NCBI RefSeq assembly: GCF_028622115.1 | Contig: NZ_CP097263.1 | Span: 496,001-560,000 of the forward strand | Direction: 5' to 3' | Length of the DNA stretch: 64,000 nt | Source of the DNA: Kutzneria chonburiensis | GTDB taxonomy: Bacteria > Actinomycetota > Actinomycetes > Mycobacteriales > Pseudonocardiaceae | Part shown: positions 1-64,000 of the stretch, piece after piece | How the letters are laid out: every line of letters starts with the position of its first letter | Numbering within the stretch: the stretch's first letter is position 1 | The notes under the pieces: generated by a model | Told to the model about the DNA's origin: nothing | Databases searched by the model: none | Seen by the model: the letters and a program-made list of their open reading frames with translations, nothing else | Position numbers and translations under genes: made by a program

Positions 1-431
1 CTTTCGGCGAGGCCCGCGCCAAGGAGATCTTGGCTGTGTACGGCAATGATCTCGCCGCCGTCATGACCGACGAGCGCTACGGCATTCCCACCCTCCGCCT
101 CGTCGACGCCCAGTCGTCCTTCGCCCCGACGTGGCGCTACCTCTTCGACGGCACCCTGCCCGGCGCCATTCCCGCCGCCCACGGCACCGACGTCGCTTTC
201 GCTTGGGGCATCGGCGATTTCGGCGACCCCGCCGCCAACGAGCTCTCCCGCGCCATGCACACCGCGTGGGGCTCTTTCGTCCGCGACGGCAAGGTCCCTT
301 GGACGCCGTACTCCACCGCCACCCGCCCCACCATGATCATGGCCACGCCGCCGCGGCTCGAGGACGACCCCGGCTCCACCCGCCGGCAGGCGTGGGGCGA
401 TCTCACCTGGCCTTCCGGCACCTGGTTCTAG
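1..431 (+). CDS. Carboxylesterase type B, C-terminal part (cut by window start)
   Basis: The reading frame is open from the first base, so the gene starts before the window; about 143 C-terminal residues are present. The piece carries the type-B esterase tail: a WRYLF segment, then AAHGTDVAFAWG, the usual site of the catalytic His, then the final helix with W..F.RDGKVPW and a TRPTMIM strand. Family members hydrolyse carboxyl esters with a Ser-Glu-His triad; Ser and Glu would lie upstream and cannot be checked. No signal peptide can be judged. The substrate is unknown. The internal TTG at 30 is not a start, because the frame and the homology continue upstream. Confidence 0.85.
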   Translation, partial: FGEARAKEILAVYGNDLAAVMTDERYGIPTLRLVDAQSSFAPTWRYLFDGTLPGAIPAAHGTDVAFAWGIGDFGDPAANELSRAMHTAWGSFVRDGKVPWTPYSTATRPTMIMATPPRLEDDPGSTRRQAWGDLTWPSGTWF

Positions 432-570
432 CTTCCCCCGAGTTGTGCGGTGGTTCCGTCGGCTGCCCGCGGTTGACGACTCCCTGCGCTCACCACGTCA
501 TCGGCCTTCTCCGTCACCCATCCGTCGTCGCCTCCGCCCATCGCCACACCCCATCGCCTACCCTTCCTGG

Positions 571-1299
571 GTGAGCTCGGATCCCTCGCCGCAGCAGCGT
601 GCGGTCGTCCACCCGCAGCCGCCTCGCGAGCGTCGCGCCCGGGTCTGGCTCGGTGGTCTCCTCCTGCTCAGCGGCGGGTTCTTCTTCGGCGACACCCTGC
701 ATCGCCTCGACACCGTCTGGGTGATGCTTGCGCAGTGGTGGCCATGGGCGTTGATCGTGTTGGCCGTGGTCAACCTGGCGAGGTCGTTCCTCCGCGTGGA
801 ATCCCTGCTTGCTCCCGGTCTCCTGGTGCTGGTCGCCGTGGTCTTCCTGGCCGTGCGTCAGGGGATCGAGGCCGGCATGGTCATCAACTTCGCCGTTCCG
901 CTGGTTGCCATCCTGGGCGGCCTCACACTGCTCGTCTCCGTCGGCTCAGCTGCCGGCCGATCCTGGACCCGGATCCTGGTCACCGGCCGCGTGGAGGCCG
1001 TGGGGCCGGTCACCCGGACCTTGCGTCCCCGTGCCGTCCTCGGCGAGGTTCGGGTCGATCTTCGTGGTTGCCCGGGCCGCGCCGACGGTGGCCCGATCGT
1101 GGTGCATCCGACGGTGCTGTTCGGACACGTGCGGCTGGACGTACCCAAGCACTGGGTGCTGACGATGAAGCGGGACGGCGCGCTGCTCACTCAGATCCGG
1201 GATCCCGGAACGAATCCCTCCGAGGCCGACAGGACGGTAGAACTGGAGATATTCGCGCTCGGCTTTGCCGGTGTGATCAGTGTGGCGCGCGGGGACTAG
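571..1299 (+). CDS. LiaF-like multi-pass membrane protein
   Basis: A 242-residue protein. The N-terminal half has about four hydrophobic helices (LGGLLLLSGGFFFG, WPWALIVLAVVNLA, LLAPGLLVLVAVVFLAV, FAVPLVAILGGLTLLVSV), like the membrane domain of LiaI/LiaF-type cell-envelope stress proteins. The soluble tail is beta-rich (GEVRVDLRGC, HVRLDVPKHWVL) and resembles the LiaF C-terminal domain. I chose GTG at 571: TACCCT at 559-564 fits an actinobacterial -10 box and leaves six bases before GTG, which suggests a leaderless mRNA. A longer frame from 445 is Arg/Pro/Ser-rich and looks non-coding. The stop overlaps the stop of the convergent gene in one CTAG. Role in envelope stress is inferred. Confidence 0.7.
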   Translation: MSSDPSPQQRAVVHPQPPRERRARVWLGGLLLLSGGFFFGDTLHRLDTVWVMLAQWWPWALIVLAVVNLARSFLRVESLLAPGLLVLVAVVFLAVRQGIEAGMVINFAVPLVAILGGLTLLVSVGSAAGRSWTRILVTGRVEAVGPVTRTLRPRAVLGEVRVDLRGCPGRADGGPIVVHPTVLFGHVRLDVPKHWVLTMKRDGALLTQIRDPGTNPSEADRTVELEIFALGFAGVISVARGD

Positions 1300-2375
1300 T
1301 CGTGGTGGTAGCGGGGAGTGTCCCCGTTGGCGTCGGCAAGTCCGTGTGCCTCCCGGTCGGTTTCCCTTGGTGCCAACAGGAAGTCGGACAATGCTTCGAA
1401 CGTGGTGCTCTCCTCCTTCCGTGTCCTCGGGAGTTTGTAATGAAGTGCCTTGAGCATGTCGAATCGGTGTAGGTCGTAAGCGACGTGCAGACACGTGTTG
1501 AATCGGGTTGCGGCGGCGATGGAACCCGTGTAGCACAAGCACATCAGGATCAGTGCGAGTGCGGGAATCCAGTAATTGACCGGCTCGCGGTAGAGGCCTG
1601 CGACGCCGAGCACCGCGACCAGGAAGAAGCTGACGGTCAGGTTGGCGGCGGTGTCGACAGCGTCCCGAGCGGCGTCGCACACCTCCGCGAATTTCGGCGA
1701 GAGCTGTGGGTACAGCCTCGGCCAGGAAGCGATCGTGTTGAGCCGGTACCGCTCGCCGGCTGAGATTTCGCCGGTACGCAGGGCATTGCCCAATGCCGTC
1801 GGCAGCAGTGGTGTCGCGTTCGGTCGATCCCAGTCATCCGGATCCAGGCCAGAATCTTGATCGTGGATGCCCTCCACCGGCGCCTCCGGATAGCGAAGTA
1901 TCCGCTGTTTGACGCGGTCGAGTTCGGATCGGCGGCGGACGCTGTCGCGCAGCGCCGCCGCCTGCTCGGCCAGACCGCGCACCGGCGGCCCGGGTTCGAG
2001 CTCTTCATTCAGTTCACTCTCACGTTCCAGCAGCCGATGCAGCCGACGACGTTGGAATTCGATGAACACCGGGGCCAGTCGGGCGGTCGGTGCCCATCCG
2101 GACCAGTAGCCCTCCAGCAGGCGCACGACGCGGACCTGGAACGGTTGCAGGATCGCGGCCAGCACGGCGATCGCAACGAGGGCGAGCAGGATCGCGAACG
2201 CGTCTGAGGCGGTCGTGCTGGGCAGCACCGCGGACCAGTCGCTGTTGCCGGTGAAACTGTGTGCTCGAAGCAGGGTCCAGAGGAAGAAGACCGGGAGGGC
2301 ATTGGGGATCAGCACCGTCATCAGCAGTCGGCCGAACGTCGCCGAGCCGGAGGTGAGCAGGGAAGCGAACCACAT
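1296..2375 (-). CDS. Membrane protein of unknown function with central coiled-coil/soluble region
   Basis: I do not recognise the family. The 359-residue protein has two N-terminal hydrophobic helices (LLMTVLIPNALPVFFLWTLL and AILLALVAIAVLAAIL), a charged soluble middle of roughly 150 residues with a heptad-like Leu/Arg/Glu stretch (RLHRLLERESELNEELE), then two more helices (VSFFLVAVLGVAGLY and WIPALALILMCLCYTGSIAAA), and a charged tail. AGGAGG at 2386-2391 lies inside the stop region of the upstream zinc-ribbon gene and gives a good ribosome site for ATG 2375, so the two genes are probably translated from one mRNA. The function is unknown. Confidence 0.75.
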   Translation of the reverse strand: MWFASLLTSGSATFGRLLMTVLIPNALPVFFLWTLLRAHSFTGNSDWSAVLPSTTASDAFAILLALVAIAVLAAILQPFQVRVVRLLEGYWSGWAPTARLAPVFIEFQRRRLHRLLERESELNEELEPGPPVRGLAEQAAALRDSVRRRSELDRVKQRILRYPEAPVEGIHDQDSGLDPDDWDRPNATPLLPTALGNALRTGEISAGERYRLNTIASWPRLYPQLSPKFAEVCDAARDAVDTAANLTVSFFLVAVLGVAGLYREPVNYWIPALALILMCLCYTGSIAAATRFNTCLHVAYDLHRFDMLKALHYKLPRTRKEESTTFEALSDFLLAPRETDREAHGLADANGDTPRYHHD

Positions 2376-2384
2376 CGCTGCCTC

Positions 2385-2759
2385 CTAGGCCCGCCGAAAG
2401 TCTGTGGGTGTCGGCTTGGCCGCAGTCGCCCGGAAAACCGGAGCTGGATGGTGCGTGCGCCGTCCCCAGCTTGCTTCGCACTTCAATGCAGTACTCGTCG
2501 ACCGCGCCGTCCCGAAAATGAGCCGCTCGCCGCAACCGGTACATTTCTTGATAGCGCGTATGGACGTACGGTGATTGTTCGCGCAGTTGGGTGCCCGCAC
2601 AGGCCGCTGGGCATACACCTGCACGACTTCAGTACAGGTGAAGCAGACCCGCGCGAAACCGTCCCGCCTGGCATGCGCTGTCGGCATGCCAGGCAGCTCT
2701 TCACGTTGGTCGAGCAGCAGGAGAGCGATCAGGGTTCGGGCCAGACGAACTGGTCCCAT
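2385..2759 (-). CDS. Small zinc-ribbon protein of unknown function
   Basis: A 124-residue protein with a CFTC pair, a single Cys in APNCANN, a CTGC pair and a later Cys, spaced like a zinc ribbon of the kind found on RNA- or DNA-handling proteins. The N-terminus (LARTLIALLLLDQREELPGMP) is hydrophobic then charged. ATG 2759 is preceded by GGTGAGGAG, very close to the start, so a TTG at 2807 remains possible. The stop is nine bases from the start of the downstream membrane protein, and that gene's Shine-Dalgarno overlaps it, which argues for an operon. Coding is moderately secure; function is not known. Confidence 0.5.
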   Translation of the reverse strand: MGPVRLARTLIALLLLDQREELPGMPTAHARRDGFARVCFTCTEVVQVYAQRPVRAPNCANNHRTSIRAIKKCTGCGERLIFGTARSTSTALKCEASWGRRTHHPAPVFRATAAKPTPTDFRRA

Positions 2760-2933
2760 GCTCCTCACCGCCTGATGCCGGGGACGGTACGGGCTACGAG
2801 AGTACAAGCGGGGCGGGTGCGGTCCGGATGCCTCTGCCGGGCAGCCAACCCGAATGGAGCAGCTTCAGTCGGTCCACGTCGATGGCGTGGTCTGAAAGGG
2901 GAAGCAAGGACAGGGTACGGACCGGCAGACGAA

Positions 2934-2964
2934 CAAGCGCACCCGGCGGAGCCGGGTGCGCTTG
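2934..2964 (-). terminator. Strong hairpin terminator of the protease gene
   Basis: A perfect 14-bp stem (2934-2947 with 2951-2964) with a GGA loop lies 15 bases beyond the stop of the minus-strand snapalysin gene. There is no long U-tract, as is common in high-GC actinobacteria. From 2765 to 2978 no other gene is convincing. Confidence 0.75.
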
Positions 2965-2978
2965 CGGACAACAGAAGC

Positions 2979-3500
2979 TCAGTGCACGGTGTGCGTGGCC
3001 AGTGCCGGGGCGAAGCCGTTGGCGAAGTTGGCGTCGACCTGGCTGACCTCGGCCGCCGAGGGGATGGCGTTCTTGCAGGCGGTGCCGGGGCCGTGTCCGG
3101 ACATGACCTCGCTGCACGGACCGGTGTAGTCGTCGGGCAGGCCGAGGTTGTGGCCGAACTCGTGGGTGATGATCCGGGTCGGGTCGAAGCCCTGGGCGAC
3201 CTGCTGGCGGTCGATGTAGATGTCGCCGTGGCCGTGCCCGTCGGTGTTGGTGTACGAACCACCGCCGTTGATCTCGTGCAGGCGGATGGTGGCGGTGCCG
3301 CCGGCCACCAGCTGCACGTTCTTCAGCCGGGTGTCCCAGTTCTTCACGGCCTGGACGACCTGGGCCGAGTAGTGCGTGATCCCGCTCGCGCTGTAGTGCA
3401 GGGTAACCACGGCCGGCGCCGCGTCCGCGGGCGCGGCGACAGCGATGCCGGCCAACGGGAGCAGGGTGGCGGCAAGGCCGAGGGTCAAACGTCGAAGCAT
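2979..3500 (-). CDS. Snapalysin-type (M7) small secreted metalloprotease
   Basis: A 173-residue secreted zinc endopeptidase. A signal peptide is visible at residues 1-28 (MLRRLTLGLAATLLPLAGIAVA, cleavage near ADA-AP). The zinc motif THEFGHNLGLPDD matches HExxHxxGxxD, in which two His and the Asp bind zinc in the snapalysin family. A short GPCSEVMSGHGPG segment follows, with the Met-turn and a Cys that likely pairs with the CKNAIPS Cys. Length fits the family, among the smallest metalloproteases. AGGAG lies just upstream of ATG 3500. In Streptomyces the gene often faces a LysR activator; here the neighbour is a crotonase, so regulation is not evident. Confidence 0.9.
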   Translation of the reverse strand: MLRRLTLGLAATLLPLAGIAVAAPADAAPAVVTLHYSASGITHYSAQVVQAVKNWDTRLKNVQLVAGGTATIRLHEINGGGSYTNTDGHGHGDIYIDRQQVAQGFDPTRIITHEFGHNLGLPDDYTGPCSEVMSGHGPGTACKNAIPSAAEVSQVDANFANGFAPALATHTVH

Positions 3501-3612
3501 CTCGTCACTCCTCTGGCGTGGACGTCCGGCCAGGTTGGCAGGGCCGGATGTGACGCAGCCACCTGCGTTCGTCGGGCCGCTTTCACGGTTGACCCGGGTA
3601 ATTTGAACGACC

Positions 3613-4437
3613 ATGAGCCTGTCCGAGGAACTCTCGCTCACCGTCGACGGACCGGTGGCGACGCTGACGATCGACCGCCGGGCCAAGCGGAACGCGTTCG
3701 CGCTGCGCATGTGGCAGGCGATCCCGGACGTGGTGCGCACGGTCGAGGACGACGAGTCGGTGCGGGTGCTGGTGATCCGCGGCGCGGGCGACGGACCGTT
3801 CTCGGCGGGGGCGGACATCACGGAGTTCCAGACGGTGCGCCGAGGCGAAGAGGCCGCGGCGGCGTACTCGGAGGTGGTGCACGAGGCGGAGCGGGCATTG
3901 GCAACGATGTCAAAGCCGTCCATGGCGCTGATTCAGGGCTGGTGCGTGGGCGGCGGCTGCGAGCTGGCATTGGCCTGCGACCTGCGAATTGCCGACAACA
4001 CGGCCAAGTTCGGCATAACGCCGTCGAAACTCGGCGTGGTCTACCACCAGATGTCCACCGCCCGCGTGGTGGAGACGGTCGGCGCGGCCTGGGCCCGGTA
4101 CATCCTGTTCACCGGTGAGCTGCTCGACGCCGACGTGGCTCTGCGCATCGGCCTCGTGCACGAGGTGCACCCGGTGGACCGGGCCGCGGCCAAGGCCTAC
4201 GCCCTGGCGGAAACCCTGGCCACCCGCGCCCCGATCACGTTGGCCGGGGCCAAGCAGCTGATCGCCCGGGCCGCCGCCGGCACCGCGGCCGACGACGAAT
4301 GGGCGCACCGCTGGTACCGCGCCTCCTACGCCAGCCGCGACTACGCCGAAGGCGTCGACGCGTTCGTGGAGAAGCGCCAGCCGGACTTCACCGCCATCCC
4401 GTGGCCCAAACTGGACCAGGACGGCGCACCGTCATAA
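3613..4437 (+). CDS. Crotonase (enoyl-CoA hydratase/isomerase family), second catalytic Glu replaced
   Basis: A 274-residue crotonase. The oxyanion-hole segments are present: RRAKRNAF and GPFSAGADI near the N-terminus, and VGGGCELALACD in the middle, which also supplies the first catalytic Glu. In classical hydratases the following FGxPE motif provides a second Glu; here it reads FGITPSKLG, with no acid at that place. The fold and CoA binding are therefore clear, but hydration of 2-enoyl-CoA is doubtful; isomerase, thioesterase or decarboxylase activity is equally possible. It stands alone between a divergent protease and a convergent esterase, with no other beta-oxidation gene nearby. Confidence 0.85.
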   Translation: MSLSEELSLTVDGPVATLTIDRRAKRNAFALRMWQAIPDVVRTVEDDESVRVLVIRGAGDGPFSAGADITEFQTVRRGEEAAAAYSEVVHEAERALATMSKPSMALIQGWCVGGGCELALACDLRIADNTAKFGITPSKLGVVYHQMSTARVVETVGAAWARYILFTGELLDADVALRIGLVHEVHPVDRAAAKAYALAETLATRAPITLAGAKQLIARAAAGTAADDEWAHRWYRASYASRDYAEGVDAFVEKRQPDFTAIPWPKLDQDGAPS

Positions 4438-4473
4438 CGCCCAGCCGTCACCGTGTCAACACCTTGACGTTGT

Positions 4474-4516
4474 GAACGGACCGTTCCAAAACTCCGAGTA
4501 GAGGAATGGTCCGTTC
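4474..4516. terminator. Bidirectional terminator between convergent genes
   Basis: Arms 4474-4486 and 4504-4516 pair over 13 bases with one G-T position, around a 17-base loop. Each arm is itself nearly palindromic around ACC/TCC. The site lies between the crotonase stop (4437) and the esterase stop (4524), which run towards each other, so it can serve both. A protein-binding role cannot be excluded. Confidence 0.55.
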
Positions 4517-4523
4517 CGAACGA

Positions 4524-5555
4524 TCAGGCCACGGCGGTGTCGAGGGGGTGGGAGTCGAAGAAGGACCACATGATCTCGTTGGGGTCGATCTTCGGCAGGG
4601 CGAAGCCCTTGGCCATGGACTCGGGGGTGCCGGGCCACGAGTGCCGCTGCCCGGTCACGGTGTACAGCACGACCTGGCGGCCGTCGCCGCAGTTGCTGAA
4701 CGTGGTGCTGACAACCCCGGGCACGACCTGCTTCTGCACGCCCTTGCCGCAGTGGTCGGCGGCGGCCCAACGCTGCGCGGCGACGGGCACGCTGTAGGAC
4801 CAGTAGAGCTGCTTGCTGCCGTTGTACGGGTTGGTGCCGTCGGAGGTGCCGTGGAAGGACAACACCGACTGCGGCCGGCCCAGCTTGCAGTTGCCGGGCA
4901 TGCGCAGCCCGGACATCGGGGCGATGGCGGCGATCTCGCCGGCCAGCTCGCAACCCAGCTGCGAGGTCATCCGGGCGCCGCCGGAGAAGCCGGTGATGTA
5001 CACCCGCTTGGGGTCCACGCACAGCGCCTTGTTCATGGCGGCGATGGTGTCCCGGATGAACTGCACGTCGTTGGGCGCGCCGTGCGGGACGGGCACGCCG
5101 TTCATCAGCGGCACGCCGGGCACGTTCCAGGCGAAACCGTGGGACTTGCCGGCGATGAACGGAATGCCGGCCTGGGGCGCGACGACCACGAAGCCGTGTT
5201 TGTCGGCGGTGGCGGCGATTTCCGAACCGGCCAGCTGCTGCAGCGGGGTGCTGCCGCTGCCGTGCAGGTCGAGCACCATCGGGATCGGCTTGCCGCCCGG
5301 CTTGTGCCCGTGCGGGTAGTAGACGACGACGGTGCGCCGCATCCCGCCGGACATCACGTGCTGGGTGCTCAACCCGGCCGGCACGTCGGGCTTGGCGCAG
5401 GTGGAGCCGGTGGCGGCGGACACGGCGGCCTGGGGCGACGGCTTGATCGAGGAACCCTCGACTGCACCGGACGCGCACGCGGTAGCGGTCAGCGCGACCA
5501 GGAGCGCACCCGTGGCAAGCACGGTGCGGCGGCGCGTGGCGGCGGCGGTACTCAT
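4524..5555 (-). CDS. Secreted esterase/PHB-depolymerase-like lipoprotein (LpqC type)
   Basis: A 343-residue alpha/beta hydrolase. The N-terminus has basic residues, a hydrophobic stretch and a lipobox ending LTATAC, so the mature protein should be a surface lipoprotein. LDLHGSG is the oxyanion-loop region, GFSGGAR holds the nucleophilic Ser in GxSxG, and the later LSFHGTSDGTNPY supplies the acid region, with the catalytic His probably in QRHSWPG. This architecture is shared by polyhydroxybutyrate depolymerases, feruloyl esterases and acetylxylan esterases; which ester is cut cannot be read from the sequence. Start ATG 5555. It is convergent with the crotonase gene and shares its terminator. 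Confidence 0.85.
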   Translation of the reverse strand: MSTAAATRRRTVLATGALLVALTATACASGAVEGSSIKPSPQAAVSAATGSTCAKPDVPAGLSTQHVMSGGMRRTVVVYYPHGHKPGGKPIPMVLDLHGSGSTPLQQLAGSEIAATADKHGFVVVAPQAGIPFIAGKSHGFAWNVPGVPLMNGVPVPHGAPNDVQFIRDTIAAMNKALCVDPKRVYITGFSGGARMTSQLGCELAGEIAAIAPMSGLRMPGNCKLGRPQSVLSFHGTSDGTNPYNGSKQLYWSYSVPVAAQRWAAADHCGKGVQKQVVPGVVSTTFSNCGDGRQVVLYTVTGQRHSWPGTPESMAKGFALPKIDPNEIMWSFFDSHPLDTAVA

Positions 5556-5719
5556 CGGCGGTTCCTCTGGCGGCGGCGGTGGGGCCGACGTCGTCGTCGA
5601 CGGTCGGCCCCAAATCTACGTTAAGAAGATTCTGAATTTTCCCTGTAGACGTGTTATCCGCCGGTGGGGTTGCAAACGTTCCGCCTGACAACGTTGTCAT
5701 CGGCCGGATGTGGCCGGGA

Positions 5720-6622
5720 TTACACGGTGTGCGGGCGCAACAGGTCGGCCAGGCCGATCCGCTCGTAGAAGGCCGAACGCAGGCGGTCGGCCACGGCGTT
5801 GACGACCTCGGCGCCGTCCTGCGACGGGTCGATGTGGGTGCGCAGCGGGCGCCGGCCGAACGGCGTGTCGACCACGCGGACCACGGCCCGGGCGACCTCG
5901 GTCGGGTCGGCGTCGGCCGGCTCGAGCTCGGTCAGCTTCTCGGTGATCTGGGCGCTCAGCCCGGCGTAGAACTCCTCGTACTGCTCGGCCACGGCGGTGT
6001 CGGCCGGCCGGCCCGAGTTGGTGAAGTGGTTGGTGCCGCCGGTGAAGGCGCCGGGCACGATGATCGAGGTCTCGATGCCGAACCGGGCCAGCTCGACGGC
6101 GTAGCTCAGGGCCAGCGAGTCCATGGCCGCCTTGGCCGCGAAGTACGGGGCGAGGTAGGGCGGCGTGCCGGCCCGGGCCGAGCTGCTGCTGCTGTTCCAC
6201 ACGACCAGGCCGCGGCGGGCGGCCCGCATGTGCGGCAGCACGGCGCGGTTGACCCGCTGCGAACCGAGCACATTGGACTCGTAGAGCTCGCCCAGCTGCT
6301 CGGGGGTGAAGGCCTCGGCCGGGCCGAGCACCATGTGGCCGACGTTGTGGAACAGGACGTCGATCCGGCCCTCCTCGCCGACGATCCGGGCCACCGCGGC
6401 GTCGACGGACGCCTGGTCGGCCACGTCCATCTCGACCGCCCGCAGCTTGACGCCGTTCTCGGCGGCGTACTGCTGGATCTGTACGACCTTGCCGGCGTTG
6501 CGCCCGGCGGTGGCCCGCATGCCGGCGTACACGGTGTGACCGGCGTCGGCCAGCCGGTGCGCGCTCATCCAGCCGAAGCCGCTCGACGCGCCGGTGACGA
6601 CCACGACCTGCTGCTCGCTCAT
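5720..6622 (-). CDS. Short-chain dehydrogenase/reductase
   Basis: A 300-residue classical SDR oxidoreductase using NAD(P). The Rossmann motif is VTGASSGFGW at residues 8-17; MDVADQASVD is the second cofactor region; NVGHMV corresponds to the NNAG motif; the active-site Ser lies in WNSSSSS and the Tyr/Lys pair in APYFAAK. Substrate is unknown; the extended tail suggests a lipid, retinol or ketone substrate as in similar enzymes, but this is inference. GAGGAG precedes ATG 6622. The promoter region upstream carries two copies of a direct repeat, so expression is probably controlled by a dedicated regulator not encoded next to it. Confidence 0.88.
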   Translation of the reverse strand: MSEQQVVVVTGASSGFGWMSAHRLADAGHTVYAGMRATAGRNAGKVVQIQQYAAENGVKLRAVEMDVADQASVDAAVARIVGEEGRIDVLFHNVGHMVLGPAEAFTPEQLGELYESNVLGSQRVNRAVLPHMRAARRGLVVWNSSSSSARAGTPPYLAPYFAAKAAMDSLALSYAVELARFGIETSIIVPGAFTGGTNHFTNSGRPADTAVAEQYEEFYAGLSAQITEKLTELEPADADPTEVARAVVRVVDTPFGRRPLRTHIDPSQDGAEVVNAVADRLRSAFYERIGLADLLRPHTV

Positions 6623-6642
6623 GGTTCCTGCTCCTCATTTGT

Positions 6643-6687
6643 GGACGGTGTGTACATATAAGCATTTAGGAGACAGTGTGTCCATAT
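6643..6687 (-). promoter_or_regulatory. SDR promoter with two direct-repeat operators
   Basis: On the minus strand TGGACA (6679-6684) and TTATAT (6656-6661) are separated by 17 bases and make a good promoter for the SDR gene. Two 17-bp direct repeats (6671-6687 and 6643-6659, 14 of 17 identical, period 28) each read ATATG.ACACAC.GTC; one covers the -35 and the other covers the -10 and start. This placement fits repression by a protein bound in tandem on nearly the same helix face. The regulator is unknown. Confidence 0.6.
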
Positions 6688-6715
6688 CTACGGGTGTGAC
6701 GGCGGTCATGACAAA

Positions 6716-6744
6716 GCGGCCCGACCTCGCAGAGGTCGGGCCGC
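6716..6744 (-). terminator. Hairpin terminator of the DUF2510-like gene
   Basis: A perfect 13-bp stem (6716-6728 with 6732-6744) with a GCA loop, 16 bases beyond the stop of the minus-strand gene ending at 6760. A short T-rich run follows in that direction. Confidence 0.7.
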
Positions 6745-6759
6745 TGGTGAGCGCGGGGA

Positions 6760-7530
6760 TCAGTGCACGGGGACGGTGGCGTGCCCGTTGGCCGGGCGGT
6801 TGGCGTCGCCGAACAGGTCGAGGGCGGTGTTGCCGGGCGGCAGGTCGAGGGTGAACAGCGTGACCGGGGAGCCGTTGTTGCCCGACGCATACGCCTCGTA
6901 CCACGGGAACGCGTCGACCAGGCCGCTGAAGCTGACCGCGCCGGTGAACGGGTCGACGCTGAACCAGCCGTTCATGTCGGCGGCGGGCGACCCGGACAGC
7001 AGCGGCATCGACGCCGAGCCCTCGTACCAGATGTGCACGGTCTGGTCCTGGATGTGCGGCTCGGCGAAGCCGCCGTGGCACTCGGCGGTCTTGCTGTCGA
7101 CCACGGTGCCGTGCGCGTCCAGCGCGTGCGACTCGCCGCACATGTTCCACTGGAACGAGATGTGCGGCCGGCCGGTGTTCAGGCCGACGATCTCGACCTC
7201 GGAGTGGATCCGCGACGAGGCGTGGATGTCCGAGCTGTAGCCCCGGTTGTCGCCGGCGAAGTACTGGTAGTTGAACAACAGCCCGGCGCCGGGCGGCGAG
7301 TCGACCCGCTCCGGCGAGATGAAGGCGTTGATCCAGAACTTCACGGTGTGCAGCCCCGCGTGCGACCAGTCCGGCGCGGTGGCCACCGGCGGCGCGGTCG
7401 TCACGCCGCCCGGCAGGCCGCCGTCCAGCGCGTCGGACGACGCGTGCGTCGCGTGCACCGGCTGCCAGTGGGTGCCGTCCCACCACCAGTTGCCGTCTTC
7501 GGACCGATGAGCGCCCTCGGGCACAGTCAT
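6760..7530 (-). CDS. Hypothetical protein with N-terminal DUF2510-like WW motif
   Basis: A 256-residue soluble protein without signal peptide or membrane segment. The N-terminus has GNWWWDGTHWQPV, the compact Trp-rich motif seen in DUF2510 domains. After a Pro/Thr linker a globular beta-rich domain begins (HTVKFWINAFISPERV), contains GDNRGYSSDIHASSRIHSEVEI and two Cys (NMCGES, AECHGG), and ends in a hydrophilic tail. The INAFI...GDNRGYS pattern recalls uncharacterised domains such as DUF3238, but I am not sure. GGGGGAGG lies upstream of ATG 7530, which I prefer to a start nine codons earlier. It is a single gene with its own terminator. Confidence 0.65.
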   Translation of the reverse strand: MTVPEGAHRSEDGNWWWDGTHWQPVHATHASSDALDGGLPGGVTTAPPVATAPDWSHAGLHTVKFWINAFISPERVDSPPGAGLLFNYQYFAGDNRGYSSDIHASSRIHSEVEIVGLNTGRPHISFQWNMCGESHALDAHGTVVDSKTAECHGGFAEPHIQDQTVHIWYEGSASMPLLSGSPAADMNGWFSVDPFTGAVSFSGLVDAFPWYEAYASGNNGSPVTLFTLDLPPGNTALDLFGDANRPANGHATVPVH

Positions 7531-7633
7531 GTCGCCTCCCCCTGTAGGAGAGGTCAATTCTCACCGCGACCGCCGGCCCGGCCCATGTCCGTTCGGACGG
7601 CCGAAGAGGCAGCCGGCGCAGCCCGCCAGTTGC

Positions 7634-7682
7634 CACATGCGCTTCCCATGTGGCACCAGGGCGCAAGTGGGAAGCGCATGTG
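7634..7682. repeat. 49-bp palindromic element, variant interior
   Basis: Ends are CACATGCG and CGCATGTG, exactly 49 bases end to end, and the full inverted repeat is 17 bp (7632-7648 with 7668-7684). Length and ends match three copies at 47455, 59092 and 59181, but the interior differs and here the stem is much longer. It sits between two divergently transcribed genes, so it is not a simple terminator. Confidence 0.6.
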
Positions 7683-7813
7683 GCGCGAGAGGTGGTGGGG
7701 GTTGGTCGGCGTGGATACGCTGCACGCGGGGCCCGACCGGTGGGGCTTTACCTGTCGTTGACGGGCGCTTGTGGGTAGGTTGGCGCGGATTCCGCACCGA
7801 GGGAGCCTTCACC

Positions 7814-8920
7814 ATGAGCAGAACCCGGATCGCCGGGATTGTGCTGGCCGTCGCCGCCGTCGCGATCACGGCCATTCCCGCGGCCAACGCGGTGCCGCAG
7901 TCCCCGGACCACGCCTCCGGCCCGACGGTGATCGGCCACCGCGGCGCGTCGGGCTACCGGCCCGAGCACACGCTGGCCTCCTACGAGCTGGCCGCCCGGA
8001 TGGGCGCCGACTACGTCGAGCCCGACCTGGTGTCCACAAAGGACGGGGTGCTGGTCGCCCGGCACGAGCCGGAGATCGGCGGCACCACCGACGTTTCCAA
8101 GCACCCGGAGTTCGCCGACCGCAAGACGACCAAGATGCTCGACGGCGTCGCGGTCACCGGCTGGTTCACCACCGACTTCACGCTGGCCGAGCTGAAGACG
8201 CTCCGTGCGGTCGAGCGCCTGCCGCAGGTCCGCCAGCGCAACACGGTCTACGACGGCCGCTACCAGATCCCGACCTTCCAGGAGATCATCGACCTGGTCC
8301 AGCGGCTGGACCGGGAGCTGCACCGGGACATCGGCATCTACCCGGAGACCAAGCACCCCACCTTCTTCAAGAACCTGGGCCTCGGCACCGACCAGAAGCT
8401 GGTGGACACGCTCAACCGCAACGGCCTCAACCGGCGAGGCGCCAAGGTGTACGTGCAGTCCTTCGAAGTGGGCAACCTCAAGGCATTGCACCGCCAGCTG
8501 CGGGTGCCGCTGATCCAGCTGACCGAGGCCACCGGCCAGCCGTACGACTTCACGGTCAGCGGCGACAAGCGCACCTGGGCCGACATCACCTCGGCCGCCG
8601 GCCTGCGTGAGGTTGCGACCTACGCACAGGGCATCGGCCCGGACAAGAACCAGGTCATCCCGCGCGACGCCACCGACCACCTGGGCAAGCCGACCTCGCT
8701 GGTCAAGGACGCCCACGCGGCCCGCCTCAAGGTGCACCCGTACACGTTCCGGCCGGAGAACGTGTTCCTGCCGGCCGACTTCCGCTCCAGCGCCGACCCG
8801 ACGGCCTACGGCAACCTGTTCGGCGAGATCGAGACGTACCTGCGGGCCGGCATCGACGGCTTCTTCACCGACACGGCCGACATCGGCATCGTGGCGCGCG
8901 ACGAGTTCCTGCAGGGCTGA
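7814..8920 (+). CDS. Secreted glycerophosphodiester phosphodiesterase (GlpQ type)
   Basis: A 368-residue enzyme that splits glycerophosphodiesters into glycerol 3-phosphate and an alcohol, giving phosphate and carbon from lipid or teichoic-acid debris. A signal peptide is clear (residues 1-26, ending AANA). The GDPD core follows: GHRGASGYRPEHTLASY with catalytic His, then GADYVEPDLVSTKDGVLVARHEPEIG with metal-binding Glu/Asp and the second His, then DIGIYPETKHP. Length and the insert between strands fit the periplasmic GlpQ class. GAGGGAGCC precedes ATG 7814. A hairpin follows the stop. No transporter gene is adjacent. Confidence 0.93.
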   Translation: MSRTRIAGIVLAVAAVAITAIPAANAVPQSPDHASGPTVIGHRGASGYRPEHTLASYELAARMGADYVEPDLVSTKDGVLVARHEPEIGGTTDVSKHPEFADRKTTKMLDGVAVTGWFTTDFTLAELKTLRAVERLPQVRQRNTVYDGRYQIPTFQEIIDLVQRLDRELHRDIGIYPETKHPTFFKNLGLGTDQKLVDTLNRNGLNRRGAKVYVQSFEVGNLKALHRQLRVPLIQLTEATGQPYDFTVSGDKRTWADITSAAGLREVATYAQGIGPDKNQVIPRDATDHLGKPTSLVKDAHAARLKVHPYTFRPENVFLPADFRSSADPTAYGNLFGEIETYLRAGIDGFFTDTADIGIVARDEFLQG

Positions 8921-8957
8921 GAAATGCCGGGCCGAGAAAAAGCTGGGCCGAGAAAGG

Positions 8958-8995
8958 GCTGGAGCCCCTGTCCGGGGGTAGGCAAGGGCTCCAGC
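8958..8995 (+). terminator. Terminator of the glycerophosphodiesterase gene
   Basis: A 10-bp stem (8958-8967 with 8986-8995) with an 18-base loop, 38 bases after the stop of the plus-strand gene. Confidence 0.55.
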
Positions 8996-9041
8996 TGTCG
9001 CCTGCCACCAGGGGGATTGGTAGCGGCAACCTCAGCTTAAG

Positions 9042-9072
9042 GCCAATGCGGCCCACCCGGGGCCGCATTGGC
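9042..9072 (-). terminator. Terminator of the vWA protein gene
   Basis: A perfect 12-bp stem (9042-9053 with 9061-9072) with a 7-base loop, just beyond the minus-strand stop at 9078. Confidence 0.7.
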
Positions 9073-9077
9073 GGAAC

Positions 9078-10847
9078 TCAACTGCTGGTGGAGAGCAGCT
9101 GGGCCAGCGCGGCGTCCACCCCGTTGCCGTTCTGCACCGAGGCGAGGCTGCCGCCGGTGTCCTGGGCGATGGCGCTGAGCTGGTCGTGGTCCACGTTGCC
9201 GCCGACCGCGATGATGTTGACCGACACCGGCCGCTTGCCGTCCTTGAGCTGGCCGAGCTGGGTGCGCAGCTGGTCGAACGTCGTCCCGCCGTCGTTGCGG
9301 CCGGCGACCACGACGACCACCCGGTTGTGCTTGCCGTCCTGGTAGTTGGCCAGCACCGACTGGTACACCGCGAGAATGCTGCCGTAGAGCTGGCTGCCGT
9401 TGCCGGGGGCGAGCTTGTCGATGCCGGCGTGCAGCTGGTCGGTGCCGGAATCGATGCGCACCACCGGCACCAGCTGCTTGTACGGCTTGTCGCCGTCAAG
9501 ACCGGCCGCGTACGCCCACAGCCCCATCGAGCCGGACACCGTCCGGTTGACCTCGCCGGTCAGCGCGTTGCGCACCGCCCGCACGCCGTCGGCGCCCATC
9601 GCCGGCGAGGTGTCGACGAGCACCGACAGCACCTCGTTGCCCAGCGCGGCCGCGGTCCAGCTGGCCGAGATGTCCTGGGTGGTCGTGGCGTCGGCCGGCA
9701 CCAGCGTCTGCGACGTGGCCGGCCAGCGCATGCCGACGGCGTCGGTCGGGTGGTCCGGCGTGGCCGCCACCCGCAAACCGGCCGTGGCGAACAGCTTCTG
9801 CTGCGCCGGCTGCCGTACGAAGTCGCGGAACTGCTGCGCCGCCTTGTTCTGCGTCGAGCCGACCCAGCTGCCCGAGAGCGTGACGAACGGGAAGTCGGCG
9901 GCCGGGGTGGCGCCGCCCATGGCCACCTCGTACAGCGGGGTCGCCGGCTTGGGCGCGCCGTCCTTGCCCAGGTTGCGCCGGTACAGGTCGACCTCGGTCA
10001 CCGGCACCGCGCTGTAGCTGGCGGTGCCGATGTCGGCCGCCTTGGCCAGGCCGTCCAGCGCGTCCAGCGTGTCGGCCGGCGCGCCGGAGGCCCGCGAGTT
10101 GGCCAGCTTGCTGATGGTGTCCTTGGCCCCCTGCTGACCCAGCAGATCGGTGGTGACCGGGCCGGCGCCGTTGGCGGTTGCGCCGGCCAGCGCCGACTGG
10201 ACGGCCAGCGCGGTCGCCGGGTTGGTCGCCGGATCGGGCATGGCCAGCCGGAACTTGCCCCACTGCGGCTTGCCGTAGCCCGACCAGCCGCTCGGCGCCG
10301 AGGTCAGGCCGGGCAGGTCGGTCCACTGCACGAGGTTGCCGCTGGCCAGCGCGTCCGCGCCGGCCTGCTGGGTGGCCAGCACCACCGGGCTGGTGGCGAT
10401 GGACTGCGGGGCGGTGCCGACGATGCCGTTGTTCTGCGCGGTCAGCCGGTTGGCCCACAGCATGGAGTCGGGCAGCCACGCCGCCGGCTGCTCGCCGAGC
10501 TTGCCGCTGTCCCACTTGGTGGTCAGCCCGGTCAGCACGGTCTGCGAGTCGACCGACTGCACCTGGAGCCGTACGCACTCGTCGTCGATGACCGGGTGCG
10601 TGTCGGTCCAGCGCTGGGCCGCGTCCCGCACCGGCTGCGCGATGCTCGGCGTGACGGCCACCCGCAGCACCACGTCACCGCCGGTGCAGCCGTTGGCCTC
10701 GGCGGCGGCCCGCCGCTCCAGGACGCCGCCCAGCCAGGTCCAGGCCAGCCAGCCCAGCAGGATCAGCACCACCAGGCCGGTGATCGCGACCGGCCACTTG
10801 GCCATCCGCCGCCGGACCCGCGTCACCAGTGCGCGGTGTCGAGCCAT
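9078..10847 (-). CDS. Membrane-anchored substrate-binding and von Willebrand A domain protein
   Basis: A 589-residue protein anchored by one N-terminal helix (PVAITGLVVLILLGWLAWTWL). Residues of roughly 65-370 look like a type-2 periplasmic solute-binding domain (VTPSIAQPVRDAAQRW, VLATQQAGADALASGNLVQW). The C-terminal 200 residues are a vWA domain with LSVLVDTSPAMG as the metal-site motif and RVVVVVAGRNDGGTT as a later strand. This domain pair is common in actinobacteria, but its ligand is unknown; a scaffold for metal-dependent protein binding outside the membrane is inferred. GGAGAGGG precedes GTG 10850/ATG 10847; I chose ATG for its spacing. It has its own terminator. Confidence 0.85.
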   Translation of the reverse strand: MARHRALVTRVRRRMAKWPVAITGLVVLILLGWLAWTWLGGVLERRAAAEANGCTGGDVVLRVAVTPSIAQPVRDAAQRWTDTHPVIDDECVRLQVQSVDSQTVLTGLTTKWDSGKLGEQPAAWLPDSMLWANRLTAQNNGIVGTAPQSIATSPVVLATQQAGADALASGNLVQWTDLPGLTSAPSGWSGYGKPQWGKFRLAMPDPATNPATALAVQSALAGATANGAGPVTTDLLGQQGAKDTISKLANSRASGAPADTLDALDGLAKAADIGTASYSAVPVTEVDLYRRNLGKDGAPKPATPLYEVAMGGATPAADFPFVTLSGSWVGSTQNKAAQQFRDFVRQPAQQKLFATAGLRVAATPDHPTDAVGMRWPATSQTLVPADATTTQDISASWTAAALGNEVLSVLVDTSPAMGADGVRAVRNALTGEVNRTVSGSMGLWAYAAGLDGDKPYKQLVPVVRIDSGTDQLHAGIDKLAPGNGSQLYGSILAVYQSVLANYQDGKHNRVVVVVAGRNDGGTTFDQLRTQLGQLKDGKRPVSVNIIAVGGNVDHDQLSAIAQDTGGSLASVQNGNGVDAALAQLLSTSS

Positions 10848-10952
10848 CACGTCCCTCTCCGAGGCCCCCAGGTCAACTAGGTGAAAGGTGACCGACGGGC
10901 TGTGACATCTGCGTCATGAAAGCGCAGATTCTGCCCTACGCGAGAAGGCGGC

Positions 10953-10990
10953 GGTGCCCGATCGGGGGACTGGCCCCCCGACCGGACACC
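10953..10990 (-). terminator. Imperfect hairpin after the CNNM gene pair
   Basis: Arms 10953-10970 and 10973-10990 match at 15 of 18 positions; the innermost pairs must open to form a loop. It lies directly beyond the minus-strand stop at 10996. Confidence 0.5.
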
Positions 10991-10995
10991 CTGGG

Positions 10996-12042
10996 TCACC
11001 GTCCGCTTACGTGAGTGCCATCCCGGACGGTGCCTACGTACTCCTCGACCAGGTCTTCCAGTGCCACCACGCCCAGCTGCTGCCCGTCCGCGTCCACGGC
11101 CCGGGCCAGGTGGCTCTGGGCCCGCCGCAGCGCGGCCAGGGCGTCGTCCAGGCGGGCGTCGGCCGGCAGCTCCGGCAGGCCACGGACCCGGTTGCGCGGC
11201 ACCGGCGTGCCCGGCGGCTGGTCGGCCAGGTCCAGCACGTCCTTCACGTGCAGGTACCCGACCAGCCGGCGATCGGCCCCGAGCAGCGGGAACCGGGAGA
11301 AGCCGGTCGCGGCCACCGCCGCCTCCACGTCGCCAACGGTCGGCTCGGCCGGCACGGTGGTCAGCCCGTCCAGCGGCACCAGCACGTCCTTGACGGTCCG
11401 CGCCGCCGAGGACAGCGTCTTGGCCAGCCGCCGGTGCTCCGGCTCGTCGAGCAGGCCTTCCTGCCGGGACTCGCCCAGCAGCGAGGCCAGCTCGTCCGGC
11501 GTGTAGGCGCCTTCCAGCTCGTCCTTGGGCTCCACCTTGATCAGCCGCAGCAGCGCCTGCGAGATCGCGGTGAACGCGTTGAGCAGCGGCCGGGTCAGCC
11601 GGCAGAACGCGAAGTGCACCGGCACCAGCCACAGCGCCGCCCGCTCCGGGCCGGCGATGGTCAGGTTCTTCGGCACCATCTCGCCGATCACCGTGTGGCA
11701 GAACGACACCACGGCCAACGCGACCACGAACGAGATGCCGTGCACCACGGTCGCCGGCACGCCCAGCGGGGCCAGCGGCTCCTCCAGCAGGCTCGCCACG
11801 GTCGGCTCGGCCAGCGCACCGAGGGCCAGCGAGCACACCGTGACACCGAGCTGCGCGCCGGCGATCAGCAGCGGCAGCTGCTGACCGGCCCGGATCACCG
11901 TGCGGGCGCGTTGCTGCCCCTGCCGGGCCAGCTCCTCCAGCCGGTCCCGGCGGGCGGTGATGATCGCGAACTCGGCGCCGACGAAGAAGCCGTTGCCCAG
12001 CAACAACACCACGGTCAGGAACAAGGCGAGCACGTCGTTCAC
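10996..12042 (-). CDS. CNNM/DUF21-CBS membrane protein (short partner)
   Basis: A 348-residue member of the hemolysin-C/CorB family, now linked to magnesium and cobalt efflux. An N-terminal DUF21 (CNNM) membrane domain begins MNDVLALFLTVVLLLGNGFFVGAEFAI and is followed by two CBS motifs (VKDVLVPLDGLTTVP and LVGYLHVKDVLDLA, then LGVVALEDLVEEYVG). It lacks the C-terminal CorC/HlyC domain found in its upstream partner. Its ATG overlaps the stop of that partner (12039-12042, ATGA), so the two are co-translated and may form a heteromer. The ion carried is inferred from the family. Confidence 0.88.
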   Translation of the reverse strand: MNDVLALFLTVVLLLGNGFFVGAEFAIITARRDRLEELARQGQQRARTVIRAGQQLPLLIAGAQLGVTVCSLALGALAEPTVASLLEEPLAPLGVPATVVHGISFVVALAVVSFCHTVIGEMVPKNLTIAGPERAALWLVPVHFAFCRLTRPLLNAFTAISQALLRLIKVEPKDELEGAYTPDELASLLGESRQEGLLDEPEHRRLAKTLSSAARTVKDVLVPLDGLTTVPAEPTVGDVEAAVAATGFSRFPLLGADRRLVGYLHVKDVLDLADQPPGTPVPRNRVRGLPELPADARLDDALAALRRAQSHLARAVDADGQQLGVVALEDLVEEYVGTVRDGTHVSGR

Positions 12043-13382
12043 GCCGTCACCTCGCTCGGGGCCGGGGCGGGGACCTCGCTGACCTTGGCCACCCGCAACT
12101 CGGCGATGCGGTGCCGGTCCATGGCCATCACGGTGATCCGCCAGCCGTCCACCCGCAGCTCGTCGCCGACGTCCGGGATCTCGCCGAGCCGGGTCAGGAC
12201 CAGGCCGGCCAGGGTCTCGTAGTCGCCGTCGGGCATGCGGAAACCGGTGGCCTCGGCCACCTCGTCCTCCCGCAGCAGCCCGGACACCATCCAGCTGTCC
12301 CGGCCCAGCGGCCGAACCGGCGCCTTCTCGCGCCGGTCGTGCTCGTCGCGGACGTCGCCGATGATCTCCTCGACCAGGTCCTCCATGGTCACGATGCCGG
12401 CGGTGCCGCCGTACTCGTCGACCACGATGGCGATCTGGAGCCCGGAGCCCAGCCGTTCCAGCAGCGCGTCGGCCTCCAGGCTCTCCGGCACCGTCGGCAC
12501 CGGCCGCATGAGCGAGGCCATCGGCGTGGTCCCGCGTTCGGCCGCGGGCACACCGAAGACCTGCTTCACGTGCACGACCCCGCGCACGTCGTCGAGGTCG
12601 CCCTCGTGCACGAGGAAGCGCGAGAAGCCGGTGCGCAGCGCGGCGGCGGTCAGGTCGACCACGGTGTCGTCGCAGCGCAGCGCCTCGACCTGCACCCGTG
12701 GCGTCATGAGCTCGTCGGCCGTGCGGTCGCCGAAGCGCAGCGACCGGTCCAGCAGCGTCGCGGTGCCCTGGTCGAGGGTGCCGTGCGCGGCGCTGGAGCG
12801 GACCAGCGAACCCAGCTCCTGCGGCGACCGCGCCGACCGCAGCTCCTCGGCCGGCTCCACGCCGAACCGGCGCACGATCCAGTTGGCCGAGCCGTTGAGC
12901 ACGGTGATCGGGGCCTTGCAGGCGCGGGAGAAGGCGTACTGGAAGCCGGCCACCGCGCGCGCGGTCTGCATCGGCCGGGCGATCGCCAGGTTCTTCGGCA
13001 CGAGCTCGCCCAGCACCACCGACAGCGCCGACGCCAGCAACAGCGCCAACGCCGCGCCCACGGCCTCGGCACCGCCGGACGGCATGCCGACGGCCGTCAG
13101 CGGCACCTCGATCAGGTCGGCCAGCGCCGGCTCGGCCAGGGCACCGGTGACCAGAGTCGCCAGCGTGATGCCCAGCTGGGCACCGGACAGCTGGAACGAC
13201 AGCGTGCGGTGCGCCTTCTGCACAGTGCGCGAGCGCGCGTCGCCGACCTGGGCGACCGCCGTGTCGACCTGGCTGCGTTCCAATGTGGTCAGGGAGAACT
13301 CCGCCGTCACGAACACCGCGTTGGCCGCGGTCAGCAGCAGCACGGCGAGCAGACAGAGGACGTCGAAAAGGTAGCCGGTCAT
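12039..13382 (-). CDS. CNNM/DUF21-CBS-CorC membrane transporter
   Basis: A 447-residue CorB/CNNM protein. Order: DUF21 membrane domain (LLAVLLLTAANAVFVTAEFSL and three more helices to about 150), a CBS pair (DELMTPRVQVEAL; GLQIAIVVDEYGGTAGIVTMEDLVEEIIG) and a C-terminal CorC/HlyC domain (WMVSGLLREDEVAEATGF, DYETLAGLVLTRLGEIP, RITVMAMDRHRIAELRV). CBS pairs bind ATP-Mg in this family and gate divalent-cation export. First gene of a two-gene overlapping unit with the shorter paralogue, a pairing often seen in actinobacteria. Confidence 0.9.
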   Translation of the reverse strand: MTGYLFDVLCLLAVLLLTAANAVFVTAEFSLTTLERSQVDTAVAQVGDARSRTVQKAHRTLSFQLSGAQLGITLATLVTGALAEPALADLIEVPLTAVGMPSGGAEAVGAALALLLASALSVVLGELVPKNLAIARPMQTARAVAGFQYAFSRACKAPITVLNGSANWIVRRFGVEPAEELRSARSPQELGSLVRSSAAHGTLDQGTATLLDRSLRFGDRTADELMTPRVQVEALRCDDTVVDLTAAALRTGFSRFLVHEGDLDDVRGVVHVKQVFGVPAAERGTTPMASLMRPVPTVPESLEADALLERLGSGLQIAIVVDEYGGTAGIVTMEDLVEEIIGDVRDEHDRREKAPVRPLGRDSWMVSGLLREDEVAEATGFRMPDGDYETLAGLVLTRLGEIPDVGDELRVDGWRITVMAMDRHRIAELRVAKVSEVPAPAPSEVTA

Positions 13383-13479
13383 CGCGGACTCACGTCCGTG
13401 ACCGGGTTCGTATCGCAGCCGGGGCTTTCCCCCGGCTCACTACTGTGGCCAGGTGACCGCGCGTCAGGCACGGAGACAG

Positions 13480-15048
13480 TCACTCCTCAGATGGTGAACG
13501 TGGCACGTCAACTGCCAGTGTAAGGGCTGCGTATGTGCGACGGCCGGACAGCCACGTGTCCGTCACGAAGATTTCGTGCGGTGGTGTGTGCGCCGGGTCA
13601 CCGTTCAGGCACACCAGGTCAGCACGGCGGCCCACCGCGAGCTCGCCCCACTCGCGCTCGGCCTGCGCCTGCCACGCCACGCCCGTGGTCTGCGCGGCGA
13701 ACGCCTGCGCCACGTCCAACCGCTCGCCGGGCAGCCATTCCCGGGTGATCGCGATGCGCAGGCCCGCCAGCGGATCGGCCGGGCTGACCGGCCAGTCGCT
13801 GCCGAAGGCCAGTCGCGTGCCCAGCCGGGCCAGCGTGGCGAACGGGTACTGCCGGCCGGCGCGGACCGGGCCGAGCCGGGGGATGGTGAGCTCCGTCATC
13901 AGCGGATCGGTCTGCGCCCACTGCGGCTGCACGGTCGCGATCACGCCCAGCTCGGCGAATCGGGGCAGGTCCGCCGGATCCACCACCTGCACGTGGGCGA
14001 TCACCGGCCGGCGATCCCACGGTGGATTGGCGTTGCGTGCCCGTTCGACGGCGTCCAGGGCCGCCCGCACGGCCGCGTCGCCGATGGCGTGCACGTGAAC
14101 CTGGAACCGCTCGGCGTCGAACGCCGTGATCGCGGCGGCCAGCTCCGGCGGCGACCACACCGGCATCCCGTGCGAATGCGGCACATCCACGTACGGCTCC
14201 AACATGGACGCCGTGCCGGTCTCGATCACACCGTCGGCGAAGAACTTGACCGTGCGGGCGGTGAGCAGGTCCCGACCGAAGCGCTTGACCCGTTCCCGTT
14301 GGACGGCGAAAGCGTGGACCTGATCGCGCCAGTGGTCGGGATCGGCCCGCTGGGCCAGATCCGCCCGGAACAGCAGTCGTTCCTGTTCCACGGCAAGGAG
14401 ATACGCGTCCACCATGGCCGGTTCGACCCAGGCATCCTGCACCCACGTGACGCCCGCGGCGGTGTAGGTTCGGCCGGCTTCCTCCAGCGCCGCAACGAGA
14501 TCCTGCTCCGGTGGAATCAGGTCCAGCACGAGATCGCAGGCGTGCCACTCCAGCAGTGTCCCCAGTGGACTGCCGTCGTCACGCCGCAGAATCCGCCCCA
14601 GCCGCGGATCCGGCGTGTCTTCGCTGATCCCGGCCTTGCGCAGGGCGGCGGTGTTGCACCACACCGCGTGATAGTCCCGGGACCGCAGCGCCACCGGCCG
14701 GTCCGGCACGACCGCGTCCAGCCAGCGGGCGTCGAACGCGCCGTCGGCGGCCAGCGTCGGGTCGTAGCTCGCGCTCAGAATCCAGCCGTCGCCCGGATTC
14801 TGCTCGGCCCAGTGGCCGACCGCCGCCACGATGCCGTCCACAGTGGACTCGTCGGTGATCGGCGGCCCCTGCCGTTCCAGGCCGCCCAGCACGGGATGCG
14901 CGTGCCCGTCGCCGAAGCTCGGCGACAGGAAACCGCTTCCCAGGTCAACGACATCCGTGATGCCCAGCTCTTCGGCATCCGGTCCGATCGCGACGATCCG
15001 GTTCTCGGCGATGGCCACCGACTGGGTGGCCGTCCTCAACAGGATCAA
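13480..15048 (-). CDS. YtcJ-like metal-dependent amidohydrolase
   Basis: A 522-residue amidohydrolase of the YtcJ/amidohydrolase-3 type. The N-terminal metal motif is SFGDGHAHP; later metal ligands are in FFADGVIETG, HVHAIGDAAVR and VIAHVQVV, and GSDWPVSPADPL supplies the terminal Asp. The C-terminus returns to the small beta sandwich (VGRRADLVCLNGDP). Enzymes of this group open amides or lactams of unknown natural substrates. Its start overlaps the stop of the LacI-type regulator gene (ATGA, 15045-15048), so regulator and enzyme are made together, and the regulator probably answers to the enzyme's substrate or product. Confidence 0.88.
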   Translation of the reverse strand: MILLRTATQSVAIAENRIVAIGPDAEELGITDVVDLGSGFLSPSFGDGHAHPVLGGLERQGPPITDESTVDGIVAAVGHWAEQNPGDGWILSASYDPTLAADGAFDARWLDAVVPDRPVALRSRDYHAVWCNTAALRKAGISEDTPDPRLGRILRRDDGSPLGTLLEWHACDLVLDLIPPEQDLVAALEEAGRTYTAAGVTWVQDAWVEPAMVDAYLLAVEQERLLFRADLAQRADPDHWRDQVHAFAVQRERVKRFGRDLLTARTVKFFADGVIETGTASMLEPYVDVPHSHGMPVWSPPELAAAITAFDAERFQVHVHAIGDAAVRAALDAVERARNANPPWDRRPVIAHVQVVDPADLPRFAELGVIATVQPQWAQTDPLMTELTIPRLGPVRAGRQYPFATLARLGTRLAFGSDWPVSPADPLAGLRIAITREWLPGERLDVAQAFAAQTTGVAWQAQAEREWGELAVGRRADLVCLNGDPAHTPPHEIFVTDTWLSGRRTYAALTLAVDVPRSPSEE

Positions 15049-16067
15049 AGCTTCCGGGTGCTTTCCCGCAGCACGACCTCGGCCGCGATGCGCACCGTGC
15101 GCGGGCTGCCGTCGTGGTCACCCAGCGCCATGTGCGCCGCCCGCGCGCCCATCTCCTCCAGCGGCAGCCGGACCGTGGTCAGCGTGGGGGAGACGTCCCG
15201 CAGCGTCGGGATGTCGTCGAAACCGGCCACCGAGATGTCCTCCGGCACCCGCACCCCGGCCGCCCGCATGGCCGCCATCGCACCCAGTGCCATCACGTCG
15301 TTGACGGCGAAAACACAGGTCGCGTCGGTGCCTTCGGCCAGCAGCTCGGTCACGGTGTCGTAGCCGCCGTCGCGCGTGAACTCACCGTACCGAATGGACT
15401 CCTCGGCCAGCTCGACGCCGGATTCGGCCAGCCCTGTCCGGAAACCCGCGACGCGGTCCCGACTGGTCAGCAGCTCCTCCGGCCCGCCGAGCACGACGAA
15501 CTTGCGGTGCCCCAGCTCGGCCAGCGCCACCGCCAGCGCCTTGGCGCCGGCCCGGTTGCCCGGCACCACCGTGTCGACGGCCAGCTTGGCCTGCGACACG
15601 CACGCCACCCGGCCGCCCTGCTCGGTGAACGCGGCGACTTCTTCGGCCAGCTTGGCCGTGATGGACCGCTTCGTGGTGCGGCTGCCGATCATCACCACGG
15701 CCTTGGCCCGGTGTCCGCGCAGCGTGGCCAACAGCTCCCGCTCCCGGTCGGCGCTGCGCGCGGTCGTGCCCAGCACCACAACCAGGCCGGCGTCCTCGGC
15801 CACCCGGGTGACACCGGCGGCGATGCTGGAGAAATAGGGATCGGCGATGTCGTGCACCACCAGGCCGACCAGCGAGCTGCTGTTGCGCGCCAAGGCCTGC
15901 GCCGAGGCGTTGGGCAGGTAGCCGAGCGAGTCCGCGCTGGCCATCACCCGGTCCCGCAACGGGTCGCTGACCTGCCGATCGCTGCCGTTGATCACCCGTG
16001 ACGCCGTGGCCAGCGAGACCCCGGCGTGCCGGGCCACCTCCGCGAGCGTGATCTGCCGTCCGGGCAC
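15045..16067 (-). CDS. LacI-family transcriptional regulator
   Basis: A 340-residue repressor. The N-terminal helix-turn-helix is ITLAEVARHAGVSLATASRVINGS, followed by the hinge (LGYLPNASAQALARNSS) and a periplasmic-binding-like sensor domain ending DISVAGFDDIPTLRDVSPTLTTVRLP. GTG start at 16067 behind GGGAGTGA. Co-translation with the downstream amidohydrolase suggests autoregulation of a two-gene operon and an effector linked to that enzyme, unlike the sugar effectors of many relatives; this is inference. Confidence 0.92.
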   Translation of the reverse strand: MPGRQITLAEVARHAGVSLATASRVINGSDRQVSDPLRDRVMASADSLGYLPNASAQALARNSSSLVGLVVHDIADPYFSSIAAGVTRVAEDAGLVVVLGTTARSADRERELLATLRGHRAKAVVMIGSRTTKRSITAKLAEEVAAFTEQGGRVACVSQAKLAVDTVVPGNRAGAKALAVALAELGHRKFVVLGGPEELLTSRDRVAGFRTGLAESGVELAEESIRYGEFTRDGGYDTVTELLAEGTDATCVFAVNDVMALGAMAAMRAAGVRVPEDISVAGFDDIPTLRDVSPTLTTVRLPLEEMGARAAHMALGDHDGSPRTVRIAAEVVLRESTRKL

Positions 16068-16127
16068 GGGCTCACTCCCTTCGCCAACTGAACAGGGACA
16101 GTACCGGTGACCTGTGGACCGGACGCG

Positions 16128-17051
16128 TCACCGGTCCCGGCTTGTCGCGGACAGGGCGCGGGTTGTCACACGCCTGAGCGCGTCGGCCGTGGCCTTGATC
16201 GCCGGGCGACGACTTGTCCGCTCCCGCCACACCGTGAACAGCCGTCGCGTGGGCACCGGCTCCAGCGTCACCGCGACCACGTTGTCCGGCAGTGCAGCGC
16301 GGCCCAGTCTCGGCATCAGCGCGATCCCGATGCCGGCGCGCAGGAACTCCAGCTGGCTCTGGTATTCCGGGACCACGTAGGACACCACCGGCTCGTGGCC
16401 GGTCGAGCGGACCGTGGCGACCAGCCAGTCGTGGCAGATCGATCCCGGCGGCTGGCACAGCCACCGCTCGCCGACGAGATCCTCGGCCCTGACGGCTTTT
16501 CGTCCGGCCAGCCGGTGATCGGCCGGCACCAGCAGATCGGCCACGTCCTCGCCGATCACCTCACGGGCCAGGTCGTCCGGCATGGCCAGCGGGGCGATCT
16601 GCCAGTCGTGCACCACGGCCACGTCGAGTTCGCCGCGCTGCACCGCCGTGACGGCACCCGGCGGATCGATCTCCACCACGGTCACGTCCAGCGCCGGGTG
16701 CTCGACCATCAGCTCGGAGACCACCGACGGCAGCAAGCCGCGGCAGCCCGTCGCGAACGCGCCCAGCGCCACGTTGCCGACCGGTTGGCCGCGCTGCTCC
16801 TCGAGCTGGATCTCCGCCTGCTCGACGAGCTTGAGCACCTCGGCGGCGGTGTCGGCCAGCGCCTGGGCCGCGTCGGTCAGCACAACACCGCGGCCGCGGC
16901 GCTCCAGGAGTGTGGTTTGCGTCTCCCGCTCCAGCTTGTTCAGCTGCTGCGAGATCGCCGATGGCGTGTAGCCCAGCGCCTCCGCGGCCCCGTTCACCGA
17001 GCCGTAGACGGCAATCGCGTGCAGCGCCCGCAGCCGACCCAGGTCAATCAT
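16128..17051 (-). CDS. LysR-family regulator, divergent from EamA transporter
   Basis: A 307-residue LysR protein: winged helix at residues 3-62 (LRALHAIAVYGSVNGAAEALGYTPSAISQQL) and an effector domain to the end. It reads away from the EamA transporter gene, with 72 bases between the two starts, which is the standard layout for a LysR protein controlling its divergent neighbour. Within the gap TAGCGATGCTA (17053-17063) is a short inverted repeat at a plausible LysR binding position. A GTCACCGGT stem at 16103-16135 overlaps the stop and may be its terminator. Confidence 0.9.
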   Translation of the reverse strand: MIDLGRLRALHAIAVYGSVNGAAEALGYTPSAISQQLNKLERETQTTLLERRGRGVVLTDAAQALADTAAEVLKLVEQAEIQLEEQRGQPVGNVALGAFATGCRGLLPSVVSELMVEHPALDVTVVEIDPPGAVTAVQRGELDVAVVHDWQIAPLAMPDDLAREVIGEDVADLLVPADHRLAGRKAVRAEDLVGERWLCQPPGSICHDWLVATVRSTGHEPVVSYVVPEYQSQLEFLRAGIGIALMPRLGRAALPDNVVAVTLEPVPTRRLFTVWRERTSRRPAIKATADALRRVTTRALSATSRDR

Positions 17052-17123
17052 GTAGCGATGCTACCGCGAACCGTGAAGAACTATTTGCTGGTGCTTAACT
17101 GATCGGCCGCCGAAGCTGACGAC

Positions 17124-18041
17124 ATGCACCCTCGTCACCTGCTCGCGGCGGTCGTCGTCGCCCTCATCTGGGGCATCAACTTCGTCGTCATCGACATCGG
17201 CCTTGAGCACTTTCCGCCGTTCCTGTTCACCGCGCTGCGCTTCACCGTCGCCGCCGTGCCGGCGGTGTTCTTCATCGGCCGGCCGCAGGTGCCGTGGCGT
17301 TGGGTGTTGGCGGTCGGCCTGTCCATCGGCGCTTTCCAGTTCGGCTTGCTGTTCCTCGGCATCCATCTCGGCATGCCGGCCGGACTGTCCTCGCTCGTGA
17401 TGCAGTCGCAGGCGGTGTTCACCATGGCCTTCGCCGCGCTGCTGCTGGGGGAGCGGCCGGGGCGTTGGCAGATCGTCGGCATGGTCATCGCTCTGGCCGG
17501 CATGGGGTTGGTGGCGTTGGACTACGGGCAGGCCAGCCCACTGCTGGCGTTCGTATTGGTCCTTGCGGCCGCGGCCAGCTGGGCGTTGGGCAATGTCGCC
17601 ACCCGTAAGGCCGCGCCGCCGGACGCCTTCAAGTTCATGGTCTGGGTAAGCGTCGTCCCGCCATTGCCCATGTTCGCGTTGTCGTTGCTGGTCGAGGGCG
17701 TCGGGCCGGACCTTCAGGCGCTGACCCGCGTGACCTTCCCGGCGCTGTTCTCCCTCGGCTTCGTCGCGTGGCTGTCCACCCTCGTCGCCTACGGCCTGTG
17801 GGGCATGCTCATTCGTCGTTACGGCGCAACGACCGTTGCTCCTTACTCTCTGCTCGTGCCCGTGTTCGGAATGTCGTCGTCGGCGCTGGTGCTGCACGAG
17901 AAAATGTCCGGCATCGCGATCGCCTCGGCCGGCCTCGTGATCGTCGGCGTCGCTCTGACCTCGGGTTTCGGCCAGAAGCTGACGGGGTGGCAACGGGCTC
18001 GGACGGCCGCGCGCTATGGTGCGGGCCACGACGTTGAGTGA
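17124..18041 (+). CDS. EamA/DMT-family exporter
   Basis: A 305-residue inner-membrane transporter with ten predicted helices in two EamA repeats (LLAAVVVALIWGINFVVIDIG starts the first; LLAFVLVLAAAASWALGNVATRKAA the second). The FxRF segment after helix 1 and GE.P...Q..G.V....G at the end of each repeat are typical. Family members export amino acids, purines or other metabolites. Control by the divergent LysR gene is likely. The substrate is unknown. Confidence 0.9.
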   Translation: MHPRHLLAAVVVALIWGINFVVIDIGLEHFPPFLFTALRFTVAAVPAVFFIGRPQVPWRWVLAVGLSIGAFQFGLLFLGIHLGMPAGLSSLVMQSQAVFTMAFAALLLGERPGRWQIVGMVIALAGMGLVALDYGQASPLLAFVLVLAAAASWALGNVATRKAAPPDAFKFMVWVSVVPPLPMFALSLLVEGVGPDLQALTRVTFPALFSLGFVAWLSTLVAYGLWGMLIRRYGATTVAPYSLLVPVFGMSSSALVLHEKMSGIAIASAGLVIVGVALTSGFGQKLTGWQRARTAARYGAGHDVE

Positions 18042-18081
18042 ACGTCGTATTGACTGAGAGTGCACCACAGGAGGTAGTCGG

Positions 18082-19563
18082 TTGAGCGCCACCGTTGAGA
18101 GCGCGAAGCCGCCCCAAAAGGGCTTCTTCGGCCACCCTGCCGCTCTCGGGCCGCTGTTCTTCACCGAGTTCTGGGAGCGCGTCTCCTACTACGGGATGCG
18201 CGCGATCCTGCTGTTCTTCATGTACAGCAAGCTCAGCGAGGGCGGCCTGGGCCTCGATCCGACACTGGCCAAGAGCCTGATGTCGATCTACGGCGCCAGC
18301 GTGTTCATGTCCGGTGTCGTCGGCGGCTGGCTGGCCGACCGCGTCCTCGGCTCGCGCCGGGCCGTGCTCTACGGCGGCGTGCTGATCATGTGCGGGCACA
18401 TCGCGCTGTCGTTCCCCTCGGGCGTGGCCGCGCTGTACGTGTCGATGCTGTTGATCACCATCGGCACCGGTCTGCTCAAGCCGAACATCTCCAACATGGT
18501 CGGTGGCCTCTACGACGAGAAGGACCGCCGCCGCGACGCCGGCTTCTCGATCTTCTACATGAGCACCAACCTCGGCGCCGTGGTCGCGCCCCTGCTCGTC
18601 GGCACCCTCGGCCAGCAGGTCAGCTACCACCTCGGCTTCTCCGTGGCCGCCGTCGGCATGTTCCTGGCGCTGGTCATCTACCTCTTCGGCCGCAAGCGCC
18701 TCGCCGCCGTCGGCGATGCCCCCGGCAACCCCCTCACCGCCGAGGAGCGGGGCAAGGTCCTCACCCGCATCGGCATCGGCGCCGTGATCGTCGTCGTCGC
18801 CTTCATCGGCGTCGTGCTGGCCGGCCTGTTCACCGTCAAGCTGGTCATCAACGTCATCAGTGCGCTGGGCATCATCCTGCCCACCGCCTACTTCGTGACC
18901 ATGATCCGCAGCAAGCAGGTCACGTCGGTCGAGCGGTCCCGGGTGATCGCCTACATCCCGTTGTTCATCGCCTCGTTGTTCTTCTGGATGATCGAGGAGC
19001 AGGGTTCGGTGGTGTTGGCCGACTACGCCGACAAACGCACCGACCTCCACATCGGCGGTCTCCCCCTGCTCGCTTCGTGGTTCCAGACCCTCAACCCGGG
19101 TTTCATCGTCGTCTTCGCGCCCCTGTTCGCGCTGCTGTGGACCAAGCTCGGCTCCCGTCAGCCCTCCACTCCCGTGAAGTTCTCCCTCGGCCTCGGCCTT
19201 GCCGGCCTCTCGTACCTCTTGATGATCCTGCCGGCCGCTTTGTACGGCCCCGACGCCAAGGTCAGTCCTTTCTGGCTGGTCGGCAGCTTCTTCATCGTCA
19301 TCATCGGCGAGCTCTGCCTTTCCCCGGTCGGCCTCTCCGCCACCACCCGCTTGGCCCCCAAGGCCTTCGGCGCCCAGATGATGAGCCTCTGGTTCCTCTC
19401 CGACGCCGCCGCCCAGGGCATCTCCGCCCAGATCGTCCCCTTCGCCACCCCCCAAACGGAGATCCCCTACTTCGGCATCGTCGGCGGCGTCACCATCGTG
19501 TTGGCCATCGGCCTGCTCTTCCTGGCCCCCGCCATCTCCCGCAAGATGCAGGGCGTCGACTGA
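18082..19563 (+). CDS. POT-family proton-coupled di/tripeptide transporter
   Basis: A 493-residue MFS transporter of the POT/PTR class that imports di- and tripeptides with protons. The signature FFTEFWERVSYYGMRAILLFF in helix 1 contains ExxER-type residues for proton coupling; GGWLADRVLGSRRAVLYGG is the MFS loop 2-3 motif; FSIFYMSTNLGAVVAPLLVG is the second PTR signature; FFWMIEEQGSV is the conserved helix 7 region. TTG start at 18082 behind GGAGGT. A good terminator follows. The preceding EamA gene ends 40 bases upstream, so partial co-transcription is possible. Confidence 0.93.
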   Translation: MSATVESAKPPQKGFFGHPAALGPLFFTEFWERVSYYGMRAILLFFMYSKLSEGGLGLDPTLAKSLMSIYGASVFMSGVVGGWLADRVLGSRRAVLYGGVLIMCGHIALSFPSGVAALYVSMLLITIGTGLLKPNISNMVGGLYDEKDRRRDAGFSIFYMSTNLGAVVAPLLVGTLGQQVSYHLGFSVAAVGMFLALVIYLFGRKRLAAVGDAPGNPLTAEERGKVLTRIGIGAVIVVVAFIGVVLAGLFTVKLVINVISALGIILPTAYFVTMIRSKQVTSVERSRVIAYIPLFIASLFFWMIEEQGSVVLADYADKRTDLHIGGLPLLASWFQTLNPGFIVVFAPLFALLWTKLGSRQPSTPVKFSLGLGLAGLSYLLMILPAALYGPDAKVSPFWLVGSFFIVIIGELCLSPVGLSATTRLAPKAFGAQMMSLWFLSDAAAQGISAQIVPFATPQTEIPYFGIVGGVTIVLAIGLLFLAPAISRKMQGVD

Positions 19564-19581
19564 GTTTCCGTTGCCTGGCAA

Positions 19582-19609
19582 AGGGCCTCGTCCTTGCGGA
19601 CGGGGCCCT
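19582..19609. terminator. Terminator shared by the POT transporter and KAP gene
   Basis: A 12-bp stem (19582-19593 with 19598-19609, one T-G pair) with loop TTGC, 18 bases after the transporter stop and 3 bases from the end of the convergent KAP gene. Confidence 0.7.
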
Positions 19610-19612
19610 CTG

Positions 19613-21710
19613 TCATGGCATCGCCGCCGACACCAACGCCTTTGCCTTGCGCAGCGCCCGGTCCCGGATCACCGGCGGCTCCGCCCGCAGCGACATCGCC
19701 TCCGCCAGCGCTTCCATGCAGTCATCCCACTCCGGCGGTCTTTCCCAGCGTGGATCGTCCGGCGCCCAGCCGTGAAAGCAGCTCAGCAGCGCCAGTCCCA
19801 CCGCCACCACGTACGCCACTTGGTTCCCGTTGCCCTTCGGCATCCGTCGTCGCGGATCCGCTTCCCCTACGGCCACCGCCAGCACCGCTTGCCTCAGCTC
19901 ACACAGATACCGCCCGTCCGCGCCCGCCTTCCGCAGCGCGTTGTCGATCAGTGCCAGCAGATCCTCCGTCACCGCCGTCCGCATAATCGTCGCCACGTTC
20001 CCGTCCCTCCGGTGGATCTCCACACACCGCCGGGCCGTCCGCAGCAGATCCCTGGCCAGCCCTCCCGACCACACGTGACATCCGTGCGTCAGCACCGTCG
20101 GAAAGTTCGCCACCCTCCTCCAGGATGTCCTTCGACTCGGTCAGCGTCAGTCCCCGCATCCTGAACACCGTGTCGAACGTCGAGTCAAACGCATCCCGAG
20201 CCGCCATCCCCCGCTGCTCGAACTGCACCAGCGCATCGACGGACACCGACACCACGAAATGCACCCCCGGGATGTGCATCAGGTCTTTGATCCCGTTGAC
20301 CGCCTCGGTCAAATCCTCCATCTTTGCCATCTTCTCCAGTTCGTCGATGAAGACGACAAACCGCTCCTTGCTGGGATCCGTCCGATCCCTGGAAAACTGC
20401 GTCAGCATCTCCCGGAAGTCGGCCACCAATTCCGGCAGCGACCTCTCCCGCCGCTTTCGCGTAACACTGTCCTCGCCGCCCAGTGTCAGCAGACCGGTCA
20501 GCAGCTTTATGGAGCCGGACTCCTTCTGTCCGTGTTCCAGGTTCCATGCCAGATCCTCGAGCGCATCCACCGCCAGTCGAACCGATGACGGCAGAGCGAA
20601 CGGTGTCGGCCCGGTCCGGTGCAGAAGGGCCGACGCTACCGGTGCCATGACAACCAGGATCAAGAGGACGCTGGCGGCCAAGCCGAGTGTCAGCTGCCAC
20701 TGCCACGCCAACGGGCTGTTGTTGTCGACGGCCCAGAGAAACACCGCGCAGGCAAGCACCGCGAACAGTCCCACCGTCAGCGCGTTGCGAATGCCCCGTT
20801 GCGTCCGGAACCGCCGGCGTCGCACCCGGTGCTCCGCCTCAACGTTGTGCCCCGATGCGGCGATGATCTCCGCCGCCGCCTGGGCAAACAGCCGTCGCGT
20901 GAAGTCCATCGCGTCGTACTTCACCGGAGCCGTCAGCAGCACATGGTGTGTGACCAGGTCTTCGGCGTTACGGACCGCCTCCATCAGCGTCGACTTTCCC
21001 GCCCCTCGCGACCCGGCGATCCCGATTGCCGACGTCTCGTGGTTCCGAATGAAGTCGACCACGTCGGCATGTGTTCGCGACGGTGATATTTTGCCGCTCG
21101 ACAGTTCCACCAGGGTCGGAGCCGTCATCGGGAAGACGAGCACCCCGGTGCTTCGGTAGGCATCTGTGACACATCGCCGCAGCACCTCTCGAACTGCATG
21201 GGTCAACTGTGCGGCGTAACGGCCCTCCGCAATCCTGGTTCTCTCCCTGTGCATCTGCGTGATCAGCCTGCGGTCGCGAACCATGGTGGTGCTCAGCCAG
21301 ATCATCGAAACGGTGAGGCCGATGGCTACCAAGCCGATGGTCCAGACGGACCAGGTCGGAAGTCCGGAGAACCATCCGAGGAACAGTGCCGCCGTACCGG
21401 CCAGGCCGACGGCGAGGAGGCCGAGAACGGTGGGAACGGGGACAATCAGCGGCAGAGATATCCCCAAGGCGAGCAAGGACGGGATTTGAGCATCCAGAAT
21501 TAAATCCCAACGCATGGTCAGCGCGAAGGGCTCGGCCGGCTCCAGGAGGGCGTCGTACAGGGAGTCCGACAACTCCGGGCGGCTGGCCAGGAAAGCCACC
21601 CGGATCTCGGTCTCCTTCTCGCGGTAGCGGACGAACTCGTCGGTGGCCATGGCGGCGTCGAACTCACGCTCAAGCTCCGCCGCGGTGGGGCGCGACTCCT
21701 CCTCGGGCAC
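19613..21710 (-). pseudogene. KAP-family P-loop NTPase interrupted by a one-base frameshift
   Basis: Reads as one protein of about 698 residues if one base near 20114 is skipped. Part 1 (21710 to 20115) has an N-terminal soluble segment, two membrane helices, Walker A GSRGAGKST, two more helices within the NTPase insert, and Walker B RFVVFIDELEKM, the classic KAP plan. After ESKDILEE the first frame turns into Gly/Arg-rich nonsense, while the frame starting 20113 (VANFPTVLTHGCHVWSGGLARDLLRTARR) continues the KAP C-terminal helices to 19613. Starts GTG 21710 overlapping the methyltransferase stop by one base. KAP NTPases are membrane-linked and some act in conflict systems. Frameshift may be sequencing error, so it may be functional. 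Confidence 0.75.
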
Positions 21711-22507
21711 TACCTGTCATCGCGGTGGGTACCGCCGGTGTTACTCGTGGCTACCGCCAGGAAATGGGCGCTGGCGTTGATGAGCAAGGGATCCTGTTCG
21801 ACCAACCTGGCCGCTGCCAGCGCAGCCGGGGCCAACGTGTCGAAACTGTCGATGCCGGCGGCGTCGAGCGCGGTCCAGGTGGGGCCTTCGATGCCGTAGA
21901 CCTCGACGTCGGGCAGGCCGGCGGCGGTGAGTTCGTCGTGGAGCTCGGAGGCGGTGTGCCAGTGGGTGGGGAGGAAGCCGGCATGGCCGTCGTAGCGGCC
22001 GGAAGCCATGACGGCGGAGAGGGAATCGGCCAAGCCGGGGTGGAGGGTGCCGGCGGAACCGGTTTCCATGAGGGTGAGGTAACGGCTGATGGCGGCGGCG
22101 ATGAGGAGACCGCCGGGGCGGAGGATGCGGCGGGCCTCGGCGAGGGCCTGAGCGCGGTCGGCGGGGGAGACGAGGTGGTAGAGGGGGCCGAGCAGGAGAA
22201 CGACGTCGACGCTGGAGTCCGGAGTGGACAGTTGGCGGGCGTCGCCGACGGAGGCGGTGACGCCGGGAAGTTGTGCTGCGGCCTGGACGTGGGTGGGGAC
22301 GACGTCGATGACGTGCACGGTATGGCCGTCGGCGGCCAGCCACTCGGCGTGGATGCCGGTGCCGCCGCCGACGTCGAGCACGGTGGTGGGAGCGGGAAGA
22401 TGTCGGCGGATGAGCTCCTGGGTGCGCAAGAATTCCAGGCGGCCATGGGGAGTCCGGGACAGCCGCAGCTCTTCGCGGCTGGCGGTGTAGTGCTCGACGA
22501 TGTCCAT
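21710..22507 (-). CDS. SAM-dependent class I methyltransferase
   Basis: A 265-residue methyltransferase. TTVLDVGGGTGIHAEWLA is motif I, VHVIDVVP holds the acidic residue for the ribose, and SVDVVLLLGPLYHL is motif III/IV. The region YHTAS-like HWHTASELHDELTAAG and the tail are typical of small-molecule methyltransferases. It precedes and abuts the KAP NTPase gene (stop and start share one base), so the two are one unit; whether they work together is unknown. The protein substrate or metabolite is not recognisable. Confidence 0.88.
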   Translation of the reverse strand: MDIVEHYTASREELRLSRTPHGRLEFLRTQELIRRHLPAPTTVLDVGGGTGIHAEWLAADGHTVHVIDVVPTHVQAAAQLPGVTASVGDARQLSTPDSSVDVVLLLGPLYHLVSPADRAQALAEARRILRPGGLLIAAAISRYLTLMETGSAGTLHPGLADSLSAVMASGRYDGHAGFLPTHWHTASELHDELTAAGLPDVEVYGIEGPTWTALDAAGIDSFDTLAPAALAAARLVEQDPLLINASAHFLAVATSNTGGTHRDDR

Positions 22508-23001
22508 GCGGCATGGTCGTGGCCCGAAAGCCCCCGAGGCAAAGCATTAACGCGGCCGGCGGGGAGTTTCTTGCTGCTGGCAAGGATTGTGCGACGGTCG
22601 GAGTGATCCCGCCCGCGATCGGAGTGACGGTGACGAGCGGTGGCCGCAGGGATGTCGAGTGCGTGGCGCGGGCTCACCGCCGTCATGGTCGTTGCCGGAA
22701 CGTCCTTGTGGCGAAGGGCCAGCGCGGTTCGGCCGGCACGCTCCCCGTTTGCTGGCCGAGGATCGCGGGGCGGAGCCCCGCCTCGGGGGGTGTGGGGGGT
22801 CGTCCCCCCACAGTGAACGCGGGCCGAAGGCCGGCGCTTTCCGCCGGCATGCGGCGGCGAGCAAGCGAACCCCTCGATCCGCCACGGCGGCGGGGCGGCG
22901 GATCGAGGGGCGCTGGTTCCAGAGTGCCTGAAGAATGGGGAAAAGCGGAACGTCATGACCCGAACGGGTGGGTGACGCGGGTCTCGTTTGACGGTTCGTG
23001 G
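22508..23001. other. Gene-free GC-rich spacer with hairpins
   Basis: No reading frame here has convincing coding character. It holds a GCGGGGC/GCCCCGC hairpin near 22764-22781, a perfect 9-bp stem at 22791-22799/22804-22812, a GCCGGCG/CGCCGGC stem near 22832-22848 and the long terminator at 22870-22910. The part next to 22507 should carry the methyltransferase-KAP promoter; none is obvious. Confidence 0.6.
22870..22910 (-). terminator. Terminator of the P450 gene
   Basis: A perfect 14-bp stem (22870-22883 with 22897-22910) with a 13-base loop, about 90 bases beyond the minus-strand P450 stop. Confidence 0.6.
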
Positions 23002-24273
23002 TCAGGCGATCGCGGCTGGTTGACGGGAAGTGACCCGAACGGGCAAGCGGAGGGGACCGCGGACAGCCCGGCTGGCGCGGCGCTGGACGGTGCCGCCAAG
23101 GCGTAGGTCGGGGAAGCGGCGGAAAAGGGCACGAAGGGCAATGGCACCCTCCATCCGGGCCAGACCGGCGCCGAGGCAGTAGTGGACGCCGGAAGAGAAC
23201 GTCAGATGATCACGGGCGTTGTGACGGTCGGGGTCGAAGCGGTGGGGATCGGGGAAGACCGAAGGATCGCGGTTGGCGGCGGCGGTCAACAACACGACGG
23301 CGCGGCCCTTGGGGACGACGCGGCCGGCTATGCGGGCGTCGTCGGACAACGGGAGTCGGGCGGTGTACTGAATGGGGGGATCCAGGCGGAGGATCTCCTC
23401 GACGATGTTGTCGGCGGCGGCGGGGTCGTCGACAAGTCGTTGCCGCACAGAAGGATTGGACAGCAGGGCCAGGACGCCGTTGCCGATCAGGTTGACGGTG
23501 GTCTCGAAGCCGGCGGCCAACAGCAAACCGGAGGTGGCCAGGAGTTCGAACTCGGTCAGGTCGCCCTCGGCCAGCATGTGGCCGATGACGTCGTCGTTCG
23601 GCTCCGCACGACGTAAGGCGATCCGTGCGGACAGGAAGTCGTTGAGCTCCCGGAGGGTGGCCCGAAGCTCACGGACCTGGGCCATGCTGCCCATGCCGTC
23701 GATGGACGCGGCAAGGGTGGTGCCCCAGTCGATCATGCGGCGGTGCTCGGCATCGGGCACGCCGAGCAGGTCGCAGATGATCTTGATGGGGACCCGGGCG
23801 GCGAACTCGCCGACCAGGTCGAACTCGTCGCGGCCGGCCAGCTGGTCCAAGAAGTCCTCGACCACGGCCTCGATGCGGGCCTGGCGCTCGTGCATGGCCC
23901 TCGGCGTGAAGAGCGGCGACACGACACGACGCAGCCGGCTGTGCTCGGGCGGGTTGCGGAAGATGAACGAGTCCTCGAGCGGGTTGACCAGACCGTCCAT
24001 ACCGAGATCGGGCTGGCCCATCTCCTTGTTGGGCGCGACGCCGAACGCGGGATCGCGAAGGACCGCGCTGCACAGCTCGTGGTCGGACACCAACAGCATG
24101 CCGAGCTTGCTGGGCACGACCTTGCCTCGCGCCCGAATGCGCTCGTAGTGCGGATACGGATCGATGGCCTGGGACGGCCTGATCAACATCGCGCCCGGAT
24201 CGTCCAGCAGCCGGAACCAGCCGAGCACGACCTTGCCCACGGCGATGGAGGTCGCGAGTTGCCTGTCGGACAT
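23002..24273 (-). CDS. Cytochrome P450
   Basis: A 423-residue soluble bacterial P450. Helix I has LLLAAGFETT (oxygen-binding AGxxT), helix K has EEILR (ExxR), and the haem loop FSSGVHYCLGAG places the Cys ligand near residue 366. It hydroxylates or otherwise oxidises an unknown substrate with electrons from a ferredoxin; no ferredoxin gene is adjacent. ATG 24273 is preceded by GAGAACACC with a GGTGAGGAG further up; a much longer upstream open frame lacks P450 sequence and overlaps the divergent DUF1707 gene, so it is not used. Orphan context leaves the pathway open. Confidence 0.92.
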   Translation of the reverse strand: MSDRQLATSIAVGKVVLGWFRLLDDPGAMLIRPSQAIDPYPHYERIRARGKVVPSKLGMLLVSDHELCSAVLRDPAFGVAPNKEMGQPDLGMDGLVNPLEDSFIFRNPPEHSRLRRVVSPLFTPRAMHERQARIEAVVEDFLDQLAGRDEFDLVGEFAARVPIKIICDLLGVPDAEHRRMIDWGTTLAASIDGMGSMAQVRELRATLRELNDFLSARIALRRAEPNDDVIGHMLAEGDLTEFELLATSGLLLAAGFETTVNLIGNGVLALLSNPSVRQRLVDDPAAADNIVEEILRLDPPIQYTARLPLSDDARIAGRVVPKGRAVVLLTAAANRDPSVFPDPHRFDPDRHNARDHLTFSSGVHYCLGAGLARMEGAIALRALFRRFPDLRLGGTVQRRASRAVRGPLRLPVRVTSRQPAAIA

Positions 24274-24372
24274 GGTGTTCTCCTCACCCCGTTGCCGTCT
24301 TTGTACCACCGCCTTGACCGTGCGGGTCGGCGGATGAGAATCTCTGCCACTAAGAGATAGGGGGTGGGCATC

Positions 24373-24921
24373 ATGTCGCTGCCCGAACCGGCCCGCTCGG
24401 AGATCGCGGTGCCGCTGCGGCTGTCCAACGACGACCGCGAGCGCGCGGTGGAACAGCTCAACCGGGCGGTCGCCGACGGCCGCCTGACCTGGCCGGAACA
24501 CGCCGAACGGGTGGAGGCGGTCTACGCCGCCCGGGTCACCGACGACCTCCGGCCGCTGCTGGCCGACCTCGGCCGCGCGGACGTGGTGCCGCTGGCTGAC
24601 GGCACGACCGAGGTGTCGGCGCTGCTGAGCAAGATCGTCCGTGTGCCGGACACCAGCCGCCGCATCCACGCCCGCTCGCTGTTCGGCGCGGTGGTGCTCA
24701 ACCTCGCCTCGGTGCCGGCCGGCCAAGAGGTCGAAGTGCAGGTGGACGCCTTCTGCGGCAAGGTCCAGCTGATGGTGGCCGACGACGCGACGGTGATCGA
24801 CGACGGCGCGGCGATCCTGGGCAAGCGCGCGGTCTACGGCGAGCAGGAAGGCCTGGACGGCCCGCGAATCCGCCTCACCGGCACGGTGAAACTGGGCAAC
24901 CTCAAGGTCTTCAGGGTCTGA
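24373..24921 (+). CDS. DUF1707 SHOCT-like protein with LiaF-type C-terminus
   Basis: A 182-residue protein. Residues about 8-60 are the DUF1707 domain (LRLSNDDRERAVEQLNRAVADGRLTWPEHAERVEAVYAAR in parts), a small helical domain found near actinobacterial membrane and signalling proteins. The rest is beta-rich with repeated hydrophobic strands (GAVVLNLASV, GKVQLMVADDATVIDDG) like the LiaF C-terminal domain. ATG 24373 has GGGGGTGGG before it. TTGACC (24314-24319) upstream and an ATCTCT/AGAGAT inverted repeat (24340-24358) could form promoter and operator. The last 11 bases overlap the convergent LysR gene. Function unknown. Confidence 0.8.
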   Translation: MSLPEPARSEIAVPLRLSNDDRERAVEQLNRAVADGRLTWPEHAERVEAVYAARVTDDLRPLLADLGRADVVPLADGTTEVSALLSKIVRVPDTSRRIHARSLFGAVVLNLASVPAGQEVEVQVDAFCGKVQLMVADDATVIDDGAAILGKRAVYGEQEGLDGPRIRLTGTVKLGNLKVFRV

Positions 24922-25816
24922 GGTCGGCCGCCACTTCGGCGACCCGCTCGCGCACCCACACATGCGCCGGGTCGGAGTTGAGCCGCGGGTGCCACACCAT
25001 GCCGTACGGGAAGGGCGCCGCGATCTCCGCCGGCGCCTCGATCAGCCGCACCGACGAGTCGTTGCGGCGGGCCTCGACCAGTCGCCGTGGCACCAGCGCG
25101 ATCAACAGGGTGCCCGGTAGGGCGGTGAAAGCCGCCTCGAAGTACGGCACCCGCAGGCCGCTGCGCTGGGTCACGCCGAGCTCGGCCAGCCGCCGGTCGA
25201 TCACCATCACCTGCTGCGGCAGCACGACAACGCTGACCCGGGGGTACTCGGCCAGCTGGTCCAGGGTGAGCCGCGAGGCGGTGATCGGGTGGTCAAACGC
25301 CACCGCGCAGACGTAGTCCTCCTGGAACAGCGGCTGCCAGTGCAGGCCGGACGGCGGCTGCACCGGTGACAGCGCCAAGTCGACGCGGCCGTGCTCGATC
25401 TCGTCGTACGTGCGTGGGCTGAGCGGCTCGACGGTCAGCGACAGCCGCGGCGCCTGCTCGAAGATCCGGCCGAACAGCCGACCGCCCAACACGGTGACGG
25501 CGTAGTCGGTGCAGTTGACCCGGATCGAGTCGGCCGAGGTGGCCGGGTCGAACTCGCCGCCACGGACCAGCGCCCGCAGCCGGGGCAGGATGAACTCCAG
25601 CTCCTGCTGGATGGCCCGGGCTCGCGGCGTCAGCTCGTAGCCACGGGTGGTGCGGACCAACAGCTCGTCGCCGAAGGTCTCGCGAAGGCGGCTGAGCGTG
25701 CGGCTCATCGCCGACTGGCTCAGGTGGAACCGGGCCGCGGCCCGCGACACGTGGCGCTCCTCGAGCAGGACATCGAGCGCCTTGAGCAGGTTCAGGTCGG
25801 CGTTCTCGATATGCAT
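24911..25816 (-). CDS. LysR-family regulator (NodD-like), divergent from metallo-hydrolase
   Basis: A 301-residue LysR protein. The DNA-binding part is LNLLKALDVLLEERHVSRAAARFHLSQSAMSRTLSRLR, and the effector domain is of the NodD/NagR-like group (DPATSADSIRVNCTDYA). ATG 25816 is used; ATG 25825 three codons upstream is equally possible. The divergent metallo-hydrolase starts 93 bases away, so this protein probably controls that gene in response to its substrate. Confidence 0.9.
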   Translation of the reverse strand: MHIENADLNLLKALDVLLEERHVSRAAARFHLSQSAMSRTLSRLRETFGDELLVRTTRGYELTPRARAIQQELEFILPRLRALVRGGEFDPATSADSIRVNCTDYAVTVLGGRLFGRIFEQAPRLSLTVEPLSPRTYDEIEHGRVDLALSPVQPPSGLHWQPLFQEDYVCAVAFDHPITASRLTLDQLAEYPRVSVVVLPQQVMVIDRRLAELGVTQRSGLRVPYFEAAFTALPGTLLIALVPRRLVEARRNDSSVRLIEAPAEIAAPFPYGMVWHPRLNSDPAHVWVRERVAEVAADLRP

Positions 25817-25909
25817 GACACACATAGTACTGCTGACCAATGTGCACTGGACGCCTCGATGGGCCGGACGCAGACTCGCTGTCAGGAATCCGTGGAAAGG
25901 GGCAGTCTG

Positions 25910-27394
25910 ATGATTCTCGACGCGATGGCGGACGCGCTCGGCGGTCGGGCGGCGCTGGCCGCGACCACCACCGAAACTGTGACGGCAACCGGCGTCCGGC
26001 GTCACCCGGGCTGGGGAAAAGTGCCGTCAGAACCGGAATTGGTGGCCGAATTCGCCTACACCCAGACGGTCGACGTGGTCGCGCCGCGCTACCGGCTGGA
26101 ACTGGAGGCCGACACCAAACTGGTGCCGACCAAGCTGCGCTACACCGAAATCGGCAACGGCAGCGTCGGATATGTGGACGGCATCGACTTCATGTTCGAC
26201 CCGCGCCCGGCTTCCACGGCCATCCCGTCCTGGCGGGTGGCGGCGCGGCAGCGGCACATCGACCTGACCTCGGTGCCGCGCCTGGCGACCAAGCTGCTGG
26301 ACCCGGCGGCTGACGTGATGATCGACGGCTCGACCGTGACGCTCCGCGAGACCGGCCGGCCGCCGGTCCGGGTGGTGCTCGACGACGACAGCCGGCCGGC
26401 CAGGCTGGAGATCATCGAGGAGCACTCGCCGCACGGTGATGCCCTGGTCGAAGTGCGATTCGACGACTACCGCCCGGTCGGCGCGCTCGTGCTGCCGCAC
26501 CACGTGGTGATCACTGTCGACGGCCTGGTCGTGCACGACGAGACCCGCACGGTCGAGCTGGACCGCGAGGCCGACTTCCGGGTGCCGGACGACGCGGTCG
26601 TCGATGCCAGCGCCGCTCAGTCGGCCTACGCGAACTACGCCACCGAATGGCTCATGAACTACGTGCTGGCCGGGGTGCGGTTCTATTTCGACCTCCAGAC
26701 CACGCCGACCGATCCGGAACCGGTGGACGTCGCGCCGGGTGTGAAGATCGTGCTCGGTCCCAGCCACAATGTGCTGGTGGTGGAAATGGACGACCATGTG
26801 GTGGCCGTCGACGCCCCGCTGTACGACGAATACACCCGGGCCGCGCTGGCTCAGGTGAAGAGGGCATTTCCCGGCAAACCACTGCGCAAGGTCATTGGCA
26901 CGCATTTCCACTACGACCACATCGGCGGCATTCGCGAATTCGTGGCCGACGGGGGAGTGCAGGTCATCGTCGGCGAACCGAGCGTGCGGTATTTCCGGGA
27001 TCTGCTGAACAGTCCGCACACCGTCGACCCGGACCGCCTCGCCGGCCACCCGGTCGAGACCGAGGTCATCGGCGTCAAGGACAGCCTGGAGCTGCCCACG
27101 GCCGACGGCGGCGTGATGCGGATCCTCCGCATCAAGACCGACCACACCGAGGACGGGCTGGTCGTCCACCTGAGCAAGCCGGGCCTGCTGTTCGAGTCCG
27201 ACCTGTGGAACCCGACGCCGGTGATGCCGGCCCCGAATTCCGGCCGCGGCCGCCTGGCCGTGCAGCTCTATGACGGCATCAAGGAGCTCGGCCTGGATGT
27301 GCAAACGATTGTCAGCGGGCACTCCGGCACCGATGGTCACACCCTTGCCCACAGTGCGCCGTTGGGGTTCTTGAAAACGGCGGCCGGTTACTAA
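25910..27394 (+). CDS. Metallo-beta-lactamase-fold hydrolase with N-terminal extension
   Basis: A 494-residue protein. The C-terminal half is a metallo-beta-lactamase fold: GTHFHYDHIGGIREF is the HxHxDH zinc motif, IKTDHTEDGLVVHLSKPGLLFESDLW carries the next His/Asp ligands and SGHSGTDG the last His. The N-terminal 240 residues are a beta-rich domain of a kind often fused to such hydrolases. No signal peptide is seen. GGAAAGGGG precedes ATG 25910. The natural substrate is unknown; esterase or lactonase activity is possible. Divergent LysR control is inferred from layout. Confidence 0.85.
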   Translation: MILDAMADALGGRAALAATTTETVTATGVRRHPGWGKVPSEPELVAEFAYTQTVDVVAPRYRLELEADTKLVPTKLRYTEIGNGSVGYVDGIDFMFDPRPASTAIPSWRVAARQRHIDLTSVPRLATKLLDPAADVMIDGSTVTLRETGRPPVRVVLDDDSRPARLEIIEEHSPHGDALVEVRFDDYRPVGALVLPHHVVITVDGLVVHDETRTVELDREADFRVPDDAVVDASAAQSAYANYATEWLMNYVLAGVRFYFDLQTTPTDPEPVDVAPGVKIVLGPSHNVLVVEMDDHVVAVDAPLYDEYTRAALAQVKRAFPGKPLRKVIGTHFHYDHIGGIREFVADGGVQVIVGEPSVRYFRDLLNSPHTVDPDRLAGHPVETEVIGVKDSLELPTADGGVMRILRIKTDHTEDGLVVHLSKPGLLFESDLWNPTPVMPAPNSGRGRLAVQLYDGIKELGLDVQTIVSGHSGTDGHTLAHSAPLGFLKTAAGY

Positions 27395-27408
27395 CAGCGA
27401 GGCCCCGC

Positions 27409-27507
27409 CCCTGCTTCGCCCGGTTGGCGGATTTCGGCCGCCGCTAGGGACGCGCCCCACCACGCACGCCGACGCGGCGGGCTAAATCCGGCAAGGGCGA
27501 GGCAGGG
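27409..27507. repeat. Imperfect palindromic intergenic element
   Basis: Arms 27409-27421 and 27495-27507 match at 12 of 13 positions. Outer GGCCCC (27401-27406) and GGGGCC (near 27515) extend the symmetry, and GGCGGATTTCGGCC and its partial complement near 27477-27491 lie inside. It separates the convergent metallo-hydrolase and TetR genes and may act as a terminator for both. Confidence 0.4.
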
Positions 27508-27546
27508 GTCACGAGGGGCCGAGCGGCGACGCCGGAGGCGGCGCAA

Positions 27547-28149
27547 TCAAGCACAGTCGCTGCGGCGGTGGCGGCGGACGGTCTCCTCGACGAGGTCCAG
27601 CACGGGGCCGAGGTCGTCGGCCGGCAGGCCCATCGCCAGGTGCGAGACCAGGCCCTCCAGCACCAGCTCCAGGAAGTCGGAGAGCACCTCGACGGCCACG
27701 TCGTCACGCAGGTTGCCGGCCTCGCGCTGGCGGCGCAGGCGGTCCTGGGTGGCCTTGGTCAGCTGCTCGGACCGCTCGGCCCAGCGGGCCCGGAAGTCGG
27801 GGTCGGTGCGCAGCCGTCTGGACACCTCGAGGCGGGTGCCGAGCCAGTCGGCCGGGTGCTCATCGGCATCCGAGTCCTTGCGGCCGTCGAGCAGGTCGCG
27901 CATGACCTGGACGAGACCCTGCTCGGCGACCACCTCGGCCATCCGCAGGGCGTCGTCCTCGGCCAGCGCGAGGAACAGCGACTCCTTGTCCCGGAAGTGA
28001 TGGAAGATCGCGCCGCGGGACAGTCCGGTAGCCTCTTCCAGCCGCCGTACCGTGGCCCCCTCGTAGCCGTGGCGGGCGAAACAGGCACGCGCGCCGTCGA
28101 GGATCTGGCGGCGGCGGGCCTCAAGATGGTCCTGGCTGACGCGGGGCAT
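27547..28149 (-). CDS. acnR: TetR-family regulator, AcnR-like
   Basis: A 200-residue TetR protein. The helix-turn-helix segment YEGATVRRLEEATGLSRGAIFHHF and the following DKESLFLALAEDDALRMAEVV are, from memory, nearly the same as AcnR, the aconitase repressor of Corynebacterium and Mycobacterium, and the C-terminal region (RRLRTDPDFRARW, EVLSDFLELVLEGLVSHLA) also fits. AcnR senses citrate and iron state and represses acn. In those genera acnR lies directly after acn; here acn is 15 kb away. A perfect AcnR-type box does lie in the acn promoter of this window. The palindrome before this gene has another sequence, so a different target is also possible. Confidence 0.75.
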   Translation of the reverse strand: MPRVSQDHLEARRRQILDGARACFARHGYEGATVRRLEEATGLSRGAIFHHFRDKESLFLALAEDDALRMAEVVAEQGLVQVMRDLLDGRKDSDADEHPADWLGTRLEVSRRLRTDPDFRARWAERSEQLTKATQDRLRRQREAGNLRDDVAVEVLSDFLELVLEGLVSHLAMGLPADDLGPVLDLVEETVRRHRRSDCA

Positions 28150-28180
28150 TCGACCATGGTCGCAGCGGAGAGCCGAAAAC

Positions 28181-28204
28181 TGCAATCCGTACGTACGGAT
28201 TGCA
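28181..28204. promoter_or_regulatory. 24-bp perfect palindrome upstream of the TetR gene
   Basis: A perfect palindrome centred on CCGTACGTACGG, with TGCAAT/ATTGCA outer arms, 32 bases upstream of the TetR start. Size, symmetry and position fit the operator of a TetR dimer or dimer pair, most simply for autoregulation. Confidence 0.7.
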
Positions 28205-28252
28205 TACAGAACGTAACCGATGAAACATCCTATGACGTCAGTGCCGAATGAA

Positions 28253-28298
28253 GGCAAGCGCTTTCCCCATTGACAGCGTGACGGACAAATGGTCTGAT
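28253..28298 (+). promoter_or_regulatory. Promoter of the sugar dehydrogenase gene with LacI-type operator
   Basis: TTGACA (28270-28275) and TCTGAT (28293-28298) are 17 bases apart. Directly upstream, 28253-28266 reads GGCAAGCGCTTTCC, 12 of 14 symmetric around AAGCGCTT, the central sequence of LacI-family operators. Control by a carbohydrate-responsive LacI regulator is inferred. Confidence 0.65.
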
Positions 28299-28369
28299 CC
28301 ACCTACGGTCGCAGTTATTGCCGGCCGTTCCGCCGCCACAGACCCCGAACCCCTGCTGTGGGAGGAATC

Positions 28370-30436
28370 GTGGCACCCCCGTCCCGCCTGAGGCTGGCGC
28401 TCGCCTGCGGTCTGTCCGCGGTGGTCGCCCTCGCGATCACGGTCCCCGACGCGCTGGCCGCCCCGCAGGCCAGCACGGTCTACGAAGCAGAGAGCGCGTC
28501 GCTTTCCCAAGCGACCGTGGCGAACAATCACACCGGTTACACCGGAACCGGATTTGTCGACTACACAAACATCGTCGGCAGCTATGTCGAGTTCACGGTC
28601 AACGCGCCGGCCGCCGGCAGCGCGCGGCTGGACTTCCGCTACGCCTTCGACGCGCCCGACAACCGCCCGATGGACGTGACCGTCAACGGCACCACGGCGG
28701 TCAGCAACCTCGGCTTCCCGACCACCGGCAGCTGGACCACGTGGCAGGTGGCCACCACCACCGTCAACCTCAAGGCCGGCAGCAACAAGGTCCGCGCCAC
28801 GGCCACCACCGCCAACGGCGGCCCCAACCTCGACAACGTGACGGTGACGCCGAACAACGTCGACACCACGCCGCCGACGCCGCCGACCAACCTGGTGGTC
28901 AGCGACATCACGCCGACCACCGCCCACTTCACCTGGGGCGCCGCCACCGACAACACGAGCGTGGTGCGCTACGAGGTCAACCGCGGCGGCAACGTGCTGA
29001 AGACCGTGGACGGCAAGACGCTGTCGGCCACTGTGGACACTCTGACGCCGAACACCGCCTACGACATCTCGGTCGGCGCGTTCGATGCCGCGGGCAACGC
29101 CTCGCAGCAGAGCAATGTCGTCACGTTCACCACGCCGCCCAGCAACGACCACACCCCGCCGTCGGTGCCGCAGAACCTGCGCTCCACCGGAGTCACCGCC
29201 GACAGCGCCGCACTGGCGTGGGACGCCTCCACCGACAACGGCGGCGTGATCGCCGGCTACGACGTGTACCAGGGCAGCACCAAGGTCGCCACGACCAACT
29301 CGACCACCACCACGGTCACGGACCTCAGCCCCAGCACCAAGTACACGTTCACGGTGACCGCGCGCGACCCCGACGGCAACACGTCCGCGGCCAGTAACGC
29401 CCTGTCCGTTACGACGTCGGCGCCCGGCGGCAAGGGCGGCATTCCCACGTACGAAAAGGATGTCGCCAAGCTCGACCTGCCGTGGGGCATCGACTGGCTG
29501 CCCGACGGCTCCGCGCTGGTGGCCGAACGGGACCGGTTCGAGATCGACCGCGTCACCCTCGACGGCCAGGTGACCGTGCTGGGCAAGGTGCCCGGCGCCG
29601 TGACGACCAGCGGCGAGGGTGGCGTGATGGGCCTGGCCGTCTCGCCCAACTTCGCCAACGACCACTTCATCTACATCGACCACACCGCGGCCAACGACAA
29701 CCGGATCGTGCGGATGACCTATCAGAACGGTCAGCTGTCGACCACGTCGACGCCGATCCTCACCGGCATCCAGAAGAACCGGTACCACAACGGCGGCCGG
29801 CTGCGCTTCGGTCCGGACGGCAAGCTCTACGCCACCGCGGGCGACGCCAAGAACGGCGCCAACGCGCAGGACAAGAGCTCCCTCAACGGCAAGGTGCTGC
29901 GGCTCAACGCCGACGGCAGCGCGCCGTCCGACAACCCGTTCTTCTCGCAGGGCGGCAACGCGCGGTACGTCTACAGCATGGGCCACCGCAACCCGCAGGG
30001 CATCGCCTGGGACTCGCGCGGCCAGCTGTGGGAGACCGAGTTCGGTGAGAACAGCCAGGACGAGCTGAACCTGATCCAGAAGGGCGGCAACTACGGCTGG
30101 CCGTCGTGCGAGGGCACGCAGGGCAACTGCGGCGGCTTCATCGCGCCCAAGCAGACCTGGGCCACCGCGCAGGGCGGGCCGAGCGCCATCGAGATCGTCA
30201 ACAACTGGATCTACGTCGCGGCGGTCACCGGCGAGCGCATGTACGTGGCGCAGATCAACTCGGCCGGCACCGGCACGAGCACCCCTCAGTCCATCTTCGC
30301 CGGACGCTGGGGCCGACTGCGCACCGTGGTCAAGACGCCCGACGGCGGGCTGTGGGTGACCTCGACCAACGACGACAAGAACGGCGGCACGCCGAGCTCC
30401 AAGGACAACGTCATCGTGAAGCTGAAGTTCCCCTAG
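28370..30436 (+). CDS. Secreted CBM6-Fn3-Fn3-PQQ-type sugar dehydrogenase
   Basis: A 688-residue secreted protein. A signal peptide (to about residue 31, ALAA) is followed by a CBM6-type module (VYEAESASLSQA, YVEFTVNAPAAGSARLDFRYAF), two fibronectin-III repeats (starting TPPTPPTNLVVSDITPTTAHFTW and TPPSVPQNLRSTGV), then a six-bladed glucose/sorbosone dehydrogenase domain (LPWGIDWLPDGSALVAER, GEGGVMGLAVSPNF, YHNGGRLRFGPDGKLYATAGD, GHRNPQGIAWDSRGQLWETEFG). The family uses PQQ to oxidise aldose or aldehyde groups. The binding modules suggest action on insoluble polysaccharide. GGAGGA precedes GTG 28370; GTG 28358 lies before this ribosome site and is unlikely. Confidence 0.9.
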   Translation: MAPPSRLRLALACGLSAVVALAITVPDALAAPQASTVYEAESASLSQATVANNHTGYTGTGFVDYTNIVGSYVEFTVNAPAAGSARLDFRYAFDAPDNRPMDVTVNGTTAVSNLGFPTTGSWTTWQVATTTVNLKAGSNKVRATATTANGGPNLDNVTVTPNNVDTTPPTPPTNLVVSDITPTTAHFTWGAATDNTSVVRYEVNRGGNVLKTVDGKTLSATVDTLTPNTAYDISVGAFDAAGNASQQSNVVTFTTPPSNDHTPPSVPQNLRSTGVTADSAALAWDASTDNGGVIAGYDVYQGSTKVATTNSTTTTVTDLSPSTKYTFTVTARDPDGNTSAASNALSVTTSAPGGKGGIPTYEKDVAKLDLPWGIDWLPDGSALVAERDRFEIDRVTLDGQVTVLGKVPGAVTTSGEGGVMGLAVSPNFANDHFIYIDHTAANDNRIVRMTYQNGQLSTTSTPILTGIQKNRYHNGGRLRFGPDGKLYATAGDAKNGANAQDKSSLNGKVLRLNADGSAPSDNPFFSQGGNARYVYSMGHRNPQGIAWDSRGQLWETEFGENSQDELNLIQKGGNYGWPSCEGTQGNCGGFIAPKQTWATAQGGPSAIEIVNNWIYVAAVTGERMYVAQINSAGTGTSTPQSIFAGRWGRLRTVVKTPDGGLWVTSTNDDKNGGTPSSKDNVIVKLKFP

Positions 30437-30595
30437 TCGACGGCCGGCCGTGTCGCCTCGGGCAGCCGGGGCGGCACGGACGGTCGGAAGTCCTTACCAA
30501 CAGGTGAACGAGCGCCAGGTCGGGCCGGGAACGCCGTGCGATTGTCAGACCCCCGTGTAGCGTCGGAACGACGACGATCACGAAGGGTGGTAACG

Positions 30596-31843
30596 GTGAC
30601 TACCGTCAGTGTTCCTCCCGCCACCGACTCGGCGCCGGACTTACTCCGCGACCGTGAGCGGGCCGAGGCCTACGTGGCCTCGGTCTGCTTCAAACACGGG
30701 CCACCGCGGTACGTCGGCGCTGAGATCGAGTGGACGGTGCACCACGCGCAGGACCGATGTCAGCCGCTGGACCCGCAAGTCCTGGTGAAAGCCCTGGGGC
30801 CGCACGCCCCCGCCACGCTCCGGCCCGACAGCCCGAACCTGCCGCTTCGCGGTGGTTCCCCTGTCACCGTCGAGCCCGGTGGCCAGGTGGAGATCTCCAC
30901 TCCGCCCAAGACGACCGCAGCCGACCTGCTCACCACCGTCTCCGCCGACATCACGCAGCTCACGGGGCTGCTCGCGGCGGAAGGTCTGGAACTGGGCACG
31001 GCCGGCGCCGATCCCCATCGCCCGCCGCGACGCATCCTCGACACCCCGCGCTACGCGGCGATGAACTCCCGTTTCGACCGGTACGGACCCGACGGCGTCA
31101 CCATGATGTGCAGCTCCGCCGGGCTTCAGGTGTGCCTGGACACGGGGGAGCAGAAACAGGTCGCCACCCGCTGGAACGCGCTGCACGCGCTGGGTCCGGC
31201 GCTGCTGGCGGCGTTCGCCAACTCGCCGGGACTGTGCGGCCGCGACACCGGCTGGGCCTCGGCCCGCACCCGTGTGGTGCTGGGGGCCGAGCCCGCGCGC
31301 AGCGGCCCGGGCGATACCGGCGACGACCCGGCGGCCAGCTGGGCCCGGCGCGTGCTGGACACGCCGCTGATCTGCTTCCGGCACGGCGGCGACAACTGGG
31401 ACGTGCCCGGTGACGTCACGTTCGCCGAGTGGATCGACGGCGCGCTGCCCGGCGTGCCCACCACCGAGGACCTCGACTACCACCTGAGCACCATGTTCAC
31501 CCCGGTCCGGCCGCGCGGCTACTTCGAGGTGCGGTACCTGGACTCGCAGCCGCCGGACGACTGGAGCCCGGCGGTCGCGCTGCTCATCGCCCTGTTCAGC
31601 GCGGACGACGTCGTCGACGCCGCGCTGGACGCGGCCGCGCCCGCGGCGGGGCGCTGGCTGCCGGCGGCCCGGCACGGACTGGACGACCCGCTGGTCGCCC
31701 GGGCCGCGGCCGCCGCACTGGAGCTGGGCCTGCGTCATCTGGACCGGCTCGGCCTGCCGACGGAGCTGTCCGCGCCGGTGATCGAGAGCCTCGATCGCCG
31801 CCTCGCGACGGCCACCGCGAAGCTTGGAGGCACCTCGCTGTGA
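30596..31843 (+). CDS. egtA: EgtA, glutamate-cysteine ligase of ergothioneine biosynthesis
   Basis: A 415-residue GCS2-type ligase that joins glutamate to cysteine with ATP, giving gamma-glutamylcysteine for EgtB. Core sequence includes YVGAEIEWTVH, the strand with the metal-binding Glu, and TVEPGGQVEISTPP, the conserved glutamate/metal site. The later MMCSSAGLQVCLDTG and RGYFEVRYLDSQP are also family features. GTG 30596 follows GGGTGG; an earlier in-frame start at 30536 adds an Arg-rich piece and is rejected. First gene of the egt operon; its TGA overlaps the GTG of egtB. Confidence 0.92.
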   Translation: MTTVSVPPATDSAPDLLRDRERAEAYVASVCFKHGPPRYVGAEIEWTVHHAQDRCQPLDPQVLVKALGPHAPATLRPDSPNLPLRGGSPVTVEPGGQVEISTPPKTTAADLLTTVSADITQLTGLLAAEGLELGTAGADPHRPPRRILDTPRYAAMNSRFDRYGPDGVTMMCSSAGLQVCLDTGEQKQVATRWNALHALGPALLAAFANSPGLCGRDTGWASARTRVVLGAEPARSGPGDTGDDPAASWARRVLDTPLICFRHGGDNWDVPGDVTFAEWIDGALPGVPTTEDLDYHLSTMFTPVRPRGYFEVRYLDSQPPDDWSPAVALLIALFSADDVVDAALDAAAPAAGRWLPAARHGLDDPLVARAAAAALELGLRHLDRLGLPTELSAPVIESLDRRLATATAKLGGTSL

Positions 31844-33144
31844 CTGCAATTGATCTTCGTTTCGCCATCGCGGAGGCTCTTGAGCGCTCCCGTGACCGCA
31901 GCACCCGGCTCACCGATGCCGTCGACGACAACGACCTGGTGCGCCAGCACTCCAAGCTGATGTCCCCGCTGGTGTGGGATCTCGCGCACATCGGCAACCA
32001 GGAGGAGCTCTGGCTGGTCCGTGACGTCGGCGGCCGCGACCCGGTGCGCCAGGACATCGACGAGCTGTACGACGCGTTCCAGCATCCGCGGGCCGAACGG
32101 CCGGCGCTGCCGCTGCTCAACCCGACCGAGGCCCGCGCGTACGTGCGCGAGGTGCGGGACAAGGTGTTCGACGTGCTGGACCGCACGCCGCTGGAGGGGC
32201 GCAAGCTGGTCGAGAACGGCTTCGCCTTCGGCATGATCGTGCAGCACGAGCAGCAGCACGACGAGACCATGCTGGCCACGCACCAGCTCCGCACGGGCGC
32301 GCCGGTGCTGCACGCGCCCGAGCCGCCGGCGGCTTCGGGTGAACGCCTGCCGGCCGAGGTGTTCGTGGCCGGCGGTCCGTTCGAGATGGGCACCTCGCTG
32401 GAACCCTGGGCGCTGGACAACGAAAGGCCGGCGCACCAGGTGCAGGTCGACTCGTTCTGGATCGACACCGTGCCGGTGAGCAACGGGCAGTACCTGGCCT
32501 TCATCGACGCCGGCGGCTACGACGACCAGCGCTGGTGGAGCGAGCGGGGCTGGGCCTACCGCAACGAGGCCAACCTGACCGCTCCTCGGTTCTGGCGGCG
32601 GGACGGCGACGGCTGGCTGCGCACCAGATTCGGCGTGGTGGAGCCGATTCCGCTGGACGAACCGGTGGTGCACGTGTGCTTCTGGGAGGCGCAGGCCTAC
32701 GCGGCGTGGGCCGGCAAGCGGCTGCCGACCGAGCCGGAGTGGGAGAAGGCGGCCCGCTACGACCCGGAGACCGGGCGGTCCCGCCGATATCCCTGGGGCG
32801 ACGAGGATCCCACGCCCGAGCACGCCAACCTGGGCCAGCGGCACCTGCGGCCGGCCCCGGTCGGCGCGTATCCGCTCGGGCAGTCGGCCTACGGTGTGCG
32901 GCAGCTCGTCGGCGACGTGTGGGAGTGGCTCGACTCCGACTTCCGGCCCTATCCCGGCTTCAAGGCGTTCCCGTACAAGGAGTACTCCGAGGTGTTCTTC
33001 GGCGGGGACTACAAGATGCTGCGGGGCGGGTCGTTCGGCACCGACAAGGCGGCGGTCAGAGGCACCTTCCGCAACTGGGACCACCCGATACGGCGGCAGA
33101 TCTTCGCCGGCTTCCGGTGCGCCCGCGACCACCGGCCGGACTGA
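31840..33144 (+). CDS. egtB: EgtB, hercynine oxygenase
   Basis: A 434-residue non-haem iron enzyme that joins gamma-glutamylcysteine to hercynine and oxidises the sulfur. The N-terminal DinB-like domain supplies iron ligands: His in DLAHIGNQEE (about residue 50) and two His in HEQQHDETML (about 136 and 140). The C-terminal FGE-sulfatase-like domain has GGPFEMGTSLEPW, RLPTEPEWEKAAR and GDVWEWLDSDF, and ends GFRCARD. GTG 31840 overlaps the egtA stop and has GGAGG before it. Length fits actinobacterial EgtB. Confidence 0.94.
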   Translation: MTAIDLRFAIAEALERSRDRSTRLTDAVDDNDLVRQHSKLMSPLVWDLAHIGNQEELWLVRDVGGRDPVRQDIDELYDAFQHPRAERPALPLLNPTEARAYVREVRDKVFDVLDRTPLEGRKLVENGFAFGMIVQHEQQHDETMLATHQLRTGAPVLHAPEPPAASGERLPAEVFVAGGPFEMGTSLEPWALDNERPAHQVQVDSFWIDTVPVSNGQYLAFIDAGGYDDQRWWSERGWAYRNEANLTAPRFWRRDGDGWLRTRFGVVEPIPLDEPVVHVCFWEAQAYAAWAGKRLPTEPEWEKAARYDPETGRSRRYPWGDEDPTPEHANLGQRHLRPAPVGAYPLGQSAYGVRQLVGDVWEWLDSDFRPYPGFKAFPYKEYSEVFFGGDYKMLRGGSFGTDKAAVRGTFRNWDHPIRRQIFAGFRCARDHRPD

Positions 33145-33149
33145 CGCCG

Positions 33150-33910
33150 GTGTGCCGCCATCTGGGCTACCTGGGCCCCGCCGTGCCGCTGACGGAGCTG
33201 CTGCTGGCGCCGCCGCACTCGCTGCTGCACCAGTCGTACGCGCCGCAGGACATGCGGCACGGCGGGACCATCAACGCCGACGGTTTCGGCGCGGGCTGGT
33301 TCGCGCCGGGCGAGAAGTCGCCCGTGCGCTACCGGCGTGACGTGCCGATGTGGACCGACGCCGCCTTCGCCTCGCTGGCCGGTGCGAGCACGGCCACGGC
33401 CGTGGTCGCCGCCGTGCGGTCGGCGACCGTCGGCATGCCCGTCGTGGAGACGGCCAGCGCCCCTTTGCCGAGGGGAACTGGCTGTTCAGCCACAACGGCG
33501 TGGTCCGCGGCTGGCCGGACAGCGTTTCACTGCTGGCGCAACGACTTCCCGTGGCCGATCTGCTCACTTTGGACGCCCCGACCGACGCCGCCCTGCTGTG
33601 GGCGTTGGTCCGGCATCGGCTGCGGGCCGGGCAGGAGCCCGTCGACGCCGTCGAGGCCGTCATGCTCGAGGTCGCCGCCGCGGCGCCCGATTCCCGGCTG
33701 AACCTGTTGCTGGGCAACGATGAGCTGCTCGTCGCCACCGCGTGGTGGCACTCGCTGTGGGTGCGGCCCGGTCCCGGCGCCGTGACCGTGGCGTCCGAGC
33801 CCATCGACGACGACCCGGCCTGGGTCGCCGTGCCCGACCACAGCATCGTGTTCGCCTCCAAGACCACTGTGGACATCCGACCCCTGGATCCAGGACGGCA
33901 GGAACCATGA
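33150..33910 (+). pseudogene. egtC: EgtC amidohydrolase, frameshifted near 33460
   Basis: EgtC is a glutamine-amidotransferase-type Ntn hydrolase that removes glutamate from the EgtB product. It begins VCRHLGYLG, so Cys2 becomes the N-terminal nucleophile. The frame is good to GMPVVETASAP, then breaks; the family sequence resumes as FAEGNWLFSHNGVVRG in another frame and runs to 33910. The join is at a run of four C (33460-33463); one extra C would restore about 253 residues. The stop overlaps the egtD ATG. It starts five bases after egtB. Either a recent mutation or a read error; if real, the pathway would stall at the glutamyl intermediate. Confidence 0.88.
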
Positions 33911-34878
33911 CCAACCCCGTGGTGGAAAACCACCTCACCGCCGACCACATGGCCCGCGCGCTGCGCAACGACGTGCGGGCCGGGCTGGCCGGCCCGCTGA
34001 AGTCGTTGCCGCCCAAGTGGTTCTACGACGCCGTGGGCAGCGATCTGTTCGAGCGGATCACCGAGCTGCCCGAGTACTACCCGACCAGGGCCGAGCGCGA
34101 GGTGCTGCGGGCCAGGGCCGGCGAGATCGCTGCCGTGACGCAGGCGCGGACGTTGGTCGAGCTCGGCTCCGGCTCGTCGGACAAGACCAGGACCCTGCTG
34201 GACGCGTTGCGGGACAACGGTTCCCTGCGGCAGTTCGTGCCCATGGACGTGTCCGAGAGCGCACTGCGGGCCGCCGCCGAGACCATCGTCGGCGAGTATC
34301 CCGGGCTGTCCGTGCACGCCGTCGTCGGCGACTTCACCGAGCATCTCGCCCTGCTGCCCGGCGAGGGGCCGCGGATGATCGCGTTCCTCGGCGGCACCAT
34401 CGGCAACCTGCTGCCGGCCGAGCGGGAGAAGTTCTTCCGCTCCATCCGCGAGGTGCTGGAGCCGGGGGAGTGGCTGCTGCTCGGCACCGACCTCGTCAAG
34501 GATCCCGGCGTGCTGGTGCCGGCCTACGACGACTCGGCCGGTGTCACGGCCGCGTTCAACCGCAACGTGCTCCGGGTCGTCAACCGTGAGCTCGACGCCG
34601 ACTTCGACCCGGACGCCTTCGCCCACGTGGCGCTGTGGGACGCCGAGAACGAGTGGATCGAGATGCGGCTGCGGGCCCTGCGGGCCATGCACGTGCGGCT
34701 GCCCGGGGCCGGCGTCGAGATCGACTTCGCCGAGGGCGAGGAGCTGCGGACCGAGATCTCGGCCAAGTTCCGCCGCGAGGGCGCCGGTGCCGAGCTGGCC
34801 GAGGCCGGCTTCGGCCTGTCGCACTGGTGGACCGACGAGGCCGGGCGGTTCGCCGTGTCCTTGTCCCGCGCGGAGTAG
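33907..34878 (+). CDS. egtD: EgtD, L-histidine N-alpha-methyltransferase
   Basis: A 323-residue SAM-dependent enzyme that trimethylates histidine to hercynine, the first substrate of EgtB. Recognised by PPKWFYDAVGSDLFERITELPEYYPTRAE at the N-terminus, LVELGSGSSDKTRTLLDA as SAM motif I, MIAFLGGTIGNL with the histidine-site region, and VALWDAENEWIEMRLRA near the C-terminus. ATG 33907 overlaps the egtC stop. A strong terminator follows at once, so the egt operon ends here and contains no egtE. Confidence 0.95.
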   Translation: MTNPVVENHLTADHMARALRNDVRAGLAGPLKSLPPKWFYDAVGSDLFERITELPEYYPTRAEREVLRARAGEIAAVTQARTLVELGSGSSDKTRTLLDALRDNGSLRQFVPMDVSESALRAAAETIVGEYPGLSVHAVVGDFTEHLALLPGEGPRMIAFLGGTIGNLLPAEREKFFRSIREVLEPGEWLLLGTDLVKDPGVLVPAYDDSAGVTAAFNRNVLRVVNRELDADFDPDAFAHVALWDAENEWIEMRLRALRAMHVRLPGAGVEIDFAEGEELRTEISAKFRREGAGAELAEAGFGLSHWWTDEAGRFAVSLSRAE

Positions 34879-34885
34879 TGCGGGT

Positions 34886-34917
34886 CACCGGCGGGTGCCT
34901 TTCGGCACCCGCCGGTG
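34886..34917 (+). terminator. Strong terminator of the egt operon
   Basis: A perfect 14-bp stem (34886-34899 with 34904-34917), loop TTTC, followed by TATCTTTC. It begins 7 bases after the egtD stop. Confidence 0.85.
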
Positions 34918-34980
34918 TATCTTTCGACCCCCATCGTGACGGCGTAGAACCGTTCGTGCCCGCACGACCGTGTGCACGCC

Positions 34981-36027
34981 ATGAGGACACTTCGAACCTT
35001 CCAGCTCCCCGCCGAGGTCACCGGTTCGATCTGGGACATCGCGCTGGGTGTCGAACTCGTCCGTGCCTGGCAGACCGACGGCATCCTCCAGGTGGCCACC
35101 GACAGCATCGCCAACGCCGTCACCGCTGCCGCGCTCCGTGAGAGTCGCCGGTTCTTCGCGTTGCCGCTGCGTGACAAGGCACGCCTGGTCAGCGATCTCA
35201 CCTATGCCGGCTATGTCGCCTCCGGTGAGGAGGTGACCGCCGGTGAGCAGGACTTCTCCGAGATCTTCACGGTGTGCAAGGACCTGCCGACCACCGATCC
35301 GCGCGTCCGCGCCGGCTGGCCCGGCCACGGGCCGGTGCCGTGGCCCGATCCGGTCTACCGGGACGTGATGACCGCCCTGATGTTCCAGTTCGGCCTCATC
35401 GGCGACAAGATCCTCAAGCTCACCGCGTTGGGCCTCGGCCTGCCCGACATGAACGTCCTGACCGAGCTGGCCACCGACGGCTGGCACCACATGCGCGTGC
35501 TGCGGTTCCCCGCCCGCTCCGCCGTGACGGCCCGTGGCATCGGGGCGCACACCGACTACGGCATGCTGGTCATCGCCACCCAGGACGACGTCGGCCAGGG
35601 CCTGTTCGTCCGTCCCCCGGTCGACGGCGAGAAGCGGCCCCGCAACTGGCTGGAGCACGAGAGCTCGGCCGGCGTCTTCGAGCACGAGGAGCCTTGGCAC
35701 CTGGTCGATCCCGTGCCGAGCACCTTCACCGTGTTCCCCGGCGACATCCTCCAGTTCCTCACCGCGGGGGAGCTGCTGTCCACGCCGCACAAGGTCAAGC
35801 TGGCCGACCGTGACCGGTACTCCGTGGCCTACTTCCACGAGCCCGACTTCCCGGTCACGCTCCGTCCGGTCAACGGCGGCGACCCCGAGGAGACCATCCA
35901 CTACGGCACGCATTTCACCAACATGTTCATGCGCTGCTACCCGGATCGCGTGACCACACAACGCATCCTGGCCGAAAACCGCCTCTCCATCCTCACCCGC
36001 ATGCGCGAGTCGGCGCTGACCCCCTGA
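34981..36027 (+). CDS. efe: Ethylene-forming-enzyme-type Fe(II)/2-oxoglutarate oxygenase
   Basis: A 348-residue dioxygenase, the size of Pseudomonas syringae EFE (350). From memory of that protein, long stretches agree: SDLTYAGYVASGEEVTAG, SEIFTVCKD, DGWHHMRVLRFP, RGIGAHTDYG, WLEHESSAGVFEHEEPW, VFPGDILQFLT, LSTPHKVKL and HFTNMFMRCYPDR. Iron ligands are His190, Asp192 and His270, the 2-oxoglutarate Arg is Arg279, and Arg172 matches the EFE Arg171 that holds substrate arginine. EFE makes ethylene and CO2 from 2-oxoglutarate and hydroxylates L-arginine. There is a one-residue insertion after DDVG. ATG 34981 has no clear ribosome site; a TCGTGC/GCACGA palindrome (34954-34967) lies just upstream. 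Its terminator-isolated position suggests its own promoter. Confidence 0.88.
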   Translation: MRTLRTFQLPAEVTGSIWDIALGVELVRAWQTDGILQVATDSIANAVTAAALRESRRFFALPLRDKARLVSDLTYAGYVASGEEVTAGEQDFSEIFTVCKDLPTTDPRVRAGWPGHGPVPWPDPVYRDVMTALMFQFGLIGDKILKLTALGLGLPDMNVLTELATDGWHHMRVLRFPARSAVTARGIGAHTDYGMLVIATQDDVGQGLFVRPPVDGEKRPRNWLEHESSAGVFEHEEPWHLVDPVPSTFTVFPGDILQFLTAGELLSTPHKVKLADRDRYSVAYFHEPDFPVTLRPVNGGDPEETIHYGTHFTNMFMRCYPDRVTTQRILAENRLSILTRMRESALTP

Positions 36028-36028
36028 C

Positions 36029-36224
36029 CCCCGCGAGTCCCGGTTAGCGTCACACCGAAATGCGGGTTCCGGCATGCGCCCGCTGGGGTGGCGTGGCGGC
36101 GGCATACCCCGCGAGTCCCGCTCTCGGGCGCCTTGGCGAGTTCCGCCCTCGGGCCACTTCCAGCGTGGTGCGTAGGTGGGTGGGCCCGAGGACGGAACTC
36201 TCCAGCCCGAGAGCGGGACTCGCG
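36029..36224. repeat. Composite palindromic intergenic element
   Basis: A perfect 20-bp inverted repeat (36110-36129 with 36205-36224, ends CGCGAGTCCCG/CGGGACTCGCG) encloses an inner 18-bp repeat with one mismatch (36138-36155 with 36183-36200), giving a fold-back of 115 bases. Upstream, 36029-36062 repeats the CGCGAGTCCCG end and then CGTCACACCGAAA, a string also found next to the 49-bp repeat near 47530. It fills the space between the converging EFE and galactosidase genes and could terminate both. Confidence 0.65.
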
Positions 36225-36235
36225 TGGGCGTGGGG

Positions 36236-38392
36236 TCAGTTGGCTGGGACGAGGGTCCAGCGCTGGTTGGCCCCGTTGTTGGCGGACCACTGGATGACGG
36301 CGGCGCCGTCGGTCAGGGAGTTGTTGTAGGCGTCCAACAGCAGGCCGCTGGAGGCGCTGGTGATGGTGAGGCGGTTGGGGCCGGCGTCGGCCAGCCGCCA
36401 GCGGGAGTTGGCGTTGCCGTCGTCGTGGTACTGGATCAGCTGCGTGCCCTGCGTGGTGGAGCCGCCGGGGACGTTGAGCAGCTTGCCGCTGTTGACGTTG
36501 GTGATCGTGTAGAGGCCGCCGGCCGCCGGGGCCAGCGTCCACAGCTGGTCGGCCTGCTCGTTGTCCTCCCACTGGAGGACCTTGGCGGCGTCGGCGGTGG
36601 AGTCGTTGTCCACGTCCATCCGGCCGCCGCTGTTGAGGTTGACGAGCTTGTAGCGCGTGCCGGCGTCGATCACCGGCGTGAGCTGCCACTGCTGGTCCGA
36701 CGATCCGGTGCCGACGGCCTGGCTGGCGTTGGCGCCGACGACCAACCCGTTGAGGGCGCTGGTGATCGTGCTCCCGGACACCCGCCACTGGGCGGCCCCG
36801 CCGGTGTCGTGGGACTGGACCAGAGTGGCGCCAGGGGTGGAGTTCGGCACGGTCAGCAGCCGGCCGGTGCTGCGGTTGACGAGCTTGACCGTGCCGGCGC
36901 CGGTGCTGACGGCTTGCCACTGCTGGGTGGTGCCGCCGTTGGCCGGGCGCTGGACGACGGCGGAGCCGTCCGTGGAGGACGTGACGTCGAGGGCACCGTT
37001 GGCGTTGCCGATCGTGTAGTACATGCCGGTGTAGTGGAAGCCGGCGGCGGGCACGACCCGGAGCAGCCGTGAGGCATGCGGCGCAAGGGATGCGCTGAAC
37101 GTGTTCGTCGCGGTGCCGAGATCGGTGTGCGTCCACAGGTCACGCACCGAAGCCGTGCCGCCGAAACCGAGGTCGCTCCACCGAGCGGTGACGGTGGCGG
37201 TGGAACCGGTGAGGTTGAACAACGCCACGGTGTAGCTGCCGTCCGCGTTGCCGGTGGCCCAGGTCTGCAACTGGGTCAGCCGGTCCACCGGCCGGGCGGC
37301 GTTGCCGCGCTGGTCGACGGCCAGCACCTCGTCGTTGGTGAGCAGCGACAGGTCGTCGGCCGTGAGCGCGGTGAGGTCGGTGCCCAGGGTGATCGGCGAG
37401 GCCGTGACCGCCCACAGCGTCATCGCGGTACGGCGCTCGTCAGCGGTCAGGCCGGTGTTCGAACCGCCGATTTCCAGCGAGTCCGGGTCGTTCCAACCGC
37501 CGGCACTGGCCCAGTCGGTCCAGTTCGGCAGGTCGCCGAACCGCTGCGCCACGTTGTTCCAGTTCGTCAGCGTCGAGCAGTAGCACTCGACGTCGCCCTC
37601 GATGCGCCAGCCGTTGGCGTACTGCTTCCACGTCGCCGCGTCGGACAGCGCCAGCGAGTTGGACAGCTCGAAGTGGATCGGCCGCCCGGCCTGGTTGAGC
37701 GCCTGCGACCAGTGCTGCACGTCCGGGATGTCCCAGTCGCCGACGCCGTCCAGCTTGACGTAGTCCACGCCCCACGACGCCAGCTGGTTCGCCCAGGAGT
37801 TGAGGAACGCCTGCGCGGCGGCCGGGTTCTTGGCGTAGTCGATGTAGTACATCGAGCCGTTGCCGAAGTTGTAGTTCGTCTCGTAGCGGCTGGTGTCGGA
37901 GACGATGTCGCGGGCGTGCCAGCCGGTGCCCTCGATCGGCGTGTTCTGCTGGTACGCCGCGACCGGGATGCCCGGCGTCAGGTACATGCCGAACTTCTCA
38001 CCGAGACCGTGCACATAGTCGGCCACGACCGCCATGCCGTGCGGGAAGTGACCCGGGTCGATGGCCCAGCGGCCGCCGGAGTCCACCGTGGTCTTCGGGT
38101 TGAGGTAGTAGAAGTCGTCGATGTTCAGATAGGTGTAACCGTGCGTGACCAGGCCGCTGTCGTGCATGGCCTTGGCCTGCCCCTCGATGTTCGCCTCGGT
38201 CGGATTGCTCCGTACGAAGCTCCAGCTGCTCCAGCCCAGCTGCGGCGTGGCCGCGACGCCGTTGGCCTGCATCGGCGCCAGGCCACCCGACGTGACCTGG
38301 TTACGGTCAGGCTCCGCGTGTGCGGCTGGCAGGGGCAGCACGCACAGCAGGGCCGCGCAGAAAAGTGAATGTGTCAACCGTCCGAAGTGCAA
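36236..38392 (-). CDS. Secreted GH27 alpha-galactosidase with ricin-type lectin repeats
   Basis: A 718-residue secreted enzyme. Signal peptide to about residue 26 (AAHA). The GH27 catalytic barrel starts TPQLGWSSWSF, has YLNIDDFYYL, the nucleophile Asp in DYVKLDGVGDWD and the acid/base Asp in GGWNDPDSLEIG, then a beta-sandwich (ALFNLTGSTATVTARWSDLGF). From about residue 440 two ricin-B-like lectin units follow, with repeated QW motifs (QQWQAVS, QQWQLTP, QLWTLAP, SRWRLAD, QRWTLVP). It should remove alpha-galactose from plant galactans or gum while bound to sugar. TTG start at 38392 behind GAGGGTGG. Confidence 0.92.
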   Translation of the reverse strand: MHFGRLTHSLFCAALLCVLPLPAAHAEPDRNQVTSGGLAPMQANGVAATPQLGWSSWSFVRSNPTEANIEGQAKAMHDSGLVTHGYTYLNIDDFYYLNPKTTVDSGGRWAIDPGHFPHGMAVVADYVHGLGEKFGMYLTPGIPVAAYQQNTPIEGTGWHARDIVSDTSRYETNYNFGNGSMYYIDYAKNPAAAQAFLNSWANQLASWGVDYVKLDGVGDWDIPDVQHWSQALNQAGRPIHFELSNSLALSDAATWKQYANGWRIEGDVECYCSTLTNWNNVAQRFGDLPNWTDWASAGGWNDPDSLEIGGSNTGLTADERRTAMTLWAVTASPITLGTDLTALTADDLSLLTNDEVLAVDQRGNAARPVDRLTQLQTWATGNADGSYTVALFNLTGSTATVTARWSDLGFGGTASVRDLWTHTDLGTATNTFSASLAPHASRLLRVVPAAGFHYTGMYYTIGNANGALDVTSSTDGSAVVQRPANGGTTQQWQAVSTGAGTVKLVNRSTGRLLTVPNSTPGATLVQSHDTGGAAQWRVSGSTITSALNGLVVGANASQAVGTGSSDQQWQLTPVIDAGTRYKLVNLNSGGRMDVDNDSTADAAKVLQWEDNEQADQLWTLAPAAGGLYTITNVNSGKLLNVPGGSTTQGTQLIQYHDDGNANSRWRLADAGPNRLTITSASSGLLLDAYNNSLTDGAAVIQWSANNGANQRWTLVPAN

Positions 38393-38611
38393 CGCCCACC
38401 CTCACAGGGTCCGGGGCGGCGGAGACGACGTCACGTTGTCATACGAGGCCGGCACGGTCAAGACGCCGTTTGGTTCGACAATGTGAATCCGCTGTTTTAT
38501 CGGCGTTACCGCCACAAAACGTGAGAAGTTGCCCGTTGAATCATTTGAATCCACGGCGCAGTGGCCTCGTCGAGATGGCGGACTCGACGATGCCCGACCC
38601 GGGGGATGTGG

Positions 38612-38914
38612 TCAGTCCGCGTTCTGCCGCCGCTGCACCGGGATCCGCCGGGACCGCCGGGCCGCCACCGCCGCGCTCTCCCAGCGCTCCGACGGGCAGC
38701 CCAGCACCTCGCTGAGCCAGTTGCGCCAGTAGGGACCGGGGATGCGCTTGCCGCGCTCCCAGCGCGACACCTCCTCCCTGGTCACCGCGTCGTTGCCGGA
38801 CACCCCCGCCAGCTGGTCGGCCAACTCGTACTGGGTCAGCCCGTGCTGGCCCCGGAGATGGATTATCAACTCGCCGATGGAGAGTTGCGTACGCATTCCA
38901 GTGCCGCCGATCAC
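38612..38914 (-). CDS. Small XRE-type helix-turn-helix protein
   Basis: A 100-residue DNA-binding protein. The HTH is IGELIIHLRGQHGLTQYELADQLAG, followed by REEVSRWERGKRIPG, which is the usual XRE recognition and turn region. GTG 38914 has GGGAGTGG upstream; ATG 38896 is a second option. It lies 257 bases downstream of the MFS gene on the same strand and could be its own unit or a distal part of that operon. The flanks 38393-38611 and 38915-39170 hold no convincing gene. Confidence 0.75.
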   Translation of the reverse strand: MIGGTGMRTQLSIGELIIHLRGQHGLTQYELADQLAGVSGNDAVTREEVSRWERGKRIPGPYWRNWLSEVLGCPSERWESAAVAARRSRRIPVQRRQNAD

Positions 38915-39170
38915 GTTCCACTCCCTGCTGCATGCGCCGGAATAGTGGATCCACGCGCGTCACATGCTCACCGCCCAAGGACCGTTTGGGATCCTATCGG
39001 CGGGTGCCCGCCATAGCTACGGTCCGTGCATGGTTTGTCGGAGAGATTCGGCCGTGTTGCCGGCCACGGATGAACGGAACTCACGCGCAATACCCGGAAT
39101 GGAGTAGATCCGGGCCGCCCCGGTCGCCGCACCGGCCGCTGCACGCGCATTCGACCGCACCCAGCCGCTG

Positions 39171-40417
39171 TCACGATGATCGGTCGTCCGCCACCTGGGT
39201 CTCGCGGCGCAACGCGAAGAACAACGCAGCCAGCAGACTCAAGCCGATCATGCCCACCGCCGACGCCGTCAGCGCGCCCTGCGCCGTCAGCGCAAGGATC
39301 AGCGGCGCGCCGATCAGTGCGCCGGCCGGGCTGGCCAGGGACAGCACCGCTCCCCGAGCAGCCAGCACCGGAGCCAGCTGCTCCTTGGGTACTGCACGCT
39401 GGAACAGCACCGTTGTGGTGGACGGGAACGGCCCCCACGTCAGACCACACAGCCCGAACGCGAGCCAGCCGATGTACACCGAGCCGCTCAACCCCAGCGG
39501 CAACAGCACCAGACCGAAGCACAGCACGGTACCGACCGTGGTCAGCCGCATCGGCCAGTTCTTCAGGTAGCCAGCCAGGATCGCACCCAGCACTGCGCCG
39601 ATACCGAACGACGTGTAGTAGCCGGCTAGTTGTGCCGCCGATCCGTGCAGGTCTTGGGACACATGTAGCGGCAGCGCGACCGTGACCGGGCCGAACAAGA
39701 CGAAGAAGCCGAAGGACAGCACCACCAATCCCAGCAGTTCCCGGCTGCGTCCGATCAGCTGGAAGCCGGCCGAGCGCCCCGACGTCGCCTTGACCGAGAC
39801 GGCCTTGGCTTCCGGGGGGACGGCACGCCCATAGGTCAGTGCCAGCACCGCGAACGTGGCAGCATCCACGGCGATCACCGCCGCCGGACCGACCAACCAA
39901 ATGATCAACGCGGCCAGCGGCGGACCGCCGACCGTCGAGAACTCGAGCAGCACGTTTACCACGGCGTTGCCGGCCAGCATGTGCTCGTCGGGCAGCAACT
40001 CGGCCAGCAGGGTGTACCGCCCGGCCTTGCCCCAGGCGCTGAGCAGCGAAGACAGCGCGAGCAGCACAACGTACAGCACCGGCGACAGCGCGCCGAGCAC
40101 GAAGCACAGCGGGATGGCGCCCAGTAGCACGGCCCTGGTCACTGCATCCCAACCGGCGAGTTGGGCACCGGAGCGTCCGCGAAGGAAGCGGTCGAACGCC
40201 ACGGCGCCCAGCGCGCCGGGGAGCACGTACGCCGCCGCCGCGAGGGCGACCCACGTGCCGCGCTGGTCAGGGGCGCGATCTGCAGTGCCAACCATGCGAT
40301 GGCGATGGTGCTCATACCGTCACCGATGCTGGAAAGACCGATACCCGGCAACACCTTACGCAGCACCGGGTGGGTGACCACCGGCCAGTACGGCGTGCGC
40401 TTCACCGCAGTCAACAT
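39171..40417 (-). pseudogene. MFS exporter, frameshifted near 40270
   Basis: Twelve-helix major-facilitator protein of about 415 residues if one base is restored. The first 49 or so residues (TPYWPVVTHPVLRKVLPGIG, then SIGDGMSTIAIAWLALQIAP) are read from 40417; the remainder (RGTWVALAAAAYVLPGALG onward to the stop) is one frame away. The join is at a run of four G on the plus strand (40270-40273), coding GCGCCCC, where one added C repairs the protein. It matches the enterobactin-exporter-like MFS group. It is the last gene of a unit with amidinotransferase and ligase, 36 bases downstream, so export of their product is inferred. GGAG precedes ATG 40417. Confidence 0.82.
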
Positions 40418-40453
40418 CGCAGAACTCCGCCCCTGTCGTTGCTTGTCCCGGCT

Positions 40454-41572
40454 TCAGCCGAGGTAGTTCTCCGGCCCGCCGTCGCGCACGACGTCGAGGG
40501 TCACGCAGTGGAAACCGCCGCCGAGCACCCGCTGGTGGCGCAGCCGGTGTGGGACCACGGTGATGCCGCGCCGCTCCAGCGTCGCGAGCAGCGCGGGCTG
40601 GTCGGCGTCGACGACGGCGTGCTGTTCATCGAGCATCAGCAGGTTCATGCTGATCCAGCGACCACTCAGCGCGTGATCCATGGCCAGCGGACCCTCGTCA
40701 ATCGGCGGGCACCAGACGACGTCCCAGCCGGCCAACGGCGCGGGCACGGTGTCGGGCGTGATTCGCTCAGGGTTGAGCAGGACCAGACCGGGCCGCAGGA
40801 ATGCGATCGTGCTGTCGATGTGCGTGTAGCCGTACACGTCGCGCAGCGGGTGCACACGCACATCGCCGACGAGTCGCATGGTCGACTCCAGCCAGCGCAG
40901 GCCTAACTCGTTGCCGCTGCGGGAGACCTGGTACAGCAGGTCTCGGCCGAGCCGGAGCACGTTGGCAGCCTCGAAGGCGGGCTCCGTCTCGCCGAGGACC
41001 GGCAGTCCCTGCTCGTCCAGCGCGAACAGCTCGTCGGTCAGCCGCGGCCGCGGCGCGGCCAGCCACTGCGCGCCCTGCGCCAGATAGTCCTGCAACAGCG
41101 GGCGCAGGCCGAACTGCTCGAAGTAGCGCGACCGTGCCGGACTCGGCGTCTCGATGAGGGTCGAGCCGACGACGAGGGTGAGGTCGCGCGGGCAGTAGGT
41201 GCTGAAGCCCGTGGTGTGCCAGTCGGGTGTGCCGAACCGCGCGCTGTGGTCGATCGGGACCGGCCGGCGCACTGTGACCCCGAATTGCTCGAGCAGGCCG
41301 ACCAGACCGGCCAGGTCCTCGTTGGTCTCGTCGATGATCCACTGCGGGTAGCGGCCGGTGCGCACCGCGGCCAGTTCGGACGCGGTGAGCTCCGGGTAGT
41401 AGTTGAGCCAGGCGGACGGGTCCGCGGTCAGGTCGGGAATGGCGGCGCCGGTGGCGTCCCCTACTACCACTTCCCGCAAAGTGGTGAACTCGTCCCACGA
41501 GTTGACCACGGGACGGGTGGCGGGCTCGGCGCGGGCGTGCTCGCTCGGCGCGAGCAGGTGCTCTACGGTCAT
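40454..41572 (-). CDS. Amidinotransferase (glycine amidinotransferase-like)
   Basis: A 372-residue enzyme of the guanidino-group-modifying superfamily, moving the amidino group of arginine to an amine acceptor. Active-site parts: RDLTLVVGSTLIETP with the catalytic Asp region, YTHIDSTIAFL with the His, and GGGFHCVTLDV with the nucleophilic Cys at about residue 356. In the pheganomycin, resorcinomycin and ketomemicin pathways an enzyme of this kind makes an N-amidino amino acid that a PGM1-type ligase then uses. The ligase gene lies 23 bases upstream on the same strand, supporting that role here. Acceptor unknown. Confidence 0.88.
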   Translation of the reverse strand: MTVEHLLAPSEHARAEPATRPVVNSWDEFTTLREVVVGDATGAAIPDLTADPSAWLNYYPELTASELAAVRTGRYPQWIIDETNEDLAGLVGLLEQFGVTVRRPVPIDHSARFGTPDWHTTGFSTYCPRDLTLVVGSTLIETPSPARSRYFEQFGLRPLLQDYLAQGAQWLAAPRPRLTDELFALDEQGLPVLGETEPAFEAANVLRLGRDLLYQVSRSGNELGLRWLESTMRLVGDVRVHPLRDVYGYTHIDSTIAFLRPGLVLLNPERITPDTVPAPLAGWDVVWCPPIDEGPLAMDHALSGRWISMNLLMLDEQHAVVDADQPALLATLERRGITVVPHRLRHQRVLGGGFHCVTLDVVRDGGPENYLG

Positions 41573-41595
41573 GACGGTGGTGTCTCCGGACGCGT

Positions 41596-42927
41596 TCAGG
41601 CCGAGCCGACCGGCAAGGCGTCGATGGTCGCGATCACGGCCTCGGCCGACTCATAGTCCTCGCCGACGATGCAGTACATGACGATGCCGTTGACGTCGAC
41701 GTAGTTGCCGGTGAGCACGACACCAGTACCGGTCGTGGCATCGAACTCCAGTCCCGCCGCACGCAGCGCCTCGACGGCGGCGACGAAGGACGGGACCGTC
41801 CAGGCCGCGCGTTCGATCATGACCCGGTGGCCACGGTGTTCCGGTCGCAGCATGCGGTCGCGCAGCGTGATGTGCAGATGCGTCGACCCGGTCAGCCGGC
41901 CGTTGGTCTCGCTGAACACGATTCGGCCGTCGCTGGTGCGGATCGCGTCAGCGCTGATGTTGCCCCGGTAGCCGAGGCCACGGAACGCCTCGCACAGTCG
42001 GCGTCCCTCGTCCACGAGTTCCTGGTGCTGCTCGGGGCTGACACCCTGCGGCGGCACGATCTCGCCGATGGCCACCGGCTCCATCAGGATCTGCCCGGTA
42101 CCGCGCAACTCGCTGGCACGCTCTCCGACCTCGAACTCCGAGTAGACGGTGACCGCATCGGTGAAGTACTGCTCGATGACCAGCCGGTCGTCGCGGCCGC
42201 CGGTCAGCCACGACCAGCGCTCGGCGACGTAGTCCTTGATGGCCTGTTCGTCAGGCAACACGACAACCTTGCGCGCCCCGGCCGGACGCACCCCCTCGGC
42301 CGTCGCCAAGATCTCGTTGCCGAAGCCGCCGCCGGCGAACTCCTTCTTGACGATGACGGCGTCGCCGTTGCCCAGGATCCGGGCGATCGTGGCCTCGGCC
42401 AGCTCCGGACGACCGGCGATCGCGCCCGGCGCGATGGCAACTCCGATACCCGCCGCGACGGCCCGGAAGGCGGCCTTGCTGTTGACCAATGCGTCGCCAC
42501 CCTGCTCGCTGAAGGCGAAGCCGGGCAGGGCAGTCTCGATGCCTACGGCCCTGGCCAGTTCGATGACGTAAGCGTCGTCGTAACAGGTGACGATCTCGTC
42601 GATCTCCCGCCCGGTCAGCGCCTGCTCCAGTTGTGCACGCAATCCCGGGTCGGTCAGCCGGTCCGGGGTGAGCAACTCGGCACCGAGGTAGCCGGGCGAC
42701 GGGACGAGCAGGGTGAGGGAAGCGCGGTCGACGCCGGTCCGGCCGAGGACGTAGTCGATGTAGTCGTCGTCCGCGATCCACGGCAGGACGAGGATGTCGC
42801 CGTCGTCGGCGAACCAGAACATGCGCTGAGCGCCCCAACCGCCCGCGACGCGCTCGGCCGGCGTCAGCAGCGACAGGTCGCCGACCATTTCCTCGGTGCG
42901 GCTGTTGGCGATGATCAGTTTCGACAT
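41596..42927 (-). CDS. PGM1-type ATP-grasp peptide ligase
   Basis: A 443-residue ligase of the PGM1-related group (pre-ATP-grasp domain, ATP-grasp, PGM1 C-terminal domain). Visible: a Rossmann-like N-terminal part (DILVLPWIADDDYIDYVLG), AVIVKKEFAGGGFGNEI for ATP phosphate contact, RLVIEQYF before the linker, FSETNGRLTGSTHLH for the Mg-binding Glu/Asn and Arg, and a C-terminal GVVLTGNYVDVNGIVMYCIVGEDYESAE. PGM1 joins an amidino amino acid to a peptide amine. It opens the operon with the amidinotransferase and exporter; AGGGGGAC gives a strong ribosome site at ATG 42927. No precursor-peptide gene was found nearby, so a free amino acid or short peptide is the likely partner. Confidence 0.88.
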   Translation of the reverse strand: MSKLIIANSRTEEMVGDLSLLTPAERVAGGWGAQRMFWFADDGDILVLPWIADDDYIDYVLGRTGVDRASLTLLVPSPGYLGAELLTPDRLTDPGLRAQLEQALTGREIDEIVTCYDDAYVIELARAVGIETALPGFAFSEQGGDALVNSKAAFRAVAAGIGVAIAPGAIAGRPELAEATIARILGNGDAVIVKKEFAGGGFGNEILATAEGVRPAGARKVVVLPDEQAIKDYVAERWSWLTGGRDDRLVIEQYFTDAVTVYSEFEVGERASELRGTGQILMEPVAIGEIVPPQGVSPEQHQELVDEGRRLCEAFRGLGYRGNISADAIRTSDGRIVFSETNGRLTGSTHLHITLRDRMLRPEHRGHRVMIERAAWTVPSFVAAVEALRAAGLEFDATTGTGVVLTGNYVDVNGIVMYCIVGEDYESAEAVIATIDALPVGSA

Positions 42928-43114
42928 GCGAAGTCCCCCTACAGGCTCACATGGTTGTGACGGATGCTCACCTGGGAGAAGACGCGCGAGGGCCCGGAAC
43001 TCCGAACCCGTCCCCCCTGACGAGCCGCCGGACGTTCACCCGGCGTTCACTTCGCACCCTAAACGACCCTGGCGGTGCCTGTCCTGGGATTCGGCACCGA
43101 ACACCGGGCCGAAA

Positions 43115-43147
43115 GGGCCGTCACCGGGAGGATCCCGGTGACGGCCC
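43115..43147 (-). terminator. Terminator of the aconitase gene
   Basis: A perfect 15-bp stem (43115-43129 with 43133-43147) with a GGA loop, 14 bases beyond the minus-strand acn stop. It separates acn from the ligase operon, whose promoter must lie at 42928-43114. Confidence 0.85.
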
Positions 43148-43161
43148 TGGACGCGGTCAGG

Positions 43162-45930
<2,769 letters not shown>

Positions 45931-46019
45931 CGTGCGACGGCGCTGGTCAGGTTCGGGAACGTAGGGACCGAGTGTCGCGCACCTTGGTGGGGTGCGCCGC
46001 CGGACCCTGCTCGGCTTTA

Positions 46020-46049
46020 ACAGTACGCTTGTCCTGTATTGGCCTTCAA
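46020..46049 (-). promoter_or_regulatory. acnA promoter with AcnR-type operator
   Basis: On the minus strand TTGAAG (46044-46049) and TACTGT (46020-46025) are 18 bases apart. Bases 46021-46036 read CAGGACAAGCGTACTG on the same strand, an exact fit to the corynebacterial/mycobacterial AcnR motif CAGNACnnncGTACTG as I recall it. It covers the -10 box, so repression by an AcnR protein is the natural reading. Confidence 0.8.
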
Positions 46050-46114
46050 GTGGGGTCTTGCTCACGTCAATCTCTCATCGCGTCTGCCAGGATCGGCCAC
46101 CGGGAGGGGTGCGG

Positions 46115-46807
46115 TTGATCACTGTCGACGGGGTCTGGATGCGCTACGGCCGGGGGCCGATGGTGCTGTGGGGCGTCGACCTGGATCTGGCGCCCGGCTC
46201 GGTGACGGTGGTGCTCGGCGAGAACGGCTGCGGCAAGTCGACCCTGCTGCGGATCGCCGCCGGCGTGACCGTGCCCAGCATCGGCACGGTCCGCGGACGG
46301 CCGGCTTCGGTGTCGTACCTCCCGGAGCGGTTCCCCGACCAGCTGCGCCTGTCGGCCCGTGCCTACCTGCGGCACTTTGCCCGCATCCGGCGGCTGCCCA
46401 CCCGTGTCGAGCTGCTGGACCGCCTCGGCTTCGCCGGCGACCTGGACCAGCCGATGGCCGAGCTGTCCAAGGGCAACGCCCAGAAGGTCGGCCTCACCCA
46501 GACGTTCGGTGCGATCGACGGCTTCCTCGTCCTGGACGAGCCGTGGGCCGGTCTCGACGTCGCGGCCCGGGCGGTGCTCAGCGACCTGGTCCGCGAGGCG
46601 GCCGACGCCGGCGCGACGGTGCTGGTCACCGATCACACCGGTGCGGCGGCCAAGCTCCCCGGCGCGACCGTGTACCGCATGGTCGACGGGCTGGTGCAGC
46701 CGGTCGAGGACGTCGGCTTGGTGGAGGTCGTCGTGACCTGCACGTCCGAGGCCGTCGACCAGGTCGCGAAGCTGCCCGGCGTGCACTCGGTGCGGAGGGC
46801 CACGTGA
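46115..46807 (+). CDS. ABC transporter ATP-binding protein
   Basis: A 230-residue ABC ATPase. Walker A is GENGCGKSTLL, the signature region is weak (AELSKGNAQKVGL instead of LSGGQ), Walker B is GFLVLDEPWAGLD, and the H-loop is VTDH. This pattern is usual in small ABC-2-like exporters. TTG 46115 has GGGAGGGG six bases upstream; GTG 46109 overlaps that site and is less likely. The stop overlaps the start of the following membrane protein. It is divergent from acnA and shares its promoter region. Confidence 0.88.
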   Translation: MITVDGVWMRYGRGPMVLWGVDLDLAPGSVTVVLGENGCGKSTLLRIAAGVTVPSIGTVRGRPASVSYLPERFPDQLRLSARAYLRHFARIRRLPTRVELLDRLGFAGDLDQPMAELSKGNAQKVGLTQTFGAIDGFLVLDEPWAGLDVAARAVLSDLVREAADAGATVLVTDHTGAAAKLPGATVYRMVDGLVQPVEDVGLVEVVVTCTSEAVDQVAKLPGVHSVRRAT

Positions 46808-47448
46808 TCCGCTACCTGCTGGCCGACCTGGTCAAGTCCCAGCGCTGGCTGCCGCCCGCCTTCGTCTACCTGGCCATGATCGGCGTGCTCTACGGCGGCG
46901 ACCCCGGCACACCGCTGCCGCCGTACGGCGTGTCGGCCATGGTGCTGTTCCCGTTGGCGGCGTGGGTGACCGTGGTGCTCGTCAACAACGAGGATCCGGT
47001 GCAGCGTCACGTCACCATGGCCGCCGTCGGCGGTTGGCGCCGGCTGCTCGGCAGTCTCGTCGCCACGGCGTTCGTGCTCACCGGCGCGCTGGTGCTGCTG
47101 GCCACGCTCGTGCCGGCCGTCATCCACCACCACCCGTACGCACTGTCCGATGTGGTCCTCGGCTTCACCGCCCACGCCATCAGCGCCGTCACCGGCGTCG
47201 GGCTCGGGGTGCTGTGCTCACGGCCGCTCATCCCGACCACGGGTTGGTCGCTGGTGGCCGTCCTCGGCGTGTCGCTGCTGCTGCTCGTGGTGGCCAACCG
47301 CCTGCCGCCCGTCGGGGCCATGGCCCACCTGCTGTTCACCAACGGGCCCGTGCCGGTGGCATCGGTGCTCGTCCAGGTGGCCGTGGCGCTCGTGGTCGCC
47401 ACGGCCTGTTTCGTAACGGCCCACCGCCTGGGCCGCCGCCGCTTCTAG
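46804..47448 (+). CDS. ABC transporter permease-like membrane protein
   Basis: A 214-residue membrane protein with six hydrophobic segments (PPAFVYLAMIGVLYGG, YGVSAMVLFPLAAWVTVVLV, LLGSLVATAFVLTGALVLLATLV and later ones). Its GTG overlaps the TGA of the ATPase gene (GTGA), so it is the membrane partner of that ATPase. The substrate is unknown. A 49-bp palindromic repeat lies 7 bases after its stop. Confidence 0.85.
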   Translation: MIRYLLADLVKSQRWLPPAFVYLAMIGVLYGGDPGTPLPPYGVSAMVLFPLAAWVTVVLVNNEDPVQRHVTMAAVGGWRRLLGSLVATAFVLTGALVLLATLVPAVIHHHPYALSDVVLGFTAHAISAVTGVGLGVLCSRPLIPTTGWSLVAVLGVSLLLLVVANRLPPVGAMAHLLFTNGPVPVASVLVQVAVALVVATACFVTAHRLGRRRF

Positions 47449-47454
47449 CTTTGG

Positions 47455-47503
47455 CACATGCGGACCGGATGTGCCGCTGGGAGGCAACAACGACGCGCAT
47501 GTG
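47455..47503 (-). repeat. 49-bp palindromic repeat, copy A
   Basis: Ends CACATGCG and CGCATGTG, 49 bases. In minus orientation it differs from copy C (59181) at one base and from copy B (59092) at three or four. On its outer side, up to about 47560, it is joined by CGTCACACCGAAA and CGCGAGTCCCG motifs shared with the element at 36029. Confidence 0.75.
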
Positions 47504-47683
47504 ACATTCGAATGTGCGTGGTAGCGGATTTCGGTGTGACGGAGAGCGGGACTCGCGGGGGTGGGCCGTCTGGTCCAATGCGGTGATTGGACTGGTCCCT
47601 TCGCGTCGAACATCCCAAGGTCGGGCGTTGACGCGCCGACAACCTTGTCAGGGAGCACCACGCCGTCCATGAGGGAGGCCCCC

Positions 47684-47767
47684 ATGAGCCGGTCGAAACA
47701 CGAGCCGCGGCCCGAAGGGCCCACGCCGGACCTGCCGATCCCGTACCCGCGGCGACCGCTCGGGTGA
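47684..47767 (+). CDS. Possible 27-residue peptide
   Basis: ATG 47684 has GAGGGAGG upstream at 47671-47678, and the short frame (MSRSKHEPRPEG, then a Pro-rich tail ending PYPRRPLG) stops at 47767, seven bases before a strong hairpin. High charge and Pro content, no signal peptide. The ribosome site and terminator support a transcribed unit; translation is unproven. Upstream, CAAGGT/ACCTTG around 47615-47647 forms a leader hairpin. Confidence 0.4.
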   Translation: MSRSKHEPRPEGPTPDLPIPYPRRPLG

Positions 47768-47773
47768 GTGGTT

Positions 47774-47818
47774 GGCGTGCGGGCCACCGCTTCCCCTTCA
47801 CCAAGTGGCCCGCACGCC
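47774..47818 (+). terminator. Strong hairpin after the 27-residue frame
   Basis: A perfect 14-bp stem (47774-47787 with 47805-47818) with a 17-base loop of TTCCCCTT type. No gene ends here except the short frame at 47684. From 47819 to 48031 nothing else is seen. Confidence 0.65.
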
Positions 47819-48031
47819 GGCACGTGGGTGGCGGCGCTGCTCTCCGCTACGAAGAGGCAACGTAGCGTGGCGCGGATACCCCCTGGCCGTTCTGTCACCC
47901 GATGGGCCCAGCAGCGCTGCCTCTGCGTGCCATTTGACGCAGACGAACGCCGCAGCGGTGGTTAGCCTTGCCGCGACGGGGCGGCAACTTACGATGGCCG
48001 GGCGAAGATCGTGAGCGACGGGGAGGCGCGG

Positions 48032-49537
48032 GTGGACTCTGCTGGCCGGCCGCGGCTGCCGGAAACCGTGCGCAACCGGCTGGTGGCGCTGCTGCTCGAG
48101 GTGGACGAACTCCAGGACCCGACCACCCGCGGCTCGATCGTGACCGAGCTGCGCAACCGCCTCGGCCCCGGTTTCGACGTGCCGACCCAGACGACCGACC
48201 GGCTCTACACGATCGCCCTGGTCGAGGAGTGCCAACGGCACTACGGCGGCCTGCGCAAGCTGGTGGACGCGCTGCGCCTGTTCTGCCAGGGGCACTACCG
48301 CGTGGAAGAGGCCGCGGACCTGATCGCCGGGCACGTGCCGCTGGAGATCCTGTTCCCGGCCGAGCGCGCGGATCTGCGCAAGCTGCTGTCGCCGCTGACC
48401 GGCGAGGTCGACGCGCACAGCGTGTACCGCGCGTCGTCGGGACCGCTGGCGCCGCCGCTGGAGTCGGCATCGGACGATCTGCTCGGCGTGGCCGACGAGC
48501 TCGTGAACCGGATGATGCTGCCCGGACAACTGCCGCCGCTGCTGAACTTCATCGAGTACCTCGCAGCCTTTGTGGACGGTCGTGGGCAGACGGCGCAGGC
48601 GTTGCGCCGCTGGAACGCGGACGTGGTGCGCCGCTGCGAACTGCCGTCGCAACTGCTGGCCGTGGCGCGGGAGAACGCGCACCTGCACGTGACCAAGCGC
48701 GTCGGCCGTGCCTCGCTGCTCGTGCAGATCGAGGAGGACGGCCTCGACCACAACCGGTACCAGGTGTCGGTGTGGCTGTGGCTGGACACCGACAGCCAGA
48801 CGCTCGCGCGTGACGACCACTCGTACGCGCTGGAGGAGATCCGCGACGTCGTGGACCGCGCGTTGCAGGACTGTGTCGGCCTGTTGGTCACGGATGCCGT
48901 GGTGCCGACGGTGGAGTTCATCCTGCCGCACCGGTTGCTGGTGACGGACGTGGACAAGTGGCTCGTCACACACGGCAGTCCGTTCGGCCGCCGGCTCGGC
49001 ACCTACTACCCCGTGGTCGTGCGCAGCCTGGACCGCCTGCGCACCACGTCGCTGCCCTTGCGCCAACTGTGGCGTGCGAAGTGGCGGTGGTTGCAGGAAC
49101 ACAGCGGACTGCACCCGGAGTCGGCGGTGCGTTGGCTCGGCGACGAAGACGGCCGCGACCCGCAGCGGTTGTACCGCGAGCTGAGTGGGGACCAGCAGCC
49201 CGTCGCAGTCGCGTGGCACGGACCGCCGCCGCCGGAACACCAGGCGGCCGACTCCGTGCTGGGCGCGGCGGTGTGGGCCGGCACGCCCGTCGCGCTGTGG
49301 TGCCGTGAGCACCACGGCGAGGGCGGTCACCTCCAGCTGGCCGACATGCTCACCAACCGTCCGCTGCCGGGACTGCCCGACCACGCGCTGCGCGCCCGTA
49401 TGGAGGCCGACGCCCCCGGCGCCGCCGACGACCACTGCGGCAACCACCTCAGCCTGCTCTGGGACGACCCGTCCCGCCTGCCCGAGCCACGATTCGGGCT
49501 GTCCGCGCCGAGCTCAACGGGAGGATCCCCACCATGA
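48032..49537 (+). CDS. VMAP-type protein with N-terminal effector-associated domain
   Basis: A 501-residue protein, the partner of the MoxR and vWA genes that follow. Residues about 1-95 are an effector-associated domain of the EAD2 kind ([19 protein letters not shown], then [21 protein letters not shown]). The rest fits VMAP-C proteins, the third part of vWA-MoxR-VMAP conflict systems ([52 protein letters not shown]). In those systems VMAP is thought to link the ATPase/vWA pair to effectors through matching EADs. GGGGAGG lies before GTG 48032, preferred over GTG 48011. Its stop overlaps the MoxR ATG. Confidence 0.82.
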
Positions 49538-50580
49538 CCGGGGATGAGGACTGGCTGATCTACCGGGGTGCCGGCGAGCCGCACGACGGCATCGACCGCC
49601 TCCCGCCGCCACCGCGGTGGCGTGAGTTCGGCGGCCTGCCCCTGGTGGAGCCGCTGCTCGGCACGGACGGTTCGGGCGGCCGCAAGCTGGGGGAGCAGGA
49701 GCGGGCCACCACGTACCGCGCCGACAGTGAGGTCACGGAGATCGTCAACGCGGCGCTGTACCTGCGCCGGCCGCTGCTCGTCACCGGCAAGCCCGGCACC
49801 GGCAAGTCCACGCTGGCGTACAGCATCGCCCACGAGCTCAAGCTGGGGCCCGTGCTGCGCTGGCCGATCACCAGCCGCTCCACGCTCCAGGACGGCCTCT
49901 ACCGCTACGACGCGGTTGGCCGGTTGCAGGACGCCAGCCTGCGCCAGGGCAGCGCGCGGCCGTTGCTGCGTACGGGAAGTGGCGAGCCGGCGGCGCCGCC
50001 GAGCATCGGCCGCTACATCCGGTTGGGCAAGCTCGGCACGGCGCTGCTGCCGCAGGCGCGGCCCCGGGTGCTGCTGATCGACGAGATCGACAAGAGCGAT
50101 GTCGACCTGCCCAACGACCTGCTCAACGTGTTCGAGGAGGGCGAGTTCGAGATCCCCGAGCTCACCCGGCTGCCCGACGACCAGGCCACGGTCGAGGTGA
50201 TGATTGCCGACGGCACCGACCGGGTGCCGATCCAGCGCGGTCGCGTGCGCTGCAACGCTTTCCCGGTCGTGGTGCTGACCAGCAACGGCGAGCGCGACTT
50301 CCCGCCGGCCTTCCTGCGCCGCTGCCTGCGCGTGGACATCCGCACGCCCAACCGGCAGCAGCTGACCGACATCGTGACGGCGCATCTCGGTGCCGACGCG
50401 GTGACCGCCAGCGAAGACGTGATCGATCGCTTCCTCGAGGACCGCCGCGTCGGCGACCTGGCCAACGACCAGCTGCTCAACGCCATCTACCTGGCCGCGT
50501 CCGGCGGCCGTCCGCCCGAGGAGACCCGGGCCCGGCTGCTCGACGCGCTGCTGCGGCCGCTCAGCCAGCCGGGCCAATGA
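49534..50580 (+). CDS. MoxR-family AAA+ ATPase of the VMAP system
   Basis: A 348-residue AAA+ protein. Walker [17 protein letters not shown], Walker [21 protein letters not shown], sensor 1 [19 protein letters not shown] and Arg-finger region are all present. MoxR ATPases remodel partner proteins together with vWA-domain co-factors; the next gene encodes such a vWA protein. ATG 49534 overlaps the VMAP stop and its own stop overlaps the next start (both ATGA), so three proteins are produced in a coupled way. Confidence 0.93.
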
Positions 50581-53500
50581 GACTGGAGCGGCTCGTCGAC
50601 GCGCTGGCGGCGGCCCAGGTGGACGTCACCGGCGAGGAGCTGGCCGACGCCATCTGGCTGGCCGGCTTCTTCGGCGACGCCCGGTCCGTCGGCAGCGAGC
50701 CGGTGCCGGAGCGGGAGGTGCTGCCGCCGCCGGTGGAGCCGGAGGGGCCGGTTTCCACGGACGCCGTGGAGACGGATCGCCGGCCACGCCTGGGATCCCG
50801 GCCGTCGCCGGGGGCCACGGAGGTGCCCGCGTCTTCGGCGGCCATGCACCTGCCGGGGCGCGGGAATCACGTGGATGGCATGAGCGCCTTGACCATGCTC
50901 AGCCCGGCGGCCCCGGCGCTGCCGGACACGCTGCGGCTGTCGCGCGCGCTGCGGCCGTTGAAGCGGCGGGTGCCCGACCCGCACCGGCTGGTCGTCAACG
51001 AGCAGGACACGGCCGACCACATCGCCGACACGGGCCTGTGGCTGCCGGAGTTCCAACCGGAGATGACGCGCTGGCTGGAAGTCGCGCTGGTCGTCGACTC
51101 CGGGCCGTCCATGCGGATCTGGCAACGCGCGGCCGTGGAGCTGCGGGTGTTGCTGGAGCGCATGGGGGCGTTCCGGGACGTGCGCGTGTGGGAGATGGAC
51201 ACCCGTGAGGACGAGCCGCGGCTGCGGCGACCGGGTGCGCCGAGCCGCAGTCCCCGTGAGCTGATCGACCCGAGCGGCCGTCGACTCGTGCTGATGCTGA
51301 GCGACTGCGTCGGCGAGGCGTGGGTTTCCGGTGCCATGTCACGGTTGTTGACGCTGTGGTCGAAGTCGGGGTCGGTGGCGATCGTGCAGACGCTGCCGCA
51401 GCGGCTGTGGCACCGCACCGGTGTGGTGCCGGTTCCGGTGCGGCTGCGGGCTTTCGAGTCGGGGCTCCCGTTCCGGCGCTTCGAGTTCCAGCCGCGCAAC
51501 CAGGGTTTCGGCGCGCCGCCGCCGACCGGGATTCCCGTGCCCATCATGGAGTTGGACCCGCGGTGGATCGGCCGCTGGGCGTCGCTGCTGGCCGGCGAGA
51601 ACCGCGGCTGGGTCGACGGCGTGGTGGTGTTGGCCGGCGGCGAGATCGGGGCCCGTCCGGAGTGGATGGTCGACGTGCCACCGGACACGCCGCTCGATCT
51701 CGTGCAGGCCTTCCGCGCCACGGCATCGCCGACGGCGTTCCGACTGGCCGGCTTCCTGTCCACGGCCCCGCTGAACCTGCCGGTGATGCGCCTGGTGCAG
51801 GCGACGATGCTGCCCGAATCGGGGCCGGCGCACCTGGCCGAGGTGTTCCTGGGGCAGCTGCTGCACCGTGTGGGGGAGGAGCAGCCGCGCGAGGACCCGG
51901 ACGACGTCCAGTACGACTTCCACAAGGGCGTAAGGGAAACGCTGCTGGGCACGCTGCGCCGGGACGAGGCCGTACGGGTCTTCGGCGAGGTGTCGCGGTT
52001 CGTCGGCAGCCGGATGGGGCAGCCGCTGGACTTCGCCGCCATGCTCGCGGATCCCTTCGGGCACAACGGTCCTCGGCTGTCGCCGGACAGCGTGGCGTTC
52101 GCCCAGGTGTTCAAGACGGTGCTGGAATCGTTGGGACCGCCGTATTCGCAGGCGGCCAAGCGTTGGAGCGAGCTCGCGCCGCCGTCGGAGGACGACGGCT
52201 CACCGGCCATGGTCGAACTGACCACTTTGGACGGTGGGGAGACCACAGCGCAGATTGAGGCTGGTGAACTGGGCACGGAGGAAGTCGAGCGCACGGAACG
52301 GATGGCCTCGCAGATCTGCCTCTGCTACCACCCTCGGGACTACGCCTGGGCGGAATGGCTGCGCTGGGAACTGGACCGGCTCGGCTACGCCGTGGTGATC
52401 CGGCCGCTGTCCGAGGCGTCGACCCCGGACGGCCTGCGCCGGCTCGCCGCCGAGGCGCTGGAGAACGGCCGCTACGTCATCACGGTGATCTCCGCGAGCA
52501 CGGTCGCGCTGCCGTTCGCCGGCGAGGCGTGGTTGCAGGCGCTGATCGACAGCCCCGGCACCCGCGGCCGCGTGCTGGCGGTGACCGTGCACGCCGGGCT
52601 GCTGCTGGCCGAACTGGTGGACCGGATCGACGGCGTCACGTTCGAGGGCAAGGACGCCCGCACGGCGCTCAACGCCATCGTCGACTGCCTCGGCCGGGTC
52701 GCGGCCCGGCCGGCGCGGACCACGCCGCCGGAGGTGCTGCGCTTCCCGCCGCCGCCGTTCCCGGGCGACGAGTCGCACGTCGGCGAGCCGGACAGCCAGG
52801 GGCCGGTGTGGGTGCTGACCGAGATCCGCGCGGGCGGGCGGTCGCTGCTGGCCCGCGGCGGCGCTGACGGCGCGGTGCGGCTGATCGACGTGGCCACCGG
52901 GCAGACCGTGCTCAACCTGGAGGGCCACACCGGCCCGGTCCGGGTGCTGGCGGCGATTCCCTCGGCCGACGGCGGCCACGACATGATCGCCAGCGGCGGC
53001 GTTGACGGCATCGTCCGCACGTGGGACCTGGATTCCGGCGCGCTGGTCCGGGAGAGCCGGTTCCTCGAGGGCGAGGTGTGGGCGCTGGCCACGGTCCGCG
53101 TCGGCGGCCGGATCTGCCTGGCCGGCACCGGATCCGGCTCGATGATCCAGCTCTGGGACCCGGAGACCGGGCAGCGGATGCGCACCCTGGTCCGCCGCGG
53201 CGGCCGCGTGTGGGCGCTGGCCTCGGTCGCGGTCGGCGGCCGCGAGCTGCTGGCCAGCGGCGGCGCCGACGGCACGATCCGGCTGTGGGATCCGGAGACC
53301 AGCGCGGTGCTGCGGACCATCCAGGCCCATCGCAGCACGGTGTGGGCCCTGACCACGATCGACGTGGACGGCCAGTCGCTGCTGGCCAGCGGCGGGGCCG
53401 ACGGGATGATCCACATGTGGCATCCGCGCACCGGCGCGCTGGTCAACTCGTTCGTCGGGCACGTGAGCACCATTCGCACGCTCGCGGTCGTGCCCAGCCG

Positions 53501-54632
53501 CAACGGCGATCTGCTGGCCAGCGGCAGCGCCGACAGCACGGTGCGGCTGTGGAATCCGCGTGGCACAAGGGATGGCGTCGAGCACCGGTTCAACCACCAC
53601 ACCGGCGAGGTGTGGGCGCTGGCCGCGGTCGAGGTGGATGGCCGGGTCCAGCTGGCCAGCGGCGGCGTGGACGGCACGATCCGGCTGGCCGACCCCGTCA
53701 CCTTCCAGACCGACGAGCTCCAGTCCGTACGGTCGAGTGCAGTCTGGGCGTTGACCTCCGTGCTGCTGCCGGACCGGACCCTGCTGGCCAGCGGGGCGCT
53801 GGACGGGTCGGTGCACCTGCACGAGCTGTCCGGCTTCTCCGAGGAGCGGACCCTGCGTGGACATCGCAGCACGATCCGGGCGCTGGCCTCGGTTCCCGGT
53901 CCGGGCCGGGTGCTGCTGGCCACGGGTTCCTCCGACGGCACCGTACGGATCTGGGACGCCGACACCGGTGAGCATCTGTCGACCAGGGCCGAGCACACCG
54001 GCGAGGTGTGGACGGTGACGCCGCTGCTGGTCAACGGCGAGCGTTTCATGGCCAGCGGCAGCGCCGACGGCACGATTCGGCTGTGGCCGCTGGACCGGGC
54101 CGAGGAGTCGCAGGTGCTGCGGGGGCCGGCGGCCGAGGTGGTGTCGCTGGCCGCGATCGACAGTGCCGACGGGCCGCTGCTGGCCAGCGCGGACAGCGAC
54201 GGCCGGGTGCTGCTGTGGGATCCGGCCTCGTGCGAGCTGCTCGGCACGTTCGACGATGGCCTGGCCGGCGTGGTCACGCTGACCGTGGTCGACGGCCGGC
54301 TGGCCGCCGGCTGCCAGGACGGCACCATCGCCGTCGGCGATCCCGGCGGCGAGGTGCGGCTGGTGATGGACAGCGGGCTCGGCCACGTCGGGGCGCTCGG
54401 GCCGGCCCGGGTCGGTGACCGCCGGCTGTTGGCCAGCGGCGGTTTCGGTGGGCTGGTGCAGTTCTGGGACGTGCGGACCGGCGAGCTCGTCGGCGAGTAC
54501 CAGGCCCACGGCGGGACCGTGCGGGCGCTGACCCGGGTCCGGGTCGACGGGCTGCCGCTGATCGCCAGCGCCTCCGACGACGGCGACTTCCTGCTGTGGG
54601 ATCCGGCCAGCCGAATGCGGCCGCGGACGTGA
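50577..54632 (+). CDS. vWA-TIR-WD40 multidomain protein (SAV_2336-type N-terminus)
   Basis: A 1351-residue cytoplasmic protein. Residues about 1-130 are Pro-rich; 165-400 form the vWA domain of SAV_2336-type proteins ([16 protein letters not shown] as metal site, [16 protein letters not shown]). Residues about 577-715 are TIR-like ([41 protein letters not shown]). From about 740 to the end fourteen WD40 repeats can be counted by the (L)LASGG.DG.(I/V)RLWD motif, enough for two seven-bladed propellers. The vWA part should work with the MoxR ATPase; WD40 may sense ligands and the TIR part may act as NAD-cleaving or signalling effector. The TIR catalytic Glu is not certain. Confidence 0.88.
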
Positions 54633-55837
54633 CGATGCTGAGCGAAAAGGAAACCAAGGTGCGCAGGCTGGACGCGCTGGATTGGGTGGCGATCGGGCTG
54701 CTCGCGGTGGGCCTGGTGTTCCTGGCGACGGGCCTGCTGCCGCTGGCGCAGGCCGAGGCGACCATGGTTCGGATCGGGCCGATCCTGGTGTTCCTGGGCG
54801 CGGTGATCGTGCTGGCCGAGCTGACCGCCGAGGCCGGTGTGTTCGACGCCATCGCGATCCGGCTGACCATCCTGGCCCGCGGCAACTTCGTGCTGCTTTT
54901 CGTGCTGTGCGTGCTGTTCGCCGCGATCACCACCGCGACTTTGAACCTGGACACCACGGCCGTGCTGCTCACCCCGGTCATGCTGGCCGTGGCCGCGCGG
55001 CTGGCCATTCCGGGCGCGCCGCTGGCCATGACCACGGTGTGGCTGGCCAACACCGCGAGTCTGCTGCTGCCGGTGTCGAATCTGACGAACCTGTTGGCGA
55101 TGAACCGGGTCGCGCTGAGCGCCCCGGCCTTCGCGCAGCGCATGGTGTTGCCGGAGCTGGCGTCCGTGGTCGCGACGGCCGTCTGCCTGTGGATCTTCTA
55201 CTGGCGGCGGGGCCGCCGCGGCATGGACCGCTACGAGCCGCCGACCGCCCCGAAACCGGCCGATCCGGTGCTGTTCGGGATCTGCGCCGTCGCCTGCGTG
55301 ATCTTCATCGCCGGTGTCGTGGCCGGGGTGGAGCTGGCCATCGTGTCGCCGGTCTGCGCGGCCGTGGTGGTGATCGCCTTCGCCGTACGCAAGCGGGGCT
55401 CGCTGCGCTGGGGCCTGCTGCCGTGGCGGCTGCTGGTGTTCGTCACGGGCCTGTTCTTCGTCGTCCAGACGATCAGCGATCTCGGGCTGGCCGGCATCAT
55501 GCACGCCGTGATGGGCGGCGACAACGGCCCCGGCGGCGTGTTCCGGGCCGCCGGCGCCGGCGCCGGGCTGTCCAATGTGCTCAACAACCTGCCGGCCTAC
55601 ACCGCGGGCGAGGCCGTGGTGCCGGTGGCCAACCACAACCAGCTGCTGGGCCTGCTGATCGGCACGAACGTCGGGCCCATCGTCACGCCGTGGGCCTCGC
55701 TGGCGACCTTGCTCTGGTACGAGCGGTGCCGCTCGGCCGGGGTGAAGGTGGCGTGGGCTCGATTCGTGCGGACCGGTCTCGTCACGGCGCTGGCCTGCCT
55801 CGCCGCCGCCACCGGCGCGCTCGTGCTGACCGGCTGA
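54629..55837 (+). CDS. SLC13/ArsB-type ion transporter
   Basis: A 402-residue membrane protein with about eleven helices. The pattern (TTATLNLDTTAVLLTPVMLAVA and TASLLLPVSNLTNLLAM in the first half; GLSNVLNNLPAYTAGEA and GTNVGPIVTPWASLATLLWY in the second) is the repeated loop signature of the ArsB/NhaD/SLC13 superfamily, which moves anions or arsenite with ions. GTG 54629 overlaps the stop of the vWA-TIR-WD40 gene; GTG 54659, with AAAAGGA before it, is the likelier ribosome start. No arsR or arsC gene is nearby. Coupling to the conflict unit may only be by transcription. Confidence 0.85.
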   Translation: MTMLSEKETKVRRLDALDWVAIGLLAVGLVFLATGLLPLAQAEATMVRIGPILVFLGAVIVLAELTAEAGVFDAIAIRLTILARGNFVLLFVLCVLFAAITTATLNLDTTAVLLTPVMLAVAARLAIPGAPLAMTTVWLANTASLLLPVSNLTNLLAMNRVALSAPAFAQRMVLPELASVVATAVCLWIFYWRRGRRGMDRYEPPTAPKPADPVLFGICAVACVIFIAGVVAGVELAIVSPVCAAVVVIAFAVRKRGSLRWGLLPWRLLVFVTGLFFVVQTISDLGLAGIMHAVMGGDNGPGGVFRAAGAGAGLSNVLNNLPAYTAGEAVVPVANHNQLLGLLIGTNVGPIVTPWASLATLLWYERCRSAGVKVAWARFVRTGLVTALACLAAATGALVLTG

Positions 55838-55909
55838 ACAGGCGGATTTCCGGCAACTCGGGTACCGGCCCCTTGCTGATCGTGATCGATTCACTACAGA
55901 GTGGCGGGC

Positions 55910-57106
55910 ATGTCTCCCCTGCGTGCACTGGCCCTCGGGGTCGCCGCGCTGACCGTCGCCGGCACGGTCACCGGCGCCGCGACCGCGGCCACCGACCACG
56001 GCCACTCGAACCACATCGTCGGCGCGTACTTCACCGCCTGGGAACACGACGCGTTCCCGGTGTCGAAGATCCCGGCCGCCGTCACCAACGTCTTCTACGC
56101 CTTCGGCGGCATCGCCAACGGGGTCTGTGCCGCGCCGGACGCCGGCAACGTCGCCGACTTCGCGGCGTTGAAGCAGCTCAAGGCCGCGCGGCCGGGCCTG
56201 CGGGTGTCGATCTCCATCGGCGGCTGGGGCGCCGGCGGCTTCTCCGACGCGGCGCTGACCGACGCCTCCCGCAAGAAGGTCGTCGCCTCCTGCCTGACCA
56301 CGTTCTTCACGACCTATCCGGGCACGTTCGACGGCGTCGACATCGACTGGGAGTTCCCGGTCTCCGGCGGCCCGGCCGAGATCACCGCCCGGCCGGTCGA
56401 CAAGGTGAACGCGACCTTGCTGGCCAAGGAGTTCCGGCGTCAGCTGGACGCGCTGGGCGGCGGCCACAAGCTGGTCACCGCGGCGCTGCCGGCCGGACGG
56501 CTGCAGACCGGCAAGGGCAAGTACGGGGACCCGTACGACCCGGCGGCCAGCTTCGAGCTGGGCCAGATCGCCCAGGTGCTGGACTGGATCAACCTGATGA
56601 CCTACGACATGGGCACCGGTTTCTCCCCGGTGTCCACGTTCAACGCGCCGATGGGCCAGGTGCCGGCGGATCCGCTGGGCCAGCCGATGAAACGCTGGAA
56701 CAACGTCACCGGCGCGGTGCGGTACTACGAGCAGCACGGGGTGCCGGCCGACCGGATGGTGCTGGGCGTGCCGTACTACGGCCGCGGCTTCCACGTGACG
56801 CAGGCCGGGCCGAACCACGGGTTGTTCCAGCCGTGGGACAGCGGTTTCGACCCGGGCAGCTGGAACGACATCAAGTCCACGCTGCTCACCGACCCGGCCT
56901 GGGAGCAGCACTGGGACGCCGACGCCCGGTCGCCGTGGCTGTTCAACCCGGGTAAGCAAGTTTTCGTCAGCTACGAAAACCCGCGGTCCATCGGCATCCG
57001 CGCCGACTTCGCCAAGGCCGCCGGCCTGCGCGGCGCCTTCACGTGGGAGATCGCCGAGGACGACGCCCAGCACAGCATGCTCAACGCCATGGCCCGCCCC
57101 TGGTGA
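55910..57106 (+). CDS. Secreted GH18 chitinase
   Basis: A 398-residue secreted hydrolase. Signal peptide to about residue 27 (GAATAA). The GH18 barrel shows IVGAYFTAWE, RVSISIGGWGAGGF (SxGG motif) and FDGVDIDWEFP, the DxxDxDxE catalytic signature with Glu as acid. LDWINLMTYDMGTGF and GAFTWEIAEDD are the later conserved strands. No separate chitin-binding module is present. ATG 55910 is chosen over GTG 55901 without a decisive ribosome site. It cuts chitin from fungal or insect remains. It shares a hairpin with the convergent next gene. Confidence 0.93.
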   Translation: MSPLRALALGVAALTVAGTVTGAATAATDHGHSNHIVGAYFTAWEHDAFPVSKIPAAVTNVFYAFGGIANGVCAAPDAGNVADFAALKQLKAARPGLRVSISIGGWGAGGFSDAALTDASRKKVVASCLTTFFTTYPGTFDGVDIDWEFPVSGGPAEITARPVDKVNATLLAKEFRRQLDALGGGHKLVTAALPAGRLQTGKGKYGDPYDPAASFELGQIAQVLDWINLMTYDMGTGFSPVSTFNAPMGQVPADPLGQPMKRWNNVTGAVRYYEQHGVPADRMVLGVPYYGRGFHVTQAGPNHGLFQPWDSGFDPGSWNDIKSTLLTDPAWEQHWDADARSPWLFNPGKQVFVSYENPRSIGIRADFAKAAGLRGAFTWEIAEDDAQHSMLNAMARPW

Positions 57107-57117
57107 TCATCACTCCA

Positions 57118-57144
57118 ATGCAGGTAAGGCGTCCTTCCCTGCAT
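57118..57144. terminator. Bidirectional terminator between chitinase and cyclase-like genes
   Basis: ATGCAGG (57118-57124) pairs with CCTGCAT (57138-57144), then after one mismatch AAGG pairs with CCTT around loop CGT. It lies between two convergent stops (57106 and 57151). Confidence 0.7.
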
Positions 57145-57150
57145 CACGGG

Positions 57151-58209
57151 TCAGTCCTGGTCCACCAGTGACGCCAGGATCGTCACCACGTCGCCGTGCA
57201 GCGCGTCGACGTCGAGGCTGTCGATGCCTTCGATGCGCTGCACGGCGGTGAGCAGCGCGGCCAGCCCGCCGTCGCGCGTCATGCACGTGCGAACGATCGC
57301 GCGAACGTCCGTGCGGGCGCGCGTGCTGCGCGGGATGGACACTCGGATCTGCATCGGCAGCTCCTCGACCACGTCCCGGCGGGCCATGTCGTCCACCATG
57401 GACGGCACGCGCAGGAACGCCTCGGCCAGCGCGTGCAGCGCCTCGTCGGGGGCGCTGCGCATGTCGTGCTGCGGCCAGCGGGTCCGAGTGGCGTCCATCA
57501 GCGACGGTGACTGCCGGATGGCCTGCACCAGCTGGCCGACCAGCCGCTCGCCGCCGGGCACCACGCGCACCACGCCCGCTTCGACGTCCAGCACCAGCGG
57601 CCGCCGGTCCGGCTTGGTCGCCACGGCCTGCGTGACGCCGCCGCGCAGCCAGCCGACGGCCTCCGTCTCCTTGGCGCTGACCTGCACTTCCGCGTAGCTG
57701 TCCGGGGCGGCGGCCGGCTCGCCCAACACGACGTGGCGGTAGAAGTCGTCCGACACGATCATCGACAGCGGCGCCTCACCGCGCTTCAACGCGTCCCGCA
57801 CCGGGTGGCTGTCGACCAGCCGGCACGCGTGGATCACCGCCGCGGCCGACGCGCCGGTGGCGTCGAAGAACACCTGTCCGTGGTGCAGCGCCACCCGCAG
57901 GCGGATCTGCGCGCCGTCGGCGTAGCGGCTGTTGTGCTCACGCAGCAACAGCTCCAGCTCGTGCGGCAGCTGCCGCACGAGCCGGCTCTCCGGCACGTCC
58001 GAGGTGAGGAACACGACCACGCCGTCACCGGTGTCGTTGTGGTACCCGGCCTCGTAGTCGTGCCCGATACCGTGCAGCGATGCGGTGAGCATCTCGCGCA
58101 GACCGGCGCGGACCAGCCGCCGGTGGTCCTCACTGCGGTGGCCACCGCTGAAGCTCTCCACATCGACAACGAGGATCGCCCGGTACACCGAAGGCTGACG
58201 CTCTGACAT
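57151..58209 (-). CDS. Nucleotide-cyclase-like protein with C-terminal effector-associated domain
   Basis: A 352-residue cytoplasmic protein. The N-terminal part is a class III cyclase homology domain: YRAILVVDVESFSG and NDTGDGVVVF hold the two metal Asp. The base-reading Lys is replaced by Asn (NDTGDG), and the transition-state Asn by Ile (AAVIHACRLVD), with the Arg kept. Residues about 260-350 resemble the EAD2 domain of the VMAP protein: RRDVVEELP, AIVRTCMTRDGGLAALLTAVQ. Matching EADs are known to join effectors to VMAP. It is divergent from a CRP-family gene, 49 bases apart. Cyclic-nucleotide production of altered base choice, or a catalytically inactive relative, are both possible. Confidence 0.8.
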   Translation of the reverse strand: MSERQPSVYRAILVVDVESFSGGHRSEDHRRLVRAGLREMLTASLHGIGHDYEAGYHNDTGDGVVVFLTSDVPESRLVRQLPHELELLLREHNSRYADGAQIRLRVALHHGQVFFDATGASAAAVIHACRLVDSHPVRDALKRGEAPLSMIVSDDFYRHVVLGEPAAAPDSYAEVQVSAKETEAVGWLRGGVTQAVATKPDRRPLVLDVEAGVVRVVPGGERLVGQLVQAIRQSPSLMDATRTRWPQHDMRSAPDEALHALAEAFLRVPSMVDDMARRDVVEELPMQIRVSIPRSTRARTDVRAIVRTCMTRDGGLAALLTAVQRIEGIDSLDVDALHGDVVTILASLVDQD

Positions 58210-58258
58210 CCGTGTCGTGCCCTCCCAGCAACTACTCTTGCCGAACACCATAGGGGAG

Positions 58259-58936
58259 GTGATCGCGCTGACCGGTCCGGCCGGCACGTTCTGGGGGCGG
58301 CTGTCACCGGCCGAGCAGGCCGCGTTCGCCACCGTGGCCACCCGCAGCCGGTTCGCCGCCGGCGCGGTGATCGTCGGGCAGGGCGAGCAGACCAAGCAGG
58401 TCTACGTGGTGCTCGGCGGCCACATCAAGGTGATCGCCGGGGCCGCCGCGGGTCACGGCGTGATGCTGGCCGTGTGCGGGCCCGGCGAGGTCCTCGGCGA
58501 GCTGTCGGCCATCGACGGCCGGCCGCGGTCGGCCACGATGACCGCCATCGACGCCGTCGATGTGCTGCAACTGCCGGCCAGCCGGTTGCAGGGCCTGTGC
58601 GACCTGCATCCCCGTATCGCCTGGTCGCTGCTGGAGGTCATCGCCCAGCGGCTGCGGGAGACCGACCAGCAGCGCGCCGAGTACGGCGGCGGCAGCACCA
58701 TGCAACGGGTCGTCACGTTGCTCCTGGACCTCGCCAACCGCCTCGGCCGGCTCACCCCCGACGGCGTGCACATCGCCTCGCCGTTCACCCAGCAGGAGCT
58801 GGCCGAGACCGCCTCGACCTCACGTGAGTCGATGGCCCGCATGCTGCGGGAACTGCGCGAGGAAGGCGTGATCACCACCGGCCGGGGCTACTTCGTGATT
58901 CACCGGATGGAACGGCTTCGCGAGCTCGTTCGTTGA
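58259..58936 (+). CDS. CRP/FNR-family regulator with intact cyclic-nucleotide pocket
   Basis: A 225-residue regulator. The N-terminal cNMP-binding domain has the phosphate-binding cassette GEVLGELSAIDGRPRSATMTA, with the GEL and RSA residues that hold cAMP in E. coli CRP. The C-terminal winged helix has TQQELAETASTSRESMARMLREL, where SRExxxR equals the DNA-reading SRETVGR of CRP. GGGGAGGTGATC around 58253-58264 is a fully extended Shine-Dalgarno, so GTG 58259 lies inside it and CTG 58268 or GTG 58217 may be the real start. Divergent cyclase-like gene next door suggests a ligand-regulator pair. Confidence 0.88.
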   Translation: MIALTGPAGTFWGRLSPAEQAAFATVATRSRFAAGAVIVGQGEQTKQVYVVLGGHIKVIAGAAAGHGVMLAVCGPGEVLGELSAIDGRPRSATMTAIDAVDVLQLPASRLQGLCDLHPRIAWSLLEVIAQRLRETDQQRAEYGGGSTMQRVVTLLLDLANRLGRLTPDGVHIASPFTQQELAETASTSRESMARMLRELREEGVITTGRGYFVIHRMERLRELVR

Positions 58937-59091
58937 ACTAGACGCCGGTGACGCCGTCGATGGCCTCCCGCAGCAGATCGGCGTGGCCGTCACGTCCAGG
59001 GACTCGCCCGCCAGGCCACCGTCTTCGATGTGGTCCCTGCGCGTCCCGCCCGGCGTCACACCGAAACCCGCTCTCACGCACCTCCGAATGT

Positions 59092-59140
59092 CACATGCGC
59101 GTCGTTGTTGCCTCCTAGAGGCACCTCCGGTCCGCATGTG
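59092..59140 (+). repeat. 49-bp palindromic repeat, copy B
   Basis: Same 8-bp ends and length as copies A and C, with three or four internal changes. Preceded at 59055-59080 by GTCACACCGAAA and CACGCAC, the same flank seen beside copy A. Confidence 0.75.
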
Positions 59141-59180
59141 CCGACACCGCCGTTGCTCTCACCGACCCCCCCGAAAATGT

Positions 59181-59229
59181 CACATGCGCGTCGTTGTTGC
59201 CTCCCAGCGGCACTTCCGGTCCGCATGTG
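59181..59229 (+). repeat. 49-bp palindromic repeat, copy C
   Basis: Tandem to copy B, start to start 89 bases. Differs from copy A by one base although 11.7 kb away. Ends CACATGCG and CGCATGTG. Confidence 0.75.
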
Positions 59230-59418
59230 ACAACGGGGTGGGGCGGTGACCGCCAGGCGGGCGGAGGGGGCGTCGGCCGGTCTGCGAACCACAGATGGCC
59301 GGCATGCAAGTGCAGGGCGAAATTTCGTCGTGTGTGTCATGTGACGCAGAACTGGGCCGCCGTGCGGTCTACAAAGGTACTGCGTGCCTGATCAGGCAGG
59401 CAGAGGAGGGGACCACCG

Positions 59419-59766
59419 ATGAGCACGAAGCACGAGGAGCGCCGACCCTACAACCGAGTCTTCACCCGTGTCGTCCTGACCGCTTTCTTCACCGCGGTGC
59501 AGCTGTGGGCCACGGTCGTGCTGCTGACCCAGATCCACGTCGGCGGCGTGGTCGCCGTCGCACTGGCCGTGGTGATGGCCGGCAGCGTGCTGGCCGCGAT
59601 CTACGGCTGGCAGGAGGTCCGCGCGGCCAGCCGGCCGCAGACGGGTGACGACGAACTGTCCGACCGGGTCCGGTGGGCCCGCGACAACACCCGCTTCCTC
59701 GACGACTTCTACCCGATCGAGCAGCGACAGCGCCGTCGGGACCAGCGCGACCAGATCGCGGTCTAG
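59419..59766 (+). CDS. Small two-helix membrane protein
   Basis: A 115-residue protein with two hydrophobic segments (VVLTAFFTAVQLWATVVLL and VVAVALAVVMAGSVLAAIYG) and a charged cytoplasmic tail rich in Arg and Asp. GAGGAGGGG at 59403-59411 gives a strong ribosome site for ATG 59419. No family is recognised. Two hairpins follow. Its downstream neighbour has its own promoter, so it is probably a single-gene unit. Confidence 0.75.
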   Translation: MSTKHEERRPYNRVFTRVVLTAFFTAVQLWATVVLLTQIHVGGVVAVALAVVMAGSVLAAIYGWQEVRAASRPQTGDDELSDRVRWARDNTRFLDDFYPIEQRQRRRDQRDQIAV

Positions 59767-59882
59767 GCCGAAAGGTCGCCCCGGATCGAGGTGGTCGTCG
59801 GCCGGGGACTCGGGACCGCCCGCCTCACGCTCGGGGGAGCGTGGGGCGGGTGAGCAGCACCGGGGGTGGGAGAGGGACCGCC

Positions 59883-59966
59883 CGCCCGGCCCATTCGGGG
59901 AGCCGGGCGGGTGTGCCAGGAAGAGAACCGTGACGCTTCCCGGCAGGGGCGGGAAGCGCCACGGTT
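59883..59966 (+). terminator. Two tandem hairpins after the small membrane protein
   Basis: First stem 10 bp (59883-59892 with 59904-59913). Second stem 15 bp with one mismatch (59930-59944 with 59952-59966), followed by TTCGCTTCCTTTTC, a T-rich tail. The second is the likelier terminator. Confidence 0.7.
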
Positions 59967-60024
59967 CGCTTCCTTTTCGGGAAAAGCTCGACATGACCGG
60001 CCGTCGCGAGGTTAATCTCCGCCA

Positions 60025-62535
60025 ATGCAGTTGCCGTGGCGCACGTCCGCTCGCACCGGCCTGAGCAGCGGCAGTTCCGTCGTGGTGGCGACGGTGACCG
60101 GTCTGCTCCTGGCTTTCGTCGCCGCATCGGCCGTGTTGTGTGCGGTGAGCACCGGCAACGCCGCGCTGAGTTACCAGGTCGGCCGCGCCTGCCCGCAGTC
60201 GTTGGCGGCCACGGTCAACGGGCTGGGCGCGCCGCCGGACCAGGTCGCGCGGATTGCCGAGGACGCCAAGCAGGTCGCACGACAGCAGGGCTTCCCGCAG
60301 CCGTTGTTCGGTGCCTACACCCGGCCGACCCGACTCGATCTCGGCGGCCGGCCGTCGCCGGTGATGCGGTTCGGTTACCGCGACGACGCGATGCGGAACC
60401 TGCACGCGGTGCAGGGCGGCGCGACGAGCGGCATGTGGCTGGCGCAGAGCCCGGCGCAGGACGCGCATCTGGGGCTCGGTGAGCTGAGCAGCGGGCTGCC
60501 GCCGGTCACGGCGATCTACGCCGACCTCGAGGAGCCGGTGCCGGCGTTCTGGTGCAGCGAGGTCGCCAACGTCGTCTACAACAAGCTGGCCGGCGACGGC
60601 GGCAGCGCCACCACGGAGTTCCTGCCCACGCTGGCCGACGTCACGAACTTCGGGGAGCGGCTGGACGTCTCGGTCCGCTTTCCCGTGACGGCACCGCGGA
60701 CCATCGCCGAAGCCCGCGACCTGGCTGCCCGCACCGATCGGCTGGCCGCCGCGCTGCGGACGAAGTTCGCTGCCGACGGTCTGACCGCCTACGCCCCGGT
60801 GCGGCAGCCGTTCGTGTCCTCCTTGGCCGAGGCGGAGAAGGCGCAGCGCAACGTGATCGCCTTCGTGCTGCCGCTGACCGCGATCAGCCTTTTGGTCGGG
60901 CTGGTCGGCGTCGGGGCGATGGCCGCGCAGTGGTGCCAGCGCCGGCAGCCGGTGCTGCGGCTGCTGTGGGCCCGCGGCAGTTCGCCGCTGGCGTTGGGGG
61001 CCAAGGCATTGCTCGAACTCGCCGGCCCGCTGGTGGTCGGCGCCGTGGTCGGGCTGGTGGTCGCGCGGGCGGCGCTGCCCTGGTACGCCCCGGTGGCCTC
61101 GTTGGATCCCGGCACGACGACGTGGGCGGCGCTGGTGGTGCTGGGCGTGGTCCTGGCCGCCGGCGCGGTGTTGACGGCGACGGCGGCGTGGCGCACGCAC
61201 CGGATGTTCCAGGCGCAGGCGCGCCGCCGGATTCCTCGTGTGCTGCGGCTGATTCCGTTCGAGCTGCCGGTCGCCGTGGCGGCAGTGTTCTCCGGGCTGA
61301 GCCTGACCCGGTCGGTGCCGTCGACCGGCGGCGTGACGCCACCGCTGGACGCGTTTGCGCTGGCGTTCCCGGTGTTGGTGGTCGTGGTGATCGCTGGCAT
61401 TGCCGCCCGGCTCGGCCGACTGCTGCTCACGTGGTCGCATCGGCTGAGCGTGTGGTCGCTGCCGTCGGTGCAGCTCGCCGTTCGCCGGCTGGCCGCGGCG
61501 AGCACGGCGGCGACGGGTGTGCTGCTGGTCGGGGTGCTGGCTGTCGGCACGCTCGCGGTTGGCAACAGCGTCAACCGGGCCGAGCAGGACGCGTTGGCCA
61601 GCAAGTCCGGGAACCTGGTCGGCGGCAACACTTCCGTGCAGATCTCCACCTCGTTCGGTCAGAGCAAGCAGCCGCTGCCGGCCACGGTCGGCGCACACGC
61701 CACGGTGGTCGGCGTGGTCGACCGGGGCGCGAGCAACATGGTCGCGGTCGACCCGGACACCTTCGCCAACGGCGCGTGGATCGAGCCCTCCCGGCGGGCC
61801 GAGCTGCTGGACCTGGTCGCCAAGCTGGGCCACGGGGCGGCGATCGCCGTCGGAGGTGCGAAAACCGGTTCGGGCATCAGCATTCCCGGGTTCACGCCGC
61901 TGCACACGGTCGGCACGCTGCCGGTGTTTCCCGGGATGCCGAACAACATCGGGTACGTGACGGCCCGGTCGGACATCACCACCGCTTCGGAGATCAACTC
62001 GTTCTTCGTGTGGTCGAGCGAGGATGCCCCGGCCGTGCTCAAGGCCCTCGGCGACGCGCACATCGACCACATCGCTTACAAGACAACCGAATTGGCGCTG
62101 GATGCGTTGCCGTTCTACACGGTGGCATGGACTTTCGGGTACATCGCGTCGGTCGGCGCGCTGCTGGCCGTGATCGCGGCGGCTTCGCTGCTGCTGGCCG
62201 TCGGGGCGCGGCGCAGGCAGACGGCGTTGTCCGGGGCTCTGGCGACCCGGATGGGGCTGCGGCCGATCACGTTGATCACAAGTCATCTGCTGGAATTCGG
62301 GGCGGTGGCCGGGGCGGTGCTGCTGGCCGGGGTGACGGTCGGGCTGGTCGTGGCCGCGTTCTCCGTGCCACGCCTGGATCCCGCGCCGTGGCTGCGGCCG
62401 GTGTCGGTGCTGCCGGACTCGGTGATGTTCGTGGTGATCGCGGTCGTCATCGCGGCCGCGGTGGTCGCGGCGGCCGGTTGGATCGCGGTGCGCGGGGTGC
62501 GCACCGCCCGAGTCGGGGAGCTCATCCGTGGCTGA
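60025..62535 (+). CDS. FtsX-family ABC permease
   Basis: An 836-residue membrane protein with one N-terminal helix (VVVATVTGLLLAFVAASAVL), a long extracytoplasmic part to about 270, a group of helices (NVIAFVLPLTAISLLVGLVGVGAM onward), a second external domain and a terminal group of three helices. This is the double MacB/FtsX plan of actinobacterial lipoprotein or antibiotic exporters. TAATCT at 60014-60019 is six to seven bases before ATG 60025, so the mRNA may be leaderless. It overlaps the first ATPase by eight bases. Confidence 0.88.
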   Translation: MQLPWRTSARTGLSSGSSVVVATVTGLLLAFVAASAVLCAVSTGNAALSYQVGRACPQSLAATVNGLGAPPDQVARIAEDAKQVARQQGFPQPLFGAYTRPTRLDLGGRPSPVMRFGYRDDAMRNLHAVQGGATSGMWLAQSPAQDAHLGLGELSSGLPPVTAIYADLEEPVPAFWCSEVANVVYNKLAGDGGSATTEFLPTLADVTNFGERLDVSVRFPVTAPRTIAEARDLAARTDRLAAALRTKFAADGLTAYAPVRQPFVSSLAEAEKAQRNVIAFVLPLTAISLLVGLVGVGAMAAQWCQRRQPVLRLLWARGSSPLALGAKALLELAGPLVVGAVVGLVVARAALPWYAPVASLDPGTTTWAALVVLGVVLAAGAVLTATAAWRTHRMFQAQARRRIPRVLRLIPFELPVAVAAVFSGLSLTRSVPSTGGVTPPLDAFALAFPVLVVVVIAGIAARLGRLLLTWSHRLSVWSLPSVQLAVRRLAAASTAATGVLLVGVLAVGTLAVGNSVNRAEQDALASKSGNLVGGNTSVQISTSFGQSKQPLPATVGAHATVVGVVDRGASNMVAVDPDTFANGAWIEPSRRAELLDLVAKLGHGAAIAVGGAKTGSGISIPGFTPLHTVGTLPVFPGMPNNIGYVTARSDITTASEINSFFVWSSEDAPAVLKALGDAHIDHIAYKTTELALDALPFYTVAWTFGYIASVGALLAVIAAASLLLAVGARRRQTALSGALATRMGLRPITLITSHLLEFGAVAGAVLLAGVTVGLVVAAFSVPRLDPAPWLRPVSVLPDSVMFVVIAVVIAAAVVAAAGWIAVRGVRTARVGELIRG

Positions 62536-63184
62536 TGTCCTTGCCGCCCAAGGGGTCGGTGTCGACTACTCGACGCCGGCCGGCACCGTGACGGCGATCG
62601 ACGATGTCACGGTTGTGGTGCCCGACAACGGGATCACGGTATTCGCCGGCCCGTCCGGCTCGGGCAAGTCGACGCTGCTGCGCGTGCTGGCGCTGGTCGA
62701 GCGGCCAACGCGGGGCGCTGTGGATCTCAGCGGTGAGACGGTGAGCCGGCGTTCGCACCGGCAACTCCGAGCGCTGCGGCGTCAGACCATCGCGCTGATG
62801 TTCCAGAACCCCATGGAGAATCTGCTCCCGGAGCTCACTGCCGCGCAGAACGTCATTGCCGCTGCGCAGAGTGCTGGTCGCACAGCCGATCTCGGGTTGC
62901 TCGGCGTTGTCGGGCTCGATGGCATGGGCGATTACCGCGTGCCGGCGCTGTCCGGTGGGCAGCAGCAACGGCTGGCGCTGTGCTGCGCGCTGGCCCGTGA
63001 TCCCAAGGTCGTGCTGGCCGACGAACCGACCTCACAGCTGGACGACGCGTCGGCCGGTCTGGTACTGGAATCGCTGAAAGTATTGGTGGACCGGGGAGTT
63101 CCGGTCGCGGTCGCCTCGCACGACGACCGTCTGATCAGCCTGGCCGACCGCGTGGTGCGGATGGAATCTGGGCGGGTGGCGTGA
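62528..63184 (+). CDS. ABC transporter ATP-binding protein 1
   Basis: A 218-residue ATPase of the MacB/LolD group. Walker A GPSGSGKSTLL, signature LSGGQQQRLAL, Walker B VVLADEPTSQLDD, H-loop ASHDD: all intact. GTG 62528 overlaps the end of the permease gene and its stop overlaps the second ATPase start. It powers the FtsX permease, likely as half of a heterodimer. Confidence 0.93.
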   Translation: MADVLAAQGVGVDYSTPAGTVTAIDDVTVVVPDNGITVFAGPSGSGKSTLLRVLALVERPTRGAVDLSGETVSRRSHRQLRALRRQTIALMFQNPMENLLPELTAAQNVIAAAQSAGRTADLGLLGVVGLDGMGDYRVPALSGGQQQRLALCCALARDPKVVLADEPTSQLDDASAGLVLESLKVLVDRGVPVAVASHDDRLISLADRVVRMESGRVA

Positions 63185-63810
63185 TGGCGCTGGTGGCGCA
63201 GGGGATCGGCCGGTCCTTCCGGCAGGTCGAGGTGCTGCGCGGGGTGGACCTCGCGGTGGCGCCGGGTGAGTTCGTCACGATCGGCGGACCGTCCGGCTCC
63301 GGCAAGAGCGCGCTGCTGTCCATCCTGTGCGGCTTCGACCGGCCGGACGTCGGCAGCGTGCTCATCCGTGACGTGGAACTGGACGGCGCGCCGAGCTGGC
63401 AGCGCTGCGCCGTGCTGCCGCAGGCCCTCGGGCTGGCCGGCGAGCTGACGTTGGCGGAGAACACCGCGCTGCCGCTGCTGCTGACCGGGTCGCCGGAGGC
63501 CAAGTCGCGCAGCGTCGCCGTGCTGACCGAGCTCGGCATCGGCGAACTCGCCGACCGGTACCCGAACGAGGTGTCCTACGGCCAGCAGCAGCGGGCGGCG
63601 CTGGCCCGGGCGATCGTCGTCGAGCCCGAGGTGCTGCTGGCCGACGAGCCCACCGCGCACGTCGACCAGGCCAGCGCCGAAGTCGTGCTGACCGTGCTGC
63701 GGCGGGTCGCCGACCGCGGCACCGCCGTGATCGCCGCGACGCACGATCCCCGGGTGCACGCCGTGGCCGATCGGCAGCTTCGGCTGGACAAGGGTCGCCT
63801 CGTGGCGTAG
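63181..63810 (+). CDS. ABC transporter ATP-binding protein 2, altered signature
   Basis: A 209-residue ATPase. Walker A GPSGSGKSALL has Ala in place of the usual Thr after Ser; the signature reads VSYGQQQRAALARA instead of LSGGQ; Walker B EVLLADEPTAHVD and H-loop ATHD are kept. GTG 63181 or ATG 63184 overlap the first ATPase's stop. The pair with ATPase 1 suggests one canonical and one degenerate ATP site. Confidence 0.92.
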   Translation: MMALVAQGIGRSFRQVEVLRGVDLAVAPGEFVTIGGPSGSGKSALLSILCGFDRPDVGSVLIRDVELDGAPSWQRCAVLPQALGLAGELTLAENTALPLLLTGSPEAKSRSVAVLTELGIGELADRYPNEVSYGQQQRAALARAIVVEPEVLLADEPTAHVDQASAEVVLTVLRRVADRGTAVIAATHDPRVHAVADRQLRLDKGRLVA

Positions 63811-63820
63811 CCAGGAGTAC

Positions 63821-64000
63821 ATGCGGGACGCGATGCGACTGATCGGCGGGGCCTGGCGCATCACTGTGCTCACCGGGGCCGGTGTGTCGACGTCGTCCGG
63901 GATTCCCGATTTCCGCGGGCCGAACGGCGTGTGGACCAAGGATCCCGAGGCGCAGCGGCTGTCGTCCTTGCAGGACTACCTCGCCGACCCTGCAGTACGG
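63821..64000 (+). CDS. Sir2-family NAD-dependent protein deacylase, N-terminal part
   Basis: Open to the window end, 60 residues seen. ITVLTGAGVSTSSGIPDFRGPNGVW is the NAD-binding Sir2 signature, with the GAGxS loop and GIPDFRG. Sirtuins remove acetyl or other acyl groups from lysine using NAD. AGGAG lies before ATG 63821, ten bases after the ABC ATPase stop, so it may be read from the same mRNA. Confidence 0.92.
   Translation, partial: MRDAMRLIGGAWRITVLTGAGVSTSSGIPDFRGPNGVWTKDPEAQRLSSLQDYLADPAVR

Follow-up and report, generated by a model that had tools for sequence, protein, structure and literature searches.

The ethylene-forming enzyme (EFE) converts 2-oxoglutarate (2OG) to ethylene in one step and is among the few enzymes reported to release guanidine, which is yielded by its arginine reaction (PMC11018352). 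Twenty-three ligand-contact residues of EFE have been listed (PMC9101411). In the enzyme of Pseudomonas savastanoi/syringae (PsEFE; PDB 5v2t, 6vp4), deletion of loop 210–232 caused inactivation (PMC4202696), and this loop with E215 is described as needed (PMC4202696, PMC12329707). Effective ethylene formation requires a hydrophobic 2OG pocket, and Ser replacing A279 is one among several changes in poor producers (PMC12329707); the literature passages on EFE contained no measurement of the effect of this replacement alone. In PsEFE, A199G reduced ethylene, and F278Y and I322V singly were without effect on it (PMC4202696). Five further ethylene-making enzymes conserve the iron and 2OG residues, and only V85 and C317 vary of the 23 contacts (PMC9101411). 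A279 is therefore kept in all five, and we confirmed Ala for two of them, the ethylene-making enzymes of Scytonema NIES-4073 (locus L014) and Nostoc ATCC 43529 (locus L032).

More distant members of the same oxygenase superfamily include plant Din11, a homoarginine/arginine hydroxylase that releases guanidine, and 'PaIPNS' of Pseudomonas aeruginosa; the plant enzymes are 26% and PaIPNS 22% identical to EFE, with trace or no ethylene (PMC11018352, PMC12329707). The EFE homologue of Penicillium chrysogenum makes no ethylene, and a role in arginine breakdown has already been suggested for most EFE homologues (PMC4202696).

In actinomycetes, an efe homologue was reported in Streptomyces scabiei (Bignell 2010, cited in PMC8369830) and in S. 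acidiscabies (PMC8369830), and in Frankia, nodule expression of efe was found and every residue considered relevant was present (PMC9392346). This branch of the family is large and has been discussed in the context of virulence or symbiosis, on the basis of sequence (PMC8369830) or of sequence plus expression (PMC9392346). Two Rhodococcus isolates gave a weak ethylene-like response, and an EFE gene was not found in them (PMC7002392). Our literature search, from which subscription papers were mostly absent so that absence is unproven, returned neither an assayed actinomycete EFE nor a paper on a Kutzneria EFE. An earlier note on the DNA studied here had described EFE as mostly pseudomonad and fungal and an actinomycete version as a new link; with S. 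scabiei and Frankia published and many actinomycete loci at hand, that view is out of date. The Kutzneria protein is a further member of a known family and not the first actinomycete EFE. It carries a residue inserted only in Kutzneria and a change in the 2OG pocket.

Identity and active site of the Kutzneria protein

We analyzed a stretch of 64,000 nucleotides (the window) from the complete 10.41 Mb chromosome of Kutzneria chonburiensis. The window encodes an EFE homologue of 348 aa (Table 1). An alternative GTG start lies at 34972, in the same frame and nine bases upstream of the ATG; the ATG was aligned in four of five Kutzneria rows, the window included, and in the fifth the place falls in an assembly gap. 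The best PDB match of the protein was EFE (E 7.8e-144, residues 1–342 of 348). Pairwise alignment with PsEFE gave 212 identical residues of 340 aligned (62%) and a score of 1127, compared with a maximum of 50 in 200 shuffles. All five conserved stretches quoted in the earlier note were present. Pfam recognized two generic oxygenase domains, DIOX_N and 2OG-FeII_Oxy; at E 0.001 there was no match to any NCBIfam model. The gene was the sole full-length EFE match in the host genome, the runner-up being 29% identical over residues 27–203.

GC contents at the three codon positions were 0.67, 0.46 and 0.91. Comparison with three Kutzneria orthologues gave dN of 0.073–0.113 and dS of 0.439–0.513, i.e., dN/dS of about 0.16–0.26. 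Because of this ratio and the conserved place behind egtABCD, the reading frame is a genuine gene under purifying selection; a chance frame or frame shadow was ruled out by EFE identity, codon-position GC and dN/dS. A viral origin was rejected, as viral contigs contained no match. A plasmid origin was likewise rejected; a single plasmid match reached E 1e-40 or better, at 43% identity.

Table 1. Features of the window and of related loci (window coordinates unless otherwise stated).
Feature	Position	Strand	Basis
egtA, ergothioneine glutamate-cysteine ligase	30536..31843	+	TIGR03444, 370.8 bits, equal to cut-off
egtB	31840..33144	+	TIGR03440, 447.7 bits, cut-off 360
egtC, two frames, start approximate	33150..33910	+	C-terminal piece matches TIGR03442 below cut-off
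egtD, histidine methyltransferase	33907..34878	+	TIGR03438, 367.6 bits, cut-off 290.9
Terminator-like hairpin between egtD and EFE gene, 14 pairs, TATCTTT tail	34886..34917	+	
EFE homologue gene, 348 aa	34981..36027	+	ORF, EFE structure match, pairwise alignment
Iron-ligand codons H190 and D192 (PsEFE H189, D191)	35548..35556	+	Residue alignment
Q206 codon, inserted residue after DDVG	35596..35598	+	Residue table, 79 rows
Iron-ligand codon H270 (PsEFE H268)	35788..35790	+	Residue alignment
S281 codon (PsEFE A279), sole change among 23 ligand-contact residues	35821..35823	+	Residue table
Alpha-galactosidase with ricin-type lectin domain, convergent neighbor, conserved in Kutzneria	36236..38392	-	
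'Permease, urea carboxylase system'	Behind riboswitch		686 bits, cut-off 740
UAAP1	Behind riboswitch		182 bits, cut-off 206
UAAP2	Behind riboswitch		293 bits, cut-off 285
Urea carboxylase match	Behind riboswitch		760 bits, cut-off 1304; profile positions 442-1107 of 1201
Protein bearing amidase and allophanate hydrolase C-terminal domains	Behind riboswitch, after carboxylase		
Amycolatopsis short-chain dehydrogenase genes (L012, L013, L016, L017, L021, L033, L040, L059)	About 6500-7930 of each locus		

Residues were compared in a table of 79 aligned rows; loci that were short or had a split frame (L081, L083, L084, L085, L086) were left out, as were redundant loci for genes already included (L001, L004–L007, L088, L089). 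The window protein kept 22 of the 23 ligand-contact residues listed in PMC9101411. The iron ligands were conserved (PsEFE H189/D191/H268 = H190/D192/H270), as were the arginines that hold the 2OG carboxylates (R277 = R279, R171 = R172) and the L-arginine site (E84, T86, R316 (= R318), C317, Y318); the long loop (PsEFE 210–232) with E215 was also retained. The iron ligands, the 2OG Arg and the arginine-binding Arg are thus in place, as the earlier note had stated. Its broader claim that the active-site residues are kept comes down to 22 of 23, because A279 is Ser (S281), a change that it had overlooked. In the alignment with PsEFE that it had proposed, the arginine contacts were all kept, but the 2OG pocket was altered by A279S. 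Of the hydrophobic residues lining the pocket (L173, I186, V196, A198, L206, F250, V270, A279, A281 and F283; PMC11025135), nine of ten were kept, A279 being the exception.

The inserted residue after DDVG, also claimed earlier, is real and is Q206. It occurred in five of the 79 rows, all five from Kutzneria, and in no other row. The Kutzneria group further differs from PsEFE by A199T and F278Y. At four of the ten ethylene-linked positions of PMC4202696, the window protein departs from PsEFE (A199T, E213D, F278Y, I322V); its Asp at 213 does not go beyond the variation seen among producers. A279S, A199T, F278Y and the insert fall where PMC12329707 and PMC4202696 locate the control of ethylene output. 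A lower or otherwise altered ethylene share, owing to Ser at A279, Thr at A199 and the insert beside G205–L206 (PsEFE numbering), is likely but unproven.

Position 279 varied across the 79 rows (Thr 39, Ala 30, Ser 8, Val 2). Both Val rows are degenerate relatives, and all five Kutzneria rows carry Ser. The tree requires at least seven changes of the Ala/hydroxyl state and places Pyxidicoccus (Ser) next to Myxococcus (Ala); therefore, the state may be neutral. Four actinomycete enzymes, from Actinoplanes subtropicus (L020, with Ala at 279), Streptomyces (L049, L079) and Nonomuraea (L076), kept all 23 contacts; the Lentzea enzyme has Thr at 279. This natural Ala/Ser/Thr variation at one pocket residue may bear on the ratio of ethylene formation to arginine oxidation.

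Compared with PsEFE over nearly the whole length, the window protein differs by A279S, A199T, F278Y, C280V, P93S and the one residue inserted after G204; P93S is common to 74 of the 79 rows, including proven ethylene producers. The Scytonema and Nostoc enzymes were 61% and 60% identical to the window protein, so that these proven producers are about as distant from it as PsEFE. Their contact residues equal those of the window protein except at 279, and in Nostoc also at 85; both retain A279, A199 and F278 and lack the insert. Two actinomycete relatives without the insert, from S. scabiei (L055) and Frankia meridionalis (L018), were 62% and 65% identical to the window protein; the former shows V85E and A279T, and the latter keeps A279 and shows C317S. 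No egt genes were found in these two loci.

Locus and distribution

In four further Kutzneria loci, the EFE gene also stands behind egtA-egtB-egtC-egtD and faces the alpha-galactosidase/lectin gene; the 4 kb locus L003 shows just egtC-egtD and the end of the alpha-galactosidase gene. About 40 bases upstream of the EFE start codon were largely conserved in aligned relatives, and the sequence of the hairpin was not. The egtC frame changes at about 33461–33476 in the window assembly and is a single open frame in L009, L010, L011 and genome G005, indicating either an assembly error or a real mutation.

Neighbors were compared across genera in the six widest clusters and three narrower ones, and none was convincingly conserved. 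One of the six was EFE itself, four were frames mostly overlapping EFE, and one comprised LuxR-type response regulators, which occurred near EFE in 18 loci of five genera at varying distances and on varying strands. The narrower clusters were short-chain dehydrogenases, P450s and ABC ATPases. In eight Amycolatopsis loci, a short-chain dehydrogenase gene ends just upstream of EFE (Table 1).

Among the best 80 of 83 matches, 56 of 79 EFE loci were actinomycete, and the rest were cyanobacterial, myxobacterial and proteobacterial. At E 1e-60, EFE was found in five of seven Kutzneria genomes (that of the window included), in one of 53 other members of the family and in none of 40 other genomes of the order. 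When 396 genomes sampled from the phylum were searched with an EFE profile at E 1e-50, two matched, the window's own among them. A tree of 78 rows, from which the degenerate second copy of L023 was dropped, was built by a quick method without bootstrap and has many open forks. The Kutzneria enzymes formed one group in it (support 100) with a long stem and without a near sister, and the pseudomonad group of PsEFE belonged to a 26-row assemblage (support 86) whose remaining members come from other proteobacteria, Frankia, myxobacteria and cyanobacteria. We infer that the gene has long resided in Kutzneria and was not recently acquired from pseudomonads.

Degenerate relatives were also observed. 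An EFE-like protein on an S. clavuligerus plasmid (L008, 8001–9125) has lost an iron-ligand His (H189P) and keeps 12 of 23 contacts; its gene adjoins a globin and an Rrf2-type regulator, and its tree partner is S. jumonjinensis L075. In Kibdelosporangium banguiense (L023), a second EFE-like frame immediately precedes the intact copy; it is degenerate, about 40% identical, and has lost the iron ligands.

Guanidine-related genes in EFE-bearing genomes

A guanidine-I riboswitch scored over the family cut-off in the window's genome (G000:C1:3274264–3274373). Behind it lie, in order, genes for a permease, UAAP1, UAAP2, a urea-carboxylase-type protein and an allophanate hydrolase-type protein (Table 1), the whole spanning G000:C1:3274264–3280900 (L106, L128). 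Given the stretch of the profile that it matches, the carboxylase frame is without the biotin carboxylase part. The carboxylase match likewise starts where UAAP2 ends in three other Kutzneria genomes, so that this part has no space there.

Guanidine-I was over the cut-off in exactly the five of seven Kutzneria genomes with EFE, which thus combine the EFE gene with a guanidine sensor, and the other two had weaker matches. One of these, in the EFE-lacking G005 (C3:1019909–1020040, L112; 44.8 bits), precedes an EamA-type transporter gene. Guanidine-III was found in none of the seven. Among 49 EFE-bearing actinomycete genomes searched with stricter filters, none had guanidine-I over the cut-off and six had weak matches; a general link between EFE and this riboswitch is thus unsupported.

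UAAP2 was over the cut-off in four of the five EFE-bearing Kutzneria genomes, with no match in Kutzneria 744, and in neither of the two without EFE. It was also over the cut-off in 34 of the 49 EFE-bearing actinomycete genomes outside Kutzneria and not in the other 15, 13 of which had no match at all. In Streptomyces, 16 of 22 EFE-bearing genomes carried it compared with 40 of a 150-genome genus sample (Fisher p 4e-5), a sample taken regardless of EFE, with at least one carrier (G519); kinship and genome size were uncontrolled, so the excess is a lead and no more. In Kutzneria and 23 family genomes, hand-picked from the 53 with a preference for larger ones, UAAP2 was over the cut-off in five of six EFE-bearing genomes and four of 24 without EFE; the Lentzea genome G013 among the 23 carries EFE and is also counted in the 49. 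The riboswitch and UAAP2 searches covered actinomycetes, not EFE-bearing proteobacteria, cyanobacteria or myxobacteria. Loci L083, L084, L085 and L066 were left out of the counts; L081, with EFE split over two frames, was kept and is one of the 16 of 22, and L061 was scored negative for UAAP2 despite sub-cut-off pieces on its contigs. A link between residue 279 and UAAP2 (Fisher p 0.016, 53 rows) was dropped because three independent pairs gave no direction.

Proposed activity and alternative readings

From its homology to EFE and its kept residues, we consider it probable that the protein is a functional, arginine-dependent EFE-type Fe(II)/2OG oxygenase giving measurable ethylene. The activity would most likely be dual, i.e., ethylene formation together with the splitting of arginine to guanidine and P5C. 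By transfer from PsEFE, H190, D192 and H270 would hold Fe(II), R279 would bind the C5 carboxylate of 2OG and R172 its C1 carboxylate, and L-arginine would lie between R318 and the E84–T86 loop. Once arginine is bound, attack by O2 would fragment 2OG into ethylene and CO2; in the alternative outcome, arginine would be hydroxylated at C5 and collapse to guanidine and P5C. We infer that the gene is expressed and that both reactions take place, in a ratio that the pocket Ser may affect.

A different balance of the two outcomes deserves consideration. The protein may be mainly an arginine 5-hydroxylase, in which the pocket Ser favors ordinary 2OG decarboxylation, guanidine and P5C are the main products with a trace of ethylene, and the guanidine is then handled by the riboswitch-controlled operon of the guanidine carboxylase type. 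We regard this as possible but unlikely. The combination of A279S, A199T and F278Y is consistent with it, as are the riboswitch in front of the permease-to-hydrolase genes, the coincidence of riboswitch and EFE within Kutzneria, the excess of UAAP2 in EFE-bearing Streptomyces and the arginine-breakdown role proposed in PMC4202696. However, the riboswitch did not accompany EFE in the other actinomycetes, UAAP2 was missing from Kutzneria 744 and fell below the cut-off in almost a third of the other genomes, and the Streptomyces comparison did not account for kinship or genome size. The carboxylase frame without its biotin carboxylase part, the repeated and perhaps neutral change at 279 and the independent pairs without a 279–UAAP2 signal also argue against it. 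A fuller version, in which the Kutzneria enzyme is the entry step of arginine breakdown, tuned by Ser 279, Thr 199 and the insert beside L206 to 5-hydroxylation, with guanidine sensed by the guanidine-I riboswitch and degraded by the operon elsewhere in the chromosome and ethylene as a side product, seems to us quite doubtful; if the arginine-breakdown reading were true, soil actinomycetes would have an internal source of guanidine. It is improbable that the protein is a side-branch 2OG oxygenase without arginine use, with another guanidino substrate or none. Degenerate relatives such as the S. clavuligerus plasmid protein are known, plant relatives use homoarginine (PMC11018352) and Kutzneria has an insert of its own, but every arginine contact listed in PMC9101411 is kept in the window protein.

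The position of the gene behind egtABCD could suggest a part in ergothioneine biosynthesis, which we consider highly improbable. The EFE gene shares its strand with the egt genes, and the order is conserved in Kutzneria. However, the terminator-like hairpin separates it from egtD, and Kutzneria G005 has a complete egtABCD without EFE. Moreover, when the EFE loci (up to 8 kb per side) were searched by tblastn with EgtA, EgtB, EgtD and a piece of EgtC, matches came from Kutzneria loci only, and constant egt company was not found across genera. Given the hairpin and the lack of a neighbor common across genera, we did not read the EFE gene as part of ergothioneine synthesis.

Two other gene groups were observed in the window. 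The minus strand at 38615–42927 encodes, side by side, a helix-turn-helix protein, a transporter of the MFS type (below cut-off), a protein resembling inosamine-phosphate/glycine amidinotransferases (1bwd match, E 2e-96) and a Pre-ATP-grasp domain protein, possibly forming a small arginine-using natural-product cluster. On the plus strand at 48011–54632, genes for an EAD2/VMAP-C protein, an AAA ATPase and a WD40 protein stand in a row, which we take to resemble vWA-MoxR-associated conflict-type systems.
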